64,000 nt of DNA. Source: Nodosilinea nodulosa PCC 7104. GTDB lineage: Bacteria; Cyanobacteriota; Cyanobacteriia; Phormidesmidales; Phormidesmidaceae. The stretch covers positions 2,028,029 through 2,092,028 of the forward strand of contig NZ_JH976537.1 in NCBI RefSeq assembly GCF_000309385.1, in the 5' to 3' direction. This document shows, one piece after another, positions 1 through 64,000 of this stretch. Within the stretch, counting starts at the first letter, position 1; the number at the start of each line of letters is the position of its first letter. Made by a program: the position numbers and the translations under genes. The notes beneath the pieces were generated by a model. That model saw only the letters and a list, made by a program, of their open reading frames with translations, ran no database searches and had not been told where the DNA came from.

Positions 1-63
1 CCCAGGATAAAAGCTAGGGGAATTGAGAATAAGGCCTAAGGCTGGAGACAACTCGGCTATGGC

Positions 64-246
64 CTAGTCAATACTTTTTTTGACCTGATCTTTAATATCC
101 TCAGCGGCGTTGCGAACGTTTGCCTCGGCCTGTTTAGCCTTGCCCTTAACCTGGGCCTCATGATTTCCGGTTAGATCGCCAACGGCTTCTTCGATTTTGC
201 CTTCAGCATTTTTAGCCGCCGCTTTAACTCTGTCTTCAATGCTCAT
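64..246 (-). CDS. CsbD family stress protein
   Basis: Sixty residues, highly charged and rich in Ala, Lys and Glu, starting MSIEDRVKAAAKN and carrying the GKIEEAVGDLTGN segment typical of CsbD-like proteins. These are small, soluble, stress-induced proteins of unknown biochemical role. A longer reading (to 294) is possible, but the ATG at 246 begins the family's usual N-terminus and has AGGAAC about seven bases upstream, so it was chosen. The gene is monocistronic as far as can be seen; an AT-rich 180-base gap separates it from the NACHT gene. Family call is good; function in this organism is not known. Confidence 0.85.
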   Translation of the reverse strand: MSIEDRVKAAAKNAEGKIEEAVGDLTGNHEAQVKGKAKQAEANVRNAAEDIKDQVKKSID

Positions 247-425
247 AATGATGTTCCTTTTGTATTTGCAATACGCTAAATTTGCTTTAGCCAACCGTCT
301 TGCTCCATTCTTATGGATGGATGTTGTATTTAGTAAGTGAATTGTTTGAATTCATAAATACGTCATAAGATTAAACACACTTAAGCGTAGTTACTCTTGT
401 CTTATAGCGTGCGTATCAATTTTTC

Positions 426-2744
426 TCAGGCTCCCCGCCATTCCCTATCTTCCAGTTCCTTTTGGGGCAGCAGCAGCGTGGCTTCAATGTCTTGGCGAAT
501 CTTTTCCGTCACTTCGCAGTTGCTGTTTAAACAATCGACCAGGAGCTGGTTGGCATCGTAGTAGTGCTTTAGCACCTGCTGTTGCTCAGTGCTAAACTGC
601 CAGGGATGATGAATATTGCGGTAGTGGGAAATTGTGCCTTGGAGCTGCTCAACCCAGGCCGAATAGTTTTCTTTCCACCAGGTTTGCAGCCGCTCTTGGG
701 TTTGGGATGAAGCAGGCAGTTGGTCTTTCAGCTGTTGCAGAGATTTATAGAATCCAACATCCAAAACCATCACCAAAATATTGTTGAGTGCCTCGCTACA
801 GGCATTGGCATAGGCAAAATCTTGGCTGTGGTCAACGGCAAACTCGACCAGCAAATTTTCGAGCGCAGCATCTAAAAAGATGCCCTGATCTAAGGTACTG
901 GCCAGAGCAAACTGGTCGGCGCTGTGGGGGCTCTGGGCCAGGGCCAGATAAAACGCGCGAGTGGTGGCTAGCTTAGGCTCGGGTAGAACAGTTTGAGATT
1001 TCTCGCTGGCCCATCTCAAAAAATCTTGCAGGTGGGGGTCTTGGGCTACCAGGGCGTCAATTTCCTGCTTCATCAGCTGCACTAGCGAGTCGGCGCTGCG
1101 CAGCATGGCGGCGGTCAACAAAAAAACCTCGTGCCAGTGGGGATCGGTAATATGGCTGACCAGTCCGCCCAAGGTCTGCTCTAGGGCGTGCAGGTTGTGG
1201 GTGGCAACGATCTTTCGGGCCGTCAGGTACTCTTGAAACGCCAGGTAAGAGAACGAAAAAATGCCCCGCGCTCGCTCGATCAGCAGTCCGTGCTGAGCCT
1301 CGATCGCCTTGAGCATGGCTTCACTTTCGAGCTGCAGCTCTTCGGGGTCTAGGCTCGCCCCCGCCAGGTTTTTCAGGTAGTCTTCGATGTACTGCTCAAT
1401 GGTGCGCTGCTCAAAAAAGTACTGCCCCTGCTCAAAGGTGACGGCGGCCAGCTGGCTCAGCAGCTTGATTTTTTGGGGCAGCAAAAACCTGCGATAGGCG
1501 TCGTCGCGCTCCACGCCTTTGGTTTCATCCCACTTGCCCAGCAGCAGGTCTAGCCCCTGCTTGTAAAAGGCCGTGCGCTTGCTCGGGAACTGCCCTTCGC
1601 CCTGAAACACCCAGCAGGCCAAATGCAAAAACAGGGGTGTAGCGACAAGCTGGCGAAACTGCCAGTTTTCGGGCAGATCTAGCTTTTGCACAAACTCGAC
1701 CGCCTGGGCTTGCCCTCGGGATGTGGCGGTTTTGCCCAGGGCTATAAACCATTTTTGGGCAAAGGTGGCAATTTGCGCTTGGGTAAAAGGGGCAATTTCA
1801 ACATCGGTAAAGCCGCGCAGCGCTAGCTTTTGGGCGGCAGTGCGGCAAGACACCACAAAACGGTTGCGGTAATACTTGTCTGAAAAGGCGCGAATTTCTC
1901 GCATGACGGCGTTGATATCCTGGTTGAGGACTTCATCTATGCCGTCCATCAGCATCAGCACCCGTCCTTCTTGAAGCAGGATTTCAAGCTGGGCTGGGTC
2001 GGTAATGCCATCGGTTCGCAGGGCCTGGTGAATAGTATTAAATAGGCTAAACTCGCCCTGATGTCTGGCTTCTTCGGCAAAATCCCTGAGGGCGATAAAA
2101 ACGGGCACCTGGTCGGCGGCAAACTCGCCCCGGTTGCACTGTACGGCTAAGTGTTGCAAAAAGGTGGTTTTACCCGAGCCCGGTTTGCCCAACACCCGCA
2201 GCTTGCCGTAGGTTTGAACCGCTTCCATTCCACCCATCTGGGGTATATCAATGGACCCCAGATCGAGGCGATCAAACTCAGTCAGTTCTAGGTTGTTCAG
2301 GTCGGTAATTTTAAGCCACTGCTGGCTGACAACGGCTTCTAAAATATTGACATCTACATAGATTTCATCAATATTGACGGGGTGGTTGATGTCGAGCAGT
2401 TGCAGAATGCCGCACTGATGTTGGATGGTGCCCTGGTGCAGCGATCGCACCTCCTGCACCAGCTCCTCCGTAGTTAGGGGGTGCAGTTCCGGCGTCTCCC
2501 CAGGGTCAACAAACTCGATCGGCGGATGATCGGCAATCTCTCGCCAGTCTAAATCTAGAACCTGACAAATCTCCTTAAAAATTTGCCGATCCACAGGCTG
2601 GCCCGTAAAAAATCGCCAGATCGGCTGTCGGGTCTTGAGATTGACCTCTCCCGCTAAATTTTCCTGGGTCCACCCCCTCAGGGCAAACGCCCGTTTAGCC
2701 CGCTGAATACCAGCGGGCAAGGCCTGGAGCGATCGCTTGGCCAT
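426..2744 (-). CDS. NACHT-domain STAND ATPase with N-terminal helix-turn-helix
   Basis: 772 residues. Residues 1-75 look like an XRE-like helix-turn-helix (RGWTQENLAGEV followed by a recognition-helix-like segment). A NACHT ATPase core follows: Walker A GKPGSGKT at 186-193, Walker B VLMLMDGIDEV at 262-272, then a sensor-like VVSCRT segment. The C-terminal half is helical, without recognisable WD40 or TPR repeats, and ends in a YYDANQLLVDCLNS-type segment that recurs at the C-termini of cyanobacterial NACHT proteins. Bacterial NACHT proteins of this size are known as antiphage sensors (bNACHT group); here that role is inferred from architecture and from the Dnd defence locus next door. It lies just outside the tRNA-Cys bracket. 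The effector is not obvious: the HTH may mediate DNA or partner binding. Confidence 0.85.
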   Translation of the reverse strand: MAKRSLQALPAGIQRAKRAFALRGWTQENLAGEVNLKTRQPIWRFFTGQPVDRQIFKEICQVLDLDWREIADHPPIEFVDPGETPELHPLTTEELVQEVRSLHQGTIQHQCGILQLLDINHPVNIDEIYVDVNILEAVVSQQWLKITDLNNLELTEFDRLDLGSIDIPQMGGMEAVQTYGKLRVLGKPGSGKTTFLQHLAVQCNRGEFAADQVPVFIALRDFAEEARHQGEFSLFNTIHQALRTDGITDPAQLEILLQEGRVLMLMDGIDEVLNQDINAVMREIRAFSDKYYRNRFVVSCRTAAQKLALRGFTDVEIAPFTQAQIATFAQKWFIALGKTATSRGQAQAVEFVQKLDLPENWQFRQLVATPLFLHLACWVFQGEGQFPSKRTAFYKQGLDLLLGKWDETKGVERDDAYRRFLLPQKIKLLSQLAAVTFEQGQYFFEQRTIEQYIEDYLKNLAGASLDPEELQLESEAMLKAIEAQHGLLIERARGIFSFSYLAFQEYLTARKIVATHNLHALEQTLGGLVSHITDPHWHEVFLLTAAMLRSADSLVQLMKQEIDALVAQDPHLQDFLRWASEKSQTVLPEPKLATTRAFYLALAQSPHSADQFALASTLDQGIFLDAALENLLVEFAVDHSQDFAYANACSEALNNILVMVLDVGFYKSLQQLKDQLPASSQTQERLQTWWKENYSAWVEQLQGTISHYRNIHHPWQFSTEQQQVLKHYYDANQLLVDCLNSNCEVTEKIRQDIEATLLLPQKELEDREWRGA

Positions 2745-3287
2745 TGCACAAAAATCTCATCTTAAATTTTAGATTCAAAAAAAATCAAAAAACATGGGCT
2801 TTATATGCCACTGATACTAACGCCTTTTCCATGGGCCGCATAGTCTCCAGTGGCCGCCGCTCTGTTGCGCCTCAATCACCATCCGCAGGTTGCCGCGCCT
2901 TGCGCACGGCGCGGCAGGCGGTGGCCTCCAGGGAACGATCAAACTCCAGGTCTAGCAGTGTCTGGCCCACCTTAAAGTTATTAATCGCCATGTAGCAACA
3001 CTGAAGTGCTGTACTCGTCGTCTGAAAGGGCCTCTGGGGGCTAAATCTAGCGGTTTACCTAAAGGCGACACCCGAATTTGAACCGAGGCTGGAGGTTTTG
3101 AGGTTTTGCAAATCTCTATAAACCATGAATTTGCAGTACTTTCAGCCGAGTGCATTTACCCCAATAGTAGCCCCGTCCTTAAAAGCGCCCTGGATTAATT
3201 TTTCTATCGCTGGTAGGGAGCATGAAGGGGTAGGGTAAGGGGTAAGTGGCTAGGCTCCAGGCTGGGAGCCCAGTAAATTGCGAACCG
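2745..3287. other. Intergenic stretch with decayed sequence
   Basis: About 540 bases without a convincing gene. Apart from the tRNA-Cys remnant at 3061-3116, the only hint of former coding is a short minus-strand reading from about 2995 (starting MAINNFKVGQTLLDLEF) that hits a stop after about 37 residues. I do not recognise it; it could be the start of a decayed gene. No promoter or terminator can be assigned with confidence. Confidence 0.4.
3061..3116 (-). pseudogene. Degenerate 3' part of a tRNA-Cys gene (candidate distal att site)
   Basis: The first 40 bases (3061-3100) match the 3' half of the intact tRNA-Cys at 26325-26395 at 36 of 40 positions, in the same orientation, including the acceptor 3' strand (AAAGGCGACACCC on the plus strand) and the T arm. 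The match goes on through the anticodon region after a 9-base tandem duplication of GAGGTTTTG, then fades by about 3116. The D arm and 5' acceptor strand are missing, so it cannot be a working tRNA. A 3' tRNA fragment in direct orientation at the far end of an accessory region is what tRNA-targeted integration leaves behind. Confidence 0.75.
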
Positions 3288-3863
3288 ATGGAAACCAGAC
3301 GACTGGGCAAGTATTTGACGCTGAAGGAGTTCTGCACCTGTACGCAAACCTATTCCAGGTATGCCGACCAGATTGACCCGTTCCCAAAGAATCTAGGGGA
3401 GACGCTGCCAGCTCTGAAGGCGCTGTGTCAACACATCATAGACCCGGTGATTGATGAATTTGGGCGCGATTCTCCTACGGAGAGGCTGCGCCAACGCTTT
3501 CTGCTCACCTACGGCTTTTGCTCGGTGGATCTGAAGCGGTGGCTGGCAAAAAAAGACCCGCTGACGGGGAAGAAGCACGGCATCGCTACCCCTAGCCTGG
3601 ATCAGCACATGGCCCATGAGAAGAATCGAAATGGGCGGTATTACTGCGATCGCCTCGGTGCTGCCTGCGATTTTCGTATCCTCGACTTGCCCAGCGATAC
3701 CCTGGTGGATTGGATTGTGGCCCAGGGACTGCCGTTTGATTCGCTGTATTTTTATGGCAGCGATCGCCCCATCCACATCAGCTATGGCCCCCAGCACAAG
3801 CGCGATATTTGGGCGTTCACCGACCGGGGAACACCAGCGCGGTACCGTCCTGATTGGTCATAA
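3288..3863 (+). CDS. Peptidase M15-like (DD-peptidase fold) hypothetical protein
   Basis: About 191 residues from the ATG at 3288; a GTG start at 3246 would add 14. It begins with a LTLKEFC segment and carries DQHMAHEKNRNG, then RLGAACDF, then PIHISYGPQ. These resemble the zinc-site pattern of M15/Hedgehog-type DD-peptidases (xGxAxD and a later His), though the family is usually annotated only as hypothetical. No signal peptide is visible, so a cytoplasmic role or phage-derived origin is possible. It converges on, and overlaps by six bases, the minus-strand Uma2-like gene. A broken copy of its last 23 codons lies at 7272-7340, showing the gene-Uma2 pair was once duplicated here. Confidence 0.6.
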   Translation: METRRLGKYLTLKEFCTCTQTYSRYADQIDPFPKNLGETLPALKALCQHIIDPVIDEFGRDSPTERLRQRFLLTYGFCSVDLKRWLAKKDPLTGKKHGIATPSLDQHMAHEKNRNGRYYCDRLGAACDFRILDLPSDTLVDWIVAQGLPFDSLYFYGSDRPIHISYGPQHKRDIWAFTDRGTPARYRPDWS

Positions 3864-5261
3864 CTCGATCAAATGCCGCTCAATTTGCCAGAGCTGATCC
3901 GCCGTAAGCCACTCTGGCTGAAACCTGAGCAGGTCGATGCGGTAGTCCGGGTTAATATCCCGCAGTACATCGAAAGCTTTCCACGATTCATCAAATTTTT
4001 CCCAGTAGACCAGGGTAATGTCTGACCAGTAGTTCAACGGCTGAGGCATGGTCAGATCGCCGATCACTCCCAATCGTCCGAGGTCGAAGTGGGTCCGCAG
4101 CCGTTGCGCCGCCTGACGGGCCAGCTGCCACCATTCGGCTTTACGCTCCGCGTCGTGCTGTTCCCACTCCAGACGCTGTTGCAATCCCTCAATCCAGGCC
4201 TGGGGAGGCAGCAGTTTGACCGCACTCTCCAGACCAAAGGTCATGAGCAACATGGCTAAAACATTTCGGGTGCCTGGGGTCGAGCCGATCAGCGGTTTAC
4301 CTTCTATAAACTCAAATTTTGCCCTCGGACACCAGCTAATGTACTCTTCAAAAGCGATGGGCACAGGCGATAGCTGAATGTTGGGGATAAACAGCAGGGA
4401 GCCCCACCGGGGGCCTTCCTCGGCGTGAACCCGCTGAAAGCCTTCCACGGGCTGCTCCACCTTGAATGTCTTGGGCTCCAGGGGATTGTAGTCCTCAGTC
4501 TCTTGCCAGAGGGCATCGGGTCGAAAAGCCAATCCAGGAACGCTTGTGGGGTGGTAGTGACCATCGCTGTCGGGCTGATGGCGTTGATACTGATGGTCTA
4601 CGAGTCGGTAGAACTCGACCTGCTGACTCTCAGGATCAATGATCCAATAGTCTGGGACACCTGCTGCTTGGTAATAGCTGAATTTGGTGCTGCGGTCAGC
4701 TGCTTCATGACCCGGCATCAGAATTTCAATCACCAATTCTGCTGGGCCACTCAAGAAATAGGAAAAGAGCTGATTGAGTCCATGGCTTTTGTAAAAGACA
4801 AGATCTGGGGTGAAGCCGTTATCGCCCAGGCGCATGACAAAGTCTCGCCCCAGAGATTCGCACCCCGCCTGATTCGCCAGCCGAAATGAATCTACTGACA
4901 ACTGCTGCTGAAGGCGGTGATGCGCCCAGGTTTTCTCAGCCCGACCGGCTTGCAGGTCTTCCGCAATGAACTCAACGTCAGCGACCTGCTCCTCCAGATG
5001 ATTGAGTATTTCAAGGTGAGAACTCGTTTGAGGAAGGGTGATTTCATAGCTTGTGGCAAGGGCCTGGAGCCAGATTTCGATGGGGGCTAGTGCGATCGCA
5101 GCCTCTGCCCGCCTACCCTGTAAAATCTGCCTCAGCAAGAGCCGACTCCCGATTGGGGAGTTGCCCACGACCAGCTGACCGTCGATCAGCTCTAGCTTGC
5201 TCTCAGGTTTGTTGTTGATCCAGTTGTCAAACAGTTCGGAGGTTGGCGGATAGAGAACCAT
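3858..5261 (-). CDS. Uma2-family nuclease fused to a degenerate nucleotidyltransferase-like domain
   Basis: 467 residues from the ATG at 5261; a GTG 33 bases upstream is an alternative. The N-terminal half has the Uma2/DUF820 PD-(D/E)XK pattern: TPDLVFY, ELVIEILMPG, a lysine in DRSTKFSYYQAAGV, then DYWIIDPES. The C-terminal half repeats the IEGKPLIGSTPGTRN-type segment that also occurs near the N-terminus (IDGQLVVGNSPIGSR). It ends with a region shaped like a minimal nucleotidyltransferase (LGVIGDL then YWSDITLVYW), where the usual GS...SDxD signature is degraded to GD...SDIT. It is a paralogue of the plus-strand gene at 5761-7269. Uma2 proteins are abundant in cyanobacteria and their biological role is unsettled. 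Confidence 0.7.
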   Translation of the reverse strand: MVLYPPTSELFDNWINNKPESKLELIDGQLVVGNSPIGSRLLLRQILQGRRAEAAIALAPIEIWLQALATSYEITLPQTSSHLEILNHLEEQVADVEFIAEDLQAGRAEKTWAHHRLQQQLSVDSFRLANQAGCESLGRDFVMRLGDNGFTPDLVFYKSHGLNQLFSYFLSGPAELVIEILMPGHEAADRSTKFSYYQAAGVPDYWIIDPESQQVEFYRLVDHQYQRHQPDSDGHYHPTSVPGLAFRPDALWQETEDYNPLEPKTFKVEQPVEGFQRVHAEEGPRWGSLLFIPNIQLSPVPIAFEEYISWCPRAKFEFIEGKPLIGSTPGTRNVLAMLLMTFGLESAVKLLPPQAWIEGLQQRLEWEQHDAERKAEWWQLARQAAQRLRTHFDLGRLGVIGDLTMPQPLNYWSDITLVYWEKFDESWKAFDVLRDINPDYRIDLLRFQPEWLTADQLWQIERHLIEL

Positions 5262-5332
5262 GGCTTTACAAAGCCTTCGCTGAGTTTTAAACACTACTCT
5301 AATGAAAGCATTACCGGTTGAAGGAATGGATC

Positions 5333-5671
5333 ATGCCGAAAAAGAAGACGACAGCCATCGCTGGAACATGGCACATTTACGAAATGGAACAATGGGGTGA
5401 GGACTATTTCAACATGGAGGTGCAGGCCTACATCACGGTAAATCAAGGTGGGACTGGAGATTTTCAATTTGGCCTGGTTTCCGGGGGGCTTGATGGTGAA
5501 TTTGTCAGCGATGGCGACACTGAGCGGTTCGAATTCACCTGGGAGGGCAATGATGAGTGTGATGAAGCCTCTGGTAGCGGTTGGTTGAGGTTAAAGTCAA
5601 CCGATGAAGTAGAAGGGAGCATCAAGCTACATTACGGGGATCGATCCCGCTTTGCTGCCCGCAGAGCCTGA
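5333..5671 (+). CDS. Conserved hypothetical protein
   Basis: 112 residues from the ATG at 5333, chosen because AAGGA lies seven bases upstream. It is acidic, with IAGTWHIYEMEQW at the N-terminus and a core of beta-strand-like segments (FNMEVQAYITV, FQFGLVSGG, ERFEFTWEGNDECDEASGSG). The pattern is familiar from small single-domain conserved hypothetical proteins found widely in bacteria. No catalytic motif, signal peptide or membrane segment is visible. It lies between two Uma2-like genes and is probably transcribed from its own promoter in the 70-base gap after the divergent neighbour. Function unknown. Confidence 0.7.
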   Translation: MPKKKTTAIAGTWHIYEMEQWGEDYFNMEVQAYITVNQGGTGDFQFGLVSGGLDGEFVSDGDTERFEFTWEGNDECDEASGSGWLRLKSTDEVEGSIKLHYGDRSRFAARRA

Positions 5672-5760
5672 TAAATCGATCGCCGACCGAATTGAGCCTG
5701 GGTGCTCTCATTGCTGTGAAAGCCCAATGCTCAGGGGCATAATCCTTGAGGAGATGAACC

Positions 5761-7269
5761 ATGAGTGCTGCCAACGAGCCGTCTGACCAATCGTTTCAGG
5801 ACGAACTACAGAAGCGGTGGGCCTCCCAGAGCATTGAGATGCAGTTCTGGGAGTGGCCAGAATTTCGCCTGGAGCTGATCAACGGACAGTTTCTGGTCGG
5901 GGGCACCCTGGCGGGGAGCCGTTGGTTGCTCAGAGAAGCATTGAAGGGTTGGGGGCTGGAGGCGGCCATTGCCTTTGCTCCGGTGGAACTGTGGTGGGAG
6001 GCGCTGCGGCTGGCCCATGGGGTTTCTTGCCAGTCGTTGGAAAAATGGCTACTGTGGGCCGAGTCTTTACCCCTGGCGTCGGCTGTTCAGGGAGAGTTTG
6101 AACCATTGCTGGGCTCGCATTACATGGGGGAGCACCGCTGGGTGCGGGACCACTTGCGACAGGCATTGACGGCGGCAGTGGGGCGAGCCCATTTGGGCAC
6201 CTGTGCCGGGCCGAATTATGGCTTGTTGCTGGGGCAGGATGTTTTGACGCCAGATATTCTGATGGTAACTGCCGAGCAACTGGCGACGGAGTGCTTCCAC
6301 GACTACTACGTCGAGATACCGGCCCACTTGGTGATTGAAATCAGCCTGCCAGAGCGTCGCGAGCTGGATATTCAGGAACGGCGCAGGCTTTACGAGCAGG
6401 GGCAGGTTCCTCACTACTGGGTGGTTGATCCGGTGGGGCGAGAATTCACGTTCTGGTGGTGGACGCCGGAGGGCTATCAGCCGGGGCATCTGGATGCGGA
6501 TGGCTGCTATCGAGGGGTGGAACACCTGAGCTTTAGCCCCGAGATTTTTTGGCTGTCGTTTGATGAGCAGGTGTCTCCTTACAATCAAACGCTGTCGGTG
6601 TTTACCAGTGCGCCTCAAGCTCGTCATTGGGAGTTGCGGCGGGAGCCAGGTGCGGAACTGGGCTATGGGAGCATTCCGTTTCGACCGCAGGTAGACCTGG
6701 AGCCTCACCCCATTACCGTGGAGGAGTTTATTTCCTGGTGTCCAGAGGCGAAGCTGGAAGGGCTGCCGTTTCCGCTGGTGGGGGGCGAGACGGGTACTCG
6801 AAATGCGATCGCAATGCTGTTGATGAGTCTTGGACTAGTGGAAACAGTTCGGCTGATGCCGGGCTATGAGTGGGTGCGGGTGCTGCGACGGGTCGAACGA
6901 GAACAGCAGCAGGATGCTCAACGGAGAGAGCAGTGGTGGCAGCACGCTAGAGCCATTGCTCGCCAACTGAGGGAAGAGCATGGGGCAAAGGGGGTAGGAG
7001 TGACAGGTTCCCTGGTGAGGGAGGCACCGCTCAATGTCTGGTCTCGAATTCAGCTGGTGATTTGGGATGTGCCGGAGGGGGTGAAACTGTGGCAATTGTG
7101 GCAATCCCTGCCGGAGAAGCCGTCACTTGAGTTGATTGCAGCGGCATGGGCGTTACCAGGGGAGTGGGAGGAAAGCTCTCAGCGAATGCAGGTGTTAGAG
7201 GGGGATTGGCAGCCCTGCGGCCCTCGGCCCCAAGAGCGTATGGTGTTTCACTGGAAGGAGGAGGAATAA
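5761..7269 (+). CDS. Uma2-family nuclease-like fusion, paralogue of the 3858-5261 gene
   Basis: 502 residues with a strong GAGGAGA ribosome site upstream. It has the same two-part layout as its paralogue: Uma2 motifs (TPDILMV, HLVIEISLPE, HYWVVDPVG) and a C-terminal nucleotidyltransferase-like region. The catalytic pattern is weaker: the Uma2 lysine position reads IQERRRLYEQG, without the usual Lys, and the nucleotidyltransferase signature reads VTGSLVREAPLNVWSRIQL, with the aspartates lost. It may therefore be a pseudoenzyme or a partner of its active paralogue. The remnant of an M15-like gene starts within three bases of its stop codon, mirroring the order around the paralogue. Confidence 0.7.
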   Translation: MSAANEPSDQSFQDELQKRWASQSIEMQFWEWPEFRLELINGQFLVGGTLAGSRWLLREALKGWGLEAAIAFAPVELWWEALRLAHGVSCQSLEKWLLWAESLPLASAVQGEFEPLLGSHYMGEHRWVRDHLRQALTAAVGRAHLGTCAGPNYGLLLGQDVLTPDILMVTAEQLATECFHDYYVEIPAHLVIEISLPERRELDIQERRRLYEQGQVPHYWVVDPVGREFTFWWWTPEGYQPGHLDADGCYRGVEHLSFSPEIFWLSFDEQVSPYNQTLSVFTSAPQARHWELRREPGAELGYGSIPFRPQVDLEPHPITVEEFISWCPEAKLEGLPFPLVGGETGTRNAIAMLLMSLGLVETVRLMPGYEWVRVLRRVEREQQQDAQRREQWWQHARAIARQLREEHGAKGVGVTGSLVREAPLNVWSRIQLVIWDVPEGVKLWQLWQSLPEKPSLELIAAAWALPGEWEESSQRMQVLEGDWQPCGPRPQERMVFHWKEEE

Positions 7270-7271
7270 CC

Positions 7272-7340
7272 TATGGCCCTCAGCATAGGCGGATGATCTG
7301 GGCCTTGACCGAGCAGAGTACACCGACGCGCAAGCGCCCT
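7272..7340 (+). pseudogene. 3' remnant of an M15-like gene
   Basis: A 23-codon reading here begins YGPQHRRMIWALTEQ and ends RKRP. It matches the last residues of the intact M15-like protein (YGPQHKRDIWAFTDR...RYRP) at 15 of 23 positions. Nothing of the upstream 160 residues remains; the fragment is spliced directly after the stop of the Uma2-like gene. It is a relic of an ancestral duplication of the M15-like/Uma2-like gene pair, followed by deletion. Confidence 0.65.
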
Positions 7341-7353
7341 TGGGCCTCAGCGG

Positions 7354-7872
7354 CTAGTCCCACCAGTAGCAGATGAGGACGGCGTCAAATTTGTCACCAA
7401 AGGTCTTGCCGCGAAGGCCACCTTTGAGACGTATGGCAAAGTATTCGCGAAACTCCCCATCTTCCTCACCTTGGGGGACATTCCCGCCATAGACATCGAC
7501 AACATCGGCCCGCCATTTCTTGCCTAAATCCATCAGTTGGGCCACTGTCAGGTCTTGGTTTTCGGCCAGCAGATATAGCGTATCCGCGGGGTAGGGGACA
7601 AAATGCATGAGGCTAGTTTCGCGCATGGGGCGGTAATTGGCCATGGCCAGAAGCGTTTCCAGCACACCGTTGAAGCTGAGGCCATCTCGGTCGGGGGCGT
7701 AGATGGACTTAGTAAATAGGAAGCTTTTCCACAGATGGGGTTGCTGTGCCAAGTCGGTGATTACCTCTGGCCCATCGAACTCGTTGAACCGGCGCTGCCA
7801 CACCAGGGCCGCCATCAGCTCTTGAGGTGTGTTGGCTTGAGCAATCGCCTCAATTTTCTCCACCTCAAGCAT
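7354..7872 (-). CDS. Hypothetical protein overlapping the Dnd-associated methyltransferase gene
   Basis: About 172 residues from the ATG at 7872 (another ATG two codons upstream). It starts MLEVEKIEAIAQANTP and is mixed alpha/beta, ending FGDKFDAVLICYWWD. No membrane segment, signal peptide or catalytic motif is recognised. The start overlaps the end of the methyltransferase gene by eight bases, so the two are very probably translated from one message, which suggests a role linked to the phosphorothioation locus. It could be a substrate-binding or regulatory partner, but nothing in the sequence decides this. Confidence 0.65.
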   Translation of the reverse strand: MLEVEKIEAIAQANTPQELMAALVWQRRFNEFDGPEVITDLAQQPHLWKSFLFTKSIYAPDRDGLSFNGVLETLLAMANYRPMRETSLMHFVPYPADTLYLLAENQDLTVAQLMDLGKKWRADVVDVYGGNVPQGEEDGEFREYFAIRLKGGLRGKTFGDKFDAVLICYWWD

Positions 7873-9958
7873 CAGCACTCTCCCTGACTACTTGCGACCG
7901 GAGCCTGGATTGTACTTGCTGCTTCTGCTCGTCGCTGGCATCCTTGCGCCATACGACTCGGTGCCCTTGCAGTTCGGCCCCATGCTCCAGCAAGTACTTC
8001 TCCCAACCCCGGCGATCAAAAATTGCCTTCACATCACCGAGGAGGCCCCACTTTTGTTCTTGCTGGCTGAGCTTGGCGAACTTAGCGTAGTTCAGATAAT
8101 CAGGAGCGAGGGTTTGGTCTTTTTGGTGGAGCAAGGGTGGGTTATCGGCATCGTAGTCGCGGTAACGAACGTAGAGATCCTGAAGGGCGATCGCCATGCT
8201 GGTTTTCAATGCCGGGTGCGGCTCTTTGTCGAATCCAGGAAAGGCTAAATAGGTAATCTGTGGCTTCTGAACGTGGAACTTGACCACTGTGGCTTCCTCG
8301 GGGCGTCCAATAGTGCGGGATGCACACCCTTCGTAAAGCCGCAGCAGCGGGTCGAGCTGGTCTATCGCCGACACATGCACCCACAGAGAGTTAGGCCGCT
8401 GCTGCCCGATCGCACTCTTCCGACAGCGCTGCTCGATCATCTCCGTGCGGCCCAGGGTCATGAGCATCAGGTCTGCGGCGGTGCAGGCTTGCTGGTAGCT
8501 GCCGAACAGGGCTTTAATATCGGCCTGCACCGAGGGCGAGAGGTCTTTGAACTTGGGGCGATTGCCAAATTGACTGAGGGCTAGGTAGACCAGCAGGTCA
8601 TTGCGGCGTTTGTCGGCGATCGCATCCCATTCCCCAGCATCCGTCGCTTGTAGCACCACGGTAAATGCCCGCCGAATGCTGCCAAAGGTCTCCTGGAGGG
8701 GAGCTAGGGTGTCGTTGCCCAGTTCCTCGACCGTGGGTAGGCGACCGCGATCGGTGTAGAAATCCATCAGGGGCTGGAGGCGATCGCGGTATTCCTCAAA
8801 CTTGCTGACTTTGAGGCGGATGCGGGGGGCCGTCGCGCGGGAGCGGAACCGGGAGGCGCGGAAGGCTTCAGCCTGGGCTTCGTCACGAAAGATAAAGTAG
8901 ATGCCCAGAGCAATGGGGATGGCGTCTACCCCAAGCACCTGGTCGATGTAGGCTTTGAGTTCTTCCTGCTCGTAGTATTTTTGAAACGTGTTGCGGCTGG
9001 TGATGATGCCGTCGCCGTAGGCAATGACGCCTCGAGTGCGATCATCAATTAATACTTGAGCGGCAACGATCAGTACCTTCTGGGCCAGACCCCAGGCGTT
9101 GATCAGTGCTTCTCGCCGCTCAGCGGTGTCTTCGATGACGTTGATCACATAGCCCAGGCTCACTACATCAGCTGAGGCGTGAGAAATATCAGGGCGAAAG
9201 TGGGGATCCCAGCCGGAGCTGGTGAGGCCCAGGCGGTGGATGTATTCGATATCGGCCCCATGGCCGCAGCCGTAGTCGAAGTAGGTAGTGTCGGCGGGGA
9301 AGAGTCCGGCTTCCACGGCGAGGCGGACGGGTTTAGAGGCGGTAACGCGGGCGATCGCCGCCCTATGCCGCTGAATCTTCGGCTTGGCCTGCTGAGCTGA
9401 CTGGATGGGGCAAGCCAGGGCGTGATTATGGATTTCGATGCCCTGCTGAGCCAGGCGGCGTTCCCAGTTGAGCTGGGTGCCAATTTCGCGGGAGTTATCG
9501 AGCAGACCCATGGCGACCTGCTGCTGGGTCAGATGGGCGAAGCAGGTGTAGTGGGGATAGTCAGCCGCAACAAAGGTTTCTTTGCGGTGGAGCAGCGGTG
9601 GGTTAGGGGCGTCGCTGTAGTTGCGGGTTTCGACGGTGCCCGTGGCCCAGTCGACAATAGTGCTGGTGCGGAGCAGGGGGTGGGGTTCGGTGTCGAACTC
9701 GGGGTAGTAAAGGTAAGAGAGTTTGGGCTGGTCGAAGTGAAACTTGACCAGGGTGAAGGGCAGTTCCTTTTTCAGCAGGTTGCGGGCGCAATGTTCTTGA
9801 TGCCGCAGGGCATCAGCTAGAGATGGCAGGGCCGATTGGTGAATGTAGAACGCATTGGGCAGGCATTTGCCGATGGGGCTGCCCTGGCAGTGCTTAACTA
9901 GCTCTGCTTGGGGCAGGCAGGCAGCGGGTTGCAGCGCGACATCAACACTCTGAGCCAT
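7865..9958 (-). CDS. DNA phosphorothioation-associated putative methyltransferase
   Basis: 697 residues. A class I SAM-dependent methyltransferase core sits in the middle (motif I FDYGCGHGAD at 227-236, a later SLGYVINVIED segment). It is flanked by two copies of another domain: about 34-178 and about 535-675 share F/W-x-H, VKFHxxxP, YLxxPxFDxEPHP, NPPLLHxKxxxxAxDY and a final W segment. This domain layout is that of the family annotated as DNA phosphorothioation-associated methyltransferase, which co-occurs with dnd genes; its substrate has not been established to my knowledge. The gene is divergent from the DndC-like gene at 10110 with about 150 bases between them, which must hold both promoters. 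Confidence 0.85.
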   Translation of the reverse strand: MAQSVDVALQPAACLPQAELVKHCQGSPIGKCLPNAFYIHQSALPSLADALRHQEHCARNLLKKELPFTLVKFHFDQPKLSYLYYPEFDTEPHPLLRTSTIVDWATGTVETRNYSDAPNPPLLHRKETFVAADYPHYTCFAHLTQQQVAMGLLDNSREIGTQLNWERRLAQQGIEIHNHALACPIQSAQQAKPKIQRHRAAIARVTASKPVRLAVEAGLFPADTTYFDYGCGHGADIEYIHRLGLTSSGWDPHFRPDISHASADVVSLGYVINVIEDTAERREALINAWGLAQKVLIVAAQVLIDDRTRGVIAYGDGIITSRNTFQKYYEQEELKAYIDQVLGVDAIPIALGIYFIFRDEAQAEAFRASRFRSRATAPRIRLKVSKFEEYRDRLQPLMDFYTDRGRLPTVEELGNDTLAPLQETFGSIRRAFTVVLQATDAGEWDAIADKRRNDLLVYLALSQFGNRPKFKDLSPSVQADIKALFGSYQQACTAADLMLMTLGRTEMIEQRCRKSAIGQQRPNSLWVHVSAIDQLDPLLRLYEGCASRTIGRPEEATVVKFHVQKPQITYLAFPGFDKEPHPALKTSMAIALQDLYVRYRDYDADNPPLLHQKDQTLAPDYLNYAKFAKLSQQEQKWGLLGDVKAIFDRRGWEKYLLEHGAELQGHRVVWRKDASDEQKQQVQSRLRSQVVRESADA

Positions 9959-10109
9959 TTTTAGTACACTTGTATGACATCCCTAACTGACATTCCCGGC
10001 CCTAAATCACCCGATTGAAAAAGAAAAGACTACATCTAGCGCCCCGGTATCCCTTTGCCGTTAGAATGACGCTACTTAATGTCTGTTGCTGCTGTAATGC
10101 TTGGCCTGA

Positions 10110-11585
10110 ATGAGAACGCTCAGCCTATTTGAGAATGATCGCCTCTCCCTTGACCGCAGCATTGAGCTATCGGCAGAGTCGTTGCGCCACTATGGTTCTT
10201 TGTATAAGCATTGGGCGATCGCGTTCTCGGGCGGCAAAGATTCTTCAGCCACCGTTACATTAGTTGCCGATTTAATCGAGAAGGGGCTGGTGCCTCGGCC
10301 CGCGAGTATTACGGTGCTCTATGCCGATACTCGCCAAGAGCTGCCGCCGCTGCACAATGCCGCCATGGCGCTGCTCGACAAACTCAAGGAACGGGGCTTT
10401 GACACTCGGGTAGTGCTGCCCAAGCTCGACCACCGCTACTTTGTCTATATGTTGGGGCGCGGTGTGCCGCCGCCGTCGAATACATTCCGTTGGTGTACGC
10501 CCAAGCTGAAGGTGATGAGTATGGAGCGGGAGCTAGAGATCCTGCGTCAAGAGCGAGGCGAAAAGTTTCTCATGCTCACGGGGGTGCGGGTGGGCGAATC
10601 TGCCGCCCGCGATCAGCGCATTGCCATGAGCTGTAGCCGCGACGGCGGCGAGTGCGGCCAGGGCTGGTTTCAGCAGACGACCTCTAACGCCGTGGCCGAT
10701 ACCCTGGCCCCGCTGCTGCACTGGCGGGTCTGCCACGTATGGGACTGGCTGGTGCAGGCCGATGTGGAGCTGGGCTACCCCACCTTTGATATTGCCGAGG
10801 TCTACGGCCACGACCCGCAAGATGACCTGGGCGAAACGGAGTCGATCAATGCCCGCACGGGCTGTATTGGCTGCCCCCTGGTTGAGGAAGATGCAGCTCT
10901 AGAAAGAGTTTTAGCGAACCCTAAGTGGGCTTATCTGGCCCCATTGCGGCAGCTGCGCCCGCTGTATTGGGAGGTCAAGAAGCCCCAGTACCGCTTACGG
11001 AAGCACGGGGAAACCAATATCGGTGGTGAATTATCGAGCAAGCAAGGGAGGTTGGGGCCTTTGCATATGCAAGCTCGACGGTTTTTGCTGGAGGCAATTC
11101 AGAATATAGAAGCAGACGTTAATCAAGCTGCTAAAGCCCTAAACAAGCCGGAAATCAGCCTTATCAACGAGCAAGAGCTGCAGCGTATTGAAGATCTTAT
11201 TGCAGCAAACACCTGGCCCGAACGATGGGATGGCACTGAGCCCACGGGTGATCAGCTACTTCCAAAAATCAGCTCAGATGGCAGTGTTCAGCCAATATTT
11301 TTGCGTGGAAAGGAGCAGTCTTTGCCAGAAGTAATTATTGATCTATTGCGATCGCGCCCTGAGCCAATGACAGCTCAACAAATTTATCAAACACTACTAG
11401 AGACCGACAACTATCGATTTTCGGCCTATGATCCAGTTCAAGTTGTGCGGAGTGTTGTAAGACGGCACTGCGAAAATTTAGATCTAAACTATGCCAAAAA
11501 GTTGAAGAAGTATTTTGTAATGACCGCGCCCGGCTATTACACTTTGAAAGATAGTATAAGGTTCACTGAACATCACCAGAACTAG
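10110..11585 (+). CDS. PAPS-reductase-family, DndC-like protein with C-terminal winged helix
   Basis: 491 residues. The N-terminal adenine nucleotide alpha-hydrolase domain has the PP-loop SGGKDS at 40-45, a TFRWCTPKLK segment like that of true DndC, and a cysteine pair TGCIGCPL that may bind an iron-sulfur cluster. From about residue 405 a HARE-type winged helix follows (MTAQQIYQTL, VVRSVVRRHCE, KKYFVMTAPGYYTLKD). PP-loop proteins of this class activate or transfer sulfur, or adenylate a substrate. It is distinct from dndC at 15554 and may add target recognition through the winged helix. It is convergent with dndE and their 3' ends overlap by 23 bases. Confidence 0.8.
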   Translation: MRTLSLFENDRLSLDRSIELSAESLRHYGSLYKHWAIAFSGGKDSSATVTLVADLIEKGLVPRPASITVLYADTRQELPPLHNAAMALLDKLKERGFDTRVVLPKLDHRYFVYMLGRGVPPPSNTFRWCTPKLKVMSMERELEILRQERGEKFLMLTGVRVGESAARDQRIAMSCSRDGGECGQGWFQQTTSNAVADTLAPLLHWRVCHVWDWLVQADVELGYPTFDIAEVYGHDPQDDLGETESINARTGCIGCPLVEEDAALERVLANPKWAYLAPLRQLRPLYWEVKKPQYRLRKHGETNIGGELSSKQGRLGPLHMQARRFLLEAIQNIEADVNQAAKALNKPEISLINEQELQRIEDLIAANTWPERWDGTEPTGDQLLPKISSDGSVQPIFLRGKEQSLPEVIIDLLRSRPEPMTAQQIYQTLLETDNYRFSAYDPVQVVRSVVRRHCENLDLNYAKKLKKYFVMTAPGYYTLKDSIRFTEHHQN

Positions 11586-11970
11586 CTCTCACAGCAAGAG
11601 ACACAAGACTTCCGACACTCTTTAGATCGGAATTGCTGGCAAGATAGCCAATTCCCCTATGCAAGTGCAAGCGAAATTGTTGAGCTAGGGTTTCTCGATT
11701 GCTATCTAAGTGGTCGTCATGACAGCGCTGCTTGAGAGCAAGTGTTAGCTCATCTGCGATCGCACCCCCAAACACCTGCCAGGTCATCTCTATATTGCTA
11801 TCGGTCGTAAACATCACTAAAGACGGCTTGGATGGCTCTGCTAAAGAACAACAAAAGGCCCAGCGGCAGAGAATATTCCACTGATCAATTTTGGTGATGC
11901 GTTTAAGTTTAGTGAGTTGGTCTTTTGCAGATTCAGAGACTCGCACGCGCTCAACCGGCGGTTCTATCAC
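11563..11970 (-). CDS. dndE: DNA sulfur modification protein DndE
   Basis: 135 residues. DndE features are clear: VRVSESAKDQLTKLKRITKI near the N-terminus, ILCRWAFCCSLAEPS, a WQVFGG segment, and the conserved HLHRGIGYLA motif. DndE is a small DNA-binding protein of the DndCDE modification complex, reported to bind nicked DNA. Its ATG overlaps the restored stop of dndD in an ATGA arrangement (11967-11970), so it was translated by coupling to dndD. The IS1-family insertion upstream now separates it from the rest of the operon, so its expression is likely reduced or dependent on readthrough. Confidence 0.88.
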   Translation of the reverse strand: MIEPPVERVRVSESAKDQLTKLKRITKIDQWNILCRWAFCCSLAEPSKPSLVMFTTDSNIEMTWQVFGGAIADELTLALKQRCHDDHLDSNRETLAQQFRLHLHRGIGYLASNSDLKSVGSLVSLAVRASSGDVQ

Positions 11971-12102
11971 CAGAAGTACCCCGCTTTAACTTGGGTTTGA
12001 CGATTGGCTGCATCATACACCAGCATAAACTCTTGGGCGATGACGTTGTTGGTGCGGAGGGCAGCAGCTTCAGTTTGGCCAATTTCAGTATCTGTAGAGA
12101 GT
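11967..12102 (-). pseudogene. dndD: dndD, 3' fragment beyond the IS insertion
   Basis: Joining the minus strand from the inner copy of the 8-bp target repeat straight to position 12094 keeps the dndD frame open. The strand that ends HQVILLS in the upstream piece then continues TDTEIGQTEAAAL and so on for 42 residues to a TGA at 11967-11969. These residues form the C-terminal end of DndD. The fragment has no start of its own. Its stop overlaps the dndE start, confirming the ancestral operon join. Confidence 0.9.
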
Positions 12103-12948
12103 GGTAGTGCATTAGTGCACGGGAAAGAGGAAAATCAGGCGATACCATCACGAGGACAAGGAAGTCGGCCCCATGACGATTGAGATGACCTGTCCGACCT
12201 GTGGGTCTCATGACATCTCCAAGAACGGCACTAGCCACCGAGGGAAGCAAAACTACAAGTGCCGGGACTGTGGACGTCAATTCGTCGAAGATCCGCAATG
12301 GCGACCGAAGCCGAAGGAGACGAAGGCACTGGTGAATCGGCTGTTACAGGAGAAGATCCCGCTGGCGGGCATTGCGAGGGCCACGGCGGTGTCAGAGAGT
12401 TGGCTTCAAGGTCATGCCAATGCCGTCTATGAGGCGGTTCCCCAAACGGCGGCGGTCATTCCCAAGCCCAAAGGCCCGCTAGCGGTGCAGATGGATGAAT
12501 TGTGGTCTTTTGTCGGTCATAAAGGCAATAAACAATGGGTCTGGTTGGCCATGGATGCCAAGACCCGAGAAATTATTGGTTGCCACATCGGTGACCGCTC
12601 TCGGGAGTCGGCCATCGCCTTATGGCAGTCCATCCCAGCGGTCTATCGACAATGCGCCAAGGTCTACACTGACTTCTGGGAGGCCTACGTCACGGTGATT
12701 CCGAGCAAACGGCATGAGGCCGTGGGCAAAGACAGCGGCTTGACGAGTTATATCGAGCGCCTGAACAACACCCTGAGGCAGCGAATTGCCCGACTGGTGA
12801 GGAAGACCCTGTCGTTCTCCAAGAAGCTCAAGAACCATATCGGGGCGATCTGGCTGTTCATCCATGACTACAATCGCCAAATCAGACAGAAGCTCGCAGA
12901 GCAAGGTGACCTCGTCTTTTCCTCTGGCCTGCACTAAAGTGCACTACC
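12103..12948 (+). mobile_element. IS1-family insertion sequence inside dndD
   Basis: 846 bp. The ends are imperfect inverted repeats: the left begins GGTAGTGCATTAGTGCA, and the right reads GGTAGTGCACTTTAGTGCA on the opposite strand. The 8-bp sequence TAGAGAGT occurs immediately outside both ends (12095-12102 and 12949-12956), the size expected for IS1-type target duplications. The two duplicates are identical and removing the element restores a gene, so the insertion looks recent. It carries one transposase gene, transcribed against dndD. Confidence 0.95.
12173..12937 (+). CDS. IS1-family transposase, single reading frame
   Basis: 254 residues. The N-terminal zinc-finger-like segment has CPTCGS...YKCRDCGRQF, then a helix-turn-helix region. 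The DDE catalytic domain shows the acidic residues in QMDELWSF, YTDFWEAY and SYIERLNNTLRQR. Unlike classical IS1, which needs a frameshift between insA and insB, the protein is encoded in one uninterrupted frame, as in many cyanobacterial and archaeal IS1 relatives. The frame is complete, so the element may be active. Confidence 0.93.
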   Translation: MTIEMTCPTCGSHDISKNGTSHRGKQNYKCRDCGRQFVEDPQWRPKPKETKALVNRLLQEKIPLAGIARATAVSESWLQGHANAVYEAVPQTAAVIPKPKGPLAVQMDELWSFVGHKGNKQWVWLAMDAKTREIIGCHIGDRSRESAIALWQSIPAVYRQCAKVYTDFWEAYVTVIPSKRHEAVGKDSGLTSYIERLNNTLRQRIARLVRKTLSFSKKLKNHIGAIWLFIHDYNRQIRQKLAEQGDLVFSSGLH

Positions 12949-14794
12949 TAGAGAGTAAAATCACCTGGTGGCTAGCATCGGGGAAGTATCGCTCGACTAA
13001 GTTTTCACGGTGAGACGAGTCGAGTCTACCAAGCGGTGTATCGATCGCAATCGGCAGTCGTCGCCCCGATGCTCTGGCCAACCCCCACAAAATAGCAACC
13101 GCCAAAATTTGCTTCTCCCCTGCCGAGATCCGCTGTTTTGGGATTAGTTTACCTTCGTCACCGTAGAGAGATAAGCTAAACGTCTCTGGATCAATATCGA
13201 TTTGCTGCACCAGATTATTTTTGTGGAGTAGGTAAAGAAAACAATCGCGAATACTGGTTTCAAGATCAGCGAGTTTGCGAAGGGTTAGGTTTTGGCGAAA
13301 CTGAACTAGGGTAGCTTGGGCTTTGGCAACGGTACTTAGGAAATGAGCGATCGCCTGCCGATTCAAAATCTGGTCACTGTATTTAGTTAGTTCTTTATGA
13401 GTAGAAATAATTTCTTTTTCTAGCTCGTCGCATTTCTTTTCAAACACGCTTGACTGTTCTTGCAAAACATCGAGATTGGTCTGGGCGATCGCAATATCAG
13501 CTTTGAGTTGGGCATAGACCTCTGGCGAAGCAGCTTTGGCCAGCAAGCGCTCAGTGTTATCAAGGCTGGTTAAGGTTTGCTCAAGGGCTTTGAGTTGATT
13601 TTGAGCGGTTTGCTGCTGGTTAGGCAGCAGCGTATTTAGTAGCAGTGTGAGGTGGTTGATAGCGTTAGCATCTGCCCCTAGCCAAACATCGCTAGATTGA
13701 ATGGTCTGCTCTAAGGACGTGTTTTCCTGGGTTAAAAAGGCTTGGACAGACTGTATCTGTGCGGAACTCAGCCCAGCTGTCGCCAAGATATCCAGCAGCT
13801 TTTGATCGCGCTCGGCAATCAGGTCTTGAGACATTTCAATCTGCTGGCGGCGCAGCTCTTTTTGGCCCTGGGCCTGGGCTTTTTGCAGCAGGGGCTGAAT
13901 CAGCAGCAGGGGCAGCTCGGCGGCGGCCTGGTGGCAGAGCTGGTTACGGATATCGTCGGCGGTTTGTTGTAAGGAGGCGAGCTTGGCCTCTAGCTGAGGG
14001 CGATCGCTGGCAATATCTCCCCCTTTGGTTCTAAAGTTGGCTTCAGCGGTTTGGAGGTTGGTAGTCGCCTGCTCGACTTGCATTTTGAGTTGTTCAAGGC
14101 GGGTTGCTGCGGCCTCCTGGGTAGCTTTTTGCTCGGCAAGGCGGTGTTCAATTTTTTCTAGGTCGTGGAGCTCTTGGGTATTAGCGAGAGACTTTTGTTT
14201 GCGCTGGGTGAGCACATCTAGATCTAGAGCTAGGCGATCGGCCAGTTCTAGACCTAGCATGGCGCGAATGGCTTCCACCACCGGGGCTGGGGGAATAGCC
14301 TGTTCGGCTAGTTCTTTGATTTGCTCGCCATCAAAGAGGAAAAGACTCGAAATGCCCAGGGGCAAGACGGTCTCAATCCATTCATCCCAGGTTTGAACCA
14401 GCACATCGTCAGCCCAGTCATCGACGGAAACATCCAATGTGTCTTTGCCGCCCTTGGGTTGGCGGCTCCAGGTGCGCTGCACCCGAATGGTTTTGGGAAT
14501 GCCGTTGAGGATGTACTCAAAGGCCAGTTCAACGCCCGCGATCGCGTCATCAGGGGCTGCATAGTGAACGCACTGGCTAAGAAAATCGCCATAGCTGAGG
14601 CCGCGTCGGGTGGAGCACTGCGATCGCCCCCCGTACAGTGCCAGCCGCAGGGCATCGAGCAGGGTGGTTTTGCCGCCCCCATTCATGCCGCCAATGAGGA
14701 TGATGGGACAATCAGCGGCACCGGGCCTTAGATCCAGTACCTGCCGTCCCCGATAGGGGCCAAAGTTTTGCAGAACCAGCTCTAGCAGAATCAT
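12944..14794 (-). pseudogene. dndD: dndD, 5' part truncated by the IS1-family insertion
   Basis: Codons 1-615 of dndD, followed by one IS-derived Arg codon and a stop in the IS end. DndD is the SMC/Rad50-like ATPase of the phosphorothioation complex. Visible motifs: Walker A GGMNGGGKTT (35-44), a FLFDGEQI segment, a long coiled-coil middle, the ABC signature ISAGEKQI, Walker B AIDTPLGRLDS, and the strand HQVILLS before the switch region. The restored protein would be 657 residues, normal for DndD; the truncated one lacks the last 42. The start overlaps the HEPN gene stop (ATGA). The ATPase core is nearly complete, so partial activity cannot be ruled out from sequence. Confidence 0.9.
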
Positions 14795-15192
14795 GAGCCT
14801 TGCAGATACTCTGTTACTTGGCTCAGAAAATCTTCAGCGTAGGAATAGCACTCTCTAGCATCGTCTATGGATGAATCAACCAGATCGGCATAATCAGCTT
14901 CTAAACGCTGCTCAAAGGCAAAATGTAGACCTATGGACATCTGCTTGCTAAAGATACCGGTTTTAACAAACTCGCGATCAAAGAGAGAAATAGCTCCTTT
15001 ATGCTTTGATGTGCCCAACTGACGAGATACTAACAATGCCAAAACAGCGTAAAACATAGCATAGTAAAAACGATTTATTGAATCAGCATAAAAATTTTGC
15101 TCAAACAGCAATGCACCTGCTTCCAAAGCTTTTTGTGCTTGCTGAAGTCGTGACTGCACTAAAGCAGCGGTATCTTCTTGCGAATAGCTCAA
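14791..15192 (-). CDS. HEPN-domain protein of an MNT-HEPN pair
   Basis: 133 residues, all helical, with the INRFYYAMFYAVLALL and SKHKGAISLFDREFVKTG segments typical of HEPN proteins that pair with minimal nucleotidyltransferases, and FEQRLEADYADL near the C-terminus. An R-x6-H pattern is present in RQLGTSKH; whether it is the catalytic RNase motif is unclear. In such pairs the HEPN partner is commonly the toxin and the MNT partner neutralises it by AMP transfer. Its start overlaps the MNT gene stop and its stop overlaps the dndD start, so it is locked into the dnd operon. Confidence 0.8.
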   Translation of the reverse strand: MSYSQEDTAALVQSRLQQAQKALEAGALLFEQNFYADSINRFYYAMFYAVLALLVSRQLGTSKHKGAISLFDREFVKTGIFSKQMSIGLHFAFEQRLEADYADLVDSSIDDARECYSYAEDFLSQVTEYLQGS

Positions 15193-15509
15193 GCTACAAT
15201 ACCTTCTTTAAGGATATTACTGATTAGAGGACTGGCTGCATAGAGCCTACTGTCAAACTGCTGGCGCGAGTATTTCACAGTAGTAATAACAACATCATGG
15301 CTAAAGCCAACGTCCCAAGCAACGTAGCTAATTTCTTTCCAGATTTTTCGATCTAACTCTTCAACCACAACGCATACGTCTAGGTCTGATTCGGGTTCGG
15401 CCTCCCCTCTGGCCCGTGAGCCAAAAGCCCAAATGCTGGACTGGGGAAATCGCTCGCGAATTTTGTCAGCAAACTCTATTAATATGCTTTGATCATGGCT
15501 TGACATCAT
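15189..15509 (-). CDS. Minimal nucleotidyltransferase (MNT) of an MNT-HEPN pair
   Basis: 106 residues with the polymerase-beta-type nucleotidyltransferase signature FGSRARGEAEPESDLDVCVV, i.e. GS followed by the D-x-D metal site, intact. This fits MNT antitoxins that adenylylate a HEPN toxin. Two ATGs in a row mark the start. It lies 45 bases after dndC and overlaps the HEPN gene by four bases. The position between dndC and dndD is unusual and suggests the pair is either a passenger or a guard expressed with the modification genes. Confidence 0.85.
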   Translation of the reverse strand: MMSSHDQSILIEFADKIRERFPQSSIWAFGSRARGEAEPESDLDVCVVVEELDRKIWKEISYVAWDVGFSHDVVITTVKYSRQQFDSRLYAASPLISNILKEGIVA

Positions 15510-15553
15510 AGTCGGGTATAGAGTTCCAAGATCAACGGCACCTTCATTTTATC

Positions 15554-17188
15554 CTAGCTGTAGTCTGCCTCGGGCTCTGCGGCCCTGGGAGGGGCGGCGA
15601 ACCGGATGGCCCCCCACTCGGCCAGGGCTTTGACCTGCTCGACATCGCCCTCGGCGGCGGCGGTTTTGAGGTCGTGGCGGTGGTAGGCTTGGGCGATCGC
15701 ATCATCGCGCGATCGCGAGCTGCTGTCAAAGCATTTTTCCAGCGCCTCAAAGATGCCGACTCGGCGGCCCATGGTGGCGTACTGCCGCTCGGTGTCGAGC
15801 AGTTTGGTCATCAGTTCTAGGTGCATGGGGTCGTCCTGGCAGAGGTCGGCCAGCACGCTCCATTCGTCGCTGCCCAATTGGCTTTGGTCGGCCCCAGGGC
15901 GGGGGTCTTTGAAGATTTCCCCAGTCGCTTTGCGGTAAATGCGAGGCAGCGAGTCATCAAACTCGTGTTTATCTTCGCGCCAGATGCGGCGAATTTCGCT
16001 AAGTTCGGCAGGGGTGATCAGGGTGATATCGTTCATGCCCTCGGGGGCCTGGGCGCGGGCAGTTTTCTGAGCGGTGAGCAGTTTTTTGAGCCACTTTTCG
16101 CGCCAAACGCGGGTGTAGGGGCCGGGGATGGGCAGGGTTTCGTTAGTGCTATGGCGCTGAAAGAGCTGCACTTTGCCCGACATGCGGCGAAAGTCGCGGC
16201 GATCGTGGTCGTTGTAGACATCCAGTTCGTTGCGGAGGTCGAGCAGGGGCTGCATCCAGGCTTTTTCGTCGTCGTTAAGAATCATCGCTTCCATAGAGCG
16301 ATCGCGGCTGACCAGGGTGCAGACCCAGCAGCCAAAACGCGAGTCGCCGCAGCTCGGGGTCGAGCCATCGACCACAAAGGCACATTCGTTGTCGGGGGTG
16401 GCCCCCTGATACATCTCAAACAGGGCTTTGTTGCTGTAGCCCCAGGGGTTGGCGTACTGCATCAGGTACAGCCACACTTCGTCATCGCGCCAGTCTTCGA
16501 TGGGGCTGTAGATCAGGGTGTTGGGCAGGTTGCCCCGGTACAGCAGCGATTGCACCTGGCTGTGGGGCAGGTGGTCGCCCACGTTGCCGACGACGTGCTG
16601 AGCCATAACATTGGCGCGGCGGGGGCTTTCGGCCTTGCGGGTGCCCAGCACCAGCAGCACTTCGCCATTGGCCCGCACGACGTCTTTAATAAAGCGGTTG
16701 GCGGGCCAAATTTTAAGCCGCTCGGTACACCAGCGAAACATGTGGCGCGGGGCCGGATACCCTTTACCGATGAGGTTGACCCAAAAGGTGTCTTTGACCT
16801 CGGGCTGGAGCAGGTGCGCTTCGAAGGGTAGCCCCTGGGCTGGGGCGGTGGTATTGATGCGATCTAGGGACTGGCGCACCCAGGCGGCTACGATGGGGTT
16901 TTCGACCAGGGTATCGGTAGAACAGATGTAGACGGGTTTGGTGAGCTGGTCGGGCGGCAGGGCGGCGAGGGCGTTCCATACCAGTTGCACTACGCAGGTG
17001 CTGTCTTTGCCGCCCGAGTAGCCAATCACCCAGGGCAGGGAGTTTAGGCGGTAGAGTTCCTGAATTTCGGCGGTTAAGGCTCGAATATGCTCAATCAGCT
17101 CAGGAACTGTTCGCTGGGGCGAAGGTGTTGCGAAGCTAGGAAAAACGAGAACGGGCAAGGGAACCTCCATTTGCCAGAGCAGGTTCAC
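15554..17188 (-). CDS. dndC: DNA phosphorothioation sulfurtransferase DndC
   Basis: 544 residues. PP-loop SGGKDS at 58-63, HMFRWCTERLKIWPANRF, VLGTRKAES, and a cysteine cluster SCGDSRFGCWVCT, all characteristic of DndC. This iron-sulfur PAPS-reductase-like enzyme activates the DNA backbone for sulfur insertion, receiving sulfur from a cysteine desulfurase (DndA or IscS). No dndA is in the window, so a host desulfurase must serve. The GTG start at 17188 overlaps the stop of the upstream small gene; an ATG six codons later (17170) is the alternative. An AAGGAG sits just three bases before the GTG. Confidence 0.93.
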   Translation of the reverse strand: MNLLWQMEVPLPVLVFPSFATPSPQRTVPELIEHIRALTAEIQELYRLNSLPWVIGYSGGKDSTCVVQLVWNALAALPPDQLTKPVYICSTDTLVENPIVAAWVRQSLDRINTTAPAQGLPFEAHLLQPEVKDTFWVNLIGKGYPAPRHMFRWCTERLKIWPANRFIKDVVRANGEVLLVLGTRKAESPRRANVMAQHVVGNVGDHLPHSQVQSLLYRGNLPNTLIYSPIEDWRDDEVWLYLMQYANPWGYSNKALFEMYQGATPDNECAFVVDGSTPSCGDSRFGCWVCTLVSRDRSMEAMILNDDEKAWMQPLLDLRNELDVYNDHDRRDFRRMSGKVQLFQRHSTNETLPIPGPYTRVWREKWLKKLLTAQKTARAQAPEGMNDITLITPAELSEIRRIWREDKHEFDDSLPRIYRKATGEIFKDPRPGADQSQLGSDEWSVLADLCQDDPMHLELMTKLLDTERQYATMGRRVGIFEALEKCFDSSSRSRDDAIAQAYHRHDLKTAAAEGDVEQVKALAEWGAIRFAAPPRAAEPEADYS

Positions 17189-17496
17189 TCACTCCTTGGC
17201 ATGTATTTCACCAGTGCTTTCATTACCTCATGGGGCTGGAACTGCAATGGCCTATCGGCATTGGGAGCGCTGAGGAAATCTGTCCACTCGAAAATTTCGG
17301 CAAAGCCGAGCTGATGCAGAGCGACGACGATGGAGCTGACAGACTCCTTGCTAGCAATGACAAGGATTTTGACGGGTTCGCGGTCTGGATGGGGGTAGCT
17401 GTGGAGTTTGAGAGTGAGTTCGAGGTGAACTGGGCCAGACGATTCGGGGTTGAGGATGCGGGCACTGTAGCGGGCTGTGGGTGCTTGGTCTTGCAT
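17185..17496 (-). CDS. Small protein upstream of dndC, unknown
   Basis: 103 residues from the ATG at 17496; a GTG five codons upstream is possible. Not recognised. It reads as an alpha/beta domain with strands HLELTLKLHSY and VKILVIASKES, then SSIVVALHQLGFAEIFEWTDFL. No catalytic motif or membrane segment. Its stop (TGA) overlaps the GTG start of dndC, so it is the first gene of the dndC-MNT-HEPN-dndD-dndE operon. The position corresponds to where dndB sits in other loci, but it is far too short and lacks any DndB feature. Confidence 0.7.
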   Translation of the reverse strand: MQDQAPTARYSARILNPESSGPVHLELTLKLHSYPHPDREPVKILVIASKESVSSIVVALHQLGFAEIFEWTDFLSAPNADRPLQFQPHEVMKALVKYMPRSE

Positions 17497-17502
17497 AGTC
17501 TT

Positions 17503-17569
17503 GTCAACCACTAGGACGTTGCAAGGCAGTCTATCCTGCCTAAAGGTTGACCGTCAACCACTAGGATGT
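17503..17569. promoter_or_regulatory. Candidate operator: direct repeats and palindrome between dnd operon and XRE gene
   Basis: GTCAACCACTAGGACGT at 17503-17519 is repeated at 17553-17569 with one mismatch, 50 bases apart. The second copy forms the palindrome GGTTGAC-C-GTCAACC (17545-17559). The repeats lie between the divergent dnd operon (starts near 17496) and the XRE-type gene (17604). They are good candidates for binding sites of that regulator, controlling both directions. No -10 or -35 boxes are assigned. Confidence 0.5.
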
Positions 17570-17603
17570 GTCTGGATGGCAGAAACTCTGAAACCATGAA
17601 CGC

Positions 17604-17831
17604 ATGGGAAAAGCAGGCAAAGCGCTCAAGCAGGTTTTAGAGGATTACGGCATTAGCCAGTTTGGCTTGGCTGTGGCTATGGATGTGGAACGCAACAACG
17701 TTTACCGCTGGGTCAATGAGAAGCGTGATCCGACGGCTGAGACGGTCGTTGAGATTGTCAGGGCGCTCAAGTCTCTTAATCCTGATGCAGCGAAGGCATT
17801 TACAGATGCTTATCTTGGCGACGAAACTTAG
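17604..17831 (+). CDS. XRE-family helix-turn-helix regulator
   Basis: 75 residues, essentially one Cro/C1-type helix-turn-helix: VLEDYGISQFGLAVAMDVERNN forms the first helices, and VYRWVNEKRDPTAETVVEIV the recognition helix and following turn. It is divergent from the dndC operon and has paired repeats in front of it, so control of the phosphorothioation operon is plausible. Alternatively it is one of the many small XRE proteins of cyanobacteria that act alone or as antitoxins. Its stop is one base from the end of the convergent HNH gene. No strong ribosome site is visible. Confidence 0.8.
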   Translation: MGKAGKALKQVLEDYGISQFGLAVAMDVERNNVYRWVNEKRDPTAETVVEIVRALKSLNPDAAKAFTDAYLGDET

Positions 17832-17832
17832 C

Positions 17833-18789
17833 CTAAATGGCGATTTCCCAGTTTTGGCGGTGCCACTCTAAAGCTTCCAAGCTTGGCAGATAGCGTTGAT
17901 CGTTAGGCAGCAGAATTTCCTCAGTATGAAAATCTTCAATTTTGAGAGATGCCTTTGGTGGTTCCTCAATAAATCGGTTTTCTGGAATAACGATCCGGTA
18001 GCTCTCACTAATTCCAAACCAGCCATGGTCGAAGGCCCAGTGGTGATTTTTGCACAATGCTAAACCATTGACAAAAAGATCGCTACGAAACTCCGAAAAC
18101 GGTTGGATATGTGCTCCATCAACTAGATTCTGACCATCCTGACTTACAACGCGCATTTTACAAAACGCACAACGCTGATCGTAGAGTCTAGTGATGTTCC
18201 GCCGAAAAGCTCCGTTTCGAGCGAAAATCTGATCTTCATTTTTTAATTCTTCAATGCTGTAGATAGAACCGCCCGAGTCAAACAAGGATTGTTGAATGGC
18301 TTCAAATTCGTCATATTTGAATGCCTCTTCAATTTCAGACACATTTTGCGGAAACCATGCCCGAATTAAAATATTGGTTAATTCATTGCGATGCCTTTCA
18401 TCTTGTAGAAGTTGAAAAAGTTCGTTGTCAAGGTATGCATATTTTACTGCTGACCTCAGCAGAGGAAGTGTCCGGAATTTTGCTCTTGCCTGAATCGCTG
18501 CTTCAAACCCAGGATTTGACATCAGGTGCCAAAACTTATCCCCTGTCAGGTGAAAAAACGGCAGGGCAATGTTCGAGTGATGATCACTGGCCACAAACCG
18601 ATGCCAAAACTTGAGAAAATTCGCCGTCAGTTCTGGCGACAGATAAATCTCATTGCGGCCAATGTAGCCTTTCTCAAATAAATCCAGCACCGTCAGCAGC
18701 AAGATCGGCTTGTGGGGGGCAACACCACGGGCCTTATCTACCCGTAGCTTTGCAAATTTTTTAGCATAGAACAAAAAGTTCTTTTCCAT
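17833..18789 (-). CDS. HNH endonuclease with sulfur-binding-like domain (phosphorothioate-dependent type)
   Basis: 318 residues. The N-terminal part has RVDKARGVAPHKPILLLTVL (16-35) and ALPFFHLTGDKFWHL (75-89), the pattern of the sulfur-binding domain of ScoMcrA/SprMcrA-type nucleases. The C-terminal HNH domain has CAFC (207-210), DGAHIQPF (224-231), NGLALCKNHH (241-250) and FDHG. Such enzymes recognise phosphorothioated DNA and cut near it. Its presence beside dnd genes is paradoxical, because an active DndCDE would make the chromosome a target; here dndD is broken. It lies 26 bases after the Dnd-associated protein 4-like gene and is probably in its operon. Confidence 0.8.
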   Translation of the reverse strand: MEKNFLFYAKKFAKLRVDKARGVAPHKPILLLTVLDLFEKGYIGRNEIYLSPELTANFLKFWHRFVASDHHSNIALPFFHLTGDKFWHLMSNPGFEAAIQARAKFRTLPLLRSAVKYAYLDNELFQLLQDERHRNELTNILIRAWFPQNVSEIEEAFKYDEFEAIQQSLFDSGGSIYSIEELKNEDQIFARNGAFRRNITRLYDQRCAFCKMRVVSQDGQNLVDGAHIQPFSEFRSDLFVNGLALCKNHHWAFDHGWFGISESYRIVIPENRFIEEPPKASLKIEDFHTEEILLPNDQRYLPSLEALEWHRQNWEIAI

Positions 18790-18815
18790 AGGGCTTAGGC
18801 GGCGTTCTCCTCAGC

Positions 18816-19268
18816 CTATAGAAATTTTGATAGATCAAAGTCTGTATTAGCCTTCTGAGTTTGTTTTTTCAGCTTCAGTAACAGGAGAATTTGATCTGAA
18901 TAGTCTACGCTACCGCTTAACTCAGCAGCCAAAATCTCTAGGCCACCATTTACATATTGCTCAAAAATTTCGACTCGTATATAGTCATGCACTTCGTCAT
19001 CGCACAAGATTTCTGGATCTCCAGTATGAGCCAAAGCAATCAACTTAATGAGTTCAATGCTGCGAATCTGCTCTTGAAGAACGGCATCCGGGTCTTTTCT
19101 AGAATAGTTGCCCAGCGAGACTCGTCGTGAATTTTGGAATCCTAGCGCAGCAGCAAAAATTACAATGTCTGCATAGGTGCGGAAAGGCCCGCTTGCGCCA
19201 TCGCCTGAGCGCAAATTCCGCACCAGTTCTGCCTTATCCTCTGCAAAATGAACCCTTGCCAGCGCCAT
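18816..19268 (-). CDS. Dnd system-associated protein 4-like
   Basis: 150 residues, starting MALARVHFAEDKAELVRNL, with a SGPFRTYADIVIFAAALGFQ segment and a mostly helical remainder. The DNA phosphorothioation-associated protein 4 family has this length and character, and the location fits; I recognise it with moderate confidence. Such proteins are predicted helical accessory factors without known chemistry. It is followed after 26 bases by the HNH nuclease gene, so the two are likely co-transcribed and may work together. Confidence 0.6.
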   Translation of the reverse strand: MALARVHFAEDKAELVRNLRSGDGASGPFRTYADIVIFAAALGFQNSRRVSLGNYSRKDPDAVLQEQIRSIELIKLIALAHTGDPEILCDDEVHDYIRVEIFEQYVNGGLEILAAELSGSVDYSDQILLLLKLKKQTQKANTDFDLSKFL

Positions 19269-19397
19269 CTTAGTTAATCAATAAAAATTTCTATGTCAGC
19301 GAAAATTAAAGATTCACATTACTCTCATCCCTTAGTGCTCTCACCAACTTCGCCTTATTCTTCACAATCCGAATTTTTCTATGGAATCTGGCATGAC

Positions 19398-19745
19398 TTA
19401 GTGATTAACGTGTTGTTCATGCCACATTTCTCGCTTTACTTCCTGCACAAGTTCAACAACTTGCTCCTTCGATTTATAGCCACTTGCCGCTAAAGCCTCC
19501 TTCAGCTCACGCTGAATTTGTGAAACTGGGCTAAGAAAGTATTGTGACGAAAACATCTCCCCTAGCGCCTCAGACCTTGAGGCATCTTCAAGAGAAACCA
19601 TTGATTCTTGATCGCCAGATATGACTCGAATATTTTTTGTTTGCCTATTCTTTTGCTTCAGATAGCGCAAAAAATCAAGCACTTCTTCCAAAATAGGCTC
19701 TGGTGTTTGCTCTAGTTCTTGCAGTATTAATTCTCTGTTCGTCAT
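19398..19745 (-). CDS. DUF2281-like small protein, antitoxin-type N-terminus
   Basis: 115 residues from the ATG at 19745; an in-frame GTG lies four codons upstream. It starts MTNRELILQELEQTPEPILE and continues EEVLDFLRYLKQK, the helical N-terminus of DUF2281/antitoxin-type proteins widespread in cyanobacteria. The C-terminal half is a charged helix (EQVVELVQEVKREMW). No toxin gene is next to it; the neighbour is another small protein with the same N-terminal pattern. Confidence 0.6.
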   Translation of the reverse strand: MTNRELILQELEQTPEPILEEVLDFLRYLKQKNRQTKNIRVISGDQESMVSLEDASRSEALGEMFSSQYFLSPVSQIQRELKEALAASGYKSKEQVVELVQEVKREMWHEQHVNH

Positions 19746-19798
19746 TGCAACATCCACTGAATAAACGACACCACTATCAAATCACCCCTTACAAAGTC

Positions 19799-19993
19799 TT
19801 ACAAATGTTGCCAAGCATCCTCCTCTTCTGGCAAAAGCCAATCTTTGGCTAGCGAAGATTCGCTCAACAAAGCTGTTTCAAACGTCTCCTGAGCCTGAGT
19901 TGAATTCAAGAATTGAATAAACGAGAGCACCATTGTCAAAACATCTTCCGGTGTTTTATCCAATTCACGTAGTATTGAGTCTCTAACAGTCAT
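19799..19993 (-). CDS. DUF2281-like small protein
   Basis: 64 residues, MTVRDSILRELDKTPEDVLT followed by MVLSFIQFLNS, then an acidic tail ending LPEEEDAWQHL. It has the same N-terminal helix as the next gene downstream, showing tandem paralogy. Such proteins are usually antitoxins, but no toxin partner follows. A GGGAGA-like ribosome site sits upstream of the ATG. Confidence 0.6.
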   Translation of the reverse strand: MTVRDSILRELDKTPEDVLTMVLSFIQFLNSTQAQETFETALLSESSLAKDWLLPEEEDAWQHL

Positions 19994-20096
19994 TTTCCCG
20001 TCTCTCCTATGGATCCTAATCTCCGATGTGCTTATGGAGTGTTAAGGGGTGGCAACATTAACAGAATGTCGCAAAAAATCATTGACTGTTGTTTGC

Positions 20097-22172
20097 TCAG
20101 CCATGGCGATGCACCTCCACAATTTCGGTGAACTCAAACTCATCGGGGCTTTGGCGAATCAGCGGGTAAGTTTCGCTGCCTAGGCGCATCGTCGTATCGC
20201 CCTGAAGGTCATCCCTGGGAGAATTGTAGACCAGCACATATTCTCGCCCCACGCGGGGCAGCATTTCCTCTTCCACCTCACCACGCCACTGGGTCGGGCT
20301 GGCCATCACAATTAACTGATCGGCCAGCCCCGGCAGCAGCTTAGATACCTGCCGCCGGTAGATCTCATCCAGGCTGCCAAAGGGCGAATCCATCACCAGC
20401 GGGAACGTGCTGCTGTCTGGCCCCATCACCAGCTTGTTTTCGCTCCACTGGCGAATGCGCTCCACCACGCTGCCAATAAACGACAGACTGAGAATCTGGT
20501 TTTCCCCGGTCGAGGCTCCCACCAGTACCTCCTGGTTGCCCACCCGCTCCACCAGGTTTAGCTCGTACTTCTCGCTAATGCGGGGAATGTAGGCCTTGAA
20601 AGAAATCTCGCTGTAAAGGGCACTGAGGGTATCTTGCAGCTCCTGGCGAAAGAGAACGTCTTGGTTTTGCTTCAGTTCCTTCAGGCGATCGATCGCATCC
20701 TGGGCCGCCTCAATGCGCTTCACCGCCAGCTGCTGCTTGCTCTGGTTTTGCTTGCGATCGCGCACCTGTTTCCGCAATTGGCTAATCTCAGTGGCCAGCA
20801 GGGCAATCCGCTCCTGGTTGCGGCCCTTTTCTAAAATCAGGCGCTCACTGGTGCGATCGACCTCGTCAATGCGCTCCTGCAATTGGCGAATATCTTCGCG
20901 GGGGCTGGTGCGCAGCTGATCGCGCAGGTCTTCGAGGTCAATCTCGATCTGCGAGAGCTTTTGCTTGCAGTGGTTAATGGTGGCCTGCTCCTGGTCGACC
21001 TCGCGCCAAAAGTCCTCCTGCTGGTCTTCCTGCTGGTTCACCCAGCCCTCCAGCCGGTAGACCGTCGATTGCACATCAGCCAGCCCGGTCTTTTGCAGCC
21101 AGGCTTCTACCGCCTCGCGGTGGGGCGTGCCGGGGTGCAACTCCATACCGCAGATGCAGCGCTGCATTTCCAGCAATTCCTGCACAAATTTGGGCTTCAC
21201 ATCGGCGGGGAGCTGCCCCTTTTCTTCCTTGTCTCGCACGATCGCCCGAAATTTGTCGATCACCGAGGGCAAAAACACCGTGTAGCCCCGGTTGGAGATC
21301 GCCTGCTTAAGCACCTTTTTGGCGTCTTGCAGGCGATCGCGCAGTTCTCGCTCCTGCTCGGTGAGCTGATCCATCCGCCGCTGGAGCGACTCAAACTCCC
21401 CCGACTCGCGCAGGCGCAGGCTGTACTCCTGCTTCAGGGTGGACTGGTGGGCCAGCTCCTGGTCGATCTCGGTCTGTCGGGTTTCCAGGGCGTCGTGGGT
21501 GGCTTCCTTCTCGCGACGCTGGGCCAGCAGGCTCTTGGTCTCGGCATCGCCAATGCCTGAGAGCTCATCTTCTAGGGTTTTGCGGGCGGCATTCAGGTGC
21601 TTGATGGCGTTGTCGAGCACCTTCACCCCCAGCAGCTTTTGGGTGGCCTCGGCGATCTCGGCCCGGTTGTCGGTGCGCACCAGCTGCTCGATGCGCTCGC
21701 CGTCAAAGAAAAAATACTGGTGCAGGCTCTTGGGCAGCATCCGCCCCACCACATCGTCAGGATTTTTCGAGGCGGGCAGGGTAGACCAGCGGCCATCGTC
21801 GCCCACAAACTGCATCGCTACCTCGCTGGCCGACTGGGTGACCGCCTCCCCCCGCTTGGTGGCCTGGCACGATCGCCGCACCCGATACTGTTTGCCGTCG
21901 TGGTCAAAGGCCACCTCAACCCAGCAGCTTACCGGCTCCAGATCCCCCGCCTCCGCCAGCGCCCGCCGGTTCACCAGCTGATCGGGGGAGGCCAGGGCAG
22001 CGGTAAAGCGCTCGTACAGCGCCCAGGTAAAGGCGTTGAGCAGGGCGGTTTTGCCCGAGCCATTGTTGCCGTGAATAACGGTGATATTGCGGTCGCTGGT
22101 CTTGGCAAAGCTCAGCCCGTGCTCGCCATAGAAAGGGCGAAAATTGTAGAGTTTGAGGCTCAACAGCTTCAT
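20097..22172 (-). CDS. SMC/Rad50-like AAA ATPase, DndD-like
   Basis: 691 residues. Walker A GNNGSGKT at 35-42, YFFFDGERIEQL at 153-164, two long coiled-coil arms around CICG (339-342, a reduced zinc-hook-like apex), a GENQILSLSFIGS signature region, and Walker B FPLVMDSPFGSLDE. It is related to DndD but clearly different from the dndD at 12944-14794. It follows the small protein at 22169 with an ATGA overlap and belongs to the minus-strand module that starts with the PLD-helicase. SMC-like ATPases of this type drive DNA-end or modification sensing in several restriction systems; here a role in the restriction half of the Dnd locus is inferred. Confidence 0.8.
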   Translation of the reverse strand: MKLLSLKLYNFRPFYGEHGLSFAKTSDRNITVIHGNNGSGKTALLNAFTWALYERFTAALASPDQLVNRRALAEAGDLEPVSCWVEVAFDHDGKQYRVRRSCQATKRGEAVTQSASEVAMQFVGDDGRWSTLPASKNPDDVVGRMLPKSLHQYFFFDGERIEQLVRTDNRAEIAEATQKLLGVKVLDNAIKHLNAARKTLEDELSGIGDAETKSLLAQRREKEATHDALETRQTEIDQELAHQSTLKQEYSLRLRESGEFESLQRRMDQLTEQERELRDRLQDAKKVLKQAISNRGYTVFLPSVIDKFRAIVRDKEEKGQLPADVKPKFVQELLEMQRCICGMELHPGTPHREAVEAWLQKTGLADVQSTVYRLEGWVNQQEDQQEDFWREVDQEQATINHCKQKLSQIEIDLEDLRDQLRTSPREDIRQLQERIDEVDRTSERLILEKGRNQERIALLATEISQLRKQVRDRKQNQSKQQLAVKRIEAAQDAIDRLKELKQNQDVLFRQELQDTLSALYSEISFKAYIPRISEKYELNLVERVGNQEVLVGASTGENQILSLSFIGSVVERIRQWSENKLVMGPDSSTFPLVMDSPFGSLDEIYRRQVSKLLPGLADQLIVMASPTQWRGEVEEEMLPRVGREYVLVYNSPRDDLQGDTTMRLGSETYPLIRQSPDEFEFTEIVEVHRHG

Positions 22173-22339
22173 TGCACTGCTTCCTTCACAATCCGCAAAA
22201 TATCGGCATTGACCAGGCCGCGCTCGTTGCGATCGAGCCGATCTTTCTCAATTTCGAGCACCTGCTGAATAATCTGTCGCACCTCGGCTGGGGCAGTGTC
22301 GATCGGCTGGTGAACGTCTTTAGCGGTCAGTTTACTCAT
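22169..22339 (-). CDS. Small protein preceding the DndD-like ATPase
   Basis: 56 residues from the ATG at 22339, MSKLTAKDVHQPIDTAPAEV then a helical tail with IEKDRLDRNERG. The start was chosen over an upstream one because the longer N-terminus is low-complexity and a GGAAG site sits before 22339. Its stop overlaps the ATPase start (ATGA), a common arrangement in which a small helical protein accompanies an SMC-like ATPase in DNA modification loci. Probably a subunit of the same complex; no catalytic motif. Confidence 0.7.
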   Translation of the reverse strand: MSKLTAKDVHQPIDTAPAEVRQIIQQVLEIEKDRLDRNERGLVNADILRIVKEAVQ

Positions 22340-22415
22340 CGGAACCGGCTTCCCTGGTGTGTACCTGTTCTGCGACCCAGGCCCCATCCTCCTGAGATAA
22401 GGGCGGTAGAGGGGG

Positions 22416-23117
22416 CTATCTGTAGTCAATGGCCATAGCGTACCGCCCTTTTTCGTAGATGTACTGTAGCAAGGGCTGTAGCGCCAGAATCGGTTCTGGC
22501 TCGTTGGCCATCAGCGGTATGGGAATGGGGGGAATAGGCTGCTGGAGGTTAAAGCGGTATAGATTGGCCAGGGGGCGGCGATCGCCTTTCGATACCAAAA
22601 TTCGGTAGTGGCCGGGCTGTTCCCCCGACATCGGGAGAGGCTGCCCGCCGCGCAGTAGGCCGATTTCCACCAGGTGTGAGGAGCTGGCCAAAATCTGATT
22701 GCGTTTCCGCAGGTAGGCTACTCGCCCCTCTCCAGGGCGCTTGTTTTTGGGCGACAGCAGCTCAAGCACGGTGACAACGGTTCCTGTAGCCACCTCGCGA
22801 ATTTCGAGATAGCGTTCCGTCACTTCCTCTGCCATCGGCACTCTGACCTGTTCGGGCTGCACGGTCGGTACGAAGGTGGCGGTGGCAGTAGAGTCCTGAG
22901 GGCGCTGGTGGGTCACCACGGCAACGTCTGGAATGCCGACTAAAACCGAGTCTTCATCGCTGAAAAAGTAGGTGCGCTTTTCAATCTCAACCCGGTACTT
23001 CTCACTGAGATGATCCACCAGATCGTCAGCGATCGCCACAATCAACCGGCTGTGGATAGACGACCAAAGCTCAGGATTTTCAAGGTAGGGGTTCATGCCT
23101 GGAAAGGGCGATCGCAT
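22416..23117 (-). CDS. DUF4058 family protein
   Basis: 233 residues. It begins MRSPFPGMNPYLENPELWSS and continues with SRLIVAIADDL, IPDVAVV and VTVLELLSPKNKRPG, the usual DUF4058 features. The family is largely cyanobacterial, occurs in multiple copies per genome, and has a fold reminiscent of Uma2-type nucleases; its function is unknown. The start is the ATG before SPFPG. It sits 76 bases before the small protein gene and could be a passenger in the defence operon. Confidence 0.88.
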   Translation of the reverse strand: MRSPFPGMNPYLENPELWSSIHSRLIVAIADDLVDHLSEKYRVEIEKRTYFFSDEDSVLVGIPDVAVVTHQRPQDSTATATFVPTVQPEQVRVPMAEEVTERYLEIREVATGTVVTVLELLSPKNKRPGEGRVAYLRKRNQILASSSHLVEIGLLRGGQPLPMSGEQPGHYRILVSKGDRRPLANLYRFNLQQPIPPIPIPLMANEPEPILALQPLLQYIYEKGRYAMAIDYR

Positions 23118-23178
23118 AGGCTATCCCGGCCGCTCGGACGACGTCTCTATGGTAACGGCTGCAGTTCTTGGCAGGGCG

Positions 23179-23514
23179 TTAAGCTACCCCATAGCCGGTA
23201 TAGGGGCGTTTATAAGCTGGGTGCAACCCTAAAACGATGTCCTCCTTAGAAATACCCATCTCGACTAGCTCTTGGCCAACATCAATATCGGTTGTGTTTT
23301 GCTGAAGCCAAATCTTACCGTCTTTGATATCGAAATGGAGCACAGTGTGATAAATGCGGTGCAGCCCTCGCCAGCCGACACGCATTAATTGGTAGCGGTC
23401 ATGGGCAGGATCAAAAAAGAGTGCATTCTCGATGTCTTGATCGGTTGATCCATGCTGGCTATGCCGCTCTAAAAGAGTTTGGATAGCCTGACGATAGTGA
23501 GCTAATTTATCCAC
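23179..23514 (-). CDS. xisI: XisI-like protein
   Basis: 111 residues with the XisI hallmarks: MDKLAHYRQAIQTLLE, a DRYQLMRVGW segment, VLHFDIKDGKIWLQQNTT, and LVEMGISKEDIVLGLHPA near the C-terminus. XisI was named from the excision control of the fdxN element in heterocystous cyanobacteria, but homologues are scattered widely and always paired with XisH. Here it overlaps xisH by 13 bases. Direct evidence of recombination control is lacking. Confidence 0.92.
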   Translation of the reverse strand: MDKLAHYRQAIQTLLERHSQHGSTDQDIENALFFDPAHDRYQLMRVGWRGLHRIYHTVLHFDIKDGKIWLQQNTTDIDVGQELVEMGISKEDIVLGLHPAYKRPYTGYGVA

Positions 23515-23918
23515 TGAACAATTTCCTCTAGGACTGGGTTATAAACGATTATTCGTAGCTGATGCCGTTCTATAGCAGTCTGTGCAAAGCGGCTTTGGAA
23601 AAAGGTATCGTAGATTTCTAGTGGTACGGCTAGGTATAGCTGGCGGTCAGCTTCCTTGACCTCTAACATAATTCTATAGTTAAGAAACTGCCCCAGCGCT
23701 GTATGGAAGTCGCTAATTGGCGATGGACTGATAAAGCTTTTAACCTCGACAGCAATTTTATCTTCTCCGCGCTCAGCCGCAATCAAACGCTCCGCAGCTA
23801 AGTCAATTTTGACCTTAACTTCTTCCCACTCCAGCTCTAATGGATCACTGGAAATGCGCCACTGCTCTTTTTTTAACCCCCGTTTAACAGCTTCATGGAA
23901 TAAATCTCTGGCTGCCAT
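23502..23918 (-). CDS. xisH: XisH-like protein (PD-(D/E)XK fold)
   Basis: 138 residues from the ATG at 23918 (MAARDLFHEAVKRGL); a longer reading into the helicase 3' end is not needed. It shows the D...EVK nuclease-like signature in EDKIAVEVKSF, then SDFHTALGQFLNYR. XisH proteins have an endonuclease-like fold. It lies 10 bases after the PLD-helicase stop and overlaps xisI, so the pair is read with the helicase. It could supply a nuclease to that system, or be an unrelated passenger. Confidence 0.92.
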   Translation of the reverse strand: MAARDLFHEAVKRGLKKEQWRISSDPLELEWEEVKVKIDLAAERLIAAERGEDKIAVEVKSFISPSPISDFHTALGQFLNYRIMLEVKEADRQLYLAVPLEIYDTFFQSRFAQTAIERHQLRIIVYNPVLEEIVQWIN

Positions 23919-23928
23919 GGAAGTCGCC

Positions 23929-26067
23929 TCACATATCCAATAAACCGTAGCGCTTTTGCAGGTCGAGCAGCTGCACCCTGGCCTCGCCCGCATTGTCGGC
24001 TAACTGAGCAAATTCCACAAAGCGCCTCAGTTCTTTTTTCAGCAGGCTCCGCTCCACTGCCAACGAGTCTCCCTCCAGGTTGGGGGGCACTACAATCATG
24101 TCAAAAATGGTGGCGCGATCTTTGCCAGGAGCCCGCCGCAGCACCCGACCCCGCCGCTGCACAAACTGGCGCGGGTTACCGCTGCTAGCCATAATCACCG
24201 CCGTCTGGGTGGCGGGGATATCGACCCCTTCATCCAGGCAGCGGATGGCCACTAGCCCCTGCAATTCCCCTGATTCAAACTGCTGCCTCAGGTCTTCGCG
24301 CTCGTCTAGGGTGGTGTCTGCGGTGTAGGTATTGACCCGGTAGCCCAGCTCTTTGCCCAGCAGCGCCGTGACCGCCTCGACGTAGCGATAGTTCTCCTGG
24401 GCAACCTCGCTTTCGATGCTACCGTCGCCGCAGTAAAACAGGGTATGGGAGGTGTCGAGGCGATCGCTCATCAGCGATCGCAGCGCCTGTAGCTTATTGG
24501 CCGCGTTACCAATCAGTCGCGATCGCTGGTTGAGCAGCCCCTTGATCTTTTCCTCTAGCTCGCTGTCGCCCATGGAGGCTAGCTGACCAATTTTCTGGGT
24601 GAGTGCGGCGTAGCGCTGGGCCTCCTCCTCCGTCAGTTCCACCAGCACAGGGTAGTAGCGGTAGTGGACGAGGGCACCCTGGGCGATCGCATCGGCCAGG
24701 GTAAACTCCGGCTCCAGCACCGGCCCAAAGTAGTTGAAAATGCCCTCGGTGCCCACTTCGTCAAAGTAGCGCTCCGGCGTTGCTGACAGCGCCAGCCGCA
24801 GCCCCACTGTGCGAGGCAGGCTCTGCTCTAGCCGTTTGGCCCCCAGGTTGTGGGCTTCATCCCCAACAATTAATGTCTTTTCAGGAAAATAGGGCAGCTG
24901 CGACTGTAACCCATGGCTCATCAGGGTGGCGTTGGTTGTGAGCACAGTCACAAAGGGCTGATAGCCCGATCGCACGCTGTAGAGCTGGCTCAACAGTCGA
25001 TCTTGCCACTGCCTGACGTTCTCGTAGGCCAGGATTGGCTCTAGGCCAAACTTGCGGCACTCCCGCGCCCACTGGGTGACTAAATGGCGGTACGGACACA
25101 CCACAATCAGCGCCTGAAGCTGAATTTTGTCGTACAGTGCCGCTGCGATCGCCAGCGCCGTAATCGTTTTGCCGCTGCCCGTCGCCATCTTCAGCGTGCC
25201 GCGCCCTTTATTGGCAAACCAGTTGGCGATCGCCTGCTGCTGGTAAGGGCGCAGAGTGATGTTCAGCGGCAGGGCTGGAGTACCCCCGCTAAGCGCCTCC
25301 GGGGCTGAGGAACTATCTATGTTGTAATGCCCCTGTTCGGTAGCAACCCTGGGCTCCTGAGTGGGCGGTTGGGGTGGGCAGAGTTTGAGGAGCGATCGCG
25401 CCACCGCCTCAGGAAAGGCCATTACCTCCACATGCTTCGTCTGGTCATTCCACAAATCTTGAAAATGCCTCGCCTTTTGTAAAGCTCTCTGCCTCACCCC
25501 TTCATCCCAGGAGCAGTAGACGTCCAGACATTCAAAGTTATCGATCAGCGCACTGGCGCTCTCATTGGCCGACCCAGTGAACGCCACCACATGACCCTCG
25601 CTATCTACAAAGATGCCCAACTTCTCGTGGTAGATGCCCCGCTGCCGTAGGGTTTTCGGCACCGCCAGCTTAATTTCCAGCAGGCCCTTACTCAGCAACC
25701 ACACCAGAGCCCCTAGCCGATCTTGAATCACCTGCGGCAGTTCTTCTTCCAGCTCTCGCAGCAGCGCCGCCTCGATTGCCTGCTCCCGGTTCTTCAGCCC
25801 CTGCTCAATTGCCTGCACATCGTCTTCAGACAGCTGCGGCGACGTAATCAGGCGCATCTGCCCCCCCGATCGCACAAACGCCGTCAACCCCTGAGCCACA
25901 CAGGCCATCGACGAACTCGAAAAATAGCCCACCGCCCGGTTGTACACCGTCGCCTGCTCCAGGCACGGAACATAAAAATCGTTGACGATGCTGCGATCGC
26001 TACTGCGATACTCGTCCCGAATTGTCAAATCCTTCAGGCTCACCCAGGCTCCTGCGATAGCCAGCAT
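23929..26067 (-). CDS. PLD-DEAH helicase, Dnd-type restriction enzyme
   Basis: 712 residues. The N-terminal phospholipase-D-like domain carries HEK (147-149) and GSANES (165-170). A superfamily 2 helicase follows, with Walker A ATGSGKT (295-301), DEAH (403-406), LALSATP, RCLDEGVDIP and the arginine-finger motif QRRGRVLRR. This combination matches the family annotated as a DNA phosphorothioation-system restriction enzyme; PLD-helicases also occur in other defence systems. It would recognise and degrade unmodified or foreign DNA. It is the first gene of the minus-strand module next to the tRNA-Cys. Confidence 0.8.
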   Translation of the reverse strand: MLAIAGAWVSLKDLTIRDEYRSSDRSIVNDFYVPCLEQATVYNRAVGYFSSSSMACVAQGLTAFVRSGGQMRLITSPQLSEDDVQAIEQGLKNREQAIEAALLRELEEELPQVIQDRLGALVWLLSKGLLEIKLAVPKTLRQRGIYHEKLGIFVDSEGHVVAFTGSANESASALIDNFECLDVYCSWDEGVRQRALQKARHFQDLWNDQTKHVEVMAFPEAVARSLLKLCPPQPPTQEPRVATEQGHYNIDSSSAPEALSGGTPALPLNITLRPYQQQAIANWFANKGRGTLKMATGSGKTITALAIAAALYDKIQLQALIVVCPYRHLVTQWARECRKFGLEPILAYENVRQWQDRLLSQLYSVRSGYQPFVTVLTTNATLMSHGLQSQLPYFPEKTLIVGDEAHNLGAKRLEQSLPRTVGLRLALSATPERYFDEVGTEGIFNYFGPVLEPEFTLADAIAQGALVHYRYYPVLVELTEEEAQRYAALTQKIGQLASMGDSELEEKIKGLLNQRSRLIGNAANKLQALRSLMSDRLDTSHTLFYCGDGSIESEVAQENYRYVEAVTALLGKELGYRVNTYTADTTLDEREDLRQQFESGELQGLVAIRCLDEGVDIPATQTAVIMASSGNPRQFVQRRGRVLRRAPGKDRATIFDMIVVPPNLEGDSLAVERSLLKKELRRFVEFAQLADNAGEARVQLLDLQKRYGLLDM

Positions 26068-26324
26068 TTGCCTGAAGTCTAGCTAAGCCCAACTCATGAT
26101 TTGGGGTTTCAGGCTCGTTTGCTTAAATTTCTTTATGCGGTGGCGCATACCAGAGCTGGGGCGCGATCGCCCCCTAACCGCTGCTGCTTCTCACCAGCCA
26201 CAGCCGCTCAGGTCCAATGACTTCAGCGCTGCCCAGTTGGGGGGCAGGGATACTATATAGCGAGAAGCATAGTAATCAGATGCCCACACACAATTAAAAT
26301 GCCGTCTTCAACTCGTGACCTCAA

Positions 26325-26395
<71 letters not shown>

Positions 26396-26557
26396 GCCTT
26401 ATCAGCTTTCGAGTATAGCAAACTCAGGAGAGCAATCAGCGATCGCGCTAGACTACCTTTGCCAAACCCTACCCCGATGGAATAGCAGGGCACCATCGGC
26501 AAAGCGACGGGCGACATTACCTGCTCACAACCATCACTACCTGTTGTAGCCTCTGAG

Positions 26558-27367
26558 TTAGATGGATTTGGCCTGGGGCTGGCAAAAGCGATAAATATCG
26601 GTCAGCGCTGTCACCCAACCGGAGGCCAACGACCCCAGCAGCCGATCTCCTTTTTCCAGCGTCGCGACGGTCGGGTCACCCAAAACACCGCTGGCGCTGA
26701 GATCGCGCGTCACCCAGGCAAAGGGAAGCGCGCCTTCCATCGTCAGCCAGCTATCGGTGGGCAAGTTTTGAGGAAACTCGGCCTCGGCCCGATCCATCCG
26801 CACCTGATCGGGCAGAATCGAGAGCATCAGGCTGGTTTCGGCATCCCCTGCGTGAATGCCCAGCTCCATCTCCTTGGCGGTGAGCAAATCGCCAGCGCAG
26901 TTGGGCACCGCCCACACAAACAGCGGAAACACCATTAAATCGGCATGGGCCAGGTGCAGATCGCGAGCCGCAATTTCGAGCACCTGGGGCTGACCGCCGT
27001 GGGCATTGAGCAGTACCAGCTTGCGAAACCCGGCCCGGTAAATACTTTCTGCTACGTCATGAATGACCCGCAGCAGAGTCTCCGCCGAGAGGGTAACAGT
27101 GCCCGGAAAGTGCCAGTGTTCGTTCGATTTGCCGTAGTACAGAGGCGGCAAACTGTAGACCGGAATCGCCGCATCGAGCTGGGTCAGGGCTTGGCCCAGC
27201 ACGGTCGTACAGATAGCGCTGTCTACCACCAGAGGCAGATGGGGGCCATGCTGCTCGATCGCCCCCATGGGCTGCACAATCACGACATTCTCGCGATCGC
27301 TCATCGCCTCAATGTCAGTCCAGGTCAGGTAGGGGAAGTAGCGGTGGGGAGGAATAGGACCGTGCAT
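26558..27367 (-). CDS. Creatininase family hydrolase
   Basis: 269 residues with the family's metal and active-site motifs: QPMGAIEQHGPHLPLVVD, NEHWHFPGT, LLNAHGGQ, and a GDAETSLML segment. Members include creatininase, the amidohydrolase MftE and FAPy deformylase-type enzymes; the cyanobacterial ones have no fixed substrate. The first Glu, the His-Gly-His and Asp ligands are all present, so it is probably active. It stands alone between the tRNA and the DUF4278 gene. Confidence 0.88.
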   Translation of the reverse strand: MHGPIPPHRYFPYLTWTDIEAMSDRENVVIVQPMGAIEQHGPHLPLVVDSAICTTVLGQALTQLDAAIPVYSLPPLYYGKSNEHWHFPGTVTLSAETLLRVIHDVAESIYRAGFRKLVLLNAHGGQPQVLEIAARDLHLAHADLMVFPLFVWAVPNCAGDLLTAKEMELGIHAGDAETSLMLSILPDQVRMDRAEAEFPQNLPTDSWLTMEGALPFAWVTRDLSASGVLGDPTVATLEKGDRLLGSLASGWVTALTDIYRFCQPQAKSI

Positions 27368-27566
27368 AGATAGGGAGTTATGGGAATAGGGGGATGAGAC
27401 TATTGTGATGGTTTCTTGACAGAGAACCTTGACAGTTTTAGGGCAAAAGGTAACAATGAATACAGAAACAAATCGTTCATCTCTCTATGAGAGACGGAAG
27501 TAGAGCTCAGGCTCGAAGGAACGCGCCTCTGTTTATACACCTTCACTCATTAAGGAGAGGCGAAAG

Positions 27567-27743
27567 ATGTCCTTGAAGTATCGTGGCGTTGATTATGACC
27601 CAGCTACCTCCCAGGTAGCTATTTCCGAGGAAGTGATTGGCCGCTATCGCGGTGCCGTTGCTACTCGCCACTTGGCCAAGCAAGTTAAGGCCGACCATCC
27701 CCAAGGTCTCAAGTACCGCGGGGCCGTGGTTCGCCGAGGTTAA
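27567..27743 (+). CDS. DUF4278 family small protein
   Basis: 58 residues, MSLKYRGVDYDPATSQVAIS, with a second YRG near the middle and a LKYRGAVVRRG end. This YRG repeat is the mark of DUF4278, a family of small cyanobacterial proteins of unknown role, often stress-induced. AGGAGAGG lies seven bases before the ATG. It is followed by two hairpins that look like terminators, so it forms a single-gene unit. Confidence 0.9.
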   Translation: MSLKYRGVDYDPATSQVAISEEVIGRYRGAVATRHLAKQVKADHPQGLKYRGAVVRRG

Positions 27744-27763
27744 GTTTGCCCGGTTAGGCTAGC

Positions 27764-27802
27764 CATTGGTTTCAGTCGTGGGTTTCTCGGCTGAAACCAG
27801 TG
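27764..27802 (+). terminator. Hairpin after the DUF4278 gene
   Basis: Near-perfect 12-bp stem CATTGGTTTCAG / CTGAAACCAGTG (one wobble pair) with a 15-base loop, 20 bases after the stop codon, followed by a mixed T/A stretch. Acts as terminator or mRNA-stabilising hairpin. Confidence 0.7.
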
Positions 27803-27845
27803 CTTATTTTAGGGGCCAGGAGATGGCCTGAATCGTCATTTTGGT

Positions 27846-27872
27846 AAAGCACCTCTGCGGGGGTGCTTTTTT
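27846..27872 (+). terminator. Rho-independent terminator before the histidine kinase gene
   Basis: Eight-pair stem AAAGCACC / GGTGCTTT with an 8-base loop and a run of T. It argues that the kinase gene starts downstream of this point rather than at the far upstream TTG. Confidence 0.75.
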
Positions 27873-27918
27873 GTGCGATAGGCTTGGACAAGATCAAATT
27901 GTATGGCCAGGAAAATCG

Positions 27919-29259
27919 TTGGTTATTTTTGCGTATCTGCTGGGGCTGGCTACGGGGGTGCCGCTGCTGATCTGGCAGCGGCGGCAACAGCGGCGCCGAG
28001 AGCAGCGGCTAATCAGCACGCTAAAAGCACCCGATTGGCCCACCGCCTTGGGGCAGGTTGAGCAACTGGTCAAGACCCAACCCCAGCAGCAGCGGCAGCT
28101 GCGATCGCTGGGCACCAGCCGCGACACCCTAGAGCACATTTTGCAGACGGCTCCCATTGGCTATCTCCAGGTCGACGACGAAAATCAGCTGATCTGGTGC
28201 AATGAGCAGGCCAATCGGCTGCTGAAAATGAACCAGCCCCTAGCTGGGCCAGTCCAGCGCCGACGACTGCTGCTAGAGGTGGCCCGCTCCTACGAGCTAG
28301 ATGCCTTAATTGAGGAAGCGCGGGAAAGTCAAACCCGGTGTCAGCGGGAATGGATGCTCTACCAAATTTCCCCCGATCCCCTGCATCCCAAAGAAGAACC
28401 CACCTATCCCCTGCGGGGCTATGCCGTTCCCCTCGACAATGGTGAAGTGGGCGTGTTTTTAGAAAATCGCCAGGAGGCAGCCCTGCTGGTGCAGCAGCGC
28501 GATCGCTGGACCTCTGACGTGGCCCACGAGCTAAAAACTCCCCTGACCTCAATTCGGCTCGTAGCCGAAACCCTCCAGCCCCGAGTTGACGAAAGTCAGC
28601 GGCGCTGGCTCGACCGGCTGATCAACGAAACCATTCGCCTCAGCAACCTGGTTGAAGACCTGCTCAATCTCAGCCGCCTTCAGGGGGATCAGTTTCAGGG
28701 GCTCAGCCTGGAGCCGGTCGATCTCCCCCAGCTCATCCAGCGGGCCTGGGTTAGCCTAGAGCCCCTAGCCCAAATCAAAGATCTGACGCTGGCCTACGAA
28801 GGCCCCCCCCACTGCCTGGTCAACCTGGATGAAACCCTGTTTCATCGGGTACTGCTGAACCTGATTGACAACGCCATCAAACACAGCCCCAGCCGCGCCA
28901 CTATTTTTGTGCATCTAGTCCTGCCCGATCGCGCGGCCAAAGCCACCGACCCAGCCAGCCAAACCCTGACCCTAGAGGTCATGGATATGGGTTCAGGGTT
29001 TGGTGCCAAAGATCTACCCCACATTTTCGATCGCTTTTACCGCGCCGACCCCTCCCGCAGCCGCAGCGGCCCGCCGATCAACCTGGCCCCTGTCGATCCC
29101 GGAGTTGCTACCGAGGTGAACCGGGGCACCGGGCTGGGCTTAGCGATCGTGAGTCAAATTGTCGAGGCCCACAACGGCACGATTACCGCCGCTAATCATC
29201 CCGAATTGGGCGGTGGCTGGCTGCGACTGCGGTTGCCAGCTACCGCCGCAGTCAAATGA
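27919..29259 (+). CDS. PAS sensor histidine kinase, PhoR/SphS-like
   Basis: 446 residues from the TTG at 27919, which has AGGA six bases upstream and starts directly with a membrane segment (VIFAYLLGLATGVPLLIW). A PAS-like domain (HILQTAPIGYLQVDDENQLI) follows, then the HisKA box SDVAHELKTPLTSIRLV with the phospho-accepting His, and HATPase motifs (NLIDNAIKHS, DMGSGF, GTGLGLAIVSQIVEAH). The architecture, one N-terminal membrane anchor plus PAS and no periplasmic domain, is that of phosphate sensors of the PhoR/SphS group. No response regulator gene is adjacent, so the partner is not given by context. Confidence 0.85.
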   Translation: MVIFAYLLGLATGVPLLIWQRRQQRRREQRLISTLKAPDWPTALGQVEQLVKTQPQQQRQLRSLGTSRDTLEHILQTAPIGYLQVDDENQLIWCNEQANRLLKMNQPLAGPVQRRRLLLEVARSYELDALIEEARESQTRCQREWMLYQISPDPLHPKEEPTYPLRGYAVPLDNGEVGVFLENRQEAALLVQQRDRWTSDVAHELKTPLTSIRLVAETLQPRVDESQRRWLDRLINETIRLSNLVEDLLNLSRLQGDQFQGLSLEPVDLPQLIQRAWVSLEPLAQIKDLTLAYEGPPHCLVNLDETLFHRVLLNLIDNAIKHSPSRATIFVHLVLPDRAAKATDPASQTLTLEVMDMGSGFGAKDLPHIFDRFYRADPSRSRSGPPINLAPVDPGVATEVNRGTGLGLAIVSQIVEAHNGTITAANHPELGGGWLRLRLPATAAVK

Positions 29260-29269
29260 CTGCGGTGAT

Positions 29270-29338
29270 CTAGGGGCTATCATCACTTGATCGCCCATGG
29301 CCTAAGCATCAGTGGTTACAGCCCCTAGCCCTTTTTTT
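29270..29338 (+). terminator. Possible terminator after the kinase gene
   Basis: Nine-base arms CTAGGGGCT (29270-29278) and AGCCCCTAG (29320-29328) followed by CCCTTTTTTT. The loop of about 41 bases is long for a classical terminator. A smaller hairpin (CCGCAGTCA / TGACTGCGG, 29246-29265) spans the stop codon just before it. Confidence 0.4.
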
Positions 29339-29528
29339 GGGGTCGGGCGTGGCAGCGCCTATGGGATCAGGACTGTAGCGAAAATTGATGACATACCCTA
29401 CAGCTCCCAGCACCGCAGCCGGAGAATTAGCTAAGAACTTATACTCAGACAGGATAAATTCCTGCCATACTTGTTAAGTAGGTTACGCAATTCCGACAGG
29501 ATATTCCTGCCCTATTCGTTATCCCACC

Positions 29529-30296
29529 ATGGCAGAGCGGCTGCAAAAACTTCTTTCTCAGTATGGGGTTGCCTCCCGGCGGCAGGCCGAGCAGATGATC
29601 GAATCGGGTCAGGTGCGGGTCAACGGGGAAGTGGCTCGCCTGGGCCAGCGGGCCGACCTCAGCTGCGATCGCATCGAGATCAACCGGCAGCCTCTCCAGG
29701 CTCGACACCGCCCCACCCAACACTATCTGCTCCTGCACAAGCCCCTGGGCATGGTATCTACCTGCGCCGATCCCCAGGGACGGCCCACGGTGCTCAGCGT
29801 TCTTCCCCCCAGCCTGCATAGCGTCGGCATTCACCCTGTCGGACGCCTCGACGCCTATACAACTGGCCTGCTGCTGCTCACCAACGATGGCAATTTTACC
29901 TTTCGGCTCACCCATCCTCGTCACGACGTCCCCAAAACCTACCGAGTAAGACTTGAGGGGCAGGTTGCCCCCTCGGCCCTCGATGCATGGCGGCAGGGCA
30001 TCTGTCTAGACAATCGACCCACCCGTCCTGCCCAGGTACAGGTCATTACCCGTAGCTCAAACCAAACCCAGGTCGAGGTCGTACTTCAGGAGGGGCGCAA
30101 CCGGCAAATTCGTCGAGTTGCCCAAGCCCTGGGTTATCGGGTGCTAGACTTACACCGGACTGCCATAGGCTCCGTGCGGTTAGGCAACCTCGGTGCAGGC
30201 GCTTACAGGGCTTTATCATCTGCCGAAATTGAGGCATTATTAGCTGAGCCATCGGTTCAATCAGCCCCTCAGCTAAGCCGTCTCCGTCACCAGTAA
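29529..30296 (+). CDS. RsuA/RluB-type rRNA pseudouridine synthase
   Basis: 255 residues. An N-terminal S4 RNA-binding domain (RLQKLLSQYGVASRRQAEQM) precedes the pseudouridine synthase domain with the catalytic-Asp motif GRLDAYTTGLLLLTND and the RQIRR segment near the C-terminus. It is expected to isomerise uridine in 23S or 16S rRNA; which site cannot be read from the sequence. It precedes the RodZ-like gene by 33 bases on the same strand, so they may be co-transcribed. Confidence 0.92.
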   Translation: MAERLQKLLSQYGVASRRQAEQMIESGQVRVNGEVARLGQRADLSCDRIEINRQPLQARHRPTQHYLLLHKPLGMVSTCADPQGRPTVLSVLPPSLHSVGIHPVGRLDAYTTGLLLLTNDGNFTFRLTHPRHDVPKTYRVRLEGQVAPSALDAWRQGICLDNRPTRPAQVQVITRSSNQTQVEVVLQEGRNRQIRRVAQALGYRVLDLHRTAIGSVRLGNLGAGAYRALSSAEIEALLAEPSVQSAPQLSRLRHQ

Positions 30297-30329
30297 GCCA
30301 TTCGCTGTCTTAAGCTAAATTTTCCCTGT

Positions 30330-31115
30330 ATGAAGACAAAAGAGTTGGTTGATTCTAACGCCGTTTATCGAGAGCAGCTCCTCGAGCTGGGTACTTTGCT
30401 GCAGGCGGCTCGCCAACAGCAAGGGCAAACCTTAGAGACCCTGGCGGAAAAAACCCTGATTCGGCCCAGTCTGCTGGCTGCGATCGAGCAGGGCGACCTC
30501 GACGCTTTGCCAGAACCCGTCTATATTCGCGGCCTGATTCGCCGCTACGGCGACGCCCTCCAGCTCGATGGCGAAACCCTGGCCAGCCAGTTTTTCACCC
30601 CCCCTCGCATTCAGCGCCGCTCCTGGAAAGAGACCCCAGCGGCGCAGCTGCGCCCCCTTCACCTCTACGGCGCCTACTTCATGCTGATGGTAGCGGCGAT
30701 TAGCGGGTTATCGTATCTGCTGCGGCAAACAGCTCCAGAGGTGACCGTGCTGCCACCCCTGGATCCTCTAAATAGCTCAGAAACTAGGTCCTCAGAAAGC
30801 TCCAGCCCTGGGGGTGCCCCGGCTGTTCCCGCCCCTCAGCCCGAAGAACCCCAGGCCCCCATCCAGGTCAGAATGACCCTGACGGCCCAGTCGTGGCTGC
30901 GTATTACCTCCGATGGCACCACCAAGTTTGAGGGGATTTTACAGCCCGGCGATACTCGCATGTGGACGGCGGATCAGGCTCTGACCATTCGGGCTGGCAA
31001 TGCTGGCGCCGTGATGGTCAGCTACAATGACAGTCAAACCGAAGCCCTGGGTCAGCCGGGCATGGTGCGCGAAATTACTTACTCCCCAGGCGAAGCCGTT
31101 AGCCTCGCCTGGTAG
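30330..31115 (+). CDS. RodZ-like membrane protein with helix-turn-helix
   Basis: 261 residues. Residues about 20-90 are a cytoplasmic XRE-like helix-turn-helix (LLQAARQQQGQTLETLAEKT), then one membrane segment (YFMLMVAAISGLSYLL), a Pro/Ser-rich linker, and a periplasmic beta domain of the DUF4115 type (VRMTLTAQSWLRITSDG). RodZ links MreB filaments to the cell-wall machinery; in cyanobacteria such proteins are assigned by architecture only. No mreB is nearby. The start ATG is the first in frame. Confidence 0.85.
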   Translation: MKTKELVDSNAVYREQLLELGTLLQAARQQQGQTLETLAEKTLIRPSLLAAIEQGDLDALPEPVYIRGLIRRYGDALQLDGETLASQFFTPPRIQRRSWKETPAAQLRPLHLYGAYFMLMVAAISGLSYLLRQTAPEVTVLPPLDPLNSSETRSSESSSPGGAPAVPAPQPEEPQAPIQVRMTLTAQSWLRITSDGTTKFEGILQPGDTRMWTADQALTIRAGNAGAVMVSYNDSQTEALGQPGMVREITYSPGEAVSLAW

Positions 31116-31142
31116 TCGTTCTGGGCCAGCGGGGCGAGCCAG

Positions 31143-32006
31143 CTAAGACTTGGTATTGGCGGATGCTGGCAGATCTTTGTCCAGCTGCTGTAGATCGAGA
31201 ATAAACGGCAGGTTGCCGCCCTGCCCCATCACCAGCACCTTCGGCACCTGGGCGCCACCGTATTTCCAGGCTTCGATCGCCTCTTTTTGCAGCACCAAAG
31301 CTCCCCCGTCGGCCTTCAGAGTTTCAGCGATGAGTCGCTGAGATTCGGCCCGTCCCTTGGCCCGGTTAATTTCGGCCTGGGCTTCTTGTTCGGCCTCCTG
31401 GGCAATGTAGACGGCCCGGCGGGCACGCTGCTCAGCAATTTGCTTATCTTCCACAGCCTTGGCAAAATCGGTCGAGAAGGTGAGGTCCACCACGCTGGTG
31501 TCTAACACCAAAATGCCGTACTTGGCCAGGCGAGTGGTGAGGGCATCGTCAAAATCCTGCTTTAGCTCTGCCCGCTGGGTAATCGCCTCTTCTACGGTGC
31601 GGCGGGCGGCGGCAATTTTGAATGACTCCTGGGTTTGGGGAGCCACAATTTTAGAGACCAGATTTTCCAGGGTGCCCTGGGTACGGCGAATGTTGACGAC
31701 CTCGGTGGGGTCGAGGCGAAAGTTGATGGCAAAGCGGCCGGAGAGGTCTTGCAGGTCTTTGGTTGAACTTTGGGCCGGCACCTCAAACTTCTGCACGGTC
31801 ACATCATACACATCGACGTTAGAAACCAGCGGCGGCTTCAGGTGAATGCCTTCTAGCAGAGCGCCATCCTGGGATTTCCCCAGAATGCTGAGCACCCCGG
31901 CCTGGCCGGGGTTAATAATTACAAAACTGCTGGTCACCAGCGCCAAACCCACAATGGCGAGGAAACTCAGCACGACGGGTGGCCAATTTAAAGTCGAAGA
32001 TTTCAA
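31143..32006 (-). CDS. Prohibitin family (SPFH) membrane protein
   Basis: 287 residues: an N-terminal membrane anchor (VLSFLAIVGLALVTSSFVII), the SPFH domain beginning NPGQAGVLSILGK, and an Ala/Glu-rich coiled coil (AEQEAQAEINRAKGRAESQ). The end VPKVLVMGQGGNLPFIL is typical of bacterial prohibitins. These form large ring-like membrane scaffolds with a protein-quality-control role; the cyanobacterial one is not essential in the cases known. It is convergent with the RodZ-like gene. Confidence 0.92.
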   Translation of the reverse strand: MKSSTLNWPPVVLSFLAIVGLALVTSSFVIINPGQAGVLSILGKSQDGALLEGIHLKPPLVSNVDVYDVTVQKFEVPAQSSTKDLQDLSGRFAINFRLDPTEVVNIRRTQGTLENLVSKIVAPQTQESFKIAAARRTVEEAITQRAELKQDFDDALTTRLAKYGILVLDTSVVDLTFSTDFAKAVEDKQIAEQRARRAVYIAQEAEQEAQAEINRAKGRAESQRLIAETLKADGGALVLQKEAIEAWKYGGAQVPKVLVMGQGGNLPFILDLQQLDKDLPASANTKS

Positions 32007-32232
32007 CGGATGTTCCTACCTATGCTGCCTCTCTACGGTATCGGCTATTTAGCCTGGCGGCGAGGTTCTTCAGCAAGGCTTTGGCTCAGGGCTAACCTGA
32101 AACCAACGCCGAACTCCAAAGGGGCAGGCCAACAGCCCCTTGCCCCTACCCCTCGAGGGCCGGTAGCCAGGAGTCGGCATGACATTAGAGAAAACCCTGC
32201 GATTGATAAGCTTGTGCCAGAGAGGCCATCCC

Positions 32233-33285
32233 CTACTCCGGCAGCCCCGTCACCTGACCCGATCCGGTGATCACTTCTCCCACCAGGTAAGCTGCCGTCT
32301 GGTTCTCTGCCAGCCAAGCCAACGTCGGTTCGACCTGGTTGGCTGGCACCACCAGGGCAAATCCCAGGCCCATGTTAAAGGTGTTGTAGAGGTCAACCTC
32401 GGGGATCTGGCCCATCTCCCCTAGCCACGCAAACACAGGTGGTATGGGCCAGCTGCCCACTGTTAGGTGAATGTCCTGCCCTGCGCCGAGGCAGCGGGGC
32501 AAGTTTTCGGGCAGCCCACCGCCGGTAATGTGGGCCATGCCGTGGATGTCTAGCCCTTCCCGGCGAGCTTTTAGCACAGGCTCTACATAGATGCGGGTGG
32601 GGGTGAGCAACACCTCGGCCAGGCTGAGGTCGCTAAGGGCGGGTACAACTTCATTCCAGCGGTAGCCGGTGCCTGTTTGGTCGGGGCGCTGGCCCTCGGC
32701 GATCACCTTGCGCACCAGGCTAAAACCGTTGCTGTGGGCGCCGCTGCTGGCCAGCCCAATGACGCGATCGCCCACCTGGACCTGGCCACCATCCAAAATT
32801 TGAGACTTTTCAACCACGCCCACGCAAAATCCGGCCAGATCGTACTCGCCAGAGCCGTAGAAGCCAGGCATTTCTGCGGTTTCGCCGCCCAGCAGGGCAC
32901 AGCCAGCCTGGCGACAGCCAGCCACAATGCCCTCGACCACCTCCGCCAGGGCCGTAGGTTCCAGTTTGCCCGTGGCCAGGTAGTCGAGAAAAAAGAGCGG
33001 TTCTGCCCCGCTAGTGAGAATATCGTTGACGCACATGGCCACTAGGTCAATGCCAACGGTGCTGTGGCGCTGGGTTACCTGGGCAATTTTAAGCTTGGTG
33101 CCAACCCCATCAGTGCCCGACACCAGCACTGGCTCGCGGTAGCCGCTGGGGAGTTCGCAGAGGCCGCTAAACCCCCCTAAGCCCCCCAACACTTCGGGTC
33201 GCCGGGTGCTGTCTACCAGGCTGCGAATGCGCTGCACAAAGCCGCGCCCTGCCTCTACATCTACGCCAGCATCCCGATAGTCCAT
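32233..33285 (-). CDS. purM: Phosphoribosylformylglycinamidine cyclo-ligase PurM
   Basis: 350 residues, full length. The PurM/ThiI-type ATP-grasp-like superfamily motifs are all visible: [70 protein letters not shown] and [11 protein letters not shown]. It catalyses the fifth step of purine synthesis, closing the imidazole ring to make AIR. It stands alone, as purine genes usually do in cyanobacteria. Confidence 0.97.
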
Positions 33286-33917
33286 GGGGTTTAAAGTCCT
33301 TGTGAGTAGGCCAGTCTCTTACCTTAAAAACGAGGGTGAGCTTCGTCAATGGGGTGAAGCGGCGGGCAAAGGCGATCGACCGGCCCCATCAATCAAAGCC
33401 CTCAGTCTCTGGATCCAAATCGTGCATTATCCTAGGGTGCTAGAGGGGGCTGCTCGAAGCAGCATTGACCTATTTTTTGTTCCCTTAGACGGATGTCACC
33501 GAGGCAATTTGTAGTCAAAAGCACAATCCAGGTTCCGGAAAATTCACCTTATGCTGACAAAACTCGCTCCAAAGGATGAGCAGACTGATTATTTTTACAT
33601 AACTCATTCGTCTTCATTCATAAATAATTCGAAATGTAACTGGTGCTTTCTAAAAGCTGGAAAGCCCAGTCTCAGTAATAGGTTGAGCCCCTTAAGCCAA
33701 GTTTGCCGCCTTTTTATTTCGTGGCGAGAGGCTACACCGTGGGCATCTCCCCGGATTCGCAATCCTCGCTGAACGTGCTAAGTTACGTTTCGTCTAAAAA
33801 ACCGAAGACCAATTTGCAACGGGTAAGGGATTTAAGGCGGCTCCCGTGCTGCCTGTTCTGGGCCTTTTTGGGACAGGATTTATCCCCTGCTCTTCCTGTT
33901 GAATTCTTTTGGTGTAC
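33286..33917. other. Intergenic region before rlpA
   Basis: 632 bases without a supported gene. The middle (33540-33640) is richer in A+T than its surroundings and may hold promoters for the rlpA-like gene. Short readings here lack ribosome sites and recognisable motifs. No hairpin with a T run, RNA family or repeat was recognised. Confidence 0.5.
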
Positions 33918-35081
33918 ATGAAACATCCCGTACTGGGCGGACTGACGGTTGCCGTCGCTATGTCCGTCTTTGGAGCACCCCTACCCAGCTATGCCCAAGA
34001 CAGCGATCAAAGCGGTCTTTCTCTGGATCCAGAGGTAGAGCATCATGCTGACCACTTGTCTCTCACAAACCCTCCTGATGCAGGTCAACCTGCCGACTCC
34101 AGCCCTTCAATCTTTGAGCCTGCCGAGCCTGCCAATCCTGAATCAGCTTTAAGCATTCAAGCCCCTAGCGAAATTCAAGCGCCCAGCAAATCAGAAGCAT
34201 TTAGCGAACCAGTGACGGGTGAGCAGGCTTCCAACGAGCAAGGGCCCAGCGCACAGACATCTGACCAGCAAGTTTCCAGCCAGCAGGCGGCAAGCGAGCC
34301 AGCGCCCAACGCCATGGGAGAAGTTCTAGACGCCGCCACGGTCTTTCCCCACGCCCTCGATTCCCGACAGGCCGCCACCATTTACATTCGCTCGATACCC
34401 GTTGTTACCCTGGTTGGCGGCGAACTGGAGACCCTCAACGCAAGCGCCGGTTCGGTGGCAGTGTCCCCCAGCTATCAGGAACCCCTGGAACGGGCAAATG
34501 ATATTCTGGCTCGGCTACAGACGCTGTCAGCTACGGAGGATGTCGACGCTATCGAAGCCCGTTGGGACAGCGAAGACGATGCTTTTGCGGTGACCTGGGG
34601 TGACACAACCCTACTCATCCTCGACGGTAAGGCCATTTTGCCAGATACCACCGCCAATCCGGGCGAAGATGCCCTGCAAATTGCCAATCGGCTGCGCCGT
34701 CTGCTGGGGGATGCCCCGCCCTTAGCCCGAGTCGAGGGCTTGCCTCAACCGGCGGCGGCCTCCAACCAGGTGGGCATTGTCACGTCGAGCCTGACCGGCA
34801 TGGCTTCCTGGTATGGCCCTGGCCTGAGCGGGCGCCGGAGTGCTAGCGGCGAAGTGTTCGACCAGAATGCTCTGACGGCGGCCCATCGCACCCTCCCCTT
34901 TGGCACCCAAGTACGCGTTACTAACCTGTCTACGGGCCAGTCCGTGGTGGTCCGCATCAACGATCGCGGCCCCTTCAGCGGCGATCGCGTCATCGACCTA
35001 TCCTCGGCGGCGGCGGGCCAAATTGGCCTGAGAGCCAGCGGCGTTGGTCGGGTGCAGCTAGACGTGCTCGCCACCCCGTAG
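33918..35081 (+). CDS. RlpA-family septal ring lytic transglycosylase-like lipoprotein
   Basis: 387 residues from the ATG at 33918. It has a signal peptide (LTVAVAMSVFGAPLPSYA) without a lipobox Cys, a long Ser/Gln/Pro-rich low-complexity stretch (30-140), a middle domain of unknown type, and a C-terminal double-psi beta barrel of RlpA: GMASWYGPGLSGRRSASGE, TAAHRTLPFGTQVRVTN, VVRINDRGPF. The conserved Asp/His/Arg residues of RlpA are present. RlpA cuts naked glycan strands; in cyanobacteria it is an exported cell-wall protein. A terminator follows. Confidence 0.9.
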   Translation: MKHPVLGGLTVAVAMSVFGAPLPSYAQDSDQSGLSLDPEVEHHADHLSLTNPPDAGQPADSSPSIFEPAEPANPESALSIQAPSEIQAPSKSEAFSEPVTGEQASNEQGPSAQTSDQQVSSQQAASEPAPNAMGEVLDAATVFPHALDSRQAATIYIRSIPVVTLVGGELETLNASAGSVAVSPSYQEPLERANDILARLQTLSATEDVDAIEARWDSEDDAFAVTWGDTTLLILDGKAILPDTTANPGEDALQIANRLRRLLGDAPPLARVEGLPQPAAASNQVGIVTSSLTGMASWYGPGLSGRRSASGEVFDQNALTAAHRTLPFGTQVRVTNLSTGQSVVVRINDRGPFSGDRVIDLSSAAAGQIGLRASGVGRVQLDVLATP

Positions 35082-35127
35082 GCGACTCTGCCCACAGCCC
35101 CAGATCCTCGTCTAGACCTTCTATTAG

Positions 35128-35160
35128 CCCTCTCCATGGCCCCGACTGGAGAGGGTTTTT
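35128..35160 (+). terminator. Rho-independent terminator after the rlpA-like gene
   Basis: Perfect 8-bp stem CCCTCTCC / GGAGAGGG with a 12-base loop, followed by TTTTT. Confidence 0.85.
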
Positions 35161-35330
35161 GATGAAGTTCCCTAGGCGCAGGGCTACAGTGGGGTCGGGG
35201 TAAAGTCATGGGCAAGCGGAGCGTGAAGCAATATGCTCCTGACTTTAAATCTGGTACGGTAATACCTTTGGAAAGAGGTGGCCAGTAGTTCAGCTGTCAC
35301 ACATGCTCACACGGCAAAGGGTAAAGGATT

Positions 35331-36935
35331 GTGCGGGTACTCAAGGCGGTTGAAGGCTTGACGCGCTATTTGGCCCAGGTGCGCCTGGGCCAGGGCAAAG
35401 GGGAGCCCAATGGGGTTGGGCAGGGGTTGTTTTGCCCCCCTGAGGTGGGACTGGTACCCACCATGGGCAATTTGCACCAGGGCCACCTGAGCTTAATCGA
35501 GCGGGCTAGGCAGGAAAATGCCCTGGTGGTCGTCAGTATTTTTGTCAATCCGCTGCAGTTTGGCCCCCAGGAAGACCTGGCTCGCTATCCCCGCACCCCT
35601 GAGCAAGATCTGCGCCTGTGTGAGCAAGCCGGGGTGGATGCCGTGTTTATGCCCACCCCAGCCGCTTTCTACGGCACGGCTGACCTGCAGTCGGGGGGTA
35701 TTACCCAGGTGGTGCCGCCCAGGGAGATGATGGCGGTGTTGTGTGGTCCCTACCGAACCAACCACTTTGAGGGGGTAGCCACGGTGGTGACCAAGCTGCT
35801 GAGTCTGGTGGCTCCCGATCGCGCCTACTTTGGCTACAAAGACGCCCAGCAGCTGGCTATTCTCAAGCGAGTTGCCGGAGATTTAAATCTGCCCAGCCAG
35901 ATTGTTGGCTGCCCTACCGTGCGTGAGGCCAGTGGTCTGGCGCTGAGCTCGCGCAACAGCTTTCTCAGCCAGGACGAGCGCCAGCAGGCGGCCGCCCTCT
36001 ATCGAGGACTAAGGGCGGCCCAAAGCCACTTCAGGGCGGGAGAGCGCCACCGCTCGGCCCTGGTGGCCGCCGTGCACCATGAACTGGCCCAGGCACCTGA
36101 TCTGCGCCCGCAGTATGTGGAGTTGGTGCATCCTGAGACCCTGCGCCCGCTCGATCGGGTCGAAACCCTGGGAATGTTGGCCGTGGCGGCCCACCTAGGC
36201 ACCACCCGGCTAATTGACAATCTGCTGCTGCGCGATCGCCAGCCCATTGTCGCCATTGACGGCCCGGCGGGAGCAGGCAAGTCTACGGTGGCGCGGCAGG
36301 TGGCCCAGCAGCTAAACCTGCTCTACCTTGACAGCGGTGCCATGTATCGAGCGGTGACCTGGCTGGCCCTGGAGCGCGGGGTAGACCTGCACGATGAGGT
36401 CGCGATCGCAGAACTGGTGAGCGACTGCGACATTCACCTGGCCGCCTCGGGCGATGACCCCGCCTTTGCCGCCTTCCCCAGCCGCATCTGGCTGAATGGT
36501 CAGGAGGTGACCCAGCTGATTCGCAGTTCGGCGGTGACCGATCAGGTTTCTCTGGTGTCGGCCCAGCCCACCGTGCGCCAGACGCTCCTGCGGCAGCAGC
36601 AGCAGTACGGCATTACCGGCGGAGTGGTGATGGAAGGCCGCGACATTGGAACCCAGGTGTTTCCCCAGGCAGAACTCAAAATATTTCTCACCGCCTCGGT
36701 GGCAGAGCGGGCCCGCCGCCGCCAGCGCGACCTGTCCGCCCAGCAGCAGCCAGCGATTTCCCTCGGCGAGCTAGAGCAGGCCATTGATGAGCGCGATCGC
36801 AAGGACAGCAGCCGCTCGGTTTCGCCGCTGCGAAAAGCCGACGATGCAATTGAGCTAAACACCGACGGCCTCTCCCTGGCAGCGGTGGTCGATGAAATTG
36901 TGCGGCTGTTTAATGGGAAAGTGGTAACCAGCTGA
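35331..36935 (+). CDS. panC/cmk: Bifunctional pantothenate synthetase / cytidylate kinase
   Basis: 534 residues. The first 290 or so are PanC (PTMGNLHQGHLSLIERAR, VSIFVNPLQFGP, FGYKDAQQLAI), which joins pantoate and beta-alanine in coenzyme A synthesis. The remainder is CMP kinase (IDGPAGAGKSTVARQVA, LYLDSGAMYRAVT, GRDIGTQVFP). This fusion is characteristic of cyanobacteria. The start is the GTG at 35331, as no ATG fits the family N-terminus. It is followed by aroE after 44 bases. Confidence 0.96.
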   Translation: MRVLKAVEGLTRYLAQVRLGQGKGEPNGVGQGLFCPPEVGLVPTMGNLHQGHLSLIERARQENALVVVSIFVNPLQFGPQEDLARYPRTPEQDLRLCEQAGVDAVFMPTPAAFYGTADLQSGGITQVVPPREMMAVLCGPYRTNHFEGVATVVTKLLSLVAPDRAYFGYKDAQQLAILKRVAGDLNLPSQIVGCPTVREASGLALSSRNSFLSQDERQQAAALYRGLRAAQSHFRAGERHRSALVAAVHHELAQAPDLRPQYVELVHPETLRPLDRVETLGMLAVAAHLGTTRLIDNLLLRDRQPIVAIDGPAGAGKSTVARQVAQQLNLLYLDSGAMYRAVTWLALERGVDLHDEVAIAELVSDCDIHLAASGDDPAFAAFPSRIWLNGQEVTQLIRSSAVTDQVSLVSAQPTVRQTLLRQQQQYGITGGVVMEGRDIGTQVFPQAELKIFLTASVAERARRRQRDLSAQQQPAISLGELEQAIDERDRKDSSRSVSPLRKADDAIELNTDGLSLAAVVDEIVRLFNGKVVTS

Positions 36936-36979
36936 CGGCGTGAACGGCTAATACCTAAATTTGTTGCCCCTTTGCTGCC

Positions 36980-37849
36980 ATGGTTATCACCGGAACTACT
37001 CGACTTCTCGGCGTTATCGGCGACCCGATTGCCCACTCCCTGTCGCCAGTTATGCACAATGCGGCCTTAGCTGAGCTAGGTATAGATGCTGTCTATGTGG
37101 CATTCCCGGTGGCATCTGGGGGGCTAGAGGCCGCGATCGCAGGTTTCGCGGCCACCGGGGTCAAGGGATTCAGCGTCACCATTCCCCACAAGCAGAGCAT
37201 TGTGCCCCTGCTCACGGAGCTAACCGTCGAGGCCCAGGCGGTGGGGGCCGTCAATACCGTCTGGCGCACTGAACGCGGTTGGGCAGGCACCAACACCGAC
37301 GTCGCTGGGTTTATTGCTCCCCTGAAGGCCCGGCTAGACTGGTCTGGTAAGACGGCTTTGGTGTTGGGCAACGGCGGGGCCGCCCGAGCCGTGGTGGCTG
37401 GCTGCGGGCAGCTGGGGTTTGCGGCGGTGGAGGTGGTTGGACGCAACCTCGAAAAGTTGACCAACTTTGAGCAGAGCTGGGCCAATTCGCCCCTGCATCA
37501 GTCTCTGACTATTCACGGCTGGGATTCGCTGTCGGCCCGGTTACCCAATGCCGATTTGCTCGTCAACACTACGCCCATCGGTATGCACACCACGGCCAAG
37601 CAGGCTCCGCTAACGGCCCAGGATCTTGACCTGCTCCCAGACCATGCCCTGGTCTATGACCTAATCTATACTCCCCGCCCCACCCACCTACTGGCCCTGG
37701 CGGCTCAGCGAGGGCTAAGCGTTATCGACGGCCTAGAGATGCTGGTGCAGCAGGGTGCCACAGCTTTAGAAATTTGGCTACAGCGGCCCGCGCCCGTGGC
37801 GACGATGCGTCAGGCTCTGATCGACTGGCTGGGCACAACGTCTGCCTAG
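36980..37849 (+). CDS. aroE: Shikimate dehydrogenase AroE
   Basis: 289 residues. Substrate-binding N-terminal domain with VIGDPIAHSLSPVMHN and FSVTIPHKQS (catalytic Lys), and NADP-binding domain with LGNGGAARAVV and NTTPIGM. It reduces 3-dehydroshikimate to shikimate in aromatic amino acid synthesis. It follows panC-cmk closely on the same strand. Confidence 0.96.
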   Translation: MVITGTTRLLGVIGDPIAHSLSPVMHNAALAELGIDAVYVAFPVASGGLEAAIAGFAATGVKGFSVTIPHKQSIVPLLTELTVEAQAVGAVNTVWRTERGWAGTNTDVAGFIAPLKARLDWSGKTALVLGNGGAARAVVAGCGQLGFAAVEVVGRNLEKLTNFEQSWANSPLHQSLTIHGWDSLSARLPNADLLVNTTPIGMHTTAKQAPLTAQDLDLLPDHALVYDLIYTPRPTHLLALAAQRGLSVIDGLEMLVQQGATALEIWLQRPAPVATMRQALIDWLGTTSA

Positions 37850-37997
37850 CCGGGCGGGCATGCGCCAATGCGCTGTCCCAGTCTCCCTATTGACCATCAC
37901 TATTTTTTAAGCGCATTGGCCGCAGCTGTATTCGGAAATTAAGCCTTTTTTTACGCCAAAAAGGCCAGCCAGAGCACTGGACCGCAATGTCTGTGCC

Positions 37998-38369
37998 CTA
38001 GCCAGATGCAGACACCATATCTCGCTCTAAAACGGATTTCCAACTCTGGCTCAGGTCGTCTTCGCTGCGATGGGCTTCCCAGGGGCCAGCATCAAAGCCA
38101 GCGATGCTCCACTGCCCAGCCATGTGATCGCCGTCCTCTGAAACGGTGCCACTGTAGTCAATGGGCGTCTGGTTTGAGGTCAGGTAGCGCTTCACAAACC
38201 GCACCTGGCGGCCCGAGACCGTACCGCTCAGCTGAGCTTCGCCCAGATAGTCAGCGTCTAGAATGCTGCCGCTCAGCGTGGTGCCGCCCTGAACCAGAGT
38301 GACCTCGAAGCGGGTGGGAGTACCCCGCTGCCAGTAGGTGCCTAACCACATGCCGCTCAAATCTGCCAT
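37998..38369 (-). CDS. Small beta-rich hypothetical protein
   Basis: 123 residues, [22 protein letters not shown], then strands with turn glycines ([45 protein letters not shown]). It resembles small lipocalin/avidin-like beta barrels in rhythm, but no family is assigned. No signal peptide. It is divergent from recR, with 70 bases between the two starts. Confidence 0.65.
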
Positions 38370-38438
38370 TGGCCCACCTTACACAGACAGCCTTACACGT
38401 ACAATTTAAAGGCAGAGCAATGCAAGGAGTCTGGCCCT

Positions 38439-39032
38439 ATTTATACTCGTCCCCTGGCGCGACTAATCGAAGAGTTTCAGCGGCTGCCAGGGGTTGGCCC
38501 CAAATCGGCCCAGCGGCTGGCGCTGCACGTTCTCAAGCGCCCCCAGGGCGAAGTCGAGGCGCTGGCCCAGGCCTTGCTGGAGGCCAAGGCCCAGGTGGGG
38601 CAGTGTTCGGTGTGCTTTCACCTCTCGGCAGACCCGGTGTGCGATATCTGTCGAGCCACTAACCGCGATCTGCAAACCCTCTGCGTGGTGGCCGACTCCC
38701 GCGACGTCATTGCCATCGAAAAAACCCGCGAGTACCGGGGCCGCTACCACGTTCTCGGCGGCCTGATTTCCCCCATGGATGGCATTGGCCCTGAACAGCT
38801 CAACATTGGTCCCCTGGTGCATCGCGTCAGCAAGGAGGGCACCCAGGAGGTGATTATGGCGATTAGCCCCAGCATTGAGGGAGATACCACAACGCTCTAT
38901 GTGGGGCAGTTGCTCAAGCCCTTTACTCGAGTGACCCGCATTGCTTTTGGGCTACCCATGGGGGGCGACCTAGAGTATGCCGACGAAGTGACGCTGGCCC
39001 GGGCGTTAGAGGGGCGGCGAGATTTAGAGTAG
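38439..39032 (+). CDS. recR: Recombination protein RecR
   Basis: 197 residues if it begins at the ATT at 38439, a normal length for RecR. AAGGAG sits nine bases upstream, and the first residues ([13 protein letters not shown]) align exactly with the family start. No ATG, GTG or TTG is in frame close upstream; the ATG at 38420 is in another frame. Visible motifs: helix-hairpin-helix [16 protein letters not shown], the four-Cys zinc site [16 protein letters not shown], and the Toprim segment [12 protein letters not shown]. RecR acts with RecF/RecO to load RecA at gaps. A CTG at 38454 is the alternative start. Confidence 0.93.
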
Positions 39033-39306
39033 TGAGTCGTTTGGGGTCGGGCGGCGGCTCAGGAATCCACAGGGCGAATCCACTGAGGAAGCGGCAGCCT
39101 AACCTGCGCCCAGGGGGCAGACCGGAGAAGCCGGAGCAAGTTTTGGGTATAGCTGGGGCATGTACAATTTTGAACCTGTTTTGGGTTGCCCAGCGCGTAG
39201 GTTAGATTAGGGGAGAAAGGCCCTCGCTGCGGGGTTGCTGCTCCAAAGGCAGAGTTCACAGACCAGCCTTTGGACGTTGTCGCACTGTCGTTATCGCCAG
39301 GCACTG

Positions 39307-39951
39307 ATGGGAGTTTTTCTCTACTTTTTGCGCCACGGCCAGACGGCCTACAGCCTTACGGGCGGCTACTGCGGTATGCCCGAAAACGATCCTGGCCTTA
39401 CTCCAGAGGGGGTGGCCATGGCCCAGGAGTTTGCCGATACCTACGCCCACCTGCCCTGGAGTGCTGCCTACGTCAGTCCCCTGCGGCGGGCCGTGGAAAC
39501 GGCGCGGCCTCTGTGCGATTTGCTGGGCCTGGAGATGCAGCTGCGCGATGGGCTGCGCGAAGTGATGTACGGCCGCTGGGAAGGCATGCACCCCACCGCA
39601 GTCGATCGCGAACACCACGATGAGTATGTCGCCTGGCTCACCGATCCGGCCTGGTATGCTCCCATCGGCGGGGAGCGGGCAGTGGATATTGCCCGGCGCT
39701 CAGCTCAGGTGCTGGATGAAATTGAGCGGACCCATGCCCATGGCCATATTTTGCTGGTGTCTCACAAAGCCACCATTCGGATTATGCTGTGCACCCTGCT
39801 GGGCATTGATGTGGGCCGCTACCGCGATCGCCTGGATATGCCCGTGGCCGCTGTCAGCGTCGTGGAGCTGGGCCAGCGGGGGCCGCTTTTCCACACCATT
39901 GCCGATCGCTCGCACCTGAGCGACCAGCTGCGATCGCTCCCCTGCACCTGA
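39307..39951 (+). CDS. Histidine phosphatase family protein
   Basis: 214 residues. The start is the ATG just before VFLYFLRHGQT, which carries the catalytic RHG motif (9-11). YVSPLRRAVETARPL and LLVSHKATIR complete the phosphoglycerate-mutase-type active site. Members are broad-specificity phosphatases, including fructose-bisphosphatase-like and 2-phosphoglycolate-type enzymes; the substrate is not determined. It is the first of two tandem paralogues. Confidence 0.9.
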   Translation: MGVFLYFLRHGQTAYSLTGGYCGMPENDPGLTPEGVAMAQEFADTYAHLPWSAAYVSPLRRAVETARPLCDLLGLEMQLRDGLREVMYGRWEGMHPTAVDREHHDEYVAWLTDPAWYAPIGGERAVDIARRSAQVLDEIERTHAHGHILLVSHKATIRIMLCTLLGIDVGRYRDRLDMPVAAVSVVELGQRGPLFHTIADRSHLSDQLRSLPCT

Positions 39952-39964
39952 GGACAAGCGCCCT

Positions 39965-40618
39965 ATGCCGCTGAGGCTTTACCTGCTCCGCAACGCCGAA
40001 ACCGAGTACTGCCGCACGGGCCGCTACTGTAGTCAGGACGGGGTGCCCCTGACGGCCCAGGGCCAGCAGATGGCCGACTACTTTGCCAAGACCTACCACC
40101 ACCTCGACTGGAAGGCCGTTTTCTGTAGCCCGCTGAACCATGCCGCCGCCACTGTTCAGCCCCTGTGCCAGATTACCGGCCTTCCCGTGCAGCGCCGGGC
40201 TAACCTGCGCGAGCTATCCTTTGGCCGCTGGGAGGGTATGGCCCCGGCCCAAGTCAACACCACCTTTCACGACGACTACATTCGGTGGCTAGCCGATCCC
40301 GCCTGGAACACGCCCACCGAGGGCGAAAAGGGCATGCAGGTAGCCCGCCGCAGCTCTGATGTGCTGGCTGAAATTGAAGAAACCTACCCCGAGGGCAATG
40401 TGCTGGTGGTTTCCCACAAAGCCACCCTGCGGATTATGCTGTGTACCCTGCTGGGCATTGATGTGGGTCGCTATCGCGATCGCCTGGCCATGCCGGTGAC
40501 CGCCGTTTCCCTGGTCGAACTGATGGACTATGGCCCCTTTGTGCGCCACCTCAACGATTGCTCTCACCTGCCCCTGCACCTGCGTCGCCCCTGGGCTGGC
40601 AACGGGTCCGACGGCTAA
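39965..40618 (+). CDS. Histidine phosphatase paralogue lacking the catalytic histidine
   Basis: 217 residues, 13 bases after its paralogue and similar to it throughout (GRWEGM, LVVSHKATLRIMLCTLLGIDV). The N-terminal motif reads LLRNAET instead of LRHGQT: the phospho-accepting His and the Gly are replaced by Asn and Ala. The second His (VSHKAT) and SPLNHA segment remain. It is probably not a phosphatase by the usual mechanism and may regulate its neighbour, perhaps as a heterodimer. Confidence 0.85.
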   Translation: MPLRLYLLRNAETEYCRTGRYCSQDGVPLTAQGQQMADYFAKTYHHLDWKAVFCSPLNHAAATVQPLCQITGLPVQRRANLRELSFGRWEGMAPAQVNTTFHDDYIRWLADPAWNTPTEGEKGMQVARRSSDVLAEIEETYPEGNVLVVSHKATLRIMLCTLLGIDVGRYRDRLAMPVTAVSLVELMDYGPFVRHLNDCSHLPLHLRRPWAGNGSDG

Positions 40619-40700
40619 CATTTAAAGCCAGCTTGAGCCAGCCTGCACCCGGGTTTGGGCAATGGGTTGGCGAAAGTAGCGATCGACTTCATTCCTGTTG

Positions 40701-40803
40701 TAGCTGTAGCCAGTCTGGTTAAGACAGGTTTCCTAGGAACGTTCAAACATTTGAACGTTCCTAGGGTTTCTGGATGTCCTAACCAACCTGACTATGGCTA
40801 TAT
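40701..40803. repeat. MITE-like inverted repeat, copy A
   Basis: About 103 bp with imperfect outer arms (TAGCTGTAGCCAG at the left; the right end in reverse reads TAGCCATAGTCAG...GGTTAGGACATC). The centre is a perfect palindrome of 16-bp arms (CCTAGGAACGTTCAAA at 40732-40747, its complement at 40750-40765). Both outer ends recur at 59537-59629 and one at 44936-45000. It looks like a non-autonomous element or a repeat of regulatory origin. The surrounding stretch 40619-40943 holds nothing else recognisable. Confidence 0.7.
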
Positions 40804-40943
40804 CTGAATTATTTTTTGCCTTCCCATCGGTTCCGCTGCATCTCTTCTAGTATCTCTACCGAATGAAATATCCCCCCTGCCAGATGGCAGCAGCGCTAAA
40901 ACGCGGTCTGATCAAAGAGCAAAGCGCAAAGAGATGAGCCAAG

Positions 40944-43900
40944 ATGACTGGATGGTTGAGCGAGCTACAGGTACAGGGCACGGGGTGGCTGCATCTAATG
41001 CAGGTACCCGATCGACAGATAGCGACGCCGGAGGATGCTGCCCTCATCTTCTCGGGTCCACAATTTTTTATTGCCTTGCTGTCGGGGCTGGTGCTGGCCT
41101 TTGGGTTTCAGCTTCTGCTTACCAACCTATCTGTGGCCGTAGGCATTTCCTTTGTTGGCCAGAGCAACGCCAGTCGGCGCTCTAGCAGCAATGGCAGCAG
41201 TCCGCCCATCGCTACGGCGGTCGGCCTTTGGACCGTCATTACCGTGAGCCTGGCGCTGTTTTTTGCCTGTTTGCTAGCGGTTAAGCTCAGTCTCTACAGC
41301 AGCGCCCTGCTGGGCGCGATTACTGGCCTCGTGATCTGGGGCACCTACTTCTGCCTGCTGTTCTGGGTGAGTTCCACCACCGTTGGCTCCCTAGTGGGTT
41401 CGGTGGTGAAAACCGCCACCTCCAGCTTCCAAGCTCTGGTGGGCACCGCAACGGCAGCCGTGGGCGCTCGTGCCGCTAGCAGTCAGGTGGTGTCCACCGC
41501 CGAGGCTACCGCCGCCGCCGTGCGCCAAGAGCTGATGGCAGGCTGGGACAGCACCGATCTGAAAGATACCCTGCGCGAGTATCTGACCGGCCTGCGATCG
41601 CCGAGCATAGACAGCGATGCCTTAGAATCTGAGTTTGAACGGCTGCTGCAAGACTCTGGGGTGGTAACTCAGGTTGACCGCGATACCCTGGCCAACATTG
41701 ACCGCAGTGCTTTTGAAAAGCTGGTGAGCCGTCGCACCGATCTTTCGGCCCAGGAAACCAAGCGCATTGCCGATCGCCTGTATCAGAGCTGGTGTAAGGC
41801 CGTAGGGCAAACTGCTGAGCGTAATACCCTGGAGCAGCTAGCCGACTATCTACAGTCGGCTCGGCGCGACGATCTGGTTTCTGGTCAGCTGAGCGATCGC
41901 ATTGGTCGGCTGCTTTCTGAGGACCGTTCGTCTGGTTCCGGGCAGGGGACTGGCTGGCTGCAGCAGGGGTTGGGCATGCTGATGGGCGTTGCTCTACAGC
42001 GCGTCGACCTGTCAGATTTAGATTTAGCCGACATTACTCGCCAGCTGAAGCAGATGCCCCAACAGGTTGGGGGCACCGTGGCCGCGATCGCAGCGGGCAG
42101 CGATAGTGAATCCTACAGCGTGGTTAAAGCCGACGTTGAAGCCTATCTCTCCACTGCTTACCCCTGGCAGCTTCAGACCCATCGCATGCAGCAGGACTTT
42201 TGGCAGGTACTCTACGATCCGACCGCCGATCCTGGCCAGCAGCGCCAGGCGCTGCTTCCCCTCAACCGCGCTTATTTTGCCGATCTGCTCGCCCAGCGGG
42301 GCCTGCTCACCCAGCAAGAAATTGCCCAGGTATCGGCCCAGCTTGAGGAGGTCCGACAGCAGGTGCTGGCAGAGGTTTCCGAACGGTACCGTCTAGAGGC
42401 GGCGAAAGCGCTACAAACTCGGGTTTACACCTTCCTGCAGCGGGCCGATCGCGAGGATCTGCTGGCCAGCGACAGCTCGAGCAAGTTCAAGCAGGTCATC
42501 GACGATCCCTACGCCGAAGCTGAGGATTTGCGCGATCGCTACACGGCCTTTAGCTATGCAACCTTCCGCGACGCCCTCCAGGCCCGGGGAGACCTGAGTG
42601 AACCCGAGGTCGATCAAGTCGCCCACAGCCTGGAGCGAACCATGAACACCGCCCAGGCCGACGCAGCGGGGCTTCAGGCTGCCGCAGCGGCCCGTATGGA
42701 CAATCAGTGGCAGGCCATTCAAGACTATCTGCGCTCTACGGGCAAAACTGAGCTAAACCCTGACGGCATTAGAGCCGACCTCCAGACCCTCCTGGCCGAG
42801 CCAGATGCGGGCCTGCACCGAGTGCGGCAGCGGCTAGCGCAGTTCGATCGCGATACCCTGGTGCAGCTGCTCAGTCAGCGCAACGACCTGAGCGAGGCCC
42901 AGGTGCAGCAAACCCTAAACCAGGTTGAAGCCAGCTGGTATCAGACCATTCACGCTCCAGCGGCGCTGACGGCCCAGGCCAAGGCCAAGTACAGCGAAGC
43001 GACCGCAGCGATCGAAGCTTATCTGCTAAGAACGGGTAAGCCGGAGCTCAATCCTGTCGGCATTAGGCGAGACCTGGAGCTGCTGATTCACGATCCTAAG
43101 CTAGGGTTTCAGGCGGCGCAAAATCGCCTAGCCGAAATGGACCGCGATACCCTGGTTAAGCTGCTCAGCCAGCGAGGGGACTTGAGCGAAGCTGAAGTCA
43201 ACCAAACTATCGACGACATCCAGGGCACCGTGCGTGACCTGCTCAAGCTACCCCAGCGCCTGGCCCGCCGGACTAAATCCCAGGTGCTCTCCTTTGAGGC
43301 GGCCCTGGAGGACTACCTCCGCAGTACCGATAAGGCAGCGCTCAACCCAGAGGGCATCAAGCGCGATCTAAAGCTGCTGCTGCAAGATCCGCGCCTCGGG
43401 GCCGACCGGCTCCAGACCAGGCTGTCCAAGATCGATCGAGACACCGTCGTGGCCCTGCTGGGGCAGCGTCCCGATATGACCGAGGCTGAGGCTGAGGCCG
43501 CCGTCGATCGGGTACTAGAGATTCGCCACCAGGTGCTGGCCCAAATTCGCCAGGTTCAGGATCGGGTAAAGGGCGTGATCGACAGTATTTTGGACCGCAT
43601 TCGCCAGTACTTAGATTCCCTCGATCGCCCCGAGCTAGACTACTACGGCATCAAGCGCGATCTGCAACAGCTGATGGCCGATCCCAAGGCTGGCTTTGAT
43701 GCCCTGCGCGATCGCCTCAATCAAGTGGACAGCGACACCCTGGTGGCCATCCTCAGCTCCCACGACGCCATATCCGAGACCGATGCCCAGCGGCTGATTG
43801 CCCAGGTCGAAGATGTCCGTGCCGCCGCGCTGAGTAAAGCTGAACAGCTCGAACACGAGGTTGAGAAACGGTTAGCCGAGATTCGCTACCAGGTTGAAAA

Positions 43901-44012
43901 GCAGGTGGAAGACACCCGCAAGACGGCCGCCACCGCCGCCTGGTGGATCTTTGGCACCGCTACAGTCTCAGCCGTCAGTGCCGCGATCGCGGGCAGCTTA
44001 GCCACTCTCTAG
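40944..44012 (+). CDS. Large membrane protein with tandem helical repeats
   Basis: 1022 residues. Three or so membrane segments lie in the first 150 residues (FFIALLSGLVLAFGF, VITVSLALFFACLLAV, LLGAITGLVIWGTYFCLLF) and one at the C-terminus (WWIFGTATVSAVSAAIAG). Between them are about eight tandem repeats of 75-95 residues. Their pattern is a YL-start, LNPxGI-x-x-DL, LL-DP-x-x-G, then DRDTLVxLLSQR-x-DLSE. The last four (42.7-43.8 kb) are the most alike; the earlier ones are degenerate. I know of no assigned function. A mechanosensing, scaffold or tethering role at the membrane is conceivable but not supported. A strong terminator follows. Confidence 0.85.
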   Translation: MTGWLSELQVQGTGWLHLMQVPDRQIATPEDAALIFSGPQFFIALLSGLVLAFGFQLLLTNLSVAVGISFVGQSNASRRSSSNGSSPPIATAVGLWTVITVSLALFFACLLAVKLSLYSSALLGAITGLVIWGTYFCLLFWVSSTTVGSLVGSVVKTATSSFQALVGTATAAVGARAASSQVVSTAEATAAAVRQELMAGWDSTDLKDTLREYLTGLRSPSIDSDALESEFERLLQDSGVVTQVDRDTLANIDRSAFEKLVSRRTDLSAQETKRIADRLYQSWCKAVGQTAERNTLEQLADYLQSARRDDLVSGQLSDRIGRLLSEDRSSGSGQGTGWLQQGLGMLMGVALQRVDLSDLDLADITRQLKQMPQQVGGTVAAIAAGSDSESYSVVKADVEAYLSTAYPWQLQTHRMQQDFWQVLYDPTADPGQQRQALLPLNRAYFADLLAQRGLLTQQEIAQVSAQLEEVRQQVLAEVSERYRLEAAKALQTRVYTFLQRADREDLLASDSSSKFKQVIDDPYAEAEDLRDRYTAFSYATFRDALQARGDLSEPEVDQVAHSLERTMNTAQADAAGLQAAAAARMDNQWQAIQDYLRSTGKTELNPDGIRADLQTLLAEPDAGLHRVRQRLAQFDRDTLVQLLSQRNDLSEAQVQQTLNQVEASWYQTIHAPAALTAQAKAKYSEATAAIEAYLLRTGKPELNPVGIRRDLELLIHDPKLGFQAAQNRLAEMDRDTLVKLLSQRGDLSEAEVNQTIDDIQGTVRDLLKLPQRLARRTKSQVLSFEAALEDYLRSTDKAALNPEGIKRDLKLLLQDPRLGADRLQTRLSKIDRDTVVALLGQRPDMTEAEAEAAVDRVLEIRHQVLAQIRQVQDRVKGVIDSILDRIRQYLDSLDRPELDYYGIKRDLQQLMADPKAGFDALRDRLNQVDSDTLVAILSSHDAISETDAQRLIAQVEDVRAAALSKAEQLEHEVEKRLAEIRYQVEKQVEDTRKTAATAAWWIFGTATVSAVSAAIAGSLATL

Positions 44013-44034
44013 TTAGTTTAGTCAAAGCAAAAAA

Positions 44035-44067
44035 AGCCGCCACCCTGGTTAGGGTGGCGGCTTTTTT
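44035..44067 (+). terminator. Rho-independent terminator after the 1022-residue gene
   Basis: Perfect 12-bp stem AGCCGCCACCCT / AGGGTGGCGGCT with loop GGTT, followed by a T run. Confidence 0.95.
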
Positions 44068-44181
44068 GCTTTCAGTCGAGAACTCATCCCGCTGCCTTTA
44101 GCCACGGCCCTGGCCAACCGACCCTTCCCTCCGTCGGTCTATCGATGGGGCTTGGAGGTTTAGACTCTCTCCGGGGGTGAG

Positions 44182-44406
44182 TTAAGCAGCGTAGTCAAAC
44201 ACCGCATCGAGATATAGGCGGTTAATGCGGCGATCGCTGATACCGTTCTGCATCAAAAACAGCGACAGCGCCGCACAAAAAACCCGATGCTGACTCCACG
44301 ACGGGTGGGTTTCCACATAGTCGCGCATCGCTTCAAACAGCTCCTCTGGTACCTCTACGCTCAAACTGATCCTTGCCGCCATTGCCGCCATCGATTGCTC
44401 ACTCAT
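44182..44406 (-). CDS. DUF2811 family protein
   Basis: 74 residues from the ATG at 44406, with GGGAAGTGGAG just upstream. The core ISLSVEVPEELFEAMRDYVE and HRVFCAALSLFLMQNG match DUF2811, a small cyanobacterial family of unknown role. It is convergent with the large repeat protein, separated by a terminator. Confidence 0.85.
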   Translation of the reverse strand: MSEQSMAAMAARISLSVEVPEELFEAMRDYVETHPSWSQHRVFCAALSLFLMQNGISDRRINRLYLDAVFDYAA

Positions 44407-45067
44407 CTCCACTTCCCCACTCTGAAATTAGACGCCAAAATACGGCCCCTGCCAACTCCTGCAACAGGCCGGATCCCTTGCTAACAGGAACTTAGAGGCC
44501 ACCCACAGAGTTAGAGCAGAAGCGCTGTGTAAGCTGGTCGAACCATTGTCACCAGACTGCCTGGGGATGTCAATCTTGCCAAAGGGGCTTCGATCCGCTA
44601 GCCAAAATTTGTCCCACACGAGGCTCAAGGGGTTTCAGCGATCCCCGCCAAAAACAGCTGTAGCCGCCGCTACAGAGTAGGTCTACTGTACCTGTGAATA
44701 ACCCCAATCCCCAGCCTGGCGTCAAACCATCGGCCCTGCGCTCATACCTGGGGAAAACCCCTGCCGTTCTGGGGAAAAGCCTGGGGAAAAGCTCTGGGAA
44801 ATGAGAAGAAAATATAAAATCTAGTAGGGTTTCAAACTTTTAAGGCACTGGCTAATTTCACAGGGCCGAAGACAGCCACCGATGCGGATGACGGCGGCTC
44901 CGTTGACGATGCCGCGCAATTCTCGGGGCCGACAGGGCGTATAGCCATCGTCAGAACGGTTAGGACATGATCCATATCCTTGACGTGATGGCTATACGCC
45001 GTTGCGCTGCCTCAGTCTTCGGCTATGACCAGAGCTGGTGTTCCAAGGGCAATGGCCACCGCTATAT
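44407..45067. other. Intergenic region before rsgA
   Basis: About 660 bases without a supported gene. It holds the MITE-like copy B at 44936-45000. A GGGGAAAA-containing short repeat occurs around 44750-44790 (CTGGGGAAAA twice). Nothing else is recognised. Confidence 0.5.
44936..45000. repeat. MITE-like inverted repeat, copy B
   Basis: 65 bp with perfect 14-bp ends GGCGTATAGCCATC / GATGGCTATACGCC. Just inside the left end is TCAG..CGGTTAGGACAT, which matches the subterminal sequence of copies A and C. It lacks the long central palindrome of copy A, so it is a shorter derivative. Confidence 0.65.
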
Positions 45068-46222
45068 TTACGCCAAACTATCTTCCCCGGATAGCGGCTC
45101 AAGCCTGTCAGTTGACCCGTCGCCGTCGTAGGACAAATCATTGAGAGCTTGCTTCTGACGGCGGCGCGATGGCCGGCGATATTTTTTAGCCTGAAGCCGG
45201 GGTTCCTGATACTGCTGCCCCCGCTCTCCCACTCTGACCTTGAGAGCGGCATCCGGGTCCTGCTGCTGCCGGAGGGTGTCATCGTAGACAAGCGCTTCCT
45301 CCAGCAAAGTCAGATAAAAGTCGTAGCGCGGCCAATCAGAGCCCACGGCACAGCCCGGATCTCCCCGGTGCAAGCAATCTGTAAACTGACATTGGCCTGC
45401 GGCCAGACGCTGGCGAAGTTCTGGAAAACACTGGGCTAAATCGGCTGGAGTCAGGAGCAAGTCAGGTTGGTTGAAGCCGGGAGTATCGGCTAAGAGACCG
45501 CCGCCAGGCAGATCGAACAGCTCCACATGGCGAGTCGTGTGCCGCCCTCGGCCCAGTTTGCCCGACACCGCTCCAGTCCTCAGGCAGGCCTGGGGAATGA
45601 GCCGATTGATCAGGCTAGATTTGCCCACCCCCGATGGTCCAGCAACTACGGTCGTACGCCCTTTTAGCAGGGGAGACAGCAGACTCAGGGGATCCTCTGC
45701 CTCCTGAACACTCATGACTGTAGCTGAGTAGCCCCATTGGTCAAGCTGCGCTTGCCAGTAGCGCCGGGTGTCGGCACTGACCAGGTCTTGCTTATTCAGC
45801 AAAATTCTAACAGGGATCCCAGTTGACTCAGCCTTGACTAAAAAACGGCCTAGCTGCTGTGGATCAAGGGCCGGTTCAGCCAGCGCAAACACCAGCAGAA
45901 TCTGATCGGCATTGGCGATGGGCGGACGGTCTAATACGGTTTGGCGAGGGCCTACTGCGGCGATCGCGCCTCGGTCTCCAGCCCAATCTACACCCTCTAG
46001 CCGCACCCGGTCTCCTACCATCACCTGTTGGCCAGTCTTTTTGAGCCGGGCCCGTCGGGTACACAGCACCGTTGTGTCGGCTGTTCCTGCATCTGCTATC
46101 CCAAGGGCAGCAGGAGCGCTTAACTGAACCCGATAGTAATTGGCTTGGGTGGCTACTACTCGCCCCCAAAGACCGTCATCGCCGCCGGCAGTACCAGTAT
46201 TTTCGAGATTGCGAGGTGCCAT
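45068..46222 (-). CDS. rsgA: Ribosome small subunit biogenesis GTPase RsgA
   Basis: 384 residues. An N-terminal OB fold is followed by a circularly permuted GTPase: NKQDLVS (G4) comes before GPSGVGKSSLINRL (G1) and DTPGF (G3). The zinc site FPELRQRLAAGQCQFTDCLH near the C-terminus completes the RsgA pattern. It releases RbfA and checks the decoding centre of 30S subunits. A basic tail (RRPSRRRQKQ) follows. It starts at the ATG at 46222, 3 bases after the TusA-like gene. Confidence 0.95.
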   Translation of the reverse strand: MAPRNLENTGTAGGDDGLWGRVVATQANYYRVQLSAPAALGIADAGTADTTVLCTRRARLKKTGQQVMVGDRVRLEGVDWAGDRGAIAAVGPRQTVLDRPPIANADQILLVFALAEPALDPQQLGRFLVKAESTGIPVRILLNKQDLVSADTRRYWQAQLDQWGYSATVMSVQEAEDPLSLLSPLLKGRTTVVAGPSGVGKSSLINRLIPQACLRTGAVSGKLGRGRHTTRHVELFDLPGGGLLADTPGFNQPDLLLTPADLAQCFPELRQRLAAGQCQFTDCLHRGDPGCAVGSDWPRYDFYLTLLEEALVYDDTLRQQQDPDAALKVRVGERGQQYQEPRLQAKKYRRPSRRRQKQALNDLSYDGDGSTDRLEPLSGEDSLA

Positions 46223-46225
46223 CAC

Positions 46226-46474
46226 CTAGGCGGGCCGACGCACGTGAAGAACAAAATAGTCGGTGCAGTCCTCCAAATGCTCGATCGCGTAGCCCTCCAT
46301 AGTCAAACTGTCAGGCACTTGCTCCACCGGCTCACCGGCGTCAATCCAGACCTCTAGCAGCGCTCCGGGGGCCATTTTCTCAAGCTGAAGCTTAGTGCGA
46401 ACAAAATTGATCGGGCATGGAGTGCCCCGTAGATCTAGCTGGGTATCAACCGGGGTTGAAGCAGAATAGTTCAT
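46226..46474 (-). CDS. TusA-family sulfurtransferase
   Basis: 82 residues with the [20 protein letters not shown] motif of the TusA/SirA family; the conserved Cys is present, and the second position after it is Ile-Asn rather than the common CPxP. It passes persulfide sulfur between proteins, for example for tRNA thiolation. The start overlaps the dnaJ stop (ATGA) and the gene is 3 bases from rsgA, so it is read with the chaperone genes. Confidence 0.9.
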
Positions 46475-47592
46475 CCGCGAAATAGCCCTCCAAGAAAACC
46501 CTCAATACCGCCCCGGTTGACCCTTTCGCCGCGAATTTCGGCCAGTTTCTCCACCAGCTCCCGCTCTTCGGGCTTCAGCCGGGTTGGAATATCAACCTGC
46601 ACTGTAATAAGGTGATCGCCTCGGCTGACTGGATTGCCCAACTTGGGCACACCGCGATTGTCGAGGGTGAGCACCGTACCGGGTTGGGTACCCGCTGGCA
46701 CATCGAGCTCCTCAGGACCGTCCACCGTGTCGATGGCCAGCTTACAGCCCAAAATGGCCTGCAAATAGCTGATCTTCAACTCGGAAAGTATGTTGATGCC
46801 GTCGCGCTTAAAGGCAGCATCCTCGGCCACAAAGAGGTAGACGTATAGATCTCCGGCGGGACCGCCCCGCAGGCCCGCGTCGCCTTCCCCCGATACCCGT
46901 AAGCGGGTACCGTTATCAACCCCTGCGGGTACCGTAATCTTGAGCTTCTTGGCTTCCTGAGTTTGGCCGCTGCCACCGCAAACCTCACAGCGGTCTTCAA
47001 TGACCTCGCCAGTGCCACTACAGGTAGGACAAGCAGATACCTGGGTAAAACTGCCGAAGGGGGTACGGGTCGCTCGCCGTACCTGGCCCGAACCGCCGCA
47101 GGTGCCACAGGTGGTTGGGCGAGTCCCTGGCTTTGCCCCGCTCCCTGTACAGGTGCTACAGGTTTCCAAGTGGCTAATCTTAATTTCTTTCTCGCCACCG
47201 AACACGGCTTCCTTAAAGTCCAGGCGCAGATCTAAGCGCAGATCGTCACCGCGAGTGGGACCCCGTCGCCGAGTCCCCTGGCCCACGCCACCCGAAAACC
47301 CGCTGAAGAAACTCTCAAAGATATCGGCAAAACCGCCCATGTCGCCAAAATCTTGGTAGCCCCCTGCCCCAGCTCCCAGCCCCGCCTCGCCGAAGCGATC
47401 GTAGCGAGCCCTGGTTTCAGGTTCTGAGAGCACCTCATAGGCGCGGTTAATTTCCTTGAACGTTTCTTCAGCCCCAGGATCTTTGTTGACATCCGGGTGG
47501 TATTTTCGGGCTAAGCGACGGTAAGCTCGCTTGATCTCATCTTGGTCGGCGTTGCGCGAAATACTCAGAATGTCATAGAAATCACGGGCCAT
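46471..47592 (-). CDS. dnaJ: Chaperone DnaJ
   Basis: 373 residues of type I DnaJ: a J domain with [15 protein letters not shown] (HPD), a Gly/Phe-rich linker, four CxxCxGxG-type zinc repeats ([32 protein letters not shown]), and the two C-terminal substrate domains. It delivers clients to DnaK and stimulates its ATPase. It follows dnaK by about 100 bases. Confidence 0.97.
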
Positions 47593-47691
47593 AGGGGGCT
47601 ACCTAGACAACTCCAGCAACAATCAAACATTAAACCATTTTAAAAGGAGTGCCCACCTTGAACAGGGGTGATACCCGCCCATGGCAAAAAC

Positions 47692-49647
47692 TTAGTCAAT
47701 TGCTTCGTAGTCAGCGGTAACCGTAGCATCCAAGTCTGGATCACTATCGTAGGTTTCCTCATCGTAGTCATCATCTCCAGCATCAGCACTGGCATAGGCT
47801 GAGGCCGGAACCCCCATATCGACGTCACCACTTCCTTCAGCGTCACGGTAGACGTTGGTGCCAATGGCGAAGATAGCGGATTGCAGGGCGTCGATACAGC
47901 TCTGGAAAGTGATGACATCAATGCTCGGGGAGTGGGTGGCTGCCCGCAGTTCGTTGGCCTTTTCTTCCAAGTCGGCCCGAGCCGCGTCGTCAAGCAAACT
48001 GCCATGGTCGCGCAGCGTGGCTTCGTAGCTGTAGAACAGATTGTCGGCCCGGTTCGTGAGTTCTGCAATTTGCCGTCTGCGCTCGTCTTCATCGGCGTAG
48101 GCCTCGGCCTCTAGGCGCATGCGGTCGACTTCACTATCGCTAAGCCCGCCGGTATTGGTAATGCAGATGCTTTGGGCGCGGCCGGTCCCCTTGTCAAGAG
48201 CTGCCACCTTGAGAATACCGTCAGCGTCAATTTCAAAAGACACCTCAATTTGAGGCACCCCGCGGGGGGCGGGGGGAATACCAGTCAGCTCAAACTTGCC
48301 CAGGCTCTTGTTGTCTTTGGCCATGGCCCGCTCGCCCTGAAGCACGTGAATTTCGACCGAGGTTTGGCCGTCGGTAGCGGTAGAAAATACCTGGGACTTA
48401 CTGGTGGGGATAGTTGTATTGCGCTCGATGACTTTGGTAAAGACCTCCCCCAGGGTTTCAATTCCCAGAGACAGAGGGGTGACATCCAGCAGCAGCAGGT
48501 CTTTGACTTCGCCCCCTAAAACCCCGGCCTGAATTGATGCCCCTAAGGCCACGGCCTCATCCGGATTGACCGAGCGATCGGGCGCTTTGCCGTTGAAGTA
48601 GGTGCTGATGGCCTGTTGCACCGCTGGAATACGCGTAGATCCGCCCACCAGAAGAATGCGATCGATGGCCTCAGGACTGAGGTCGGCATCTTTGAGGGCC
48701 TGTTTTACAGGCTCTAGGGTAGCCTGCACAAGTTCCGAAGCAAATTGCTCAAATTGAGCTCGGGTGAGGGCCATTTCCAGATGCTTGGGGCCAGACTCAT
48801 CTGCGGTGATAAAAGGCAGATTGATGGAGGTTGAAGGCATGCTTGACAGCTCAATCTTAGCCTTTTCAGCGGCTTCGCGAATGCGCTGAAGTGCCATGCG
48901 ATCGGCGGATAAATCAATGCCTTCGGCCTCACGAAAGGCGGCGGTCATCCACTCGACAATGCAGTTGTCAAAGTCGTCGCCCCCAAGATGGTTGTTGCCA
49001 GCGGTGGCTTTGACCTCAAAAACACCATCGCCCAGCTGCAAAATCGAGACATCGAAGGTGCCACCGCCCAGGTCAAATACCAGCACGATCTGGTCCTGGT
49101 CCTGCTTATCTAGGCCGTAGGAAAGAGCCGCTGCCGTCGGTTCGTTGATGATGCGCAACACTTCTAAGCCCGCAATGGTGCCAGCATCCTTTGTGGCCTG
49201 GCGCTGGGCATCGGTAAAGTAAGCGGGTACAGTAATGACGGCCTGAGTTACCTCTGCACCCAGGTAAGTCTCAGCATCCTGCTTGAGCTTCTGCAAAATC
49301 ATGGCAGAAATTTCCTGGGGCGTAAACGCCTTACCACGGATCTGTACATCTACCGTGTTGTCGCGCCCGCTGACGCAGACGTAGGGTACCCTACTGCGTT
49401 CAGCCTCAGTATCTTCCCAACGGCGACCAATAAACCGCTTGATACTGTAGACCGTATTTTCTGCATTGGTAACGGCCTGACGTTTGGCCAACTGTCCAAC
49501 TAGGCGCTCACCATTTTTACCAAAACCAACGATGCTGGGTACCGTGCGGCCCCCCTCAGTGCTGGAGATCACTGCTGGCTTGCCGCCTTCGAGCACAGCA
49601 ACACAACTGTTGGTTGTTCCTAGGTCAATTCCGATTACTTTACCCAT
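47692..49647 (-). CDS. dnaK: Chaperone DnaK
   Basis: 651 residues. ATPase domain motifs [48 protein letters not shown] and [12 protein letters not shown]; substrate domain [17 protein letters not shown]. The C-terminal end is an acidic tail rich in Asp and Glu rather than the usual EEVD-like ending, as in several cyanobacterial DnaK paralogues. It cooperates with the neighbouring GrpE and DnaJ. No CIRCE inverted repeat is visible in front of it. Confidence 0.97.
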
Positions 49648-49861
49648 AGCCCACGGTGCTCAACTCAATCGTTCGCTGTAACCTTCGAAGTCGGCCCAGA
49701 CTCTATAGGGTCTGCGCTAACTGTGACTAGGTTGCCCGCTTGTGCCAAGGAAGTTATCGCCTGATGGAGCAATTTATAGGCTATTGGGTTTAAGGCAGGC
49801 AACCTAAGGGCAAAAATGCTCTTTTTCCGGGTTGCCAAACCAGCTTGTCTTAGCCTTTGCC

Positions 49862-50563
49862 CTATTCAGCGGCCTCAGAACCCTCTACGCCTTCTGCTTC
49901 ATGGGAAGCATCCTCCGGTGGTGCGGCCACCTTAACCATAGCGTGGCGCAGCACTCTGTCACCAAGCTGATAGCCCCGCACAAATTCTTCAATCACTACC
50001 CCTTCGGGATAGTCAGCGGTTGGCTCGCGCATCACAGCCTCATGTAATAGAGGGTCAAACTCTTGGCCCTCAGCACGCATAGCCGATACTCCGAGGCGCT
50101 TAAGGGTCTCAACCAGCTGCTTGTAGACGCTTTGATAACTTTTGTGAATAGTCATCTCCGCTTCGGTCTGCGGCTTAATTTGCGATCGCGCCCGTTCAAA
50201 ATTATCGACTACTGGCAACAGCTCAATGATAGTGTCGCCTTTGATCTGAGTGGCCAGGTCGTCTTTCTCTTTGCTAGTCCGCTTGCGGTAGTTCTCAAAG
50301 TCGGCGGCAATCCGCATGGACTGATTGGCGCGGTCCTCAAGCTGAGCCTTTAGTCCAGCCACCTGGCGCTCCAGATCGGCCACGGCTGCACTCTCGACCC
50401 TGGCTCCCTCCGCTGTGGGGGCCTCGGCGGGATCAACAGTGGCCGCAGCTGCCTCAACAACGTCGTCAAAGTCAATATCAATGGCGTCTTCTTCGAGAAT
50501 CTCTTCAATCGCTTCCGGCTCAGAAGCGGGATCGTGTTCGGTTTGGCGAATGTCATCAACCAT
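49862..50563 (-). CDS. grpE: Nucleotide exchange factor GrpE
   Basis: 233 residues from the ATG at 50563 (MVDDIRQTEHD); a TTG 33 bases upstream is less likely. An acidic N-terminal tail and a long coiled coil (DLERQVAGLKAQLEDR) precede the FENYRKRTSKEK and VVDNFERA segments and the C-terminal beta domain with VIEEFVRGYQLGDRVLRHAMVKV broken up as in GrpE. It exchanges ADP on DnaK. First gene of the chaperone cluster. Confidence 0.95.
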   Translation of the reverse strand: MVDDIRQTEHDPASEPEAIEEILEEDAIDIDFDDVVEAAAATVDPAEAPTAEGARVESAAVADLERQVAGLKAQLEDRANQSMRIAADFENYRKRTSKEKDDLATQIKGDTIIELLPVVDNFERARSQIKPQTEAEMTIHKSYQSVYKQLVETLKRLGVSAMRAEGQEFDPLLHEAVMREPTADYPEGVVIEEFVRGYQLGDRVLRHAMVKVAAPPEDASHEAEGVEGSEAAE

Positions 50564-50913
50564 GCTGATACGTAACTCGACGGGTGAATGCAACAATTTT
50601 CCCTAGGCCAAAGCCTGCCTTGACAGCAGCAAGCCGCAGCTTGGCAGCCTGCCTTTGGCACTGTCTCTAATTCTATCGCGGATTGTGGGTTTAACCGCTG
50701 CTAAATACATCACAGACGTCTAAGGACCCACTCGGCACCCAGCGGCCATGGTGCAGATAAATTGGATGGGGGTATTATCGAGACTACGGGGTCAATGCGA
50801 ACAGGGCTTGCGATCGCGCTAAACGGTGGCCGTAGCTTTCGCTTGGGGCACAATGCCTGCCTAGAATTGAGTTTAGGCCTTCTTTACTACACCAGTCTTT
50901 TGGCATCAGCGCT
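50564..50913. other. Divergent intergenic region, grpE / pilB
   Basis: About 350 bases that must contain the promoters for the chaperone cluster (minus) and the pil genes (plus). One HIP1 site lies near 50812. No CIRCE element or clear promoter boxes can be assigned. Confidence 0.5.
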
Positions 50914-52920
50914 ATGACTAATTCCTCCTCTTCCCGGCGAGCTCTGGTACTTCAACGGAGCTTTTCGCCCTTCGGCAACAAGCTCATCCAATCGGGCTAC
51001 GTCGACTCTGAGCAGATGCAGAAGGCCCTGGCAGAAAGTCGGAAAACCGGGCAGTCGCTGACCGATGTACTCGAGTCTCTCACCGGGCAACAGCTTTCCC
51101 CCGAACTGCTGCGCCAGTATAAAAAACAGCAGCTTTTCGAGCTTAAGATTCTCTACGGAGTCGAGTCTCTCGATCCGGAACTTGACAACATTTCTCCAGC
51201 CCAAATCGGTCAGCTAATCGACACCCTGGTGCCCGTAGATATCTGCCGCCGCCATCGCCTGGTACCCCTATCTAAGGCCCATGATGAGGTGCCCTCGGTG
51301 CTAGTGGCTATGGTGGATCCTGAGAACTTAGAAGCTCAGGACGATCTCAACCGCATTTTGCGGCCCCAAAACCTTGCCCTTAAGCGCATGGTAATCACCG
51401 TTGAAGATTACCAACGGTTGATGTCGACCTACTTAGACGATGCAGTCGCTAAACAGAAAAAAGAAGAGCTAGATGCTGCCGTAGACGTCAATACGAGCCT
51501 GGAAGAGCTTGACTTTGGCGATGGCAGCCTAGAAGACGTTATCGATGAAGAGGCTGACCTAGGGGCCGCATTAAAAGACGCTGGCGCAGCTCCAGTGATT
51601 GCTCTGGTCAACAAAATCCTGGCTAAGGCCCTACAGGAAGGTGTTTCTGACATTCACATTGAGCCGCAGGAAGAGTTTCTGCGGGTGCGCTTTCGCAAGG
51701 ACGGCGTGCTCAAAGAGGCTCTGCCCAAAATGCCTAAAAAGATCATTCCGGCCGTCACCGCTCGCTTTAAGATTATTGCCGAACTCGACATCGCTGAGCG
51801 TCGGGCGCCCCAAGATGGCCGGATTCGGCGGGTATTTCAGGGTCGTAAGGTTGACTTTCGGGTCAATACCCTGCCCAGCCGCTGTGGCGAAAAGGTTGTG
51901 CTACGGATTCTCGACAACTCCGCCACTCAGCTTGGCCTTGACAAGCTCATCACCGACCCTGACTCCCTGAGAATTGTTCAGGACATGGCTTCGCGGCCCT
52001 TTGGCCTCCTGCTGGTAACGGGGCCTACCGGATCGGGTAAAACCACCACCCTATACTCAGTTTTGTCCGAGCGTAACGATCCGGGCATTAACATCAGCAC
52101 CGCAGAAGACCCGATTGAATATACGCTGCCGGGTCTGACCCAGGTACAGGTAATCCGCGAAAAGGGCATGGACTTTGCGTCAATCTTACGCGCTTTCTTG
52201 CGTCAAGATCCTGACGTCATTCTGGTGGGTGAAACCCGTGACCGCGAAACCGCGAAAACTGCGATCGAAGCAGCACTGACAGGGCACTTGGTACTGACTA
52301 CCCTGCACACCAACGATGCCGCTGGCGCGATCGCCCGTCTCGACGAAATGGGCGTTGAATCCTTCATGGTCTCCAGCGCCCTGATTGGGGTTCTGGCTCA
52401 GCGCCTAGTGCGAAAAGTCTGCTCCGACTGCCGCGTGGCCTATCACCCCAGCCACGAGGAGCTGGCTCACTTTGGTCTTGCTGCCGCCTCTGAAGCTGAT
52501 ATTACCTTCTACAAAGCCAACGTGCTTAGTGTTGACGAGCTTGCCGTAGCCAAAGATAACAGCACTCTCTGCCCTACCTGCCAGGGGGGTGGCTACAAGG
52601 GCCGGGTTGGCGTGTATGAAGTGCTGCGCGTTACCGAGCGACTGCAAAAGCTAATTTCCGAAGGGGCTCCCACCGAGTTAATTAAAGAGGCTGCCGTAGA
52701 AGAGGGCATGCAAACCCTGCTCTCCTACAGCCTCAACTTAGTGCGCCAGGGCTACACCACTTTAGACGAAGTAGAACGGGTAACCTTTACCGATACCGGA
52801 CTGGAGGCTGAATTAAAGTCTAAGCGTAAGGCCTCATTGACCTGTGCCTGCTGTGCCGCCGAACTTCAGCAAGACTGGCTCGATTGCCCCTATTGCCTAA
52901 CCCCGCGCTTCCAAGATTAG
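50914..52920 (+). CDS. pilB: Type IV pilus assembly ATPase PilB
   Basis: 668 residues. An N-terminal GspE_N-type domain (QSGYVDSEQMQKALAESRK) precedes the secretion ATPase: Walker A GPTGSGKTTTLYS, Asp box VLLRQDPDVILVGETRD region, His box TLHTNDAAGAIARL, and the tetracysteine CSDC...CPTCQGGGYKGR. A further zinc-ribbon-like tail (CACCAAEL...CPYCLTPR) follows. PilB powers pilus extension at the inner membrane, needed for motility and DNA uptake. It leads a pilB-pilT-pilC series. Confidence 0.96.
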   Translation: MTNSSSSRRALVLQRSFSPFGNKLIQSGYVDSEQMQKALAESRKTGQSLTDVLESLTGQQLSPELLRQYKKQQLFELKILYGVESLDPELDNISPAQIGQLIDTLVPVDICRRHRLVPLSKAHDEVPSVLVAMVDPENLEAQDDLNRILRPQNLALKRMVITVEDYQRLMSTYLDDAVAKQKKEELDAAVDVNTSLEELDFGDGSLEDVIDEEADLGAALKDAGAAPVIALVNKILAKALQEGVSDIHIEPQEEFLRVRFRKDGVLKEALPKMPKKIIPAVTARFKIIAELDIAERRAPQDGRIRRVFQGRKVDFRVNTLPSRCGEKVVLRILDNSATQLGLDKLITDPDSLRIVQDMASRPFGLLLVTGPTGSGKTTTLYSVLSERNDPGINISTAEDPIEYTLPGLTQVQVIREKGMDFASILRAFLRQDPDVILVGETRDRETAKTAIEAALTGHLVLTTLHTNDAAGAIARLDEMGVESFMVSSALIGVLAQRLVRKVCSDCRVAYHPSHEELAHFGLAAASEADITFYKANVLSVDELAVAKDNSTLCPTCQGGGYKGRVGVYEVLRVTERLQKLISEGAPTELIKEAAVEEGMQTLLSYSLNLVRQGYTTLDEVERVTFTDTGLEAELKSKRKASLTCACCAAELQQDWLDCPYCLTPRFQD

Positions 52921-53074
52921 GGTTGTCCGCCCTTGCTCTGACAGCATTGTGCTCCAAAGTGGGCATCTTGTTACCAGCAATGGGCTCTAGGGTACCAACC
53001 GTTTCCTTGGTTTGATCTAAGCTTCTCTAACGCCACCATCTCCCTACGTTTCTCAACCCCCATGAGGTAGTTCT

Positions 53075-54199
53075 ATGGAATTGATGATTGAAGACTTGAT
53101 GGAAGAAGTCATTGAGCGAGGCGGCTCTGACCTACACCTCTCAGCAGGTCTGCCCCCCTACATCCGCATTAGCGGCAAGCTTACCCCCACCGAGCACGAG
53201 CCAATGACCCCTGAGTCATGTCAGCGGCTGATTTTTAGCATGCTCAACAATACCCAGCGTAAACAGCTGGAGCAAACCTGGGAACTCGACTGTTCCTACG
53301 GCGTTAAAGGTTTGGCCAGATTTAGGGTCAATGTCTATAAAGACCGGGGTACCTACGCCGCTTGCCTACGAGCCCTTAGCTCCAAAATTCCCAGCATGGA
53401 AACACTGGGGCTGCCCAACATTGTGCGAGAGCTGTCGGAGAAGCCGCGTGGTCTTATTCTTGTGACTGGGCCAACTGGGTCTGGTAAGTCAACTACTCTG
53501 GCCTCCATGATTAATAACATCAACATGACTCGGCCAGAGCATATTCTCACTGTTGAAGACCCCATCGAGTTTGTCTATGAACCGATTAAGAGCCTGATCC
53601 ACCAGCGCCAGATTGGGGAAGATACAAAAAGCTTTGCCAACGCCCTGCGTGCCGCTCTGCGAGAAGATCCCGATGTCATTCTGGTGGGTGAAATGCGAGA
53701 TTTAGAAACTATTTCGCTAGCTATCTCAGCGGCAGAAACCGGCCACCTTGTATTTGGAACCCTACACACCAGCTCTGCGGCCCAAACCGTTGACCGGATG
53801 ATCGACGTGTTCCCCCCTGAACAGCAGCAGCAAATTAGAGTACAGCTCTCCGGTTCTCTAGTGGCGGTGCTGAGCCAGACCCTAGTGCCAAAGGCCAATG
53901 TCAAACCTGGTGAGTATGGCCGCATTATGGCTCAGGAAATCATGGTGATTACCCCAGCCATTGCCAACATGATTCGGGAGGGCAAAACCCCGCAAATTTA
54001 CGGTGCTATCCAGACCGGGGGTAAGCTGGCTATGCAAACCCTAGAGAAAGTGCTGGCTGATCTGTATAAATCAGGCACAATCTCCTTTGAAGCCGCCATG
54101 TCTAAGACGTCTCGCCCAGACGAACTACAGCGGTTGATTGGGGGAGCCCCAACGCCCAACGCCGCTGCTCGCCAAGGGGCCGCAGCGGGTCGTCACTAG
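53075..54199 (+). CDS. pilT: Type IV pilus retraction ATPase PilT
   Basis: 374 residues. Motifs GGSDLHLSAGLPPYIR, Walker A GPTGSGKSTTLASM, REDPDVILVGEMRDLETI, TLHTSSAAQTVDRMIDVFP and the C-terminal segment GKTPQIYGAIQTGGKLAMQT typical of PilT. It depolymerises pilin during retraction. The ATG follows ATGAGGTAG, a usable ribosome site. It lies 154 bases after pilB. Confidence 0.96.
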   Translation: MELMIEDLMEEVIERGGSDLHLSAGLPPYIRISGKLTPTEHEPMTPESCQRLIFSMLNNTQRKQLEQTWELDCSYGVKGLARFRVNVYKDRGTYAACLRALSSKIPSMETLGLPNIVRELSEKPRGLILVTGPTGSGKSTTLASMINNINMTRPEHILTVEDPIEFVYEPIKSLIHQRQIGEDTKSFANALRAALREDPDVILVGEMRDLETISLAISAAETGHLVFGTLHTSSAAQTVDRMIDVFPPEQQQQIRVQLSGSLVAVLSQTLVPKANVKPGEYGRIMAQEIMVITPAIANMIREGKTPQIYGAIQTGGKLAMQTLEKVLADLYKSGTISFEAAMSKTSRPDELQRLIGGAPTPNAAARQGAAAGRH

Positions 54200-54474
54200 C
54201 CCTCAAATTTCTGCTTTATACAGAGGGAGCAGAGCACAGAGGGATTATGGGAATCTATCAGGCAGCTTTAATCTTTCAAGGGGTTGCCTGGAAGAAAATC
54301 TTGAGGGTAGAGATTGCAGGACTGCTTGCTCCATCTCTACCCTAGAGCAGATGGCAGGACCTTCAGAACCTGCAAAAGAGCACCAGCATGCGAGTTCGGG
54401 TAAATCTAACGGGTTCGGTAAACCGAACCAATCGCTATAATTGCAGTACCTTTATGCCACTGAGCCATTGAGCT

Positions 54475-55695
54475 ATGCCTACTTACGTTGCTATTGGTCG
54501 TGATACTAGCGGAGCCCAGCGCAAGGAGCGCGTCTCTGCTGAGAATCCTAACGAGGCTCGCAATCTCCTGAAAGATCAGGGCCTTTATGTGCTCAACCTC
54601 AAGGAGGAGGCGGGTTTCAACATTGACCTGGAGAGCATTAAAACCTCCATGACCAAAGTGACGGTAAAGGATAAGGCGATCTTTTCCCGTCAGTTCGCTG
54701 CTTTAGTTAATGCTGGGGTGGCCCTGGTACGAGGGCTAGGGGTATTGGCCGACGACTGCGCCAACCCAAAACTCAAAAAAGCGCTGATGGCAATCAATGC
54801 CGACGTGCAGCAGGGGACTAACCTTTCCGATGCCATGCGTAAGCATCCGGCCTGCTTTGACAACCTCTATGTAGCGCTGATTCAGGCGGGGGAAGTGGGC
54901 GGGGTGCTCGATGAAGTGCTCAACCGTTTAGCCAAGCTGCTAGAGGATTTAGCCCGGTTGCAGAACCAGATTAAGTCGGCCATGGCCTACCCGGTGACGG
55001 TTGGATTTTTGGCGGTAATTATTTTCGTCGGTATGACAGTGTTTTTGCTGCCAATTTTTGCCGATATGTTTGATGATCTGGGGGCTGAACTGCCAATCTT
55101 TACCCAAGTCATGATGATGATCAGCCGATTTTTGCGCCAGCCCCTAAATTGGGTATTTATGGTTGCAGCCATCTCAGCGTTGTCCTTTGCGTACCGACGG
55201 TACTATTCCACTCTGAACGGGCGGCGCGTTATTGACCGTTTGTCCCTCAAGATGCCTCTGTTTGGTGATTTGATTCAAAAAACGGCTACCGCTCGTTTCT
55301 GCCGTACCTTTGGTTCACTGTCGAAGTCAGGGGTGCCAATTCTGACGGCTTTAGAGATTGTCAGAGACACCGCAGGTAATCAGGTGATTGCTGAGGCTGT
55401 AGATGACGCCCGCAAAGATGTGCAGGGAGGCGGCATGATTAGCCTAGCGCTCCAAAAGCACGCCGTTTTTCCAGGAATGGCAATTCAAATGATCAGCATT
55501 GGGGAAGAAACTGGAGAGCTGGACTCAATGTTGATGAAGGTAGCTGACTTTTATGAGGATGAAGTAGAGCAGGCCGTGAAAGCCCTCACTAGCGTGATGG
55601 AGCCGATTATGATTGTGGTGCTAGGGGGTATGGTGGGTTCGATTCTGGTGTCGATGTACCTGCCCATGTTCAAGATTATGGATGCGATCGGCTAG
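54475..55695 (+). CDS. pilC: Type IV pilus inner membrane platform protein PilC
   Basis: 406 residues of the GspF/PilC type: two homologous halves (FSRQFAALVNAGVALVRGL and FCRTFGSLSKSGVPILTAL), each followed by membrane segments, and a last one near the C-terminus (MIVVLGGMVGSILVSMYLPM). It anchors the pilus motor. The 275 bases between pilT and this gene hold no recognised gene. Confidence 0.95.
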   Translation: MPTYVAIGRDTSGAQRKERVSAENPNEARNLLKDQGLYVLNLKEEAGFNIDLESIKTSMTKVTVKDKAIFSRQFAALVNAGVALVRGLGVLADDCANPKLKKALMAINADVQQGTNLSDAMRKHPACFDNLYVALIQAGEVGGVLDEVLNRLAKLLEDLARLQNQIKSAMAYPVTVGFLAVIIFVGMTVFLLPIFADMFDDLGAELPIFTQVMMMISRFLRQPLNWVFMVAAISALSFAYRRYYSTLNGRRVIDRLSLKMPLFGDLIQKTATARFCRTFGSLSKSGVPILTALEIVRDTAGNQVIAEAVDDARKDVQGGGMISLALQKHAVFPGMAIQMISIGEETGELDSMLMKVADFYEDEVEQAVKALTSVMEPIMIVVLGGMVGSILVSMYLPMFKIMDAIG

Positions 55696-55796
55696 GCTAC
55701 TTGAACCCCTGGAACTGAAGTTTTGCTCATCTCGGGCATAGAGGTATGGCCAAGGCGTATGTGCCTTGGCCATTGTTTTGTCTAGACAGGGCTGGT

Positions 55797-56924
55797 TTAG
55801 GACAGTAGGCCCGCGCTTAGCCGATGGATTGCCCGGTGGGCAACGTCTCCATAGCTGACTTCGCCACAAAACACCTGAGCCATGGTTAGAGTGCTAGACG
55901 GACGTTTAATACCCACGCGGTAGGCTATGGCTGGGGCCTGGTAAACGAGGCGAGCAAGACGTCTGGCCCAGCGCATTTCTTCACCCCATTCTTTGTTCAT
56001 TATGTGGGTATAGGCTTCGAGAGCAGTGTCATTGCCTGCAATGGACTGGGCGATCGCCTCAGCAGCTTTTAGGCCGCTAAACATTGAGGGTCGAATACCT
56101 TCTGCTGTAAAAGGATCTACTACGCAGGCTGCTTCGCCCGCTAGGACGGCTCTGTGGGTGTGCAGCGCCTGGGGGCCATCCCAGATGAAAATGGGGTGGC
56201 CGAAGTGTTGTACGGTGCTGGCATCGACATCAAAGGCGGCGGCGTAATCGGCGACTGGTGTGCGTAGGTCTTGCTTCCGCTGTGCCCCAGACCGGAATAC
56301 CCCGCCACCAATGGAGTACCCATCGGCCTTCGGAAAGTTCCACAGATAGCCCTGCTGAAGCAACCCGAGATCAAAATGGATCAGGGGCTCATCGGGCACC
56401 CCAAGGCGTGGTTCAGCCTCTAGTGCGGCAGCCAGCCTGTATTTTCGCTGCGTAAATCCTAGCCATTTGGCCATGGTCCCCCTGGCGCCGTCGGCTGCAA
56501 TTAGAAAACGTCCCTGCACTGGGCCACGGCTCGTGTTGATTTGCCAGTGGTCGGCCTGGGCTTCAATCCCCTGAGCCTTGGTGCCGTCCCAGAGGGTGGC
56601 TCCCTGCCTTTGAGCCTGCTGTACGATGAAGTGATCAAACTTGTCGCGCCGCACCATCCACAGAGCTTTTTCGGCGGGTAGTTCGGCCTCAATGGGGTCG
56701 GCTAGATTAAAGGTGTAGCGAACCTTACGTACTTTGACGGAGATGGCTGGGGAAAAGTCAAAGTCAAACCACTGGGCTATCTGGGGCGATACACCGCCGC
56801 CGCAGGGCTTGTAGCGGGGCAGTTTGGCGGCCTCAAGCAGCAGCACTTGGTGACCTGCTTTGCTCAAGTGGTAGGCGGCAGTGGCTCCGGCAGGTCCGGA
56901 GCCGACGATAACGCAGTCGTACAT
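55797..56924 (-). CDS. Geranylgeranyl reductase family FAD oxidoreductase
   Basis: 375 residues. FAD-binding Rossmann motif VGSGPAGATAAYHLSKAG, then KPCGGGVSPQ and RDKFDHFIVQQAQ, and FLIAADGARGTMAKWLGF. It belongs to the ChlP/geranylgeranyl reductase group that saturates prenyl side chains. The neighbour homogentisate phytyltransferase (32 bases upstream, same strand) uses phytyl diphosphate, so a role in the tocopherol pathway is plausible. It could be a ChlP paralogue rather than ChlP itself. Confidence 0.85.
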   Translation of the reverse strand: MYDCVIVGSGPAGATAAYHLSKAGHQVLLLEAAKLPRYKPCGGGVSPQIAQWFDFDFSPAISVKVRKVRYTFNLADPIEAELPAEKALWMVRRDKFDHFIVQQAQRQGATLWDGTKAQGIEAQADHWQINTSRGPVQGRFLIAADGARGTMAKWLGFTQRKYRLAAALEAEPRLGVPDEPLIHFDLGLLQQGYLWNFPKADGYSIGGGVFRSGAQRKQDLRTPVADYAAAFDVDASTVQHFGHPIFIWDGPQALHTHRAVLAGEAACVVDPFTAEGIRPSMFSGLKAAEAIAQSIAGNDTALEAYTHIMNKEWGEEMRWARRLARLVYQAPAIAYRVGIKRPSSTLTMAQVFCGEVSYGDVAHRAIHRLSAGLLS

Positions 56925-56956
56925 GGCGCTAGGCTCCTTTAGGCGAGGCTTTTGGT

Positions 56957-57955
56957 CTAGGCTAGCCAGCAGGCCAGGGGGAAAATCAGGTACTGCAGAA
57001 AGAACAGTTTCCAGATGAACTGGTAGAACTGGGGATAGGCCAGTTTGCTGCCGCTCGTAGCAGATTGGCTACTGTGGGAAACTTTTAGACTCATCCACCA
57101 CAGCAGGATTAGGACGAGCAGGTGTGAGCCAGCCAAAAATAGCTGATTTACGCCGGTCAGCCAGGGAGCGGCCAATGCCATACCCCCATAGCAGGTGGTG
57201 AGAATGCCCAGTGCCAGGTTAAAGACGGTGCGCTGCCCCAGTTTTAGCGACAGGGTGCTGATACCGTAGCGGCGATCGCCCTCAATATCGGGAATGTCTT
57301 TAAATAGAGCAATGGCAACGCTAAACAGCAAAATAAACGCCGTCAGCGCCCAAACCCGCCCTGGAACTGCAAATGGCATTCCTAGACGATGACTGACATG
57401 TAAAAATAACCCCACGTTTACGATGGCTCCCCGCACCGCCAAAATGCACACTGAAGCCCAAAAGGGAAATCGTTTCAGCCGCAGGGGCGGCAGAGAATAG
57501 GCCGTACCAATCCCGAGGCTGAGCCCTACGGTTGCCAGGAGCCAAGGGCCGCTAGCAAGGGCGATCGCGATCGCCCCTAGGCCTGCTGTAGCTACAATCC
57601 AGCCGCCGTCGGTCACCGAAAATTCGCCAGCCGCCAGGGGCAGATGGGGTTTGTTGACGCGATCGATGGCGATATCTTCAAGTTGGTTGAGGCCGACGAT
57701 GTAGAGGTTGCCCAGCAGGCAAGCGGCTCCAGTCAGAGCTAAGAGTTCCAGAACCGATCCCGCAGGGGGAACGTTGTCTCGACCCAAATCGGCTAGGGCG
57801 ATGGCGGCGATACCTACCACGCTAAGGCTGGTGCCGATGACCGTGTGGGGGCGCCAGAACTTCCACAGGGCGTATAGCCAGGACAGGGGAGCCTGGGTAA
57901 AGCGCAACCGCTTCCCCTGGGGGATAGAGGAGCTTTGCGGAGCAGCATTGGGCAT
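56957..57955 (-). CDS. Homogentisate phytyltransferase (UbiA family)
   Basis: 332 residues with about eight membrane segments and the two Asp-rich prenyl-diphosphate sites: NQLEDIAIDRVNKPHLPLA and FKDIPDIEGDRRYG. The N-terminal WKFWRPHTVIGTSLSVVG is typical of the plant/cyanobacterial homogentisate prenyltransferase group. It condenses homogentisate with phytyl diphosphate, the committed step to tocopherol. It heads a two-gene unit with the reductase. Confidence 0.9.
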   Translation of the reverse strand: MPNAAPQSSSIPQGKRLRFTQAPLSWLYALWKFWRPHTVIGTSLSVVGIAAIALADLGRDNVPPAGSVLELLALTGAACLLGNLYIVGLNQLEDIAIDRVNKPHLPLAAGEFSVTDGGWIVATAGLGAIAIALASGPWLLATVGLSLGIGTAYSLPPLRLKRFPFWASVCILAVRGAIVNVGLFLHVSHRLGMPFAVPGRVWALTAFILLFSVAIALFKDIPDIEGDRRYGISTLSLKLGQRTVFNLALGILTTCYGGMALAAPWLTGVNQLFLAGSHLLVLILLWWMSLKVSHSSQSATSGSKLAYPQFYQFIWKLFFLQYLIFPLACWLA

Positions 57956-58045
57956 AAGTCGAAGGAGATTGCCGGGGAGGTCAGTGTTCTAGCTTATCGG
58001 CTGATGGCCTATTTATTGGCTTACCTGTGCCAGATTTAGCTGTTT

Positions 58046-59131
58046 TTAGTCTTGGCTAGGGTTCCCTCGCATGGCTTCAATATCGAGCCAGGTAATGATC
58101 ACGCCAGCTACGGGCACTGCTAGGAAGAGCCCCAGTACTCCGGCTACGGTGGCCCCTACAATTAACGCAAAAAACATAACCACTGGATTGATATCGAGGG
58201 AGTCTTTCATCACGTAGGGCAGCAGCAGGTTTTCTTCAATCTGTTCTATGACAATGCAAACAACCAGCGCCTGAATGGCTAACCACACCCCCTGGGACAG
58301 CAGTAGTAATGTCACGATTCCTATCCCCAGAGTGGCTCCGATCCCTGGAATAAAGTTAAACAGCCCAGCGATGACAGCGAGCACCAGCGGGAAGGGTATG
58401 CCTAAAATTGCGAAGATGGCAAAGGTGGAGGCTATGGAAAAAAGCCCCAGCAGCAGGCGTCCCCAAAAGAACCCCAGCAGGTTGTGCTGAATTACGGTGT
58501 TCAGTCGAATCTTATTGCGGATGGGCAAATGGTTGAGTAGCCACCACCAGATTTTGGCTCCGTCGAGCATCATAAATAGAGTGACTACGGCAATGAGAAT
58601 GGCCAGCACCAGGTTGGCCAGCGTCGATTGCAGTAGACCTAGTCCTGTGGTGAGTATGGTCACCGCCTGGTTTTGCAGCTGAGGCTCTAGCCCCTGTAAG
58701 TTGACGGGCACATTCAGGGATTTCAGCAGATTCCCGAAGTTGCCGAGCCAGGGTGTGACGGAGTCAGAAAAGTCCTGCACGCTGGCGGATAGCTGCTGCC
58801 CCTGGGACAGGACCGCCATGCCAAGGGTGAGAAAGAGGCCGATGACAAAGGCCAGACAAACAACGAATACGGCGATCGCAGCGACTCCGCGCGGCATCCA
58901 TCGGCTTAACCAGGTGGCCGGGTGGTTGAGCAAAAACGCCAGAATAGTAGCGCTCACAAAGACCACCACCAGCACTTGAAAATAGGCCAGTAGATGAACG
59001 ACCGCCCAGCCGCTGGCAAACAAAAGTAAAAATCGCACCAGATTGCTGGTGCCTAAGACGGCCCAGATCGTGTCTCTACTGCGAGGGCCTAGGCCCTGGG
59101 CAATGTCTTCTTGGGGCTCCTCAGTTTTCAT
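58046..59131 (-). CDS. AI-2E family transporter
   Basis: 361 residues, about seven to eight membrane segments, with the family pattern VVVFVSATILAFLLNHPATWL and PGIGATLGIGIVTLLLLSQG, and a C-terminal LFLAVPVAGVI. The family includes TqsA-like exporters and Na+/H+ antiporter-like proteins; substrate unknown. Its start overlaps the stop of the DUF2288 gene by 11 bases. Confidence 0.88.
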   Translation of the reverse strand: MKTEEPQEDIAQGLGPRSRDTIWAVLGTSNLVRFLLLFASGWAVVHLLAYFQVLVVVFVSATILAFLLNHPATWLSRWMPRGVAAIAVFVVCLAFVIGLFLTLGMAVLSQGQQLSASVQDFSDSVTPWLGNFGNLLKSLNVPVNLQGLEPQLQNQAVTILTTGLGLLQSTLANLVLAILIAVVTLFMMLDGAKIWWWLLNHLPIRNKIRLNTVIQHNLLGFFWGRLLLGLFSIASTFAIFAILGIPFPLVLAVIAGLFNFIPGIGATLGIGIVTLLLLSQGVWLAIQALVVCIVIEQIEENLLLPYVMKDSLDINPVVMFFALIVGATVAGVLGLFLAVPVAGVIITWLDIEAMRGNPSQD

Positions 59132-59426
59132 TGGCCAGGGCGTCTTGGACTAGAACAAAGGGTTGCACAATTAGCGACTGAAAGCGTTTGTTGGCGGTTT
59201 GATCCCAAATTTCCAGTTGAAAGGGGGAGGGCTTGGTGATGAGGGCTTCGGCTATCCAATGGTTTACTGTAGCCACATTGTCGGTGGCGATCGCCACCCC
59301 CACCTCAGCCAGATCTAGGCTTTGATCGACCACGACCACCGCCCCTCGATTGGCATGGGGACTAATCCATGCCCAGTCGGCGGGGGCCACCATTTCTGAA
59401 AGCTCATGCTTGAGGTCTTGGGTCAT
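59121..59426 (-). CDS. DUF2288 family protein
   Basis: 101 residues: LKHELSEMVAPADWAWISPH, then VVVVDQSLDLAEVGVAIATD and FQSLIVQPFVLVQ. These match DUF2288, a small protein family of unknown function. Translationally coupled to the AI-2E gene. Confidence 0.88.
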   Translation of the reverse strand: MTQDLKHELSEMVAPADWAWISPHANRGAVVVVDQSLDLAEVGVAIATDNVATVNHWIAEALITKPSPFQLEIWDQTANKRFQSLIVQPFVLVQDALANEN

Positions 59427-59536
59427 GGCTGCGGGGGTGCGATCGCGGATTTGATTTTAGGCTACCAGAATTGGAGGGTTGAAGGTGAAGGAATGGGTAT
59501 ATCCAGACGCAGCCCCCTGCCTTTGCCAGCGCCAAC

Positions 59537-59629
59537 TATAGCCAGAGTCACTTAGGTTAGGACATCCAGAGAGGTTCGAGCGTTGGAACGTTTTGAGGGG
59601 AAATGTCTTAACCAGAATGGCTATAGCTA
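59537..59629. repeat. MITE-like inverted repeat, copy C
   Basis: About 93 bp. Left end TATAGCCAGAGTCA then GGTTAGGACATCCAGA, matching the right end of copy A; right end in reverse TAGCTATAGCCATTCTGGTT then AAGACAT, matching the left end of copy A. The centre has CGTTGGAACG, a reduced form of copy A's palindrome. It lies between plsC and the DUF2288 gene. Confidence 0.7.
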
Positions 59630-59641
59630 TCAACGATTTCA

Positions 59642-60280
59642 TCAGCGCCCCAGATCGTGGAGACGGTGAACTTCGGCGGCGCATTGCGCCGTGATAGCCT
59701 CCAAACCACTGCGATTGGTGGAGGATGGCGGGGCAATGGGGGTGCCAATGCGAATGGTGAGAGGAACCGGCCAGGGAATGGAAGAACCTTTTTTAAAGAT
59801 GCGCTGCGTGCCCCAGAGACTGACGGGGAGTAGGGGCACCTGGGCTTTGGCGGCAATCAGCGCTGCCCCAATTTTGGGCTCTGGAATACGCCCGTCGGGG
59901 GTGCGGGTGCCCTGGAGGAAAATACCCACCGCCCAGCCCTGCTCAAGCTGTTTGAGGGCCTCGCGAATGGCGCTGCGATCGGCGCTGCCCCGCTTGACTG
60001 GGTAGGCCCCGTAGAGGCGAATCGCCTGGTTTAGCACCGGCACCTTAAACAACTCTTCTTTGGCCATGTAGGAGACCGGACGACGCACAGCAGCGGAGAG
60101 CAGCGGTGGGTCAAAGTCGCTGGCATGGTTGGCCACCACGAGCAGCGGGCCGGTTTTAGGTACCTGGTCGGCTCCGTAGACCTGGCCTCGAAAGTACAGG
60201 CCCAGCATAGGGCTAACTATCGACCACTTAAATAGGTGATACCACAGCAGATTGACGGGGGGTTCGCGATCGCGGCTCAT
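59642..60280 (-). CDS. plsC: 1-acyl-sn-glycerol-3-phosphate acyltransferase
   Basis: 212 residues. Acyltransferase motif I NHASDFDPP (H-x4-D), motif III-like GIFLQGTRTPDGR (QGTR where most enzymes have EGTR), and VPLLPVSLWGT. It acylates lysophosphatidic acid to phosphatidic acid. Last gene of the plsX-fabH-fabD-plsC series, 70 bases after fabD. Confidence 0.9.
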   Translation of the reverse strand: MSRDREPPVNLLWYHLFKWSIVSPMLGLYFRGQVYGADQVPKTGPLLVVANHASDFDPPLLSAAVRRPVSYMAKEELFKVPVLNQAIRLYGAYPVKRGSADRSAIREALKQLEQGWAVGIFLQGTRTPDGRIPEPKIGAALIAAKAQVPLLPVSLWGTQRIFKKGSSIPWPVPLTIRIGTPIAPPSSTNRSGLEAITAQCAAEVHRLHDLGR

Positions 60281-60350
60281 CTCAGGCCTGTTTTGAAAGA
60301 TCTTTTACAGTCCCACCACTCTAGGGACAAGAGGTTAGGGAGCAGCAACC

Positions 60351-61241
60351 TCAGCCCGAAAACCCCTCTACCTGCGCCAGATTGCCCACATTGCTCAAGG
60401 CCAGATCGCGGCATGTGCGCTTGGTCAGCCCCGCCAGCACGTTCCCAGGCCCCACCTCTACCACCGTATCGATGCCCAGCTCTGGGAGCGCCAGGGTAAT
60501 CTCGCGCCAGCGTACCGAACCCGTCATTTGCTGCACCAGACGCTGTTTTAGCACCATAGCATCCACGGCTGGGGTAGGATCCACGTTTGAGAGCACGGGT
60601 ACCTGGGCATTTGCAAAGGGAACAGGGTTCAGCACCTGCTCAAATGCAGCAGCAGCCTCTGCCATCAGCGGCGAGTGGAACGCCCCGCTGACATTGAGCT
60701 TAACAGCGCGCTTGGCTTTTACGCCTTCCATCACAGCCGTCACAGCCGCTGGAGTACCAGAAATTACTACCTGTCCAGGGTTGTTGTCGTTAGCCAGCAC
60801 TACACCGGGAGTGGCCTCAATTTTGGCGTTCAGCTCATCGGCATCAAAGCCCAGTAGAGCGGCCATCATGCCGTCAGAGGCTTGGTCCATCAGCTCAGCT
60901 CGACGCTGCACCAGCGCCAGGCCAGCCGCAAAGTCAAACACCCCTGCCGCGTAAAGAGCCACGTACTCTCCCAGGCTGTGGCCTGCCACGACGGCAGGCC
61001 GATGGCCCTGCGCTTTGAGCAGATCGGTGAGAATGCTTTCTATGACGTACAGGCAGGGCTGGGTGTAGAGGGTGTTAGATACCTTGTCGTCAGGGTCTTG
61101 AGTCACGTCTAGCACCGACCAGCCCAGGACCGACTCAGCTTCAGCAAAGCGCTCTTGGGCCAGGGAAACGGTCGCCAGATCAGTCCCCATGCCGATCGCC
61201 TGGGAACCCTGCCCAGGAAACACCCACGCTGCCTTTGCCAT
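60351..61241 (-). CDS. fabD: Malonyl-CoA:ACP transacylase FabD
   Basis: 296 residues: FPGQGSQAIGMG at the start, the active-site Ser in VAGHSLGEYVAL, and the catalytic His in SGAFHSPLM. It loads malonyl groups onto acyl carrier protein. It follows fabH by 66 bases. Confidence 0.97.
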   Translation of the reverse strand: MAKAAWVFPGQGSQAIGMGTDLATVSLAQERFAEAESVLGWSVLDVTQDPDDKVSNTLYTQPCLYVIESILTDLLKAQGHRPAVVAGHSLGEYVALYAAGVFDFAAGLALVQRRAELMDQASDGMMAALLGFDADELNAKIEATPGVVLANDNNPGQVVISGTPAAVTAVMEGVKAKRAVKLNVSGAFHSPLMAEAAAAFEQVLNPVPFANAQVPVLSNVDPTPAVDAMVLKQRLVQQMTGSVRWREITLALPELGIDTVVEVGPGNVLAGLTKRTCRDLALSNVGNLAQVEGFSG

Positions 61242-61307
61242 GCCAGTACCTTACTTACGCTGCAAAGCAATACTGTCTCACAAAATGTTCGCCTGAGACA
61301 GGGACAG

Positions 61308-62303
61308 CTAGCCCCACTCAACGATCGCCGCCCCCCAGGTAAGCCCAGCCCCAAAGCCAGCGGTCGCAATCAGGTCGCCAGGCTGAATTTTCCCGGCCCG
61401 TATGGCCTCGTCTAGGGCCAGGGGAATGGAGGCAGCGGAGGTGTTGCCGTGGCGAGCCATGTTGCTGATAACGCGCTCTAGGGGCACGCCCAGCCGATCG
61501 GCCACCGCATCGAGAATGCGCTGGTTGGCCTGGTGAAGCACCATCCAGTCAATATCGGCGGTGGTGAGGCTGGCCCGGAACAGAGCCTTTTCAATCACTT
61601 CCGGGACGCGGCTGACGGCAAACTTGTAGACCTCGCGTCCGTTCATGGTGATGGGGGCAAAGCCGCCTTTCTGAACGGAGATATCGCCGACTAAAGGCAC
61701 CGCCTCGGGATGGTAGGCCAGGTTTAGGCAGTGGTTGAGGGAGCCATCACTACAGAGCTCAAAACCGAGCAGGCGATCGCGCTCACAGGCCCGCAGCACC
61801 ACCGCCCCTGCCCCGTCCCCAAACAGCACGCAGGTAGTGCGATCGTCCCAGTCCGTCCAGCGGGAGAGCACATCGGCCCCGATTACTACCACAGTTTTAA
61901 ATACCCCAGTGCGGATATACTGTGCCGCCGTAACCAGGGCAAATACAAACCCAGAGCAGGCGGCCGTGAGATCAAAAGCGACCGCCCGAGTTGCCCCTAG
62001 CGCTACCTGTACTCGACAGGCGCTGCCAAATAGATCATCGGGAGTAGAGGTCGCCAACAAAATTAGATCGACCTCTTCAGCCCCTACCTGAGCCATTGTG
62101 AGCGCGTGACGAGCCGCTTCAGTGGCCAGCGTCGTCAGTGAATCGTCAGGAGCCGCAATGTGCCTCTGGCGAATGCCGGTACGGGCCGAAATCCACTCAT
62201 CGGAGGTGTCAACGCGCTGGCTGAGAATGTCGTTGCTGAGCTGTACGGTCAGGCAAGCCGAACCGCTGCCCACTAGTGACACACCGGGCATAAGCTGTTC
62301 CAC
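61308..62303 (-). CDS. fabH: 3-oxoacyl-ACP synthase III FabH
   Basis: 331 residues with the Cys-His-Asn triad: LTAACSGFVFAL, LHQANQRILDAV and RHGNTSAASIP. It starts fatty acid synthesis by condensing acetyl-CoA with malonyl-ACP. The start lies three bases after the plsX stop. Confidence 0.97.
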   Translation of the reverse strand: MEQLMPGVSLVGSGSACLTVQLSNDILSQRVDTSDEWISARTGIRQRHIAAPDDSLTTLATEAARHALTMAQVGAEEVDLILLATSTPDDLFGSACRVQVALGATRAVAFDLTAACSGFVFALVTAAQYIRTGVFKTVVVIGADVLSRWTDWDDRTTCVLFGDGAGAVVLRACERDRLLGFELCSDGSLNHCLNLAYHPEAVPLVGDISVQKGGFAPITMNGREVYKFAVSRVPEVIEKALFRASLTTADIDWMVLHQANQRILDAVADRLGVPLERVISNMARHGNTSAASIPLALDEAIRAGKIQPGDLIATAGFGAGLTWGAAIVEWG

Positions 62304-62306
62304 GGG

Positions 62307-63341
62307 TTACTCTCCGTCTGCTGCGGGCATAGCCACCCGCTGGTACTGGGCTTGAATGCGGTCTTGGACGCGGTTGTCAACCGCCTCTTTGGCCAGGCGA
62401 ATAGCGTTAAATACCGACGGGGCCTGGGAGCTGCCGTGGCTGATAACTGTTACCCCGGCTACCCCTAAAAGCAGGCCGCCGCCGTGCTCGGCATGGTCTA
62501 CCCGCTGCTTGATGCGGCGCAGGTTCGGCTTGAGGATGGAAGCTCCGATTTTACCCCGAACCCCCTGGGGCAGCTCCTCGCGCAAAATTTGCAGCACCGA
62601 CTCACCGACGGCTTCGGCAAATTTGAGCAGCACATTGCCCACAAAGCCGTCGCAAACTACCACATCAAACTGGCCCGAGAGAATATCGCGCCCCTCAGCA
62701 TTGCCCGCAAAGGGAATATTGGGATTCTCCTCTAGCAGCTGGTGGGCCCTCAGGGCGGCATCGTTGCCCTTACTGGGTTCTTCGCCAATGTTAATTAGCC
62801 CTACCCGAGGATTTTCGACCCCCAGCACATAGCGGGAATAGATAGTGCCCATCATGGCAAACTGCTCTATATATTTGGGGCGGCAGTCCACATTGGCCCC
62901 CACATCTAAAATCAGCACTGACTTGTTGGCAACTACGGTGGGGAACACCGCCCCGATCGCCGGTCGATCAATGCCCTTTAGCCGCCCCAGGCGCAGCAGC
63001 GCCGCCGCCATGGCCGCCCCCGAGTGGCCCGCCGACACCACGGCATCGGCCTCGTTGCGCTTGACTAAGTCCATGGCGACATTGATGGATGCCTGGGGCT
63101 TTTTGCGCAGGGCGCTGAGCGGCTCCTCGTGCATTTCGATACTGCCCTCGGCGGGCACTAGCTCAATGCCCGCTAGCTGGTCAACACTGGCGGTTGACGC
63201 CCTAATCTGGTCGATGTCGCCCACCAGGGCCACATCGACATCTAGCTCGGCCTTGGCGCGGATGGCACCTGCAACGATCTCGCCAGGGGCAAAGTCGCCC
63301 CCCATCGCGTCAATGGCAATGCGTGCCCGGTTAAAACCCAT
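62307..63341 (-). CDS. plsX: Phosphate acyltransferase PlsX
   Basis: 344 residues, ARIAIDAMGGDFAPGEIVAGA at the N-terminus (broken by the family's usual substitutions), SAGHSGAAMAAALLRLGR, LDVGANVDCRP, and VVCDGFVGNVLLK. It makes acyl phosphate from acyl-ACP for phospholipid synthesis. First gene of the lipid cluster, 51 bases after rpaB. Confidence 0.97.
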   Translation of the reverse strand: MGFNRARIAIDAMGGDFAPGEIVAGAIRAKAELDVDVALVGDIDQIRASTASVDQLAGIELVPAEGSIEMHEEPLSALRKKPQASINVAMDLVKRNEADAVVSAGHSGAAMAAALLRLGRLKGIDRPAIGAVFPTVVANKSVLILDVGANVDCRPKYIEQFAMMGTIYSRYVLGVENPRVGLINIGEEPSKGNDAALRAHQLLEENPNIPFAGNAEGRDILSGQFDVVVCDGFVGNVLLKFAEAVGESVLQILREELPQGVRGKIGASILKPNLRRIKQRVDHAEHGGGLLLGVAGVTVISHGSSQAPSVFNAIRLAKEAVDNRVQDRIQAQYQRVAMPAADGE

Positions 63342-63392
63342 CTGCTAAATCTGTTAAAAACCTGAGCAAATTCTAGCAGACTACCCTACCGA

Positions 63393-64000
63393 CTATTCTT
63401 CGCCGGGTTCCACTATCCGCTGAAACAGATAGCCAGTACCTCGGGCCGTAAGAATTAGCTCAGGGTTGCTGGGGTCGTCTTCGAGCTTGGCCCGCAGGCG
63501 AGAAATGTGGACATCGACCACACGGGTATCGACGTGGCGCTCGGGGGTGTAGCCCCAAACTTCCTGCAAGATCTCGGAGCGAGAGAATGGCTCCCCAGAG
63601 CGGCTAACCAGCAGCTCTAGCAGGCTGAACTCCATGCCAGTGAGGCGAATGCGCTCGTCGCCCTTATACACCTGGCGCTTGTTGGTGTCGATGCGAATGG
63701 TGTTGACCGAGATCACTCCGGAGCTGGGAATGCCGGTCATGCCGGTCTTGTCGACCCGGCGCAGTACGGAGCGAATGCGGGCCTCCAGCTCCTTGGGAGA
63801 GAAGGGTTTGACCACATAGTCGTCGGCGCCTAGCTCAAGGCCGGTGATGCGATCGGCCACATCGCCCAGGGCCGTGAGCATAATAATAGGAATGTCGGAT
63901 TCTTTGCGCAGCTCTTGGCAGACGCCGTAGCCGTCAAGCTTGGGCATCATCACATCCAGCACCACCAGGTCAGGGGCGGCGTTGCGAAAGGTTTCCAGGG
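63393..64000 (-). CDS. rpaB: OmpR-type response regulator RpaB (5' end beyond the window)
   Basis: About 202 residues in the window; the frame stays open to the edge, so the N-terminus is missing. The receiver domain shows VVLDVMMPKLDGYGVC (phospho-Asp) and VVKPFSPKELEARI; the winged helix shows LTGMEFSLLELLVSRSGEPF and RVVDVHISRLRAKLEDD. The linker and near-identity in style to RpaB/Ycf27 identify the regulator that controls photosystem and high-light genes. Its position next to plsX is a recurrent cyanobacterial arrangement. Confidence 0.92.
   Translation of the reverse strand, partial: LETFRNAAPDLVVLDVMMPKLDGYGVCQELRKESDIPIIMLTALGDVADRITGLELGADDYVVKPFSPKELEARIRSVLRRVDKTGMTGIPSSGVISVNTIRIDTNKRQVYKGDERIRLTGMEFSLLELLVSRSGEPFSRSEILQEVWGYTPERHVDTRVVDVHISRLRAKLEDDPSNPELILTARGTGYLFQRIVEPGEE

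Follow-up and report, generated by a model that had tools for sequence, protein, structure and literature searches.

Enzymes that join a sulfur-binding domain (SBD) to an HNH nuclease domain lie near dnd genes in fewer than 3.6% of cases according to PMC7461809, and SBD-HNH proteins in Dnd loci are already known from this paper and from PMC10853773. Among these, nucleases with wHTH(SBD), SAD and HNH domains in Dnd neighbourhoods were proposed as a restriction component (PMC10853773). SspE and DndI are phosphorothioate (PT)-sensing nickases able to live with self-marks (PMC11662687). A DndCDEA-PbeABCD locus has been described (PMC6459918), and PMC10853773 presents PbeD as the DndE cognate of the CxC ATPase, suggesting that DndE versions co-evolving with their own ATPase could be a source of motif diversity. 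For DndC, predicted structures and mutants led to a loop with the pattern GYPxPxxxFRW being put forward as the specificity loop (PMC12193691).

Comparison of the window (the whole 64,000-nucleotide stretch of Nodosilinea nodulosa PCC 7104 DNA that was analysed) with the DndCDEA-PbeABCD locus shows that it likewise contains PbeA, PbeC, PbeD, DndC, DndD and DndE together with a PbeB-like gene, but has an additional SBD-HNH gene and a broken dndD (Table 1). In terms of DndCDE-PbeABCD gene content, PbeA, PbeC, PbeD, DndC and DndE are present, and an intact DndD is lacking. The position of the nuclease gene and the neighbouring phosphorothioation locus, both reported by a first-pass annotation of this DNA, were borne out, with DndC, DndD, DndE, PbeD, PbeC and PbeA all found. 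The PbeB-like ORF (86 aa) is at the expected place and matches a home-made profile; PADLOC, NCBIfam and Pfam give no match for it, and the small protein between SBD-HNH and dndC obtains no name from Pfam or NCBIfam. A search of DndC against the PDB returned nothing at E 0.001, and in a tblastn search of DndC against plasmids 2312 records match, of which 29 extend over 80% of the query. The interval from pbeA to the PbeB-like ORF contains a DUF4058 gene (22416-23117) as well as XisH and XisI (23179-23993). In the second DndC-like protein the loop triplet is SNT, as in 7 of the 8 proteins of this type with a readable loop (that of the window counted, and two coming from one organism), the other having SNV; the locus may therefore encode two PT writers with different motifs.

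Table 1. Features of the Dnd-Pbe locus in the window, in descending order of position.
Feature	Position	Strand	Remarks
PbeA (PLD/HKD-SF2 helicase)	23929..26067	minus	
PbeB-like small protein	22169..22429	minus	from position and home-made profile
PbeC (CxC/DndD-like ABC ATPase)	20097..22172	minus	
PbeD (dnd_assoc_4, DndE-like fold)	18816..19268	minus	5 bp ahead of SBD-HNH ORF
SBD-HNH nuclease gene	17833..18789	minus	318 aa, ATG start
Sulfur-binding domain (SBD)	18340..18789	minus	residues 1-150; pocket H26, K27, L76, P77, H80
HNH half of SBD-HNH	17833..18228	minus	residues 188-318; H227, N241, H249, H250 and C207, C210, C246
orf108, small protein between SBD-HNH and dndC	17185..17511	minus	
DndC sulfurtransferase, full length	15554..17188	minus	TIGR03183, 654 bits
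DndC loop GYPAPRHMFRW, triplet RHM	16730..16762	minus	counterpart, by sequence, of the specificity loop of PMC12193691
Nucleotidyltransferase (toxin-antitoxin type)	15189..15509	minus	
HEPN protein	14791..15192	minus	
dndD, interrupted by IS1 after VILLS	12944..14794	minus	
IS1-family insertion, 846 bp	12103..12948	plus	8-bp target duplication at 12095-12102 and 12949-12956
Severed 3' end of dndD, ~45 codons	11967..12102	minus	
DndE	11563..11970	minus	PF08870, E 7e-41
Second DndC-like sulfurtransferase, divergent	10110..11585	plus	SGGKDS present; triplet SNT; below DndC cut-off
DNA phosphorothioation-associated methyltransferase	7865..9958	minus	TIGR04096

Like ScoMcrA, SprMcrA, EcoWI and the Hga SBD, the window protein has the SBD fold with its sulfur pocket, and it carries an HNH domain. 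The closest PDB entry to its N-terminal domain is SBDHga1 (8h0l), matched by phmmer over residues 5-144 (E 7e-20), and the five pocket residues are identical to those of the Hga domain in this alignment. Superposed on the PT-DNA complex of the Hga SBD (8h0l), the AlphaFold model (mean pLDDT 80.7, pTM 0.53) reaches a target TM of 0.90 at rmsd 1.7 A; the TM is 0.70 for the ScoMcrA SBD 5zmo and 0.61-0.67 for the SprMcrA SBD entries. The structural comparison proposed with the first-pass annotation thus supports its domain call. The HNH domain was recognized by Pfam HNH_2 (E 8e-10), and TagI (6ghs) was also matched in both sequence and structure comparison. The NCBIfam model for PT-DNA restriction enzymes, NF045808, matched with E 2e-35 and 122 bits, below its cut-off of 180, as it did in the genome search; since the model is of the type "exception", the missed cut-off weighs little. 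The nearest named relatives are from Nodosilinea, Leptolyngbya and their kin, at 72-73% identity. The protein shares with the wHTH(SBD)+SAD+HNH nucleases the SBD-HNH combination in a Dnd neighbourhood but no SAD/SRA domain was found in it. Like SspE and DndI, it is a nuclease that has to live with PT marks on the DNA of its own cell; unlike them, it has an SBD at the N-terminus, a different PT-sensing domain, and no DUF262 NTPase domain.

Integrity of the nuclease was assessed in 62 loci with full-length SBD-HNH and DndC (33 new, 29 old, window excluded), the set also used for the replication, triplet, tree and K-class analyses below. None of the 62 sequences, all beside full-length DndC, varies at the pocket proline, at the histidines and asparagine of HNH or at the three cysteines that were checked, and the HNH residues and cysteines of Table 1 are also invariant in the 34 rows of an alignment (A1) that includes the window. 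Over pairs that share rows, median dN/dS was about 0.15 in the HNH half and 0.17 in the SBD (254 and 250 pairs) and 0.09 in DndC (254 pairs), which indicates that the nuclease is under purifying selection while the writer is present. Loss of catalysis was rejected on the invariance of the HNH residues.

The insertion in dndD, noted in the first-pass annotation, is real: it is an IS1 element flanked by an 8-bp target duplication. Among the IS1 copies listed for the genome, two more are full-length at 100% identity and one is at 84%, with some fragments. The insertion is probably young and particular to this strain, because of the duplication and the two further full-length identical copies. The part of DndD that it removes includes a conserved STDTE stretch; since dndD is truncated ahead of this stretch, PT marking may have been lost in the window strain. 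The second DndC-like gene, which is open in the window, would presumably need DndD too.

The first-pass annotation expected this type of nuclease and Dnd modification to be mutually toxic. In a survey of 386 genomes of the window's phylum, 40 contained an SBD-HNH relative (E 1e-10) and 94 a DndC over the cut-off. The opposite of exclusion was seen, with dndC in 37 of the 40 genomes with SBD-HNH and 57 of the 346 without it (Fisher p 2e-22, indicative only since the genomes are related). Separation from the host dnd cluster, an expectation from the literature rather than a strict criterion, is accordingly not the pattern in these 40 genomes. Within the family of G153, an SBD-HNH relative (E 1e-30) was found in 89 of 217 genomes and DndC in 210. 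Mutual exclusion of SBD-HNH and Dnd was rejected on this genome co-occurrence.

Eighty loci were fetched, comprising 40 regions at matches from the 386-genome survey (L034-L073) and 40 chosen from the better-scoring matches in the family of G153, in genomes new to the analysis (L213-L252); a DndC match of any kind was present in 73 of the 80, which, given this choice, is no estimate of linkage frequency. Within the 73, 8 copies of SBD-HNH and 3 of DndC (one of the latter, L215, close to a contig end) were broken, the remaining 65 and 70 being full length; DndD was full length in 59. By the terms of the first-pass annotation, many genomes with intact dndCDE and an active form, carried without cost, would speak against its conflict; cost aside, in 44 of the 73 loci SBD-HNH and all three of DndC, DndD and DndE are full length, and part of the remainder stop at a contig or stretch end. 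Its suggestion that the dndD insertion relieved the conflict does not hold as a general explanation, in view of these 44 loci and of the recent look of the window IS1.

The usual gene order is PbeB-C-D, SBD-HNH, DndC, D, E, with PbeA ahead and inverted in some loci. SBD-HNH and dndC are on the same strand in 65 of 65 loci and adjoin in 10 of these; pbeD is at most 75 bp away in 54 of 59, measured from stop to ORF rather than to the start codon and with the window counted. Unlike the ScoMcrA-type enzymes, rarely found near dnd genes, the cyanobacterial SBD-HNH gene often belongs to a Dnd-Pbe locus. Among 80 named relatives, 47 have no DndC, DndD, DndE, PbeC or PbeD in the fetched flank, a count that includes some short flanks and disregards PbeA, PbeB, DndC-like and methyltransferase genes. 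Several of the closest relatives of the window protein come from loci that lack a full-length DndC and contain a divergent DndC-like gene.

Broken SBD-HNH beside full-length DndC occurs in L038, L057, L072, L073, L214, L224, L243 and L250. These copies suggest that SBD-HNH is more dispensable than DndC, or is at times costly; a cost is possible because the gene is broken in 8 of the 73 loci.

Comparison of closely related loci revealed that the SBD is exchanged separately from the nuclease half. Between L064 and L051, the HNH half is 98% identical, DndD 94%, DndE 92% and PbeC 90%, as against 44% for the SBD, 55% for PbeD and 81% for DndC. At the DNA level, PbeD plus SBD (57-72%) and the DndC centre (59-78%) form two divergent tracts, with about 2.4 kb at 84-98% between them. 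L058 shows the same two-tract DNA mosaic in comparison with L049 and with L052.

A partial Mantel scan was performed for SBD identity given HNH identity over the 34 rows of A1 (n = 22-30 per other gene). The SBD was followed by DndC 101-220 (r up to 0.47, n = 30) and by PbeD (up to 0.65, n = 24), both with 0 of 2000 permutations, and not significantly by PbeC (n = 23), DndD (n = 25), DndE (n = 22) or the DndC ends. The HNH windows were also null, partly by construction because HNH was the control; the DndC ends track HNH instead. Replication in loci from genomes new to the analysis gave r 0.79 for DndC 151-190 (n = 33) and 0.92 for PbeD (n = 32), and no significant value for PbeA (n = 20), PbeC (n = 22), DndD (n = 29, p 0.115) or DndE (n = 25). 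A second DndC stretch, 331-400, follows too, more weakly (r 0.39). Over all loci, DndD gave r 0.21 (p 0.038), which vanishes under two backbone controls; under these controls DndC (0.65, n = 62) and PbeD (0.82, n = 54) remain, and PbeC, DndD and DndE are null. The DndC peak window contains the published specificity loop, the GYP of which begins at aa 153 of the L049 ORF; the scans preceded the comparison with the loop description of PMC12193691, though its title was known.

PbeD was examined further. Its model (pLDDT 80.7) is best matched by DndE structures (7x4e, 4lrv) with probabilities up to 0.97, E 0.05-0.2 for the best and TM about 0.56-0.65 of the target, which agrees with its description as a DndE cognate in PMC10853773. 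From size and place, we take the PbeD of the literature to be dnd_assoc_4. In loci without SBD-HNH, PbeD is coupled to parts of DndC (n = 19 and 29), and its coupling to DndD, DndE and PbeC is not significant. In SBD-positive loci with DndD as the control, PbeD correlates with PbeC (0.60), DndC (0.42), DndD (0.40) and DndE (0.34), so that under this control DndC does not stand out in the set.

The SBDs fall into two classes, K (mostly HYPF...LQPKT) and R (mostly ALPF...GGRPQT), the K class comprising all SBDs not in R. An R-class SBD is accompanied by the DndC loop triplet RxR in 15 of 16 loci, and a K-class SBD by other triplets in 44 of 46; the exceptions are L062 (R-class SBD with RRG) and L067 and L234 (K-class SBD with RHR). 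L060 and L061 have the same SBD class and different DndC loops. On a quick tree of HNH and the DndC ends, in which 13 of 59 inner branches are starred, at least 8 class changes fall on starred branches, and the best tree has 11. Among 8 independent pairs, the third residue of the DndC loop changed the same way in 6 (5 in some draws), the opposite way in none, and was unchanged in 2-3; a sign test gave a median p of 0.031 (range 0.031-0.0625).

Leave-one-out class assignment was carried out for 50 of the 62 loci, leaving aside loci without PbeD and L041, L034, L068, L043 and L044. The class was recovered in 50 of 50 by DndC 151-190 and by DndC 191-235, and in 49 by PbeD 56-110; most of PbeD, the SBD and DndC 101-400 track class. 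Few of the R rows track class over HNH 248-end (1 of 11), DndC 401-540 (2 of 11) and DndC 21-95 (3 of 11), and none do for DndD (0 of 10), DndE (0 of 8) or PbeC (0 of 8). The border in the nuclease is blurred, with residues 188-247 tracking class in 7 of 11 R rows; together with the count for 248-end, this puts the end of the exchange somewhere from the linker to midway through the HNH half. PbeD thus follows class, and DndE and PbeC do not. Under the proposal of PMC10853773, DndE versions co-evolving with their ATPase would set the motif; in these loci, by contrast, it is PbeD and not DndE that moves with the DndC centre and the SBD. DndE and DndD as the partner tracking the SBD were rejected by the scans and the class assignment.

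Within the K class alone, DndC 151-190 shows no coupling (r 0.04, n = 46), and PbeC, DndD and DndE do give signal. The coupling is a two-class switch, not finer tuning inside the larger K class. The published triplet code assigns both RxK and RxR to GGCC (PMC12193691), and therefore does not predict the separation of the classes. The window triplet RHM is outside this code, several of the closest relatives of its nuclease lack a full-length DndC nearby, and the window dndD is broken, so that a pairing of SBD and DndC is a possibility only in the window itself.

The conflict expected between nuclease and writer probably does not exist, because the SBD has been swapped repeatedly with the part of DndC thought to choose the mark sites. 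We favour, with a confidence somewhat above even, an explanation in which the nuclease is a component of the Dnd-Pbe locus whose SBD is matched to the local DndC, and in which it most likely docks on the cell's own PT marks with its cutting restrained there. The domain identity, the complete HNH residues under purifying selection, the place in the operon beside intact writers and the repeated co-switching of SBD, PbeD and DndC centre are observed; that this co-switching reflects a positive match to the self-mark is inferred, as are all the steps by which the nuclease would be activated or restrained. The DndC centre would set sulfur placement, and PbeD (with its DndE-like fold, and with the ATPase PbeC) and the SBD would be two readers of one motif. 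The HNH domain, as its conserved residues predict, would be an active nuclease; the SBD would dock on the cell's own marks, and cutting would be held back at self-marks and released on invading DNA, through a restraint perhaps akin in logic to that of SspE or DndI, without their NTPase domain. On balance we also lean, a little less firmly, towards an exchangeable specificity cassette, in which the DndC centre as writer and PbeD and the SBD as readers switch jointly while the catalytic HNH end, DndD, DndE and PbeC stay, and the nuclease reads its own mark. The first-pass annotation had suggested that the protein reads the self-mark without cutting it. The tie to the self-mark gains support from the tracking of the DndC centre by SBD class, while the absence of cutting finds no support in sequence, with invariant HNH residues (62/62) and a dN/dS of about 0.15. 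That the protein is a non-cutting reader, merely marking or recruiting, would account for the tolerance of intact writers and nothing further; with the HNH residues and three checked cysteines invariant and under such constraint, we regard this as the least probable reading. Scarcely more probable is that the nuclease is toxic with PT and survives in this strain since IS1 stopped the marking: dndD is indeed truncated ahead of the STDTE stretch, but full-length writers stand beside SBD-HNH in 44 of 73 loci and the insertion looks recent.

The same co-switching is predicted, and every co-switching result fitted, if the protein is an ordinary type IV nuclease for foreign PT-DNA, with an SBD swapped together with DndC so that the self-mark goes unseen, an explanation that we consider a serious but clearly less probable one. 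Known SBD-HNH enzymes cut PT-DNA, and differing motifs were offered in PMC7461809 as one explanation for rare co-occurrence; the 47 of 80 named relatives without the five genes in their flanks are also as free-standing type IV enzymes would be. For avoidance, however, mismatch alone would do, whereas the pairing is near one-to-one (50/50 for DndC 151-235), and the similar pairing of PbeD, which has the fold of a DNA scanner, is left unexplained, as is the operon location. Further, the tyrosine that contacts GPSGCC in ScoMcrA, and is known as such a contact in SBDs (PMC6224610, PMC7470945), is present in 44 of 46 K-class SBDs, and 33 of the 46 K-class loci have the DndC triplet RxK published for GGCC, which together point towards reading of self. 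Self-reading is favoured over avoidance on the strength of this nearly one-to-one pairing, of the way PbeD goes along with it and of the operon organization. If avoidance were true, K and R strains could restrict each other's marked DNA. A rather improbable alternative is that only the match between PbeD and DndC is selected, the SBD being carried along beside pbeD. PbeD is coupled to DndC also where SBD-HNH is absent, most of the switches in the tree concern loci where PbeD is adjacent, and PbeD and the SBD move in one tract. Yet across the 50 loci the three SBD parts agree with class in 49, 50 and 50, compared with 49 for PbeD 56-110, and no locus among them combined a switched PbeD with an SBD that had stayed behind or was chimeric (the first third of PbeD disagrees in 3). 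In addition, the SBD-negative loci couple partly other DndC windows (41-100, 141-180, 201-280). In the loci without adjacent PbeD, only 10 in number with L241 omitted, the SBD and DndC classes match in 8 and mismatch in 2.

No description of co-switching between SBD, DndC and PbeD was found in the open-licence papers searched; in the excerpted text of PMC8569181, ScoMcrA appears in the reference list only, with no SBD or HNH. New here is the exchange of the SBD as a module with PbeD and the DndC centre, with the HNH end, the DndC ends, DndD, DndE and PbeC left behind. An apparent paradox, a nuclease of a PT-cutting type beside a PT maker, thereby becomes a testable pairing. The exchange also provides an evolutionary assay, independent of structure prediction, that locates the choice of PT motif in the DndC centre and points to PbeD as a protein likely to read the motif. 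Swaps between the natural K and R classes offer a way to ask how a defence nuclease leaves marked self-DNA intact, and the cassette, if true, would parallel for PT the swapping of target-recognition domains in restriction-modification systems.

Several loci depart from the usual arrangement. L064 contains a DndB/DGQHR-domain gene (7891-9543, plus) on the opposite strand between SBD-HNH and dndC; spacers of 1.6-2.0 kb like this one occur in many loci, with gene content searched in L064 only. The lone SBD-HNH genes of L037, L040 and L192 each adjoin a conserved gene (KPKGWYxEIVIRP...VDGYE) with a product of about 290-314 aa; Pfam and NCBIfam give no match for the copy in L037, and the genomes of L037 and L040 have DndC elsewhere. 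In L133-L137, L139-L141, L143 and L039, which carry close relatives of the window gene, a tandem stand-alone SBD (~187-213 aa) lies just ahead of SBD-HNH. The DndC slot in these loci holds a DndC-tail-like protein of 133-141 aa (L133, L134, L141, L039) or gives no DndC match, and the tandem-SBD loci may represent a version of the system that has been split or modified.
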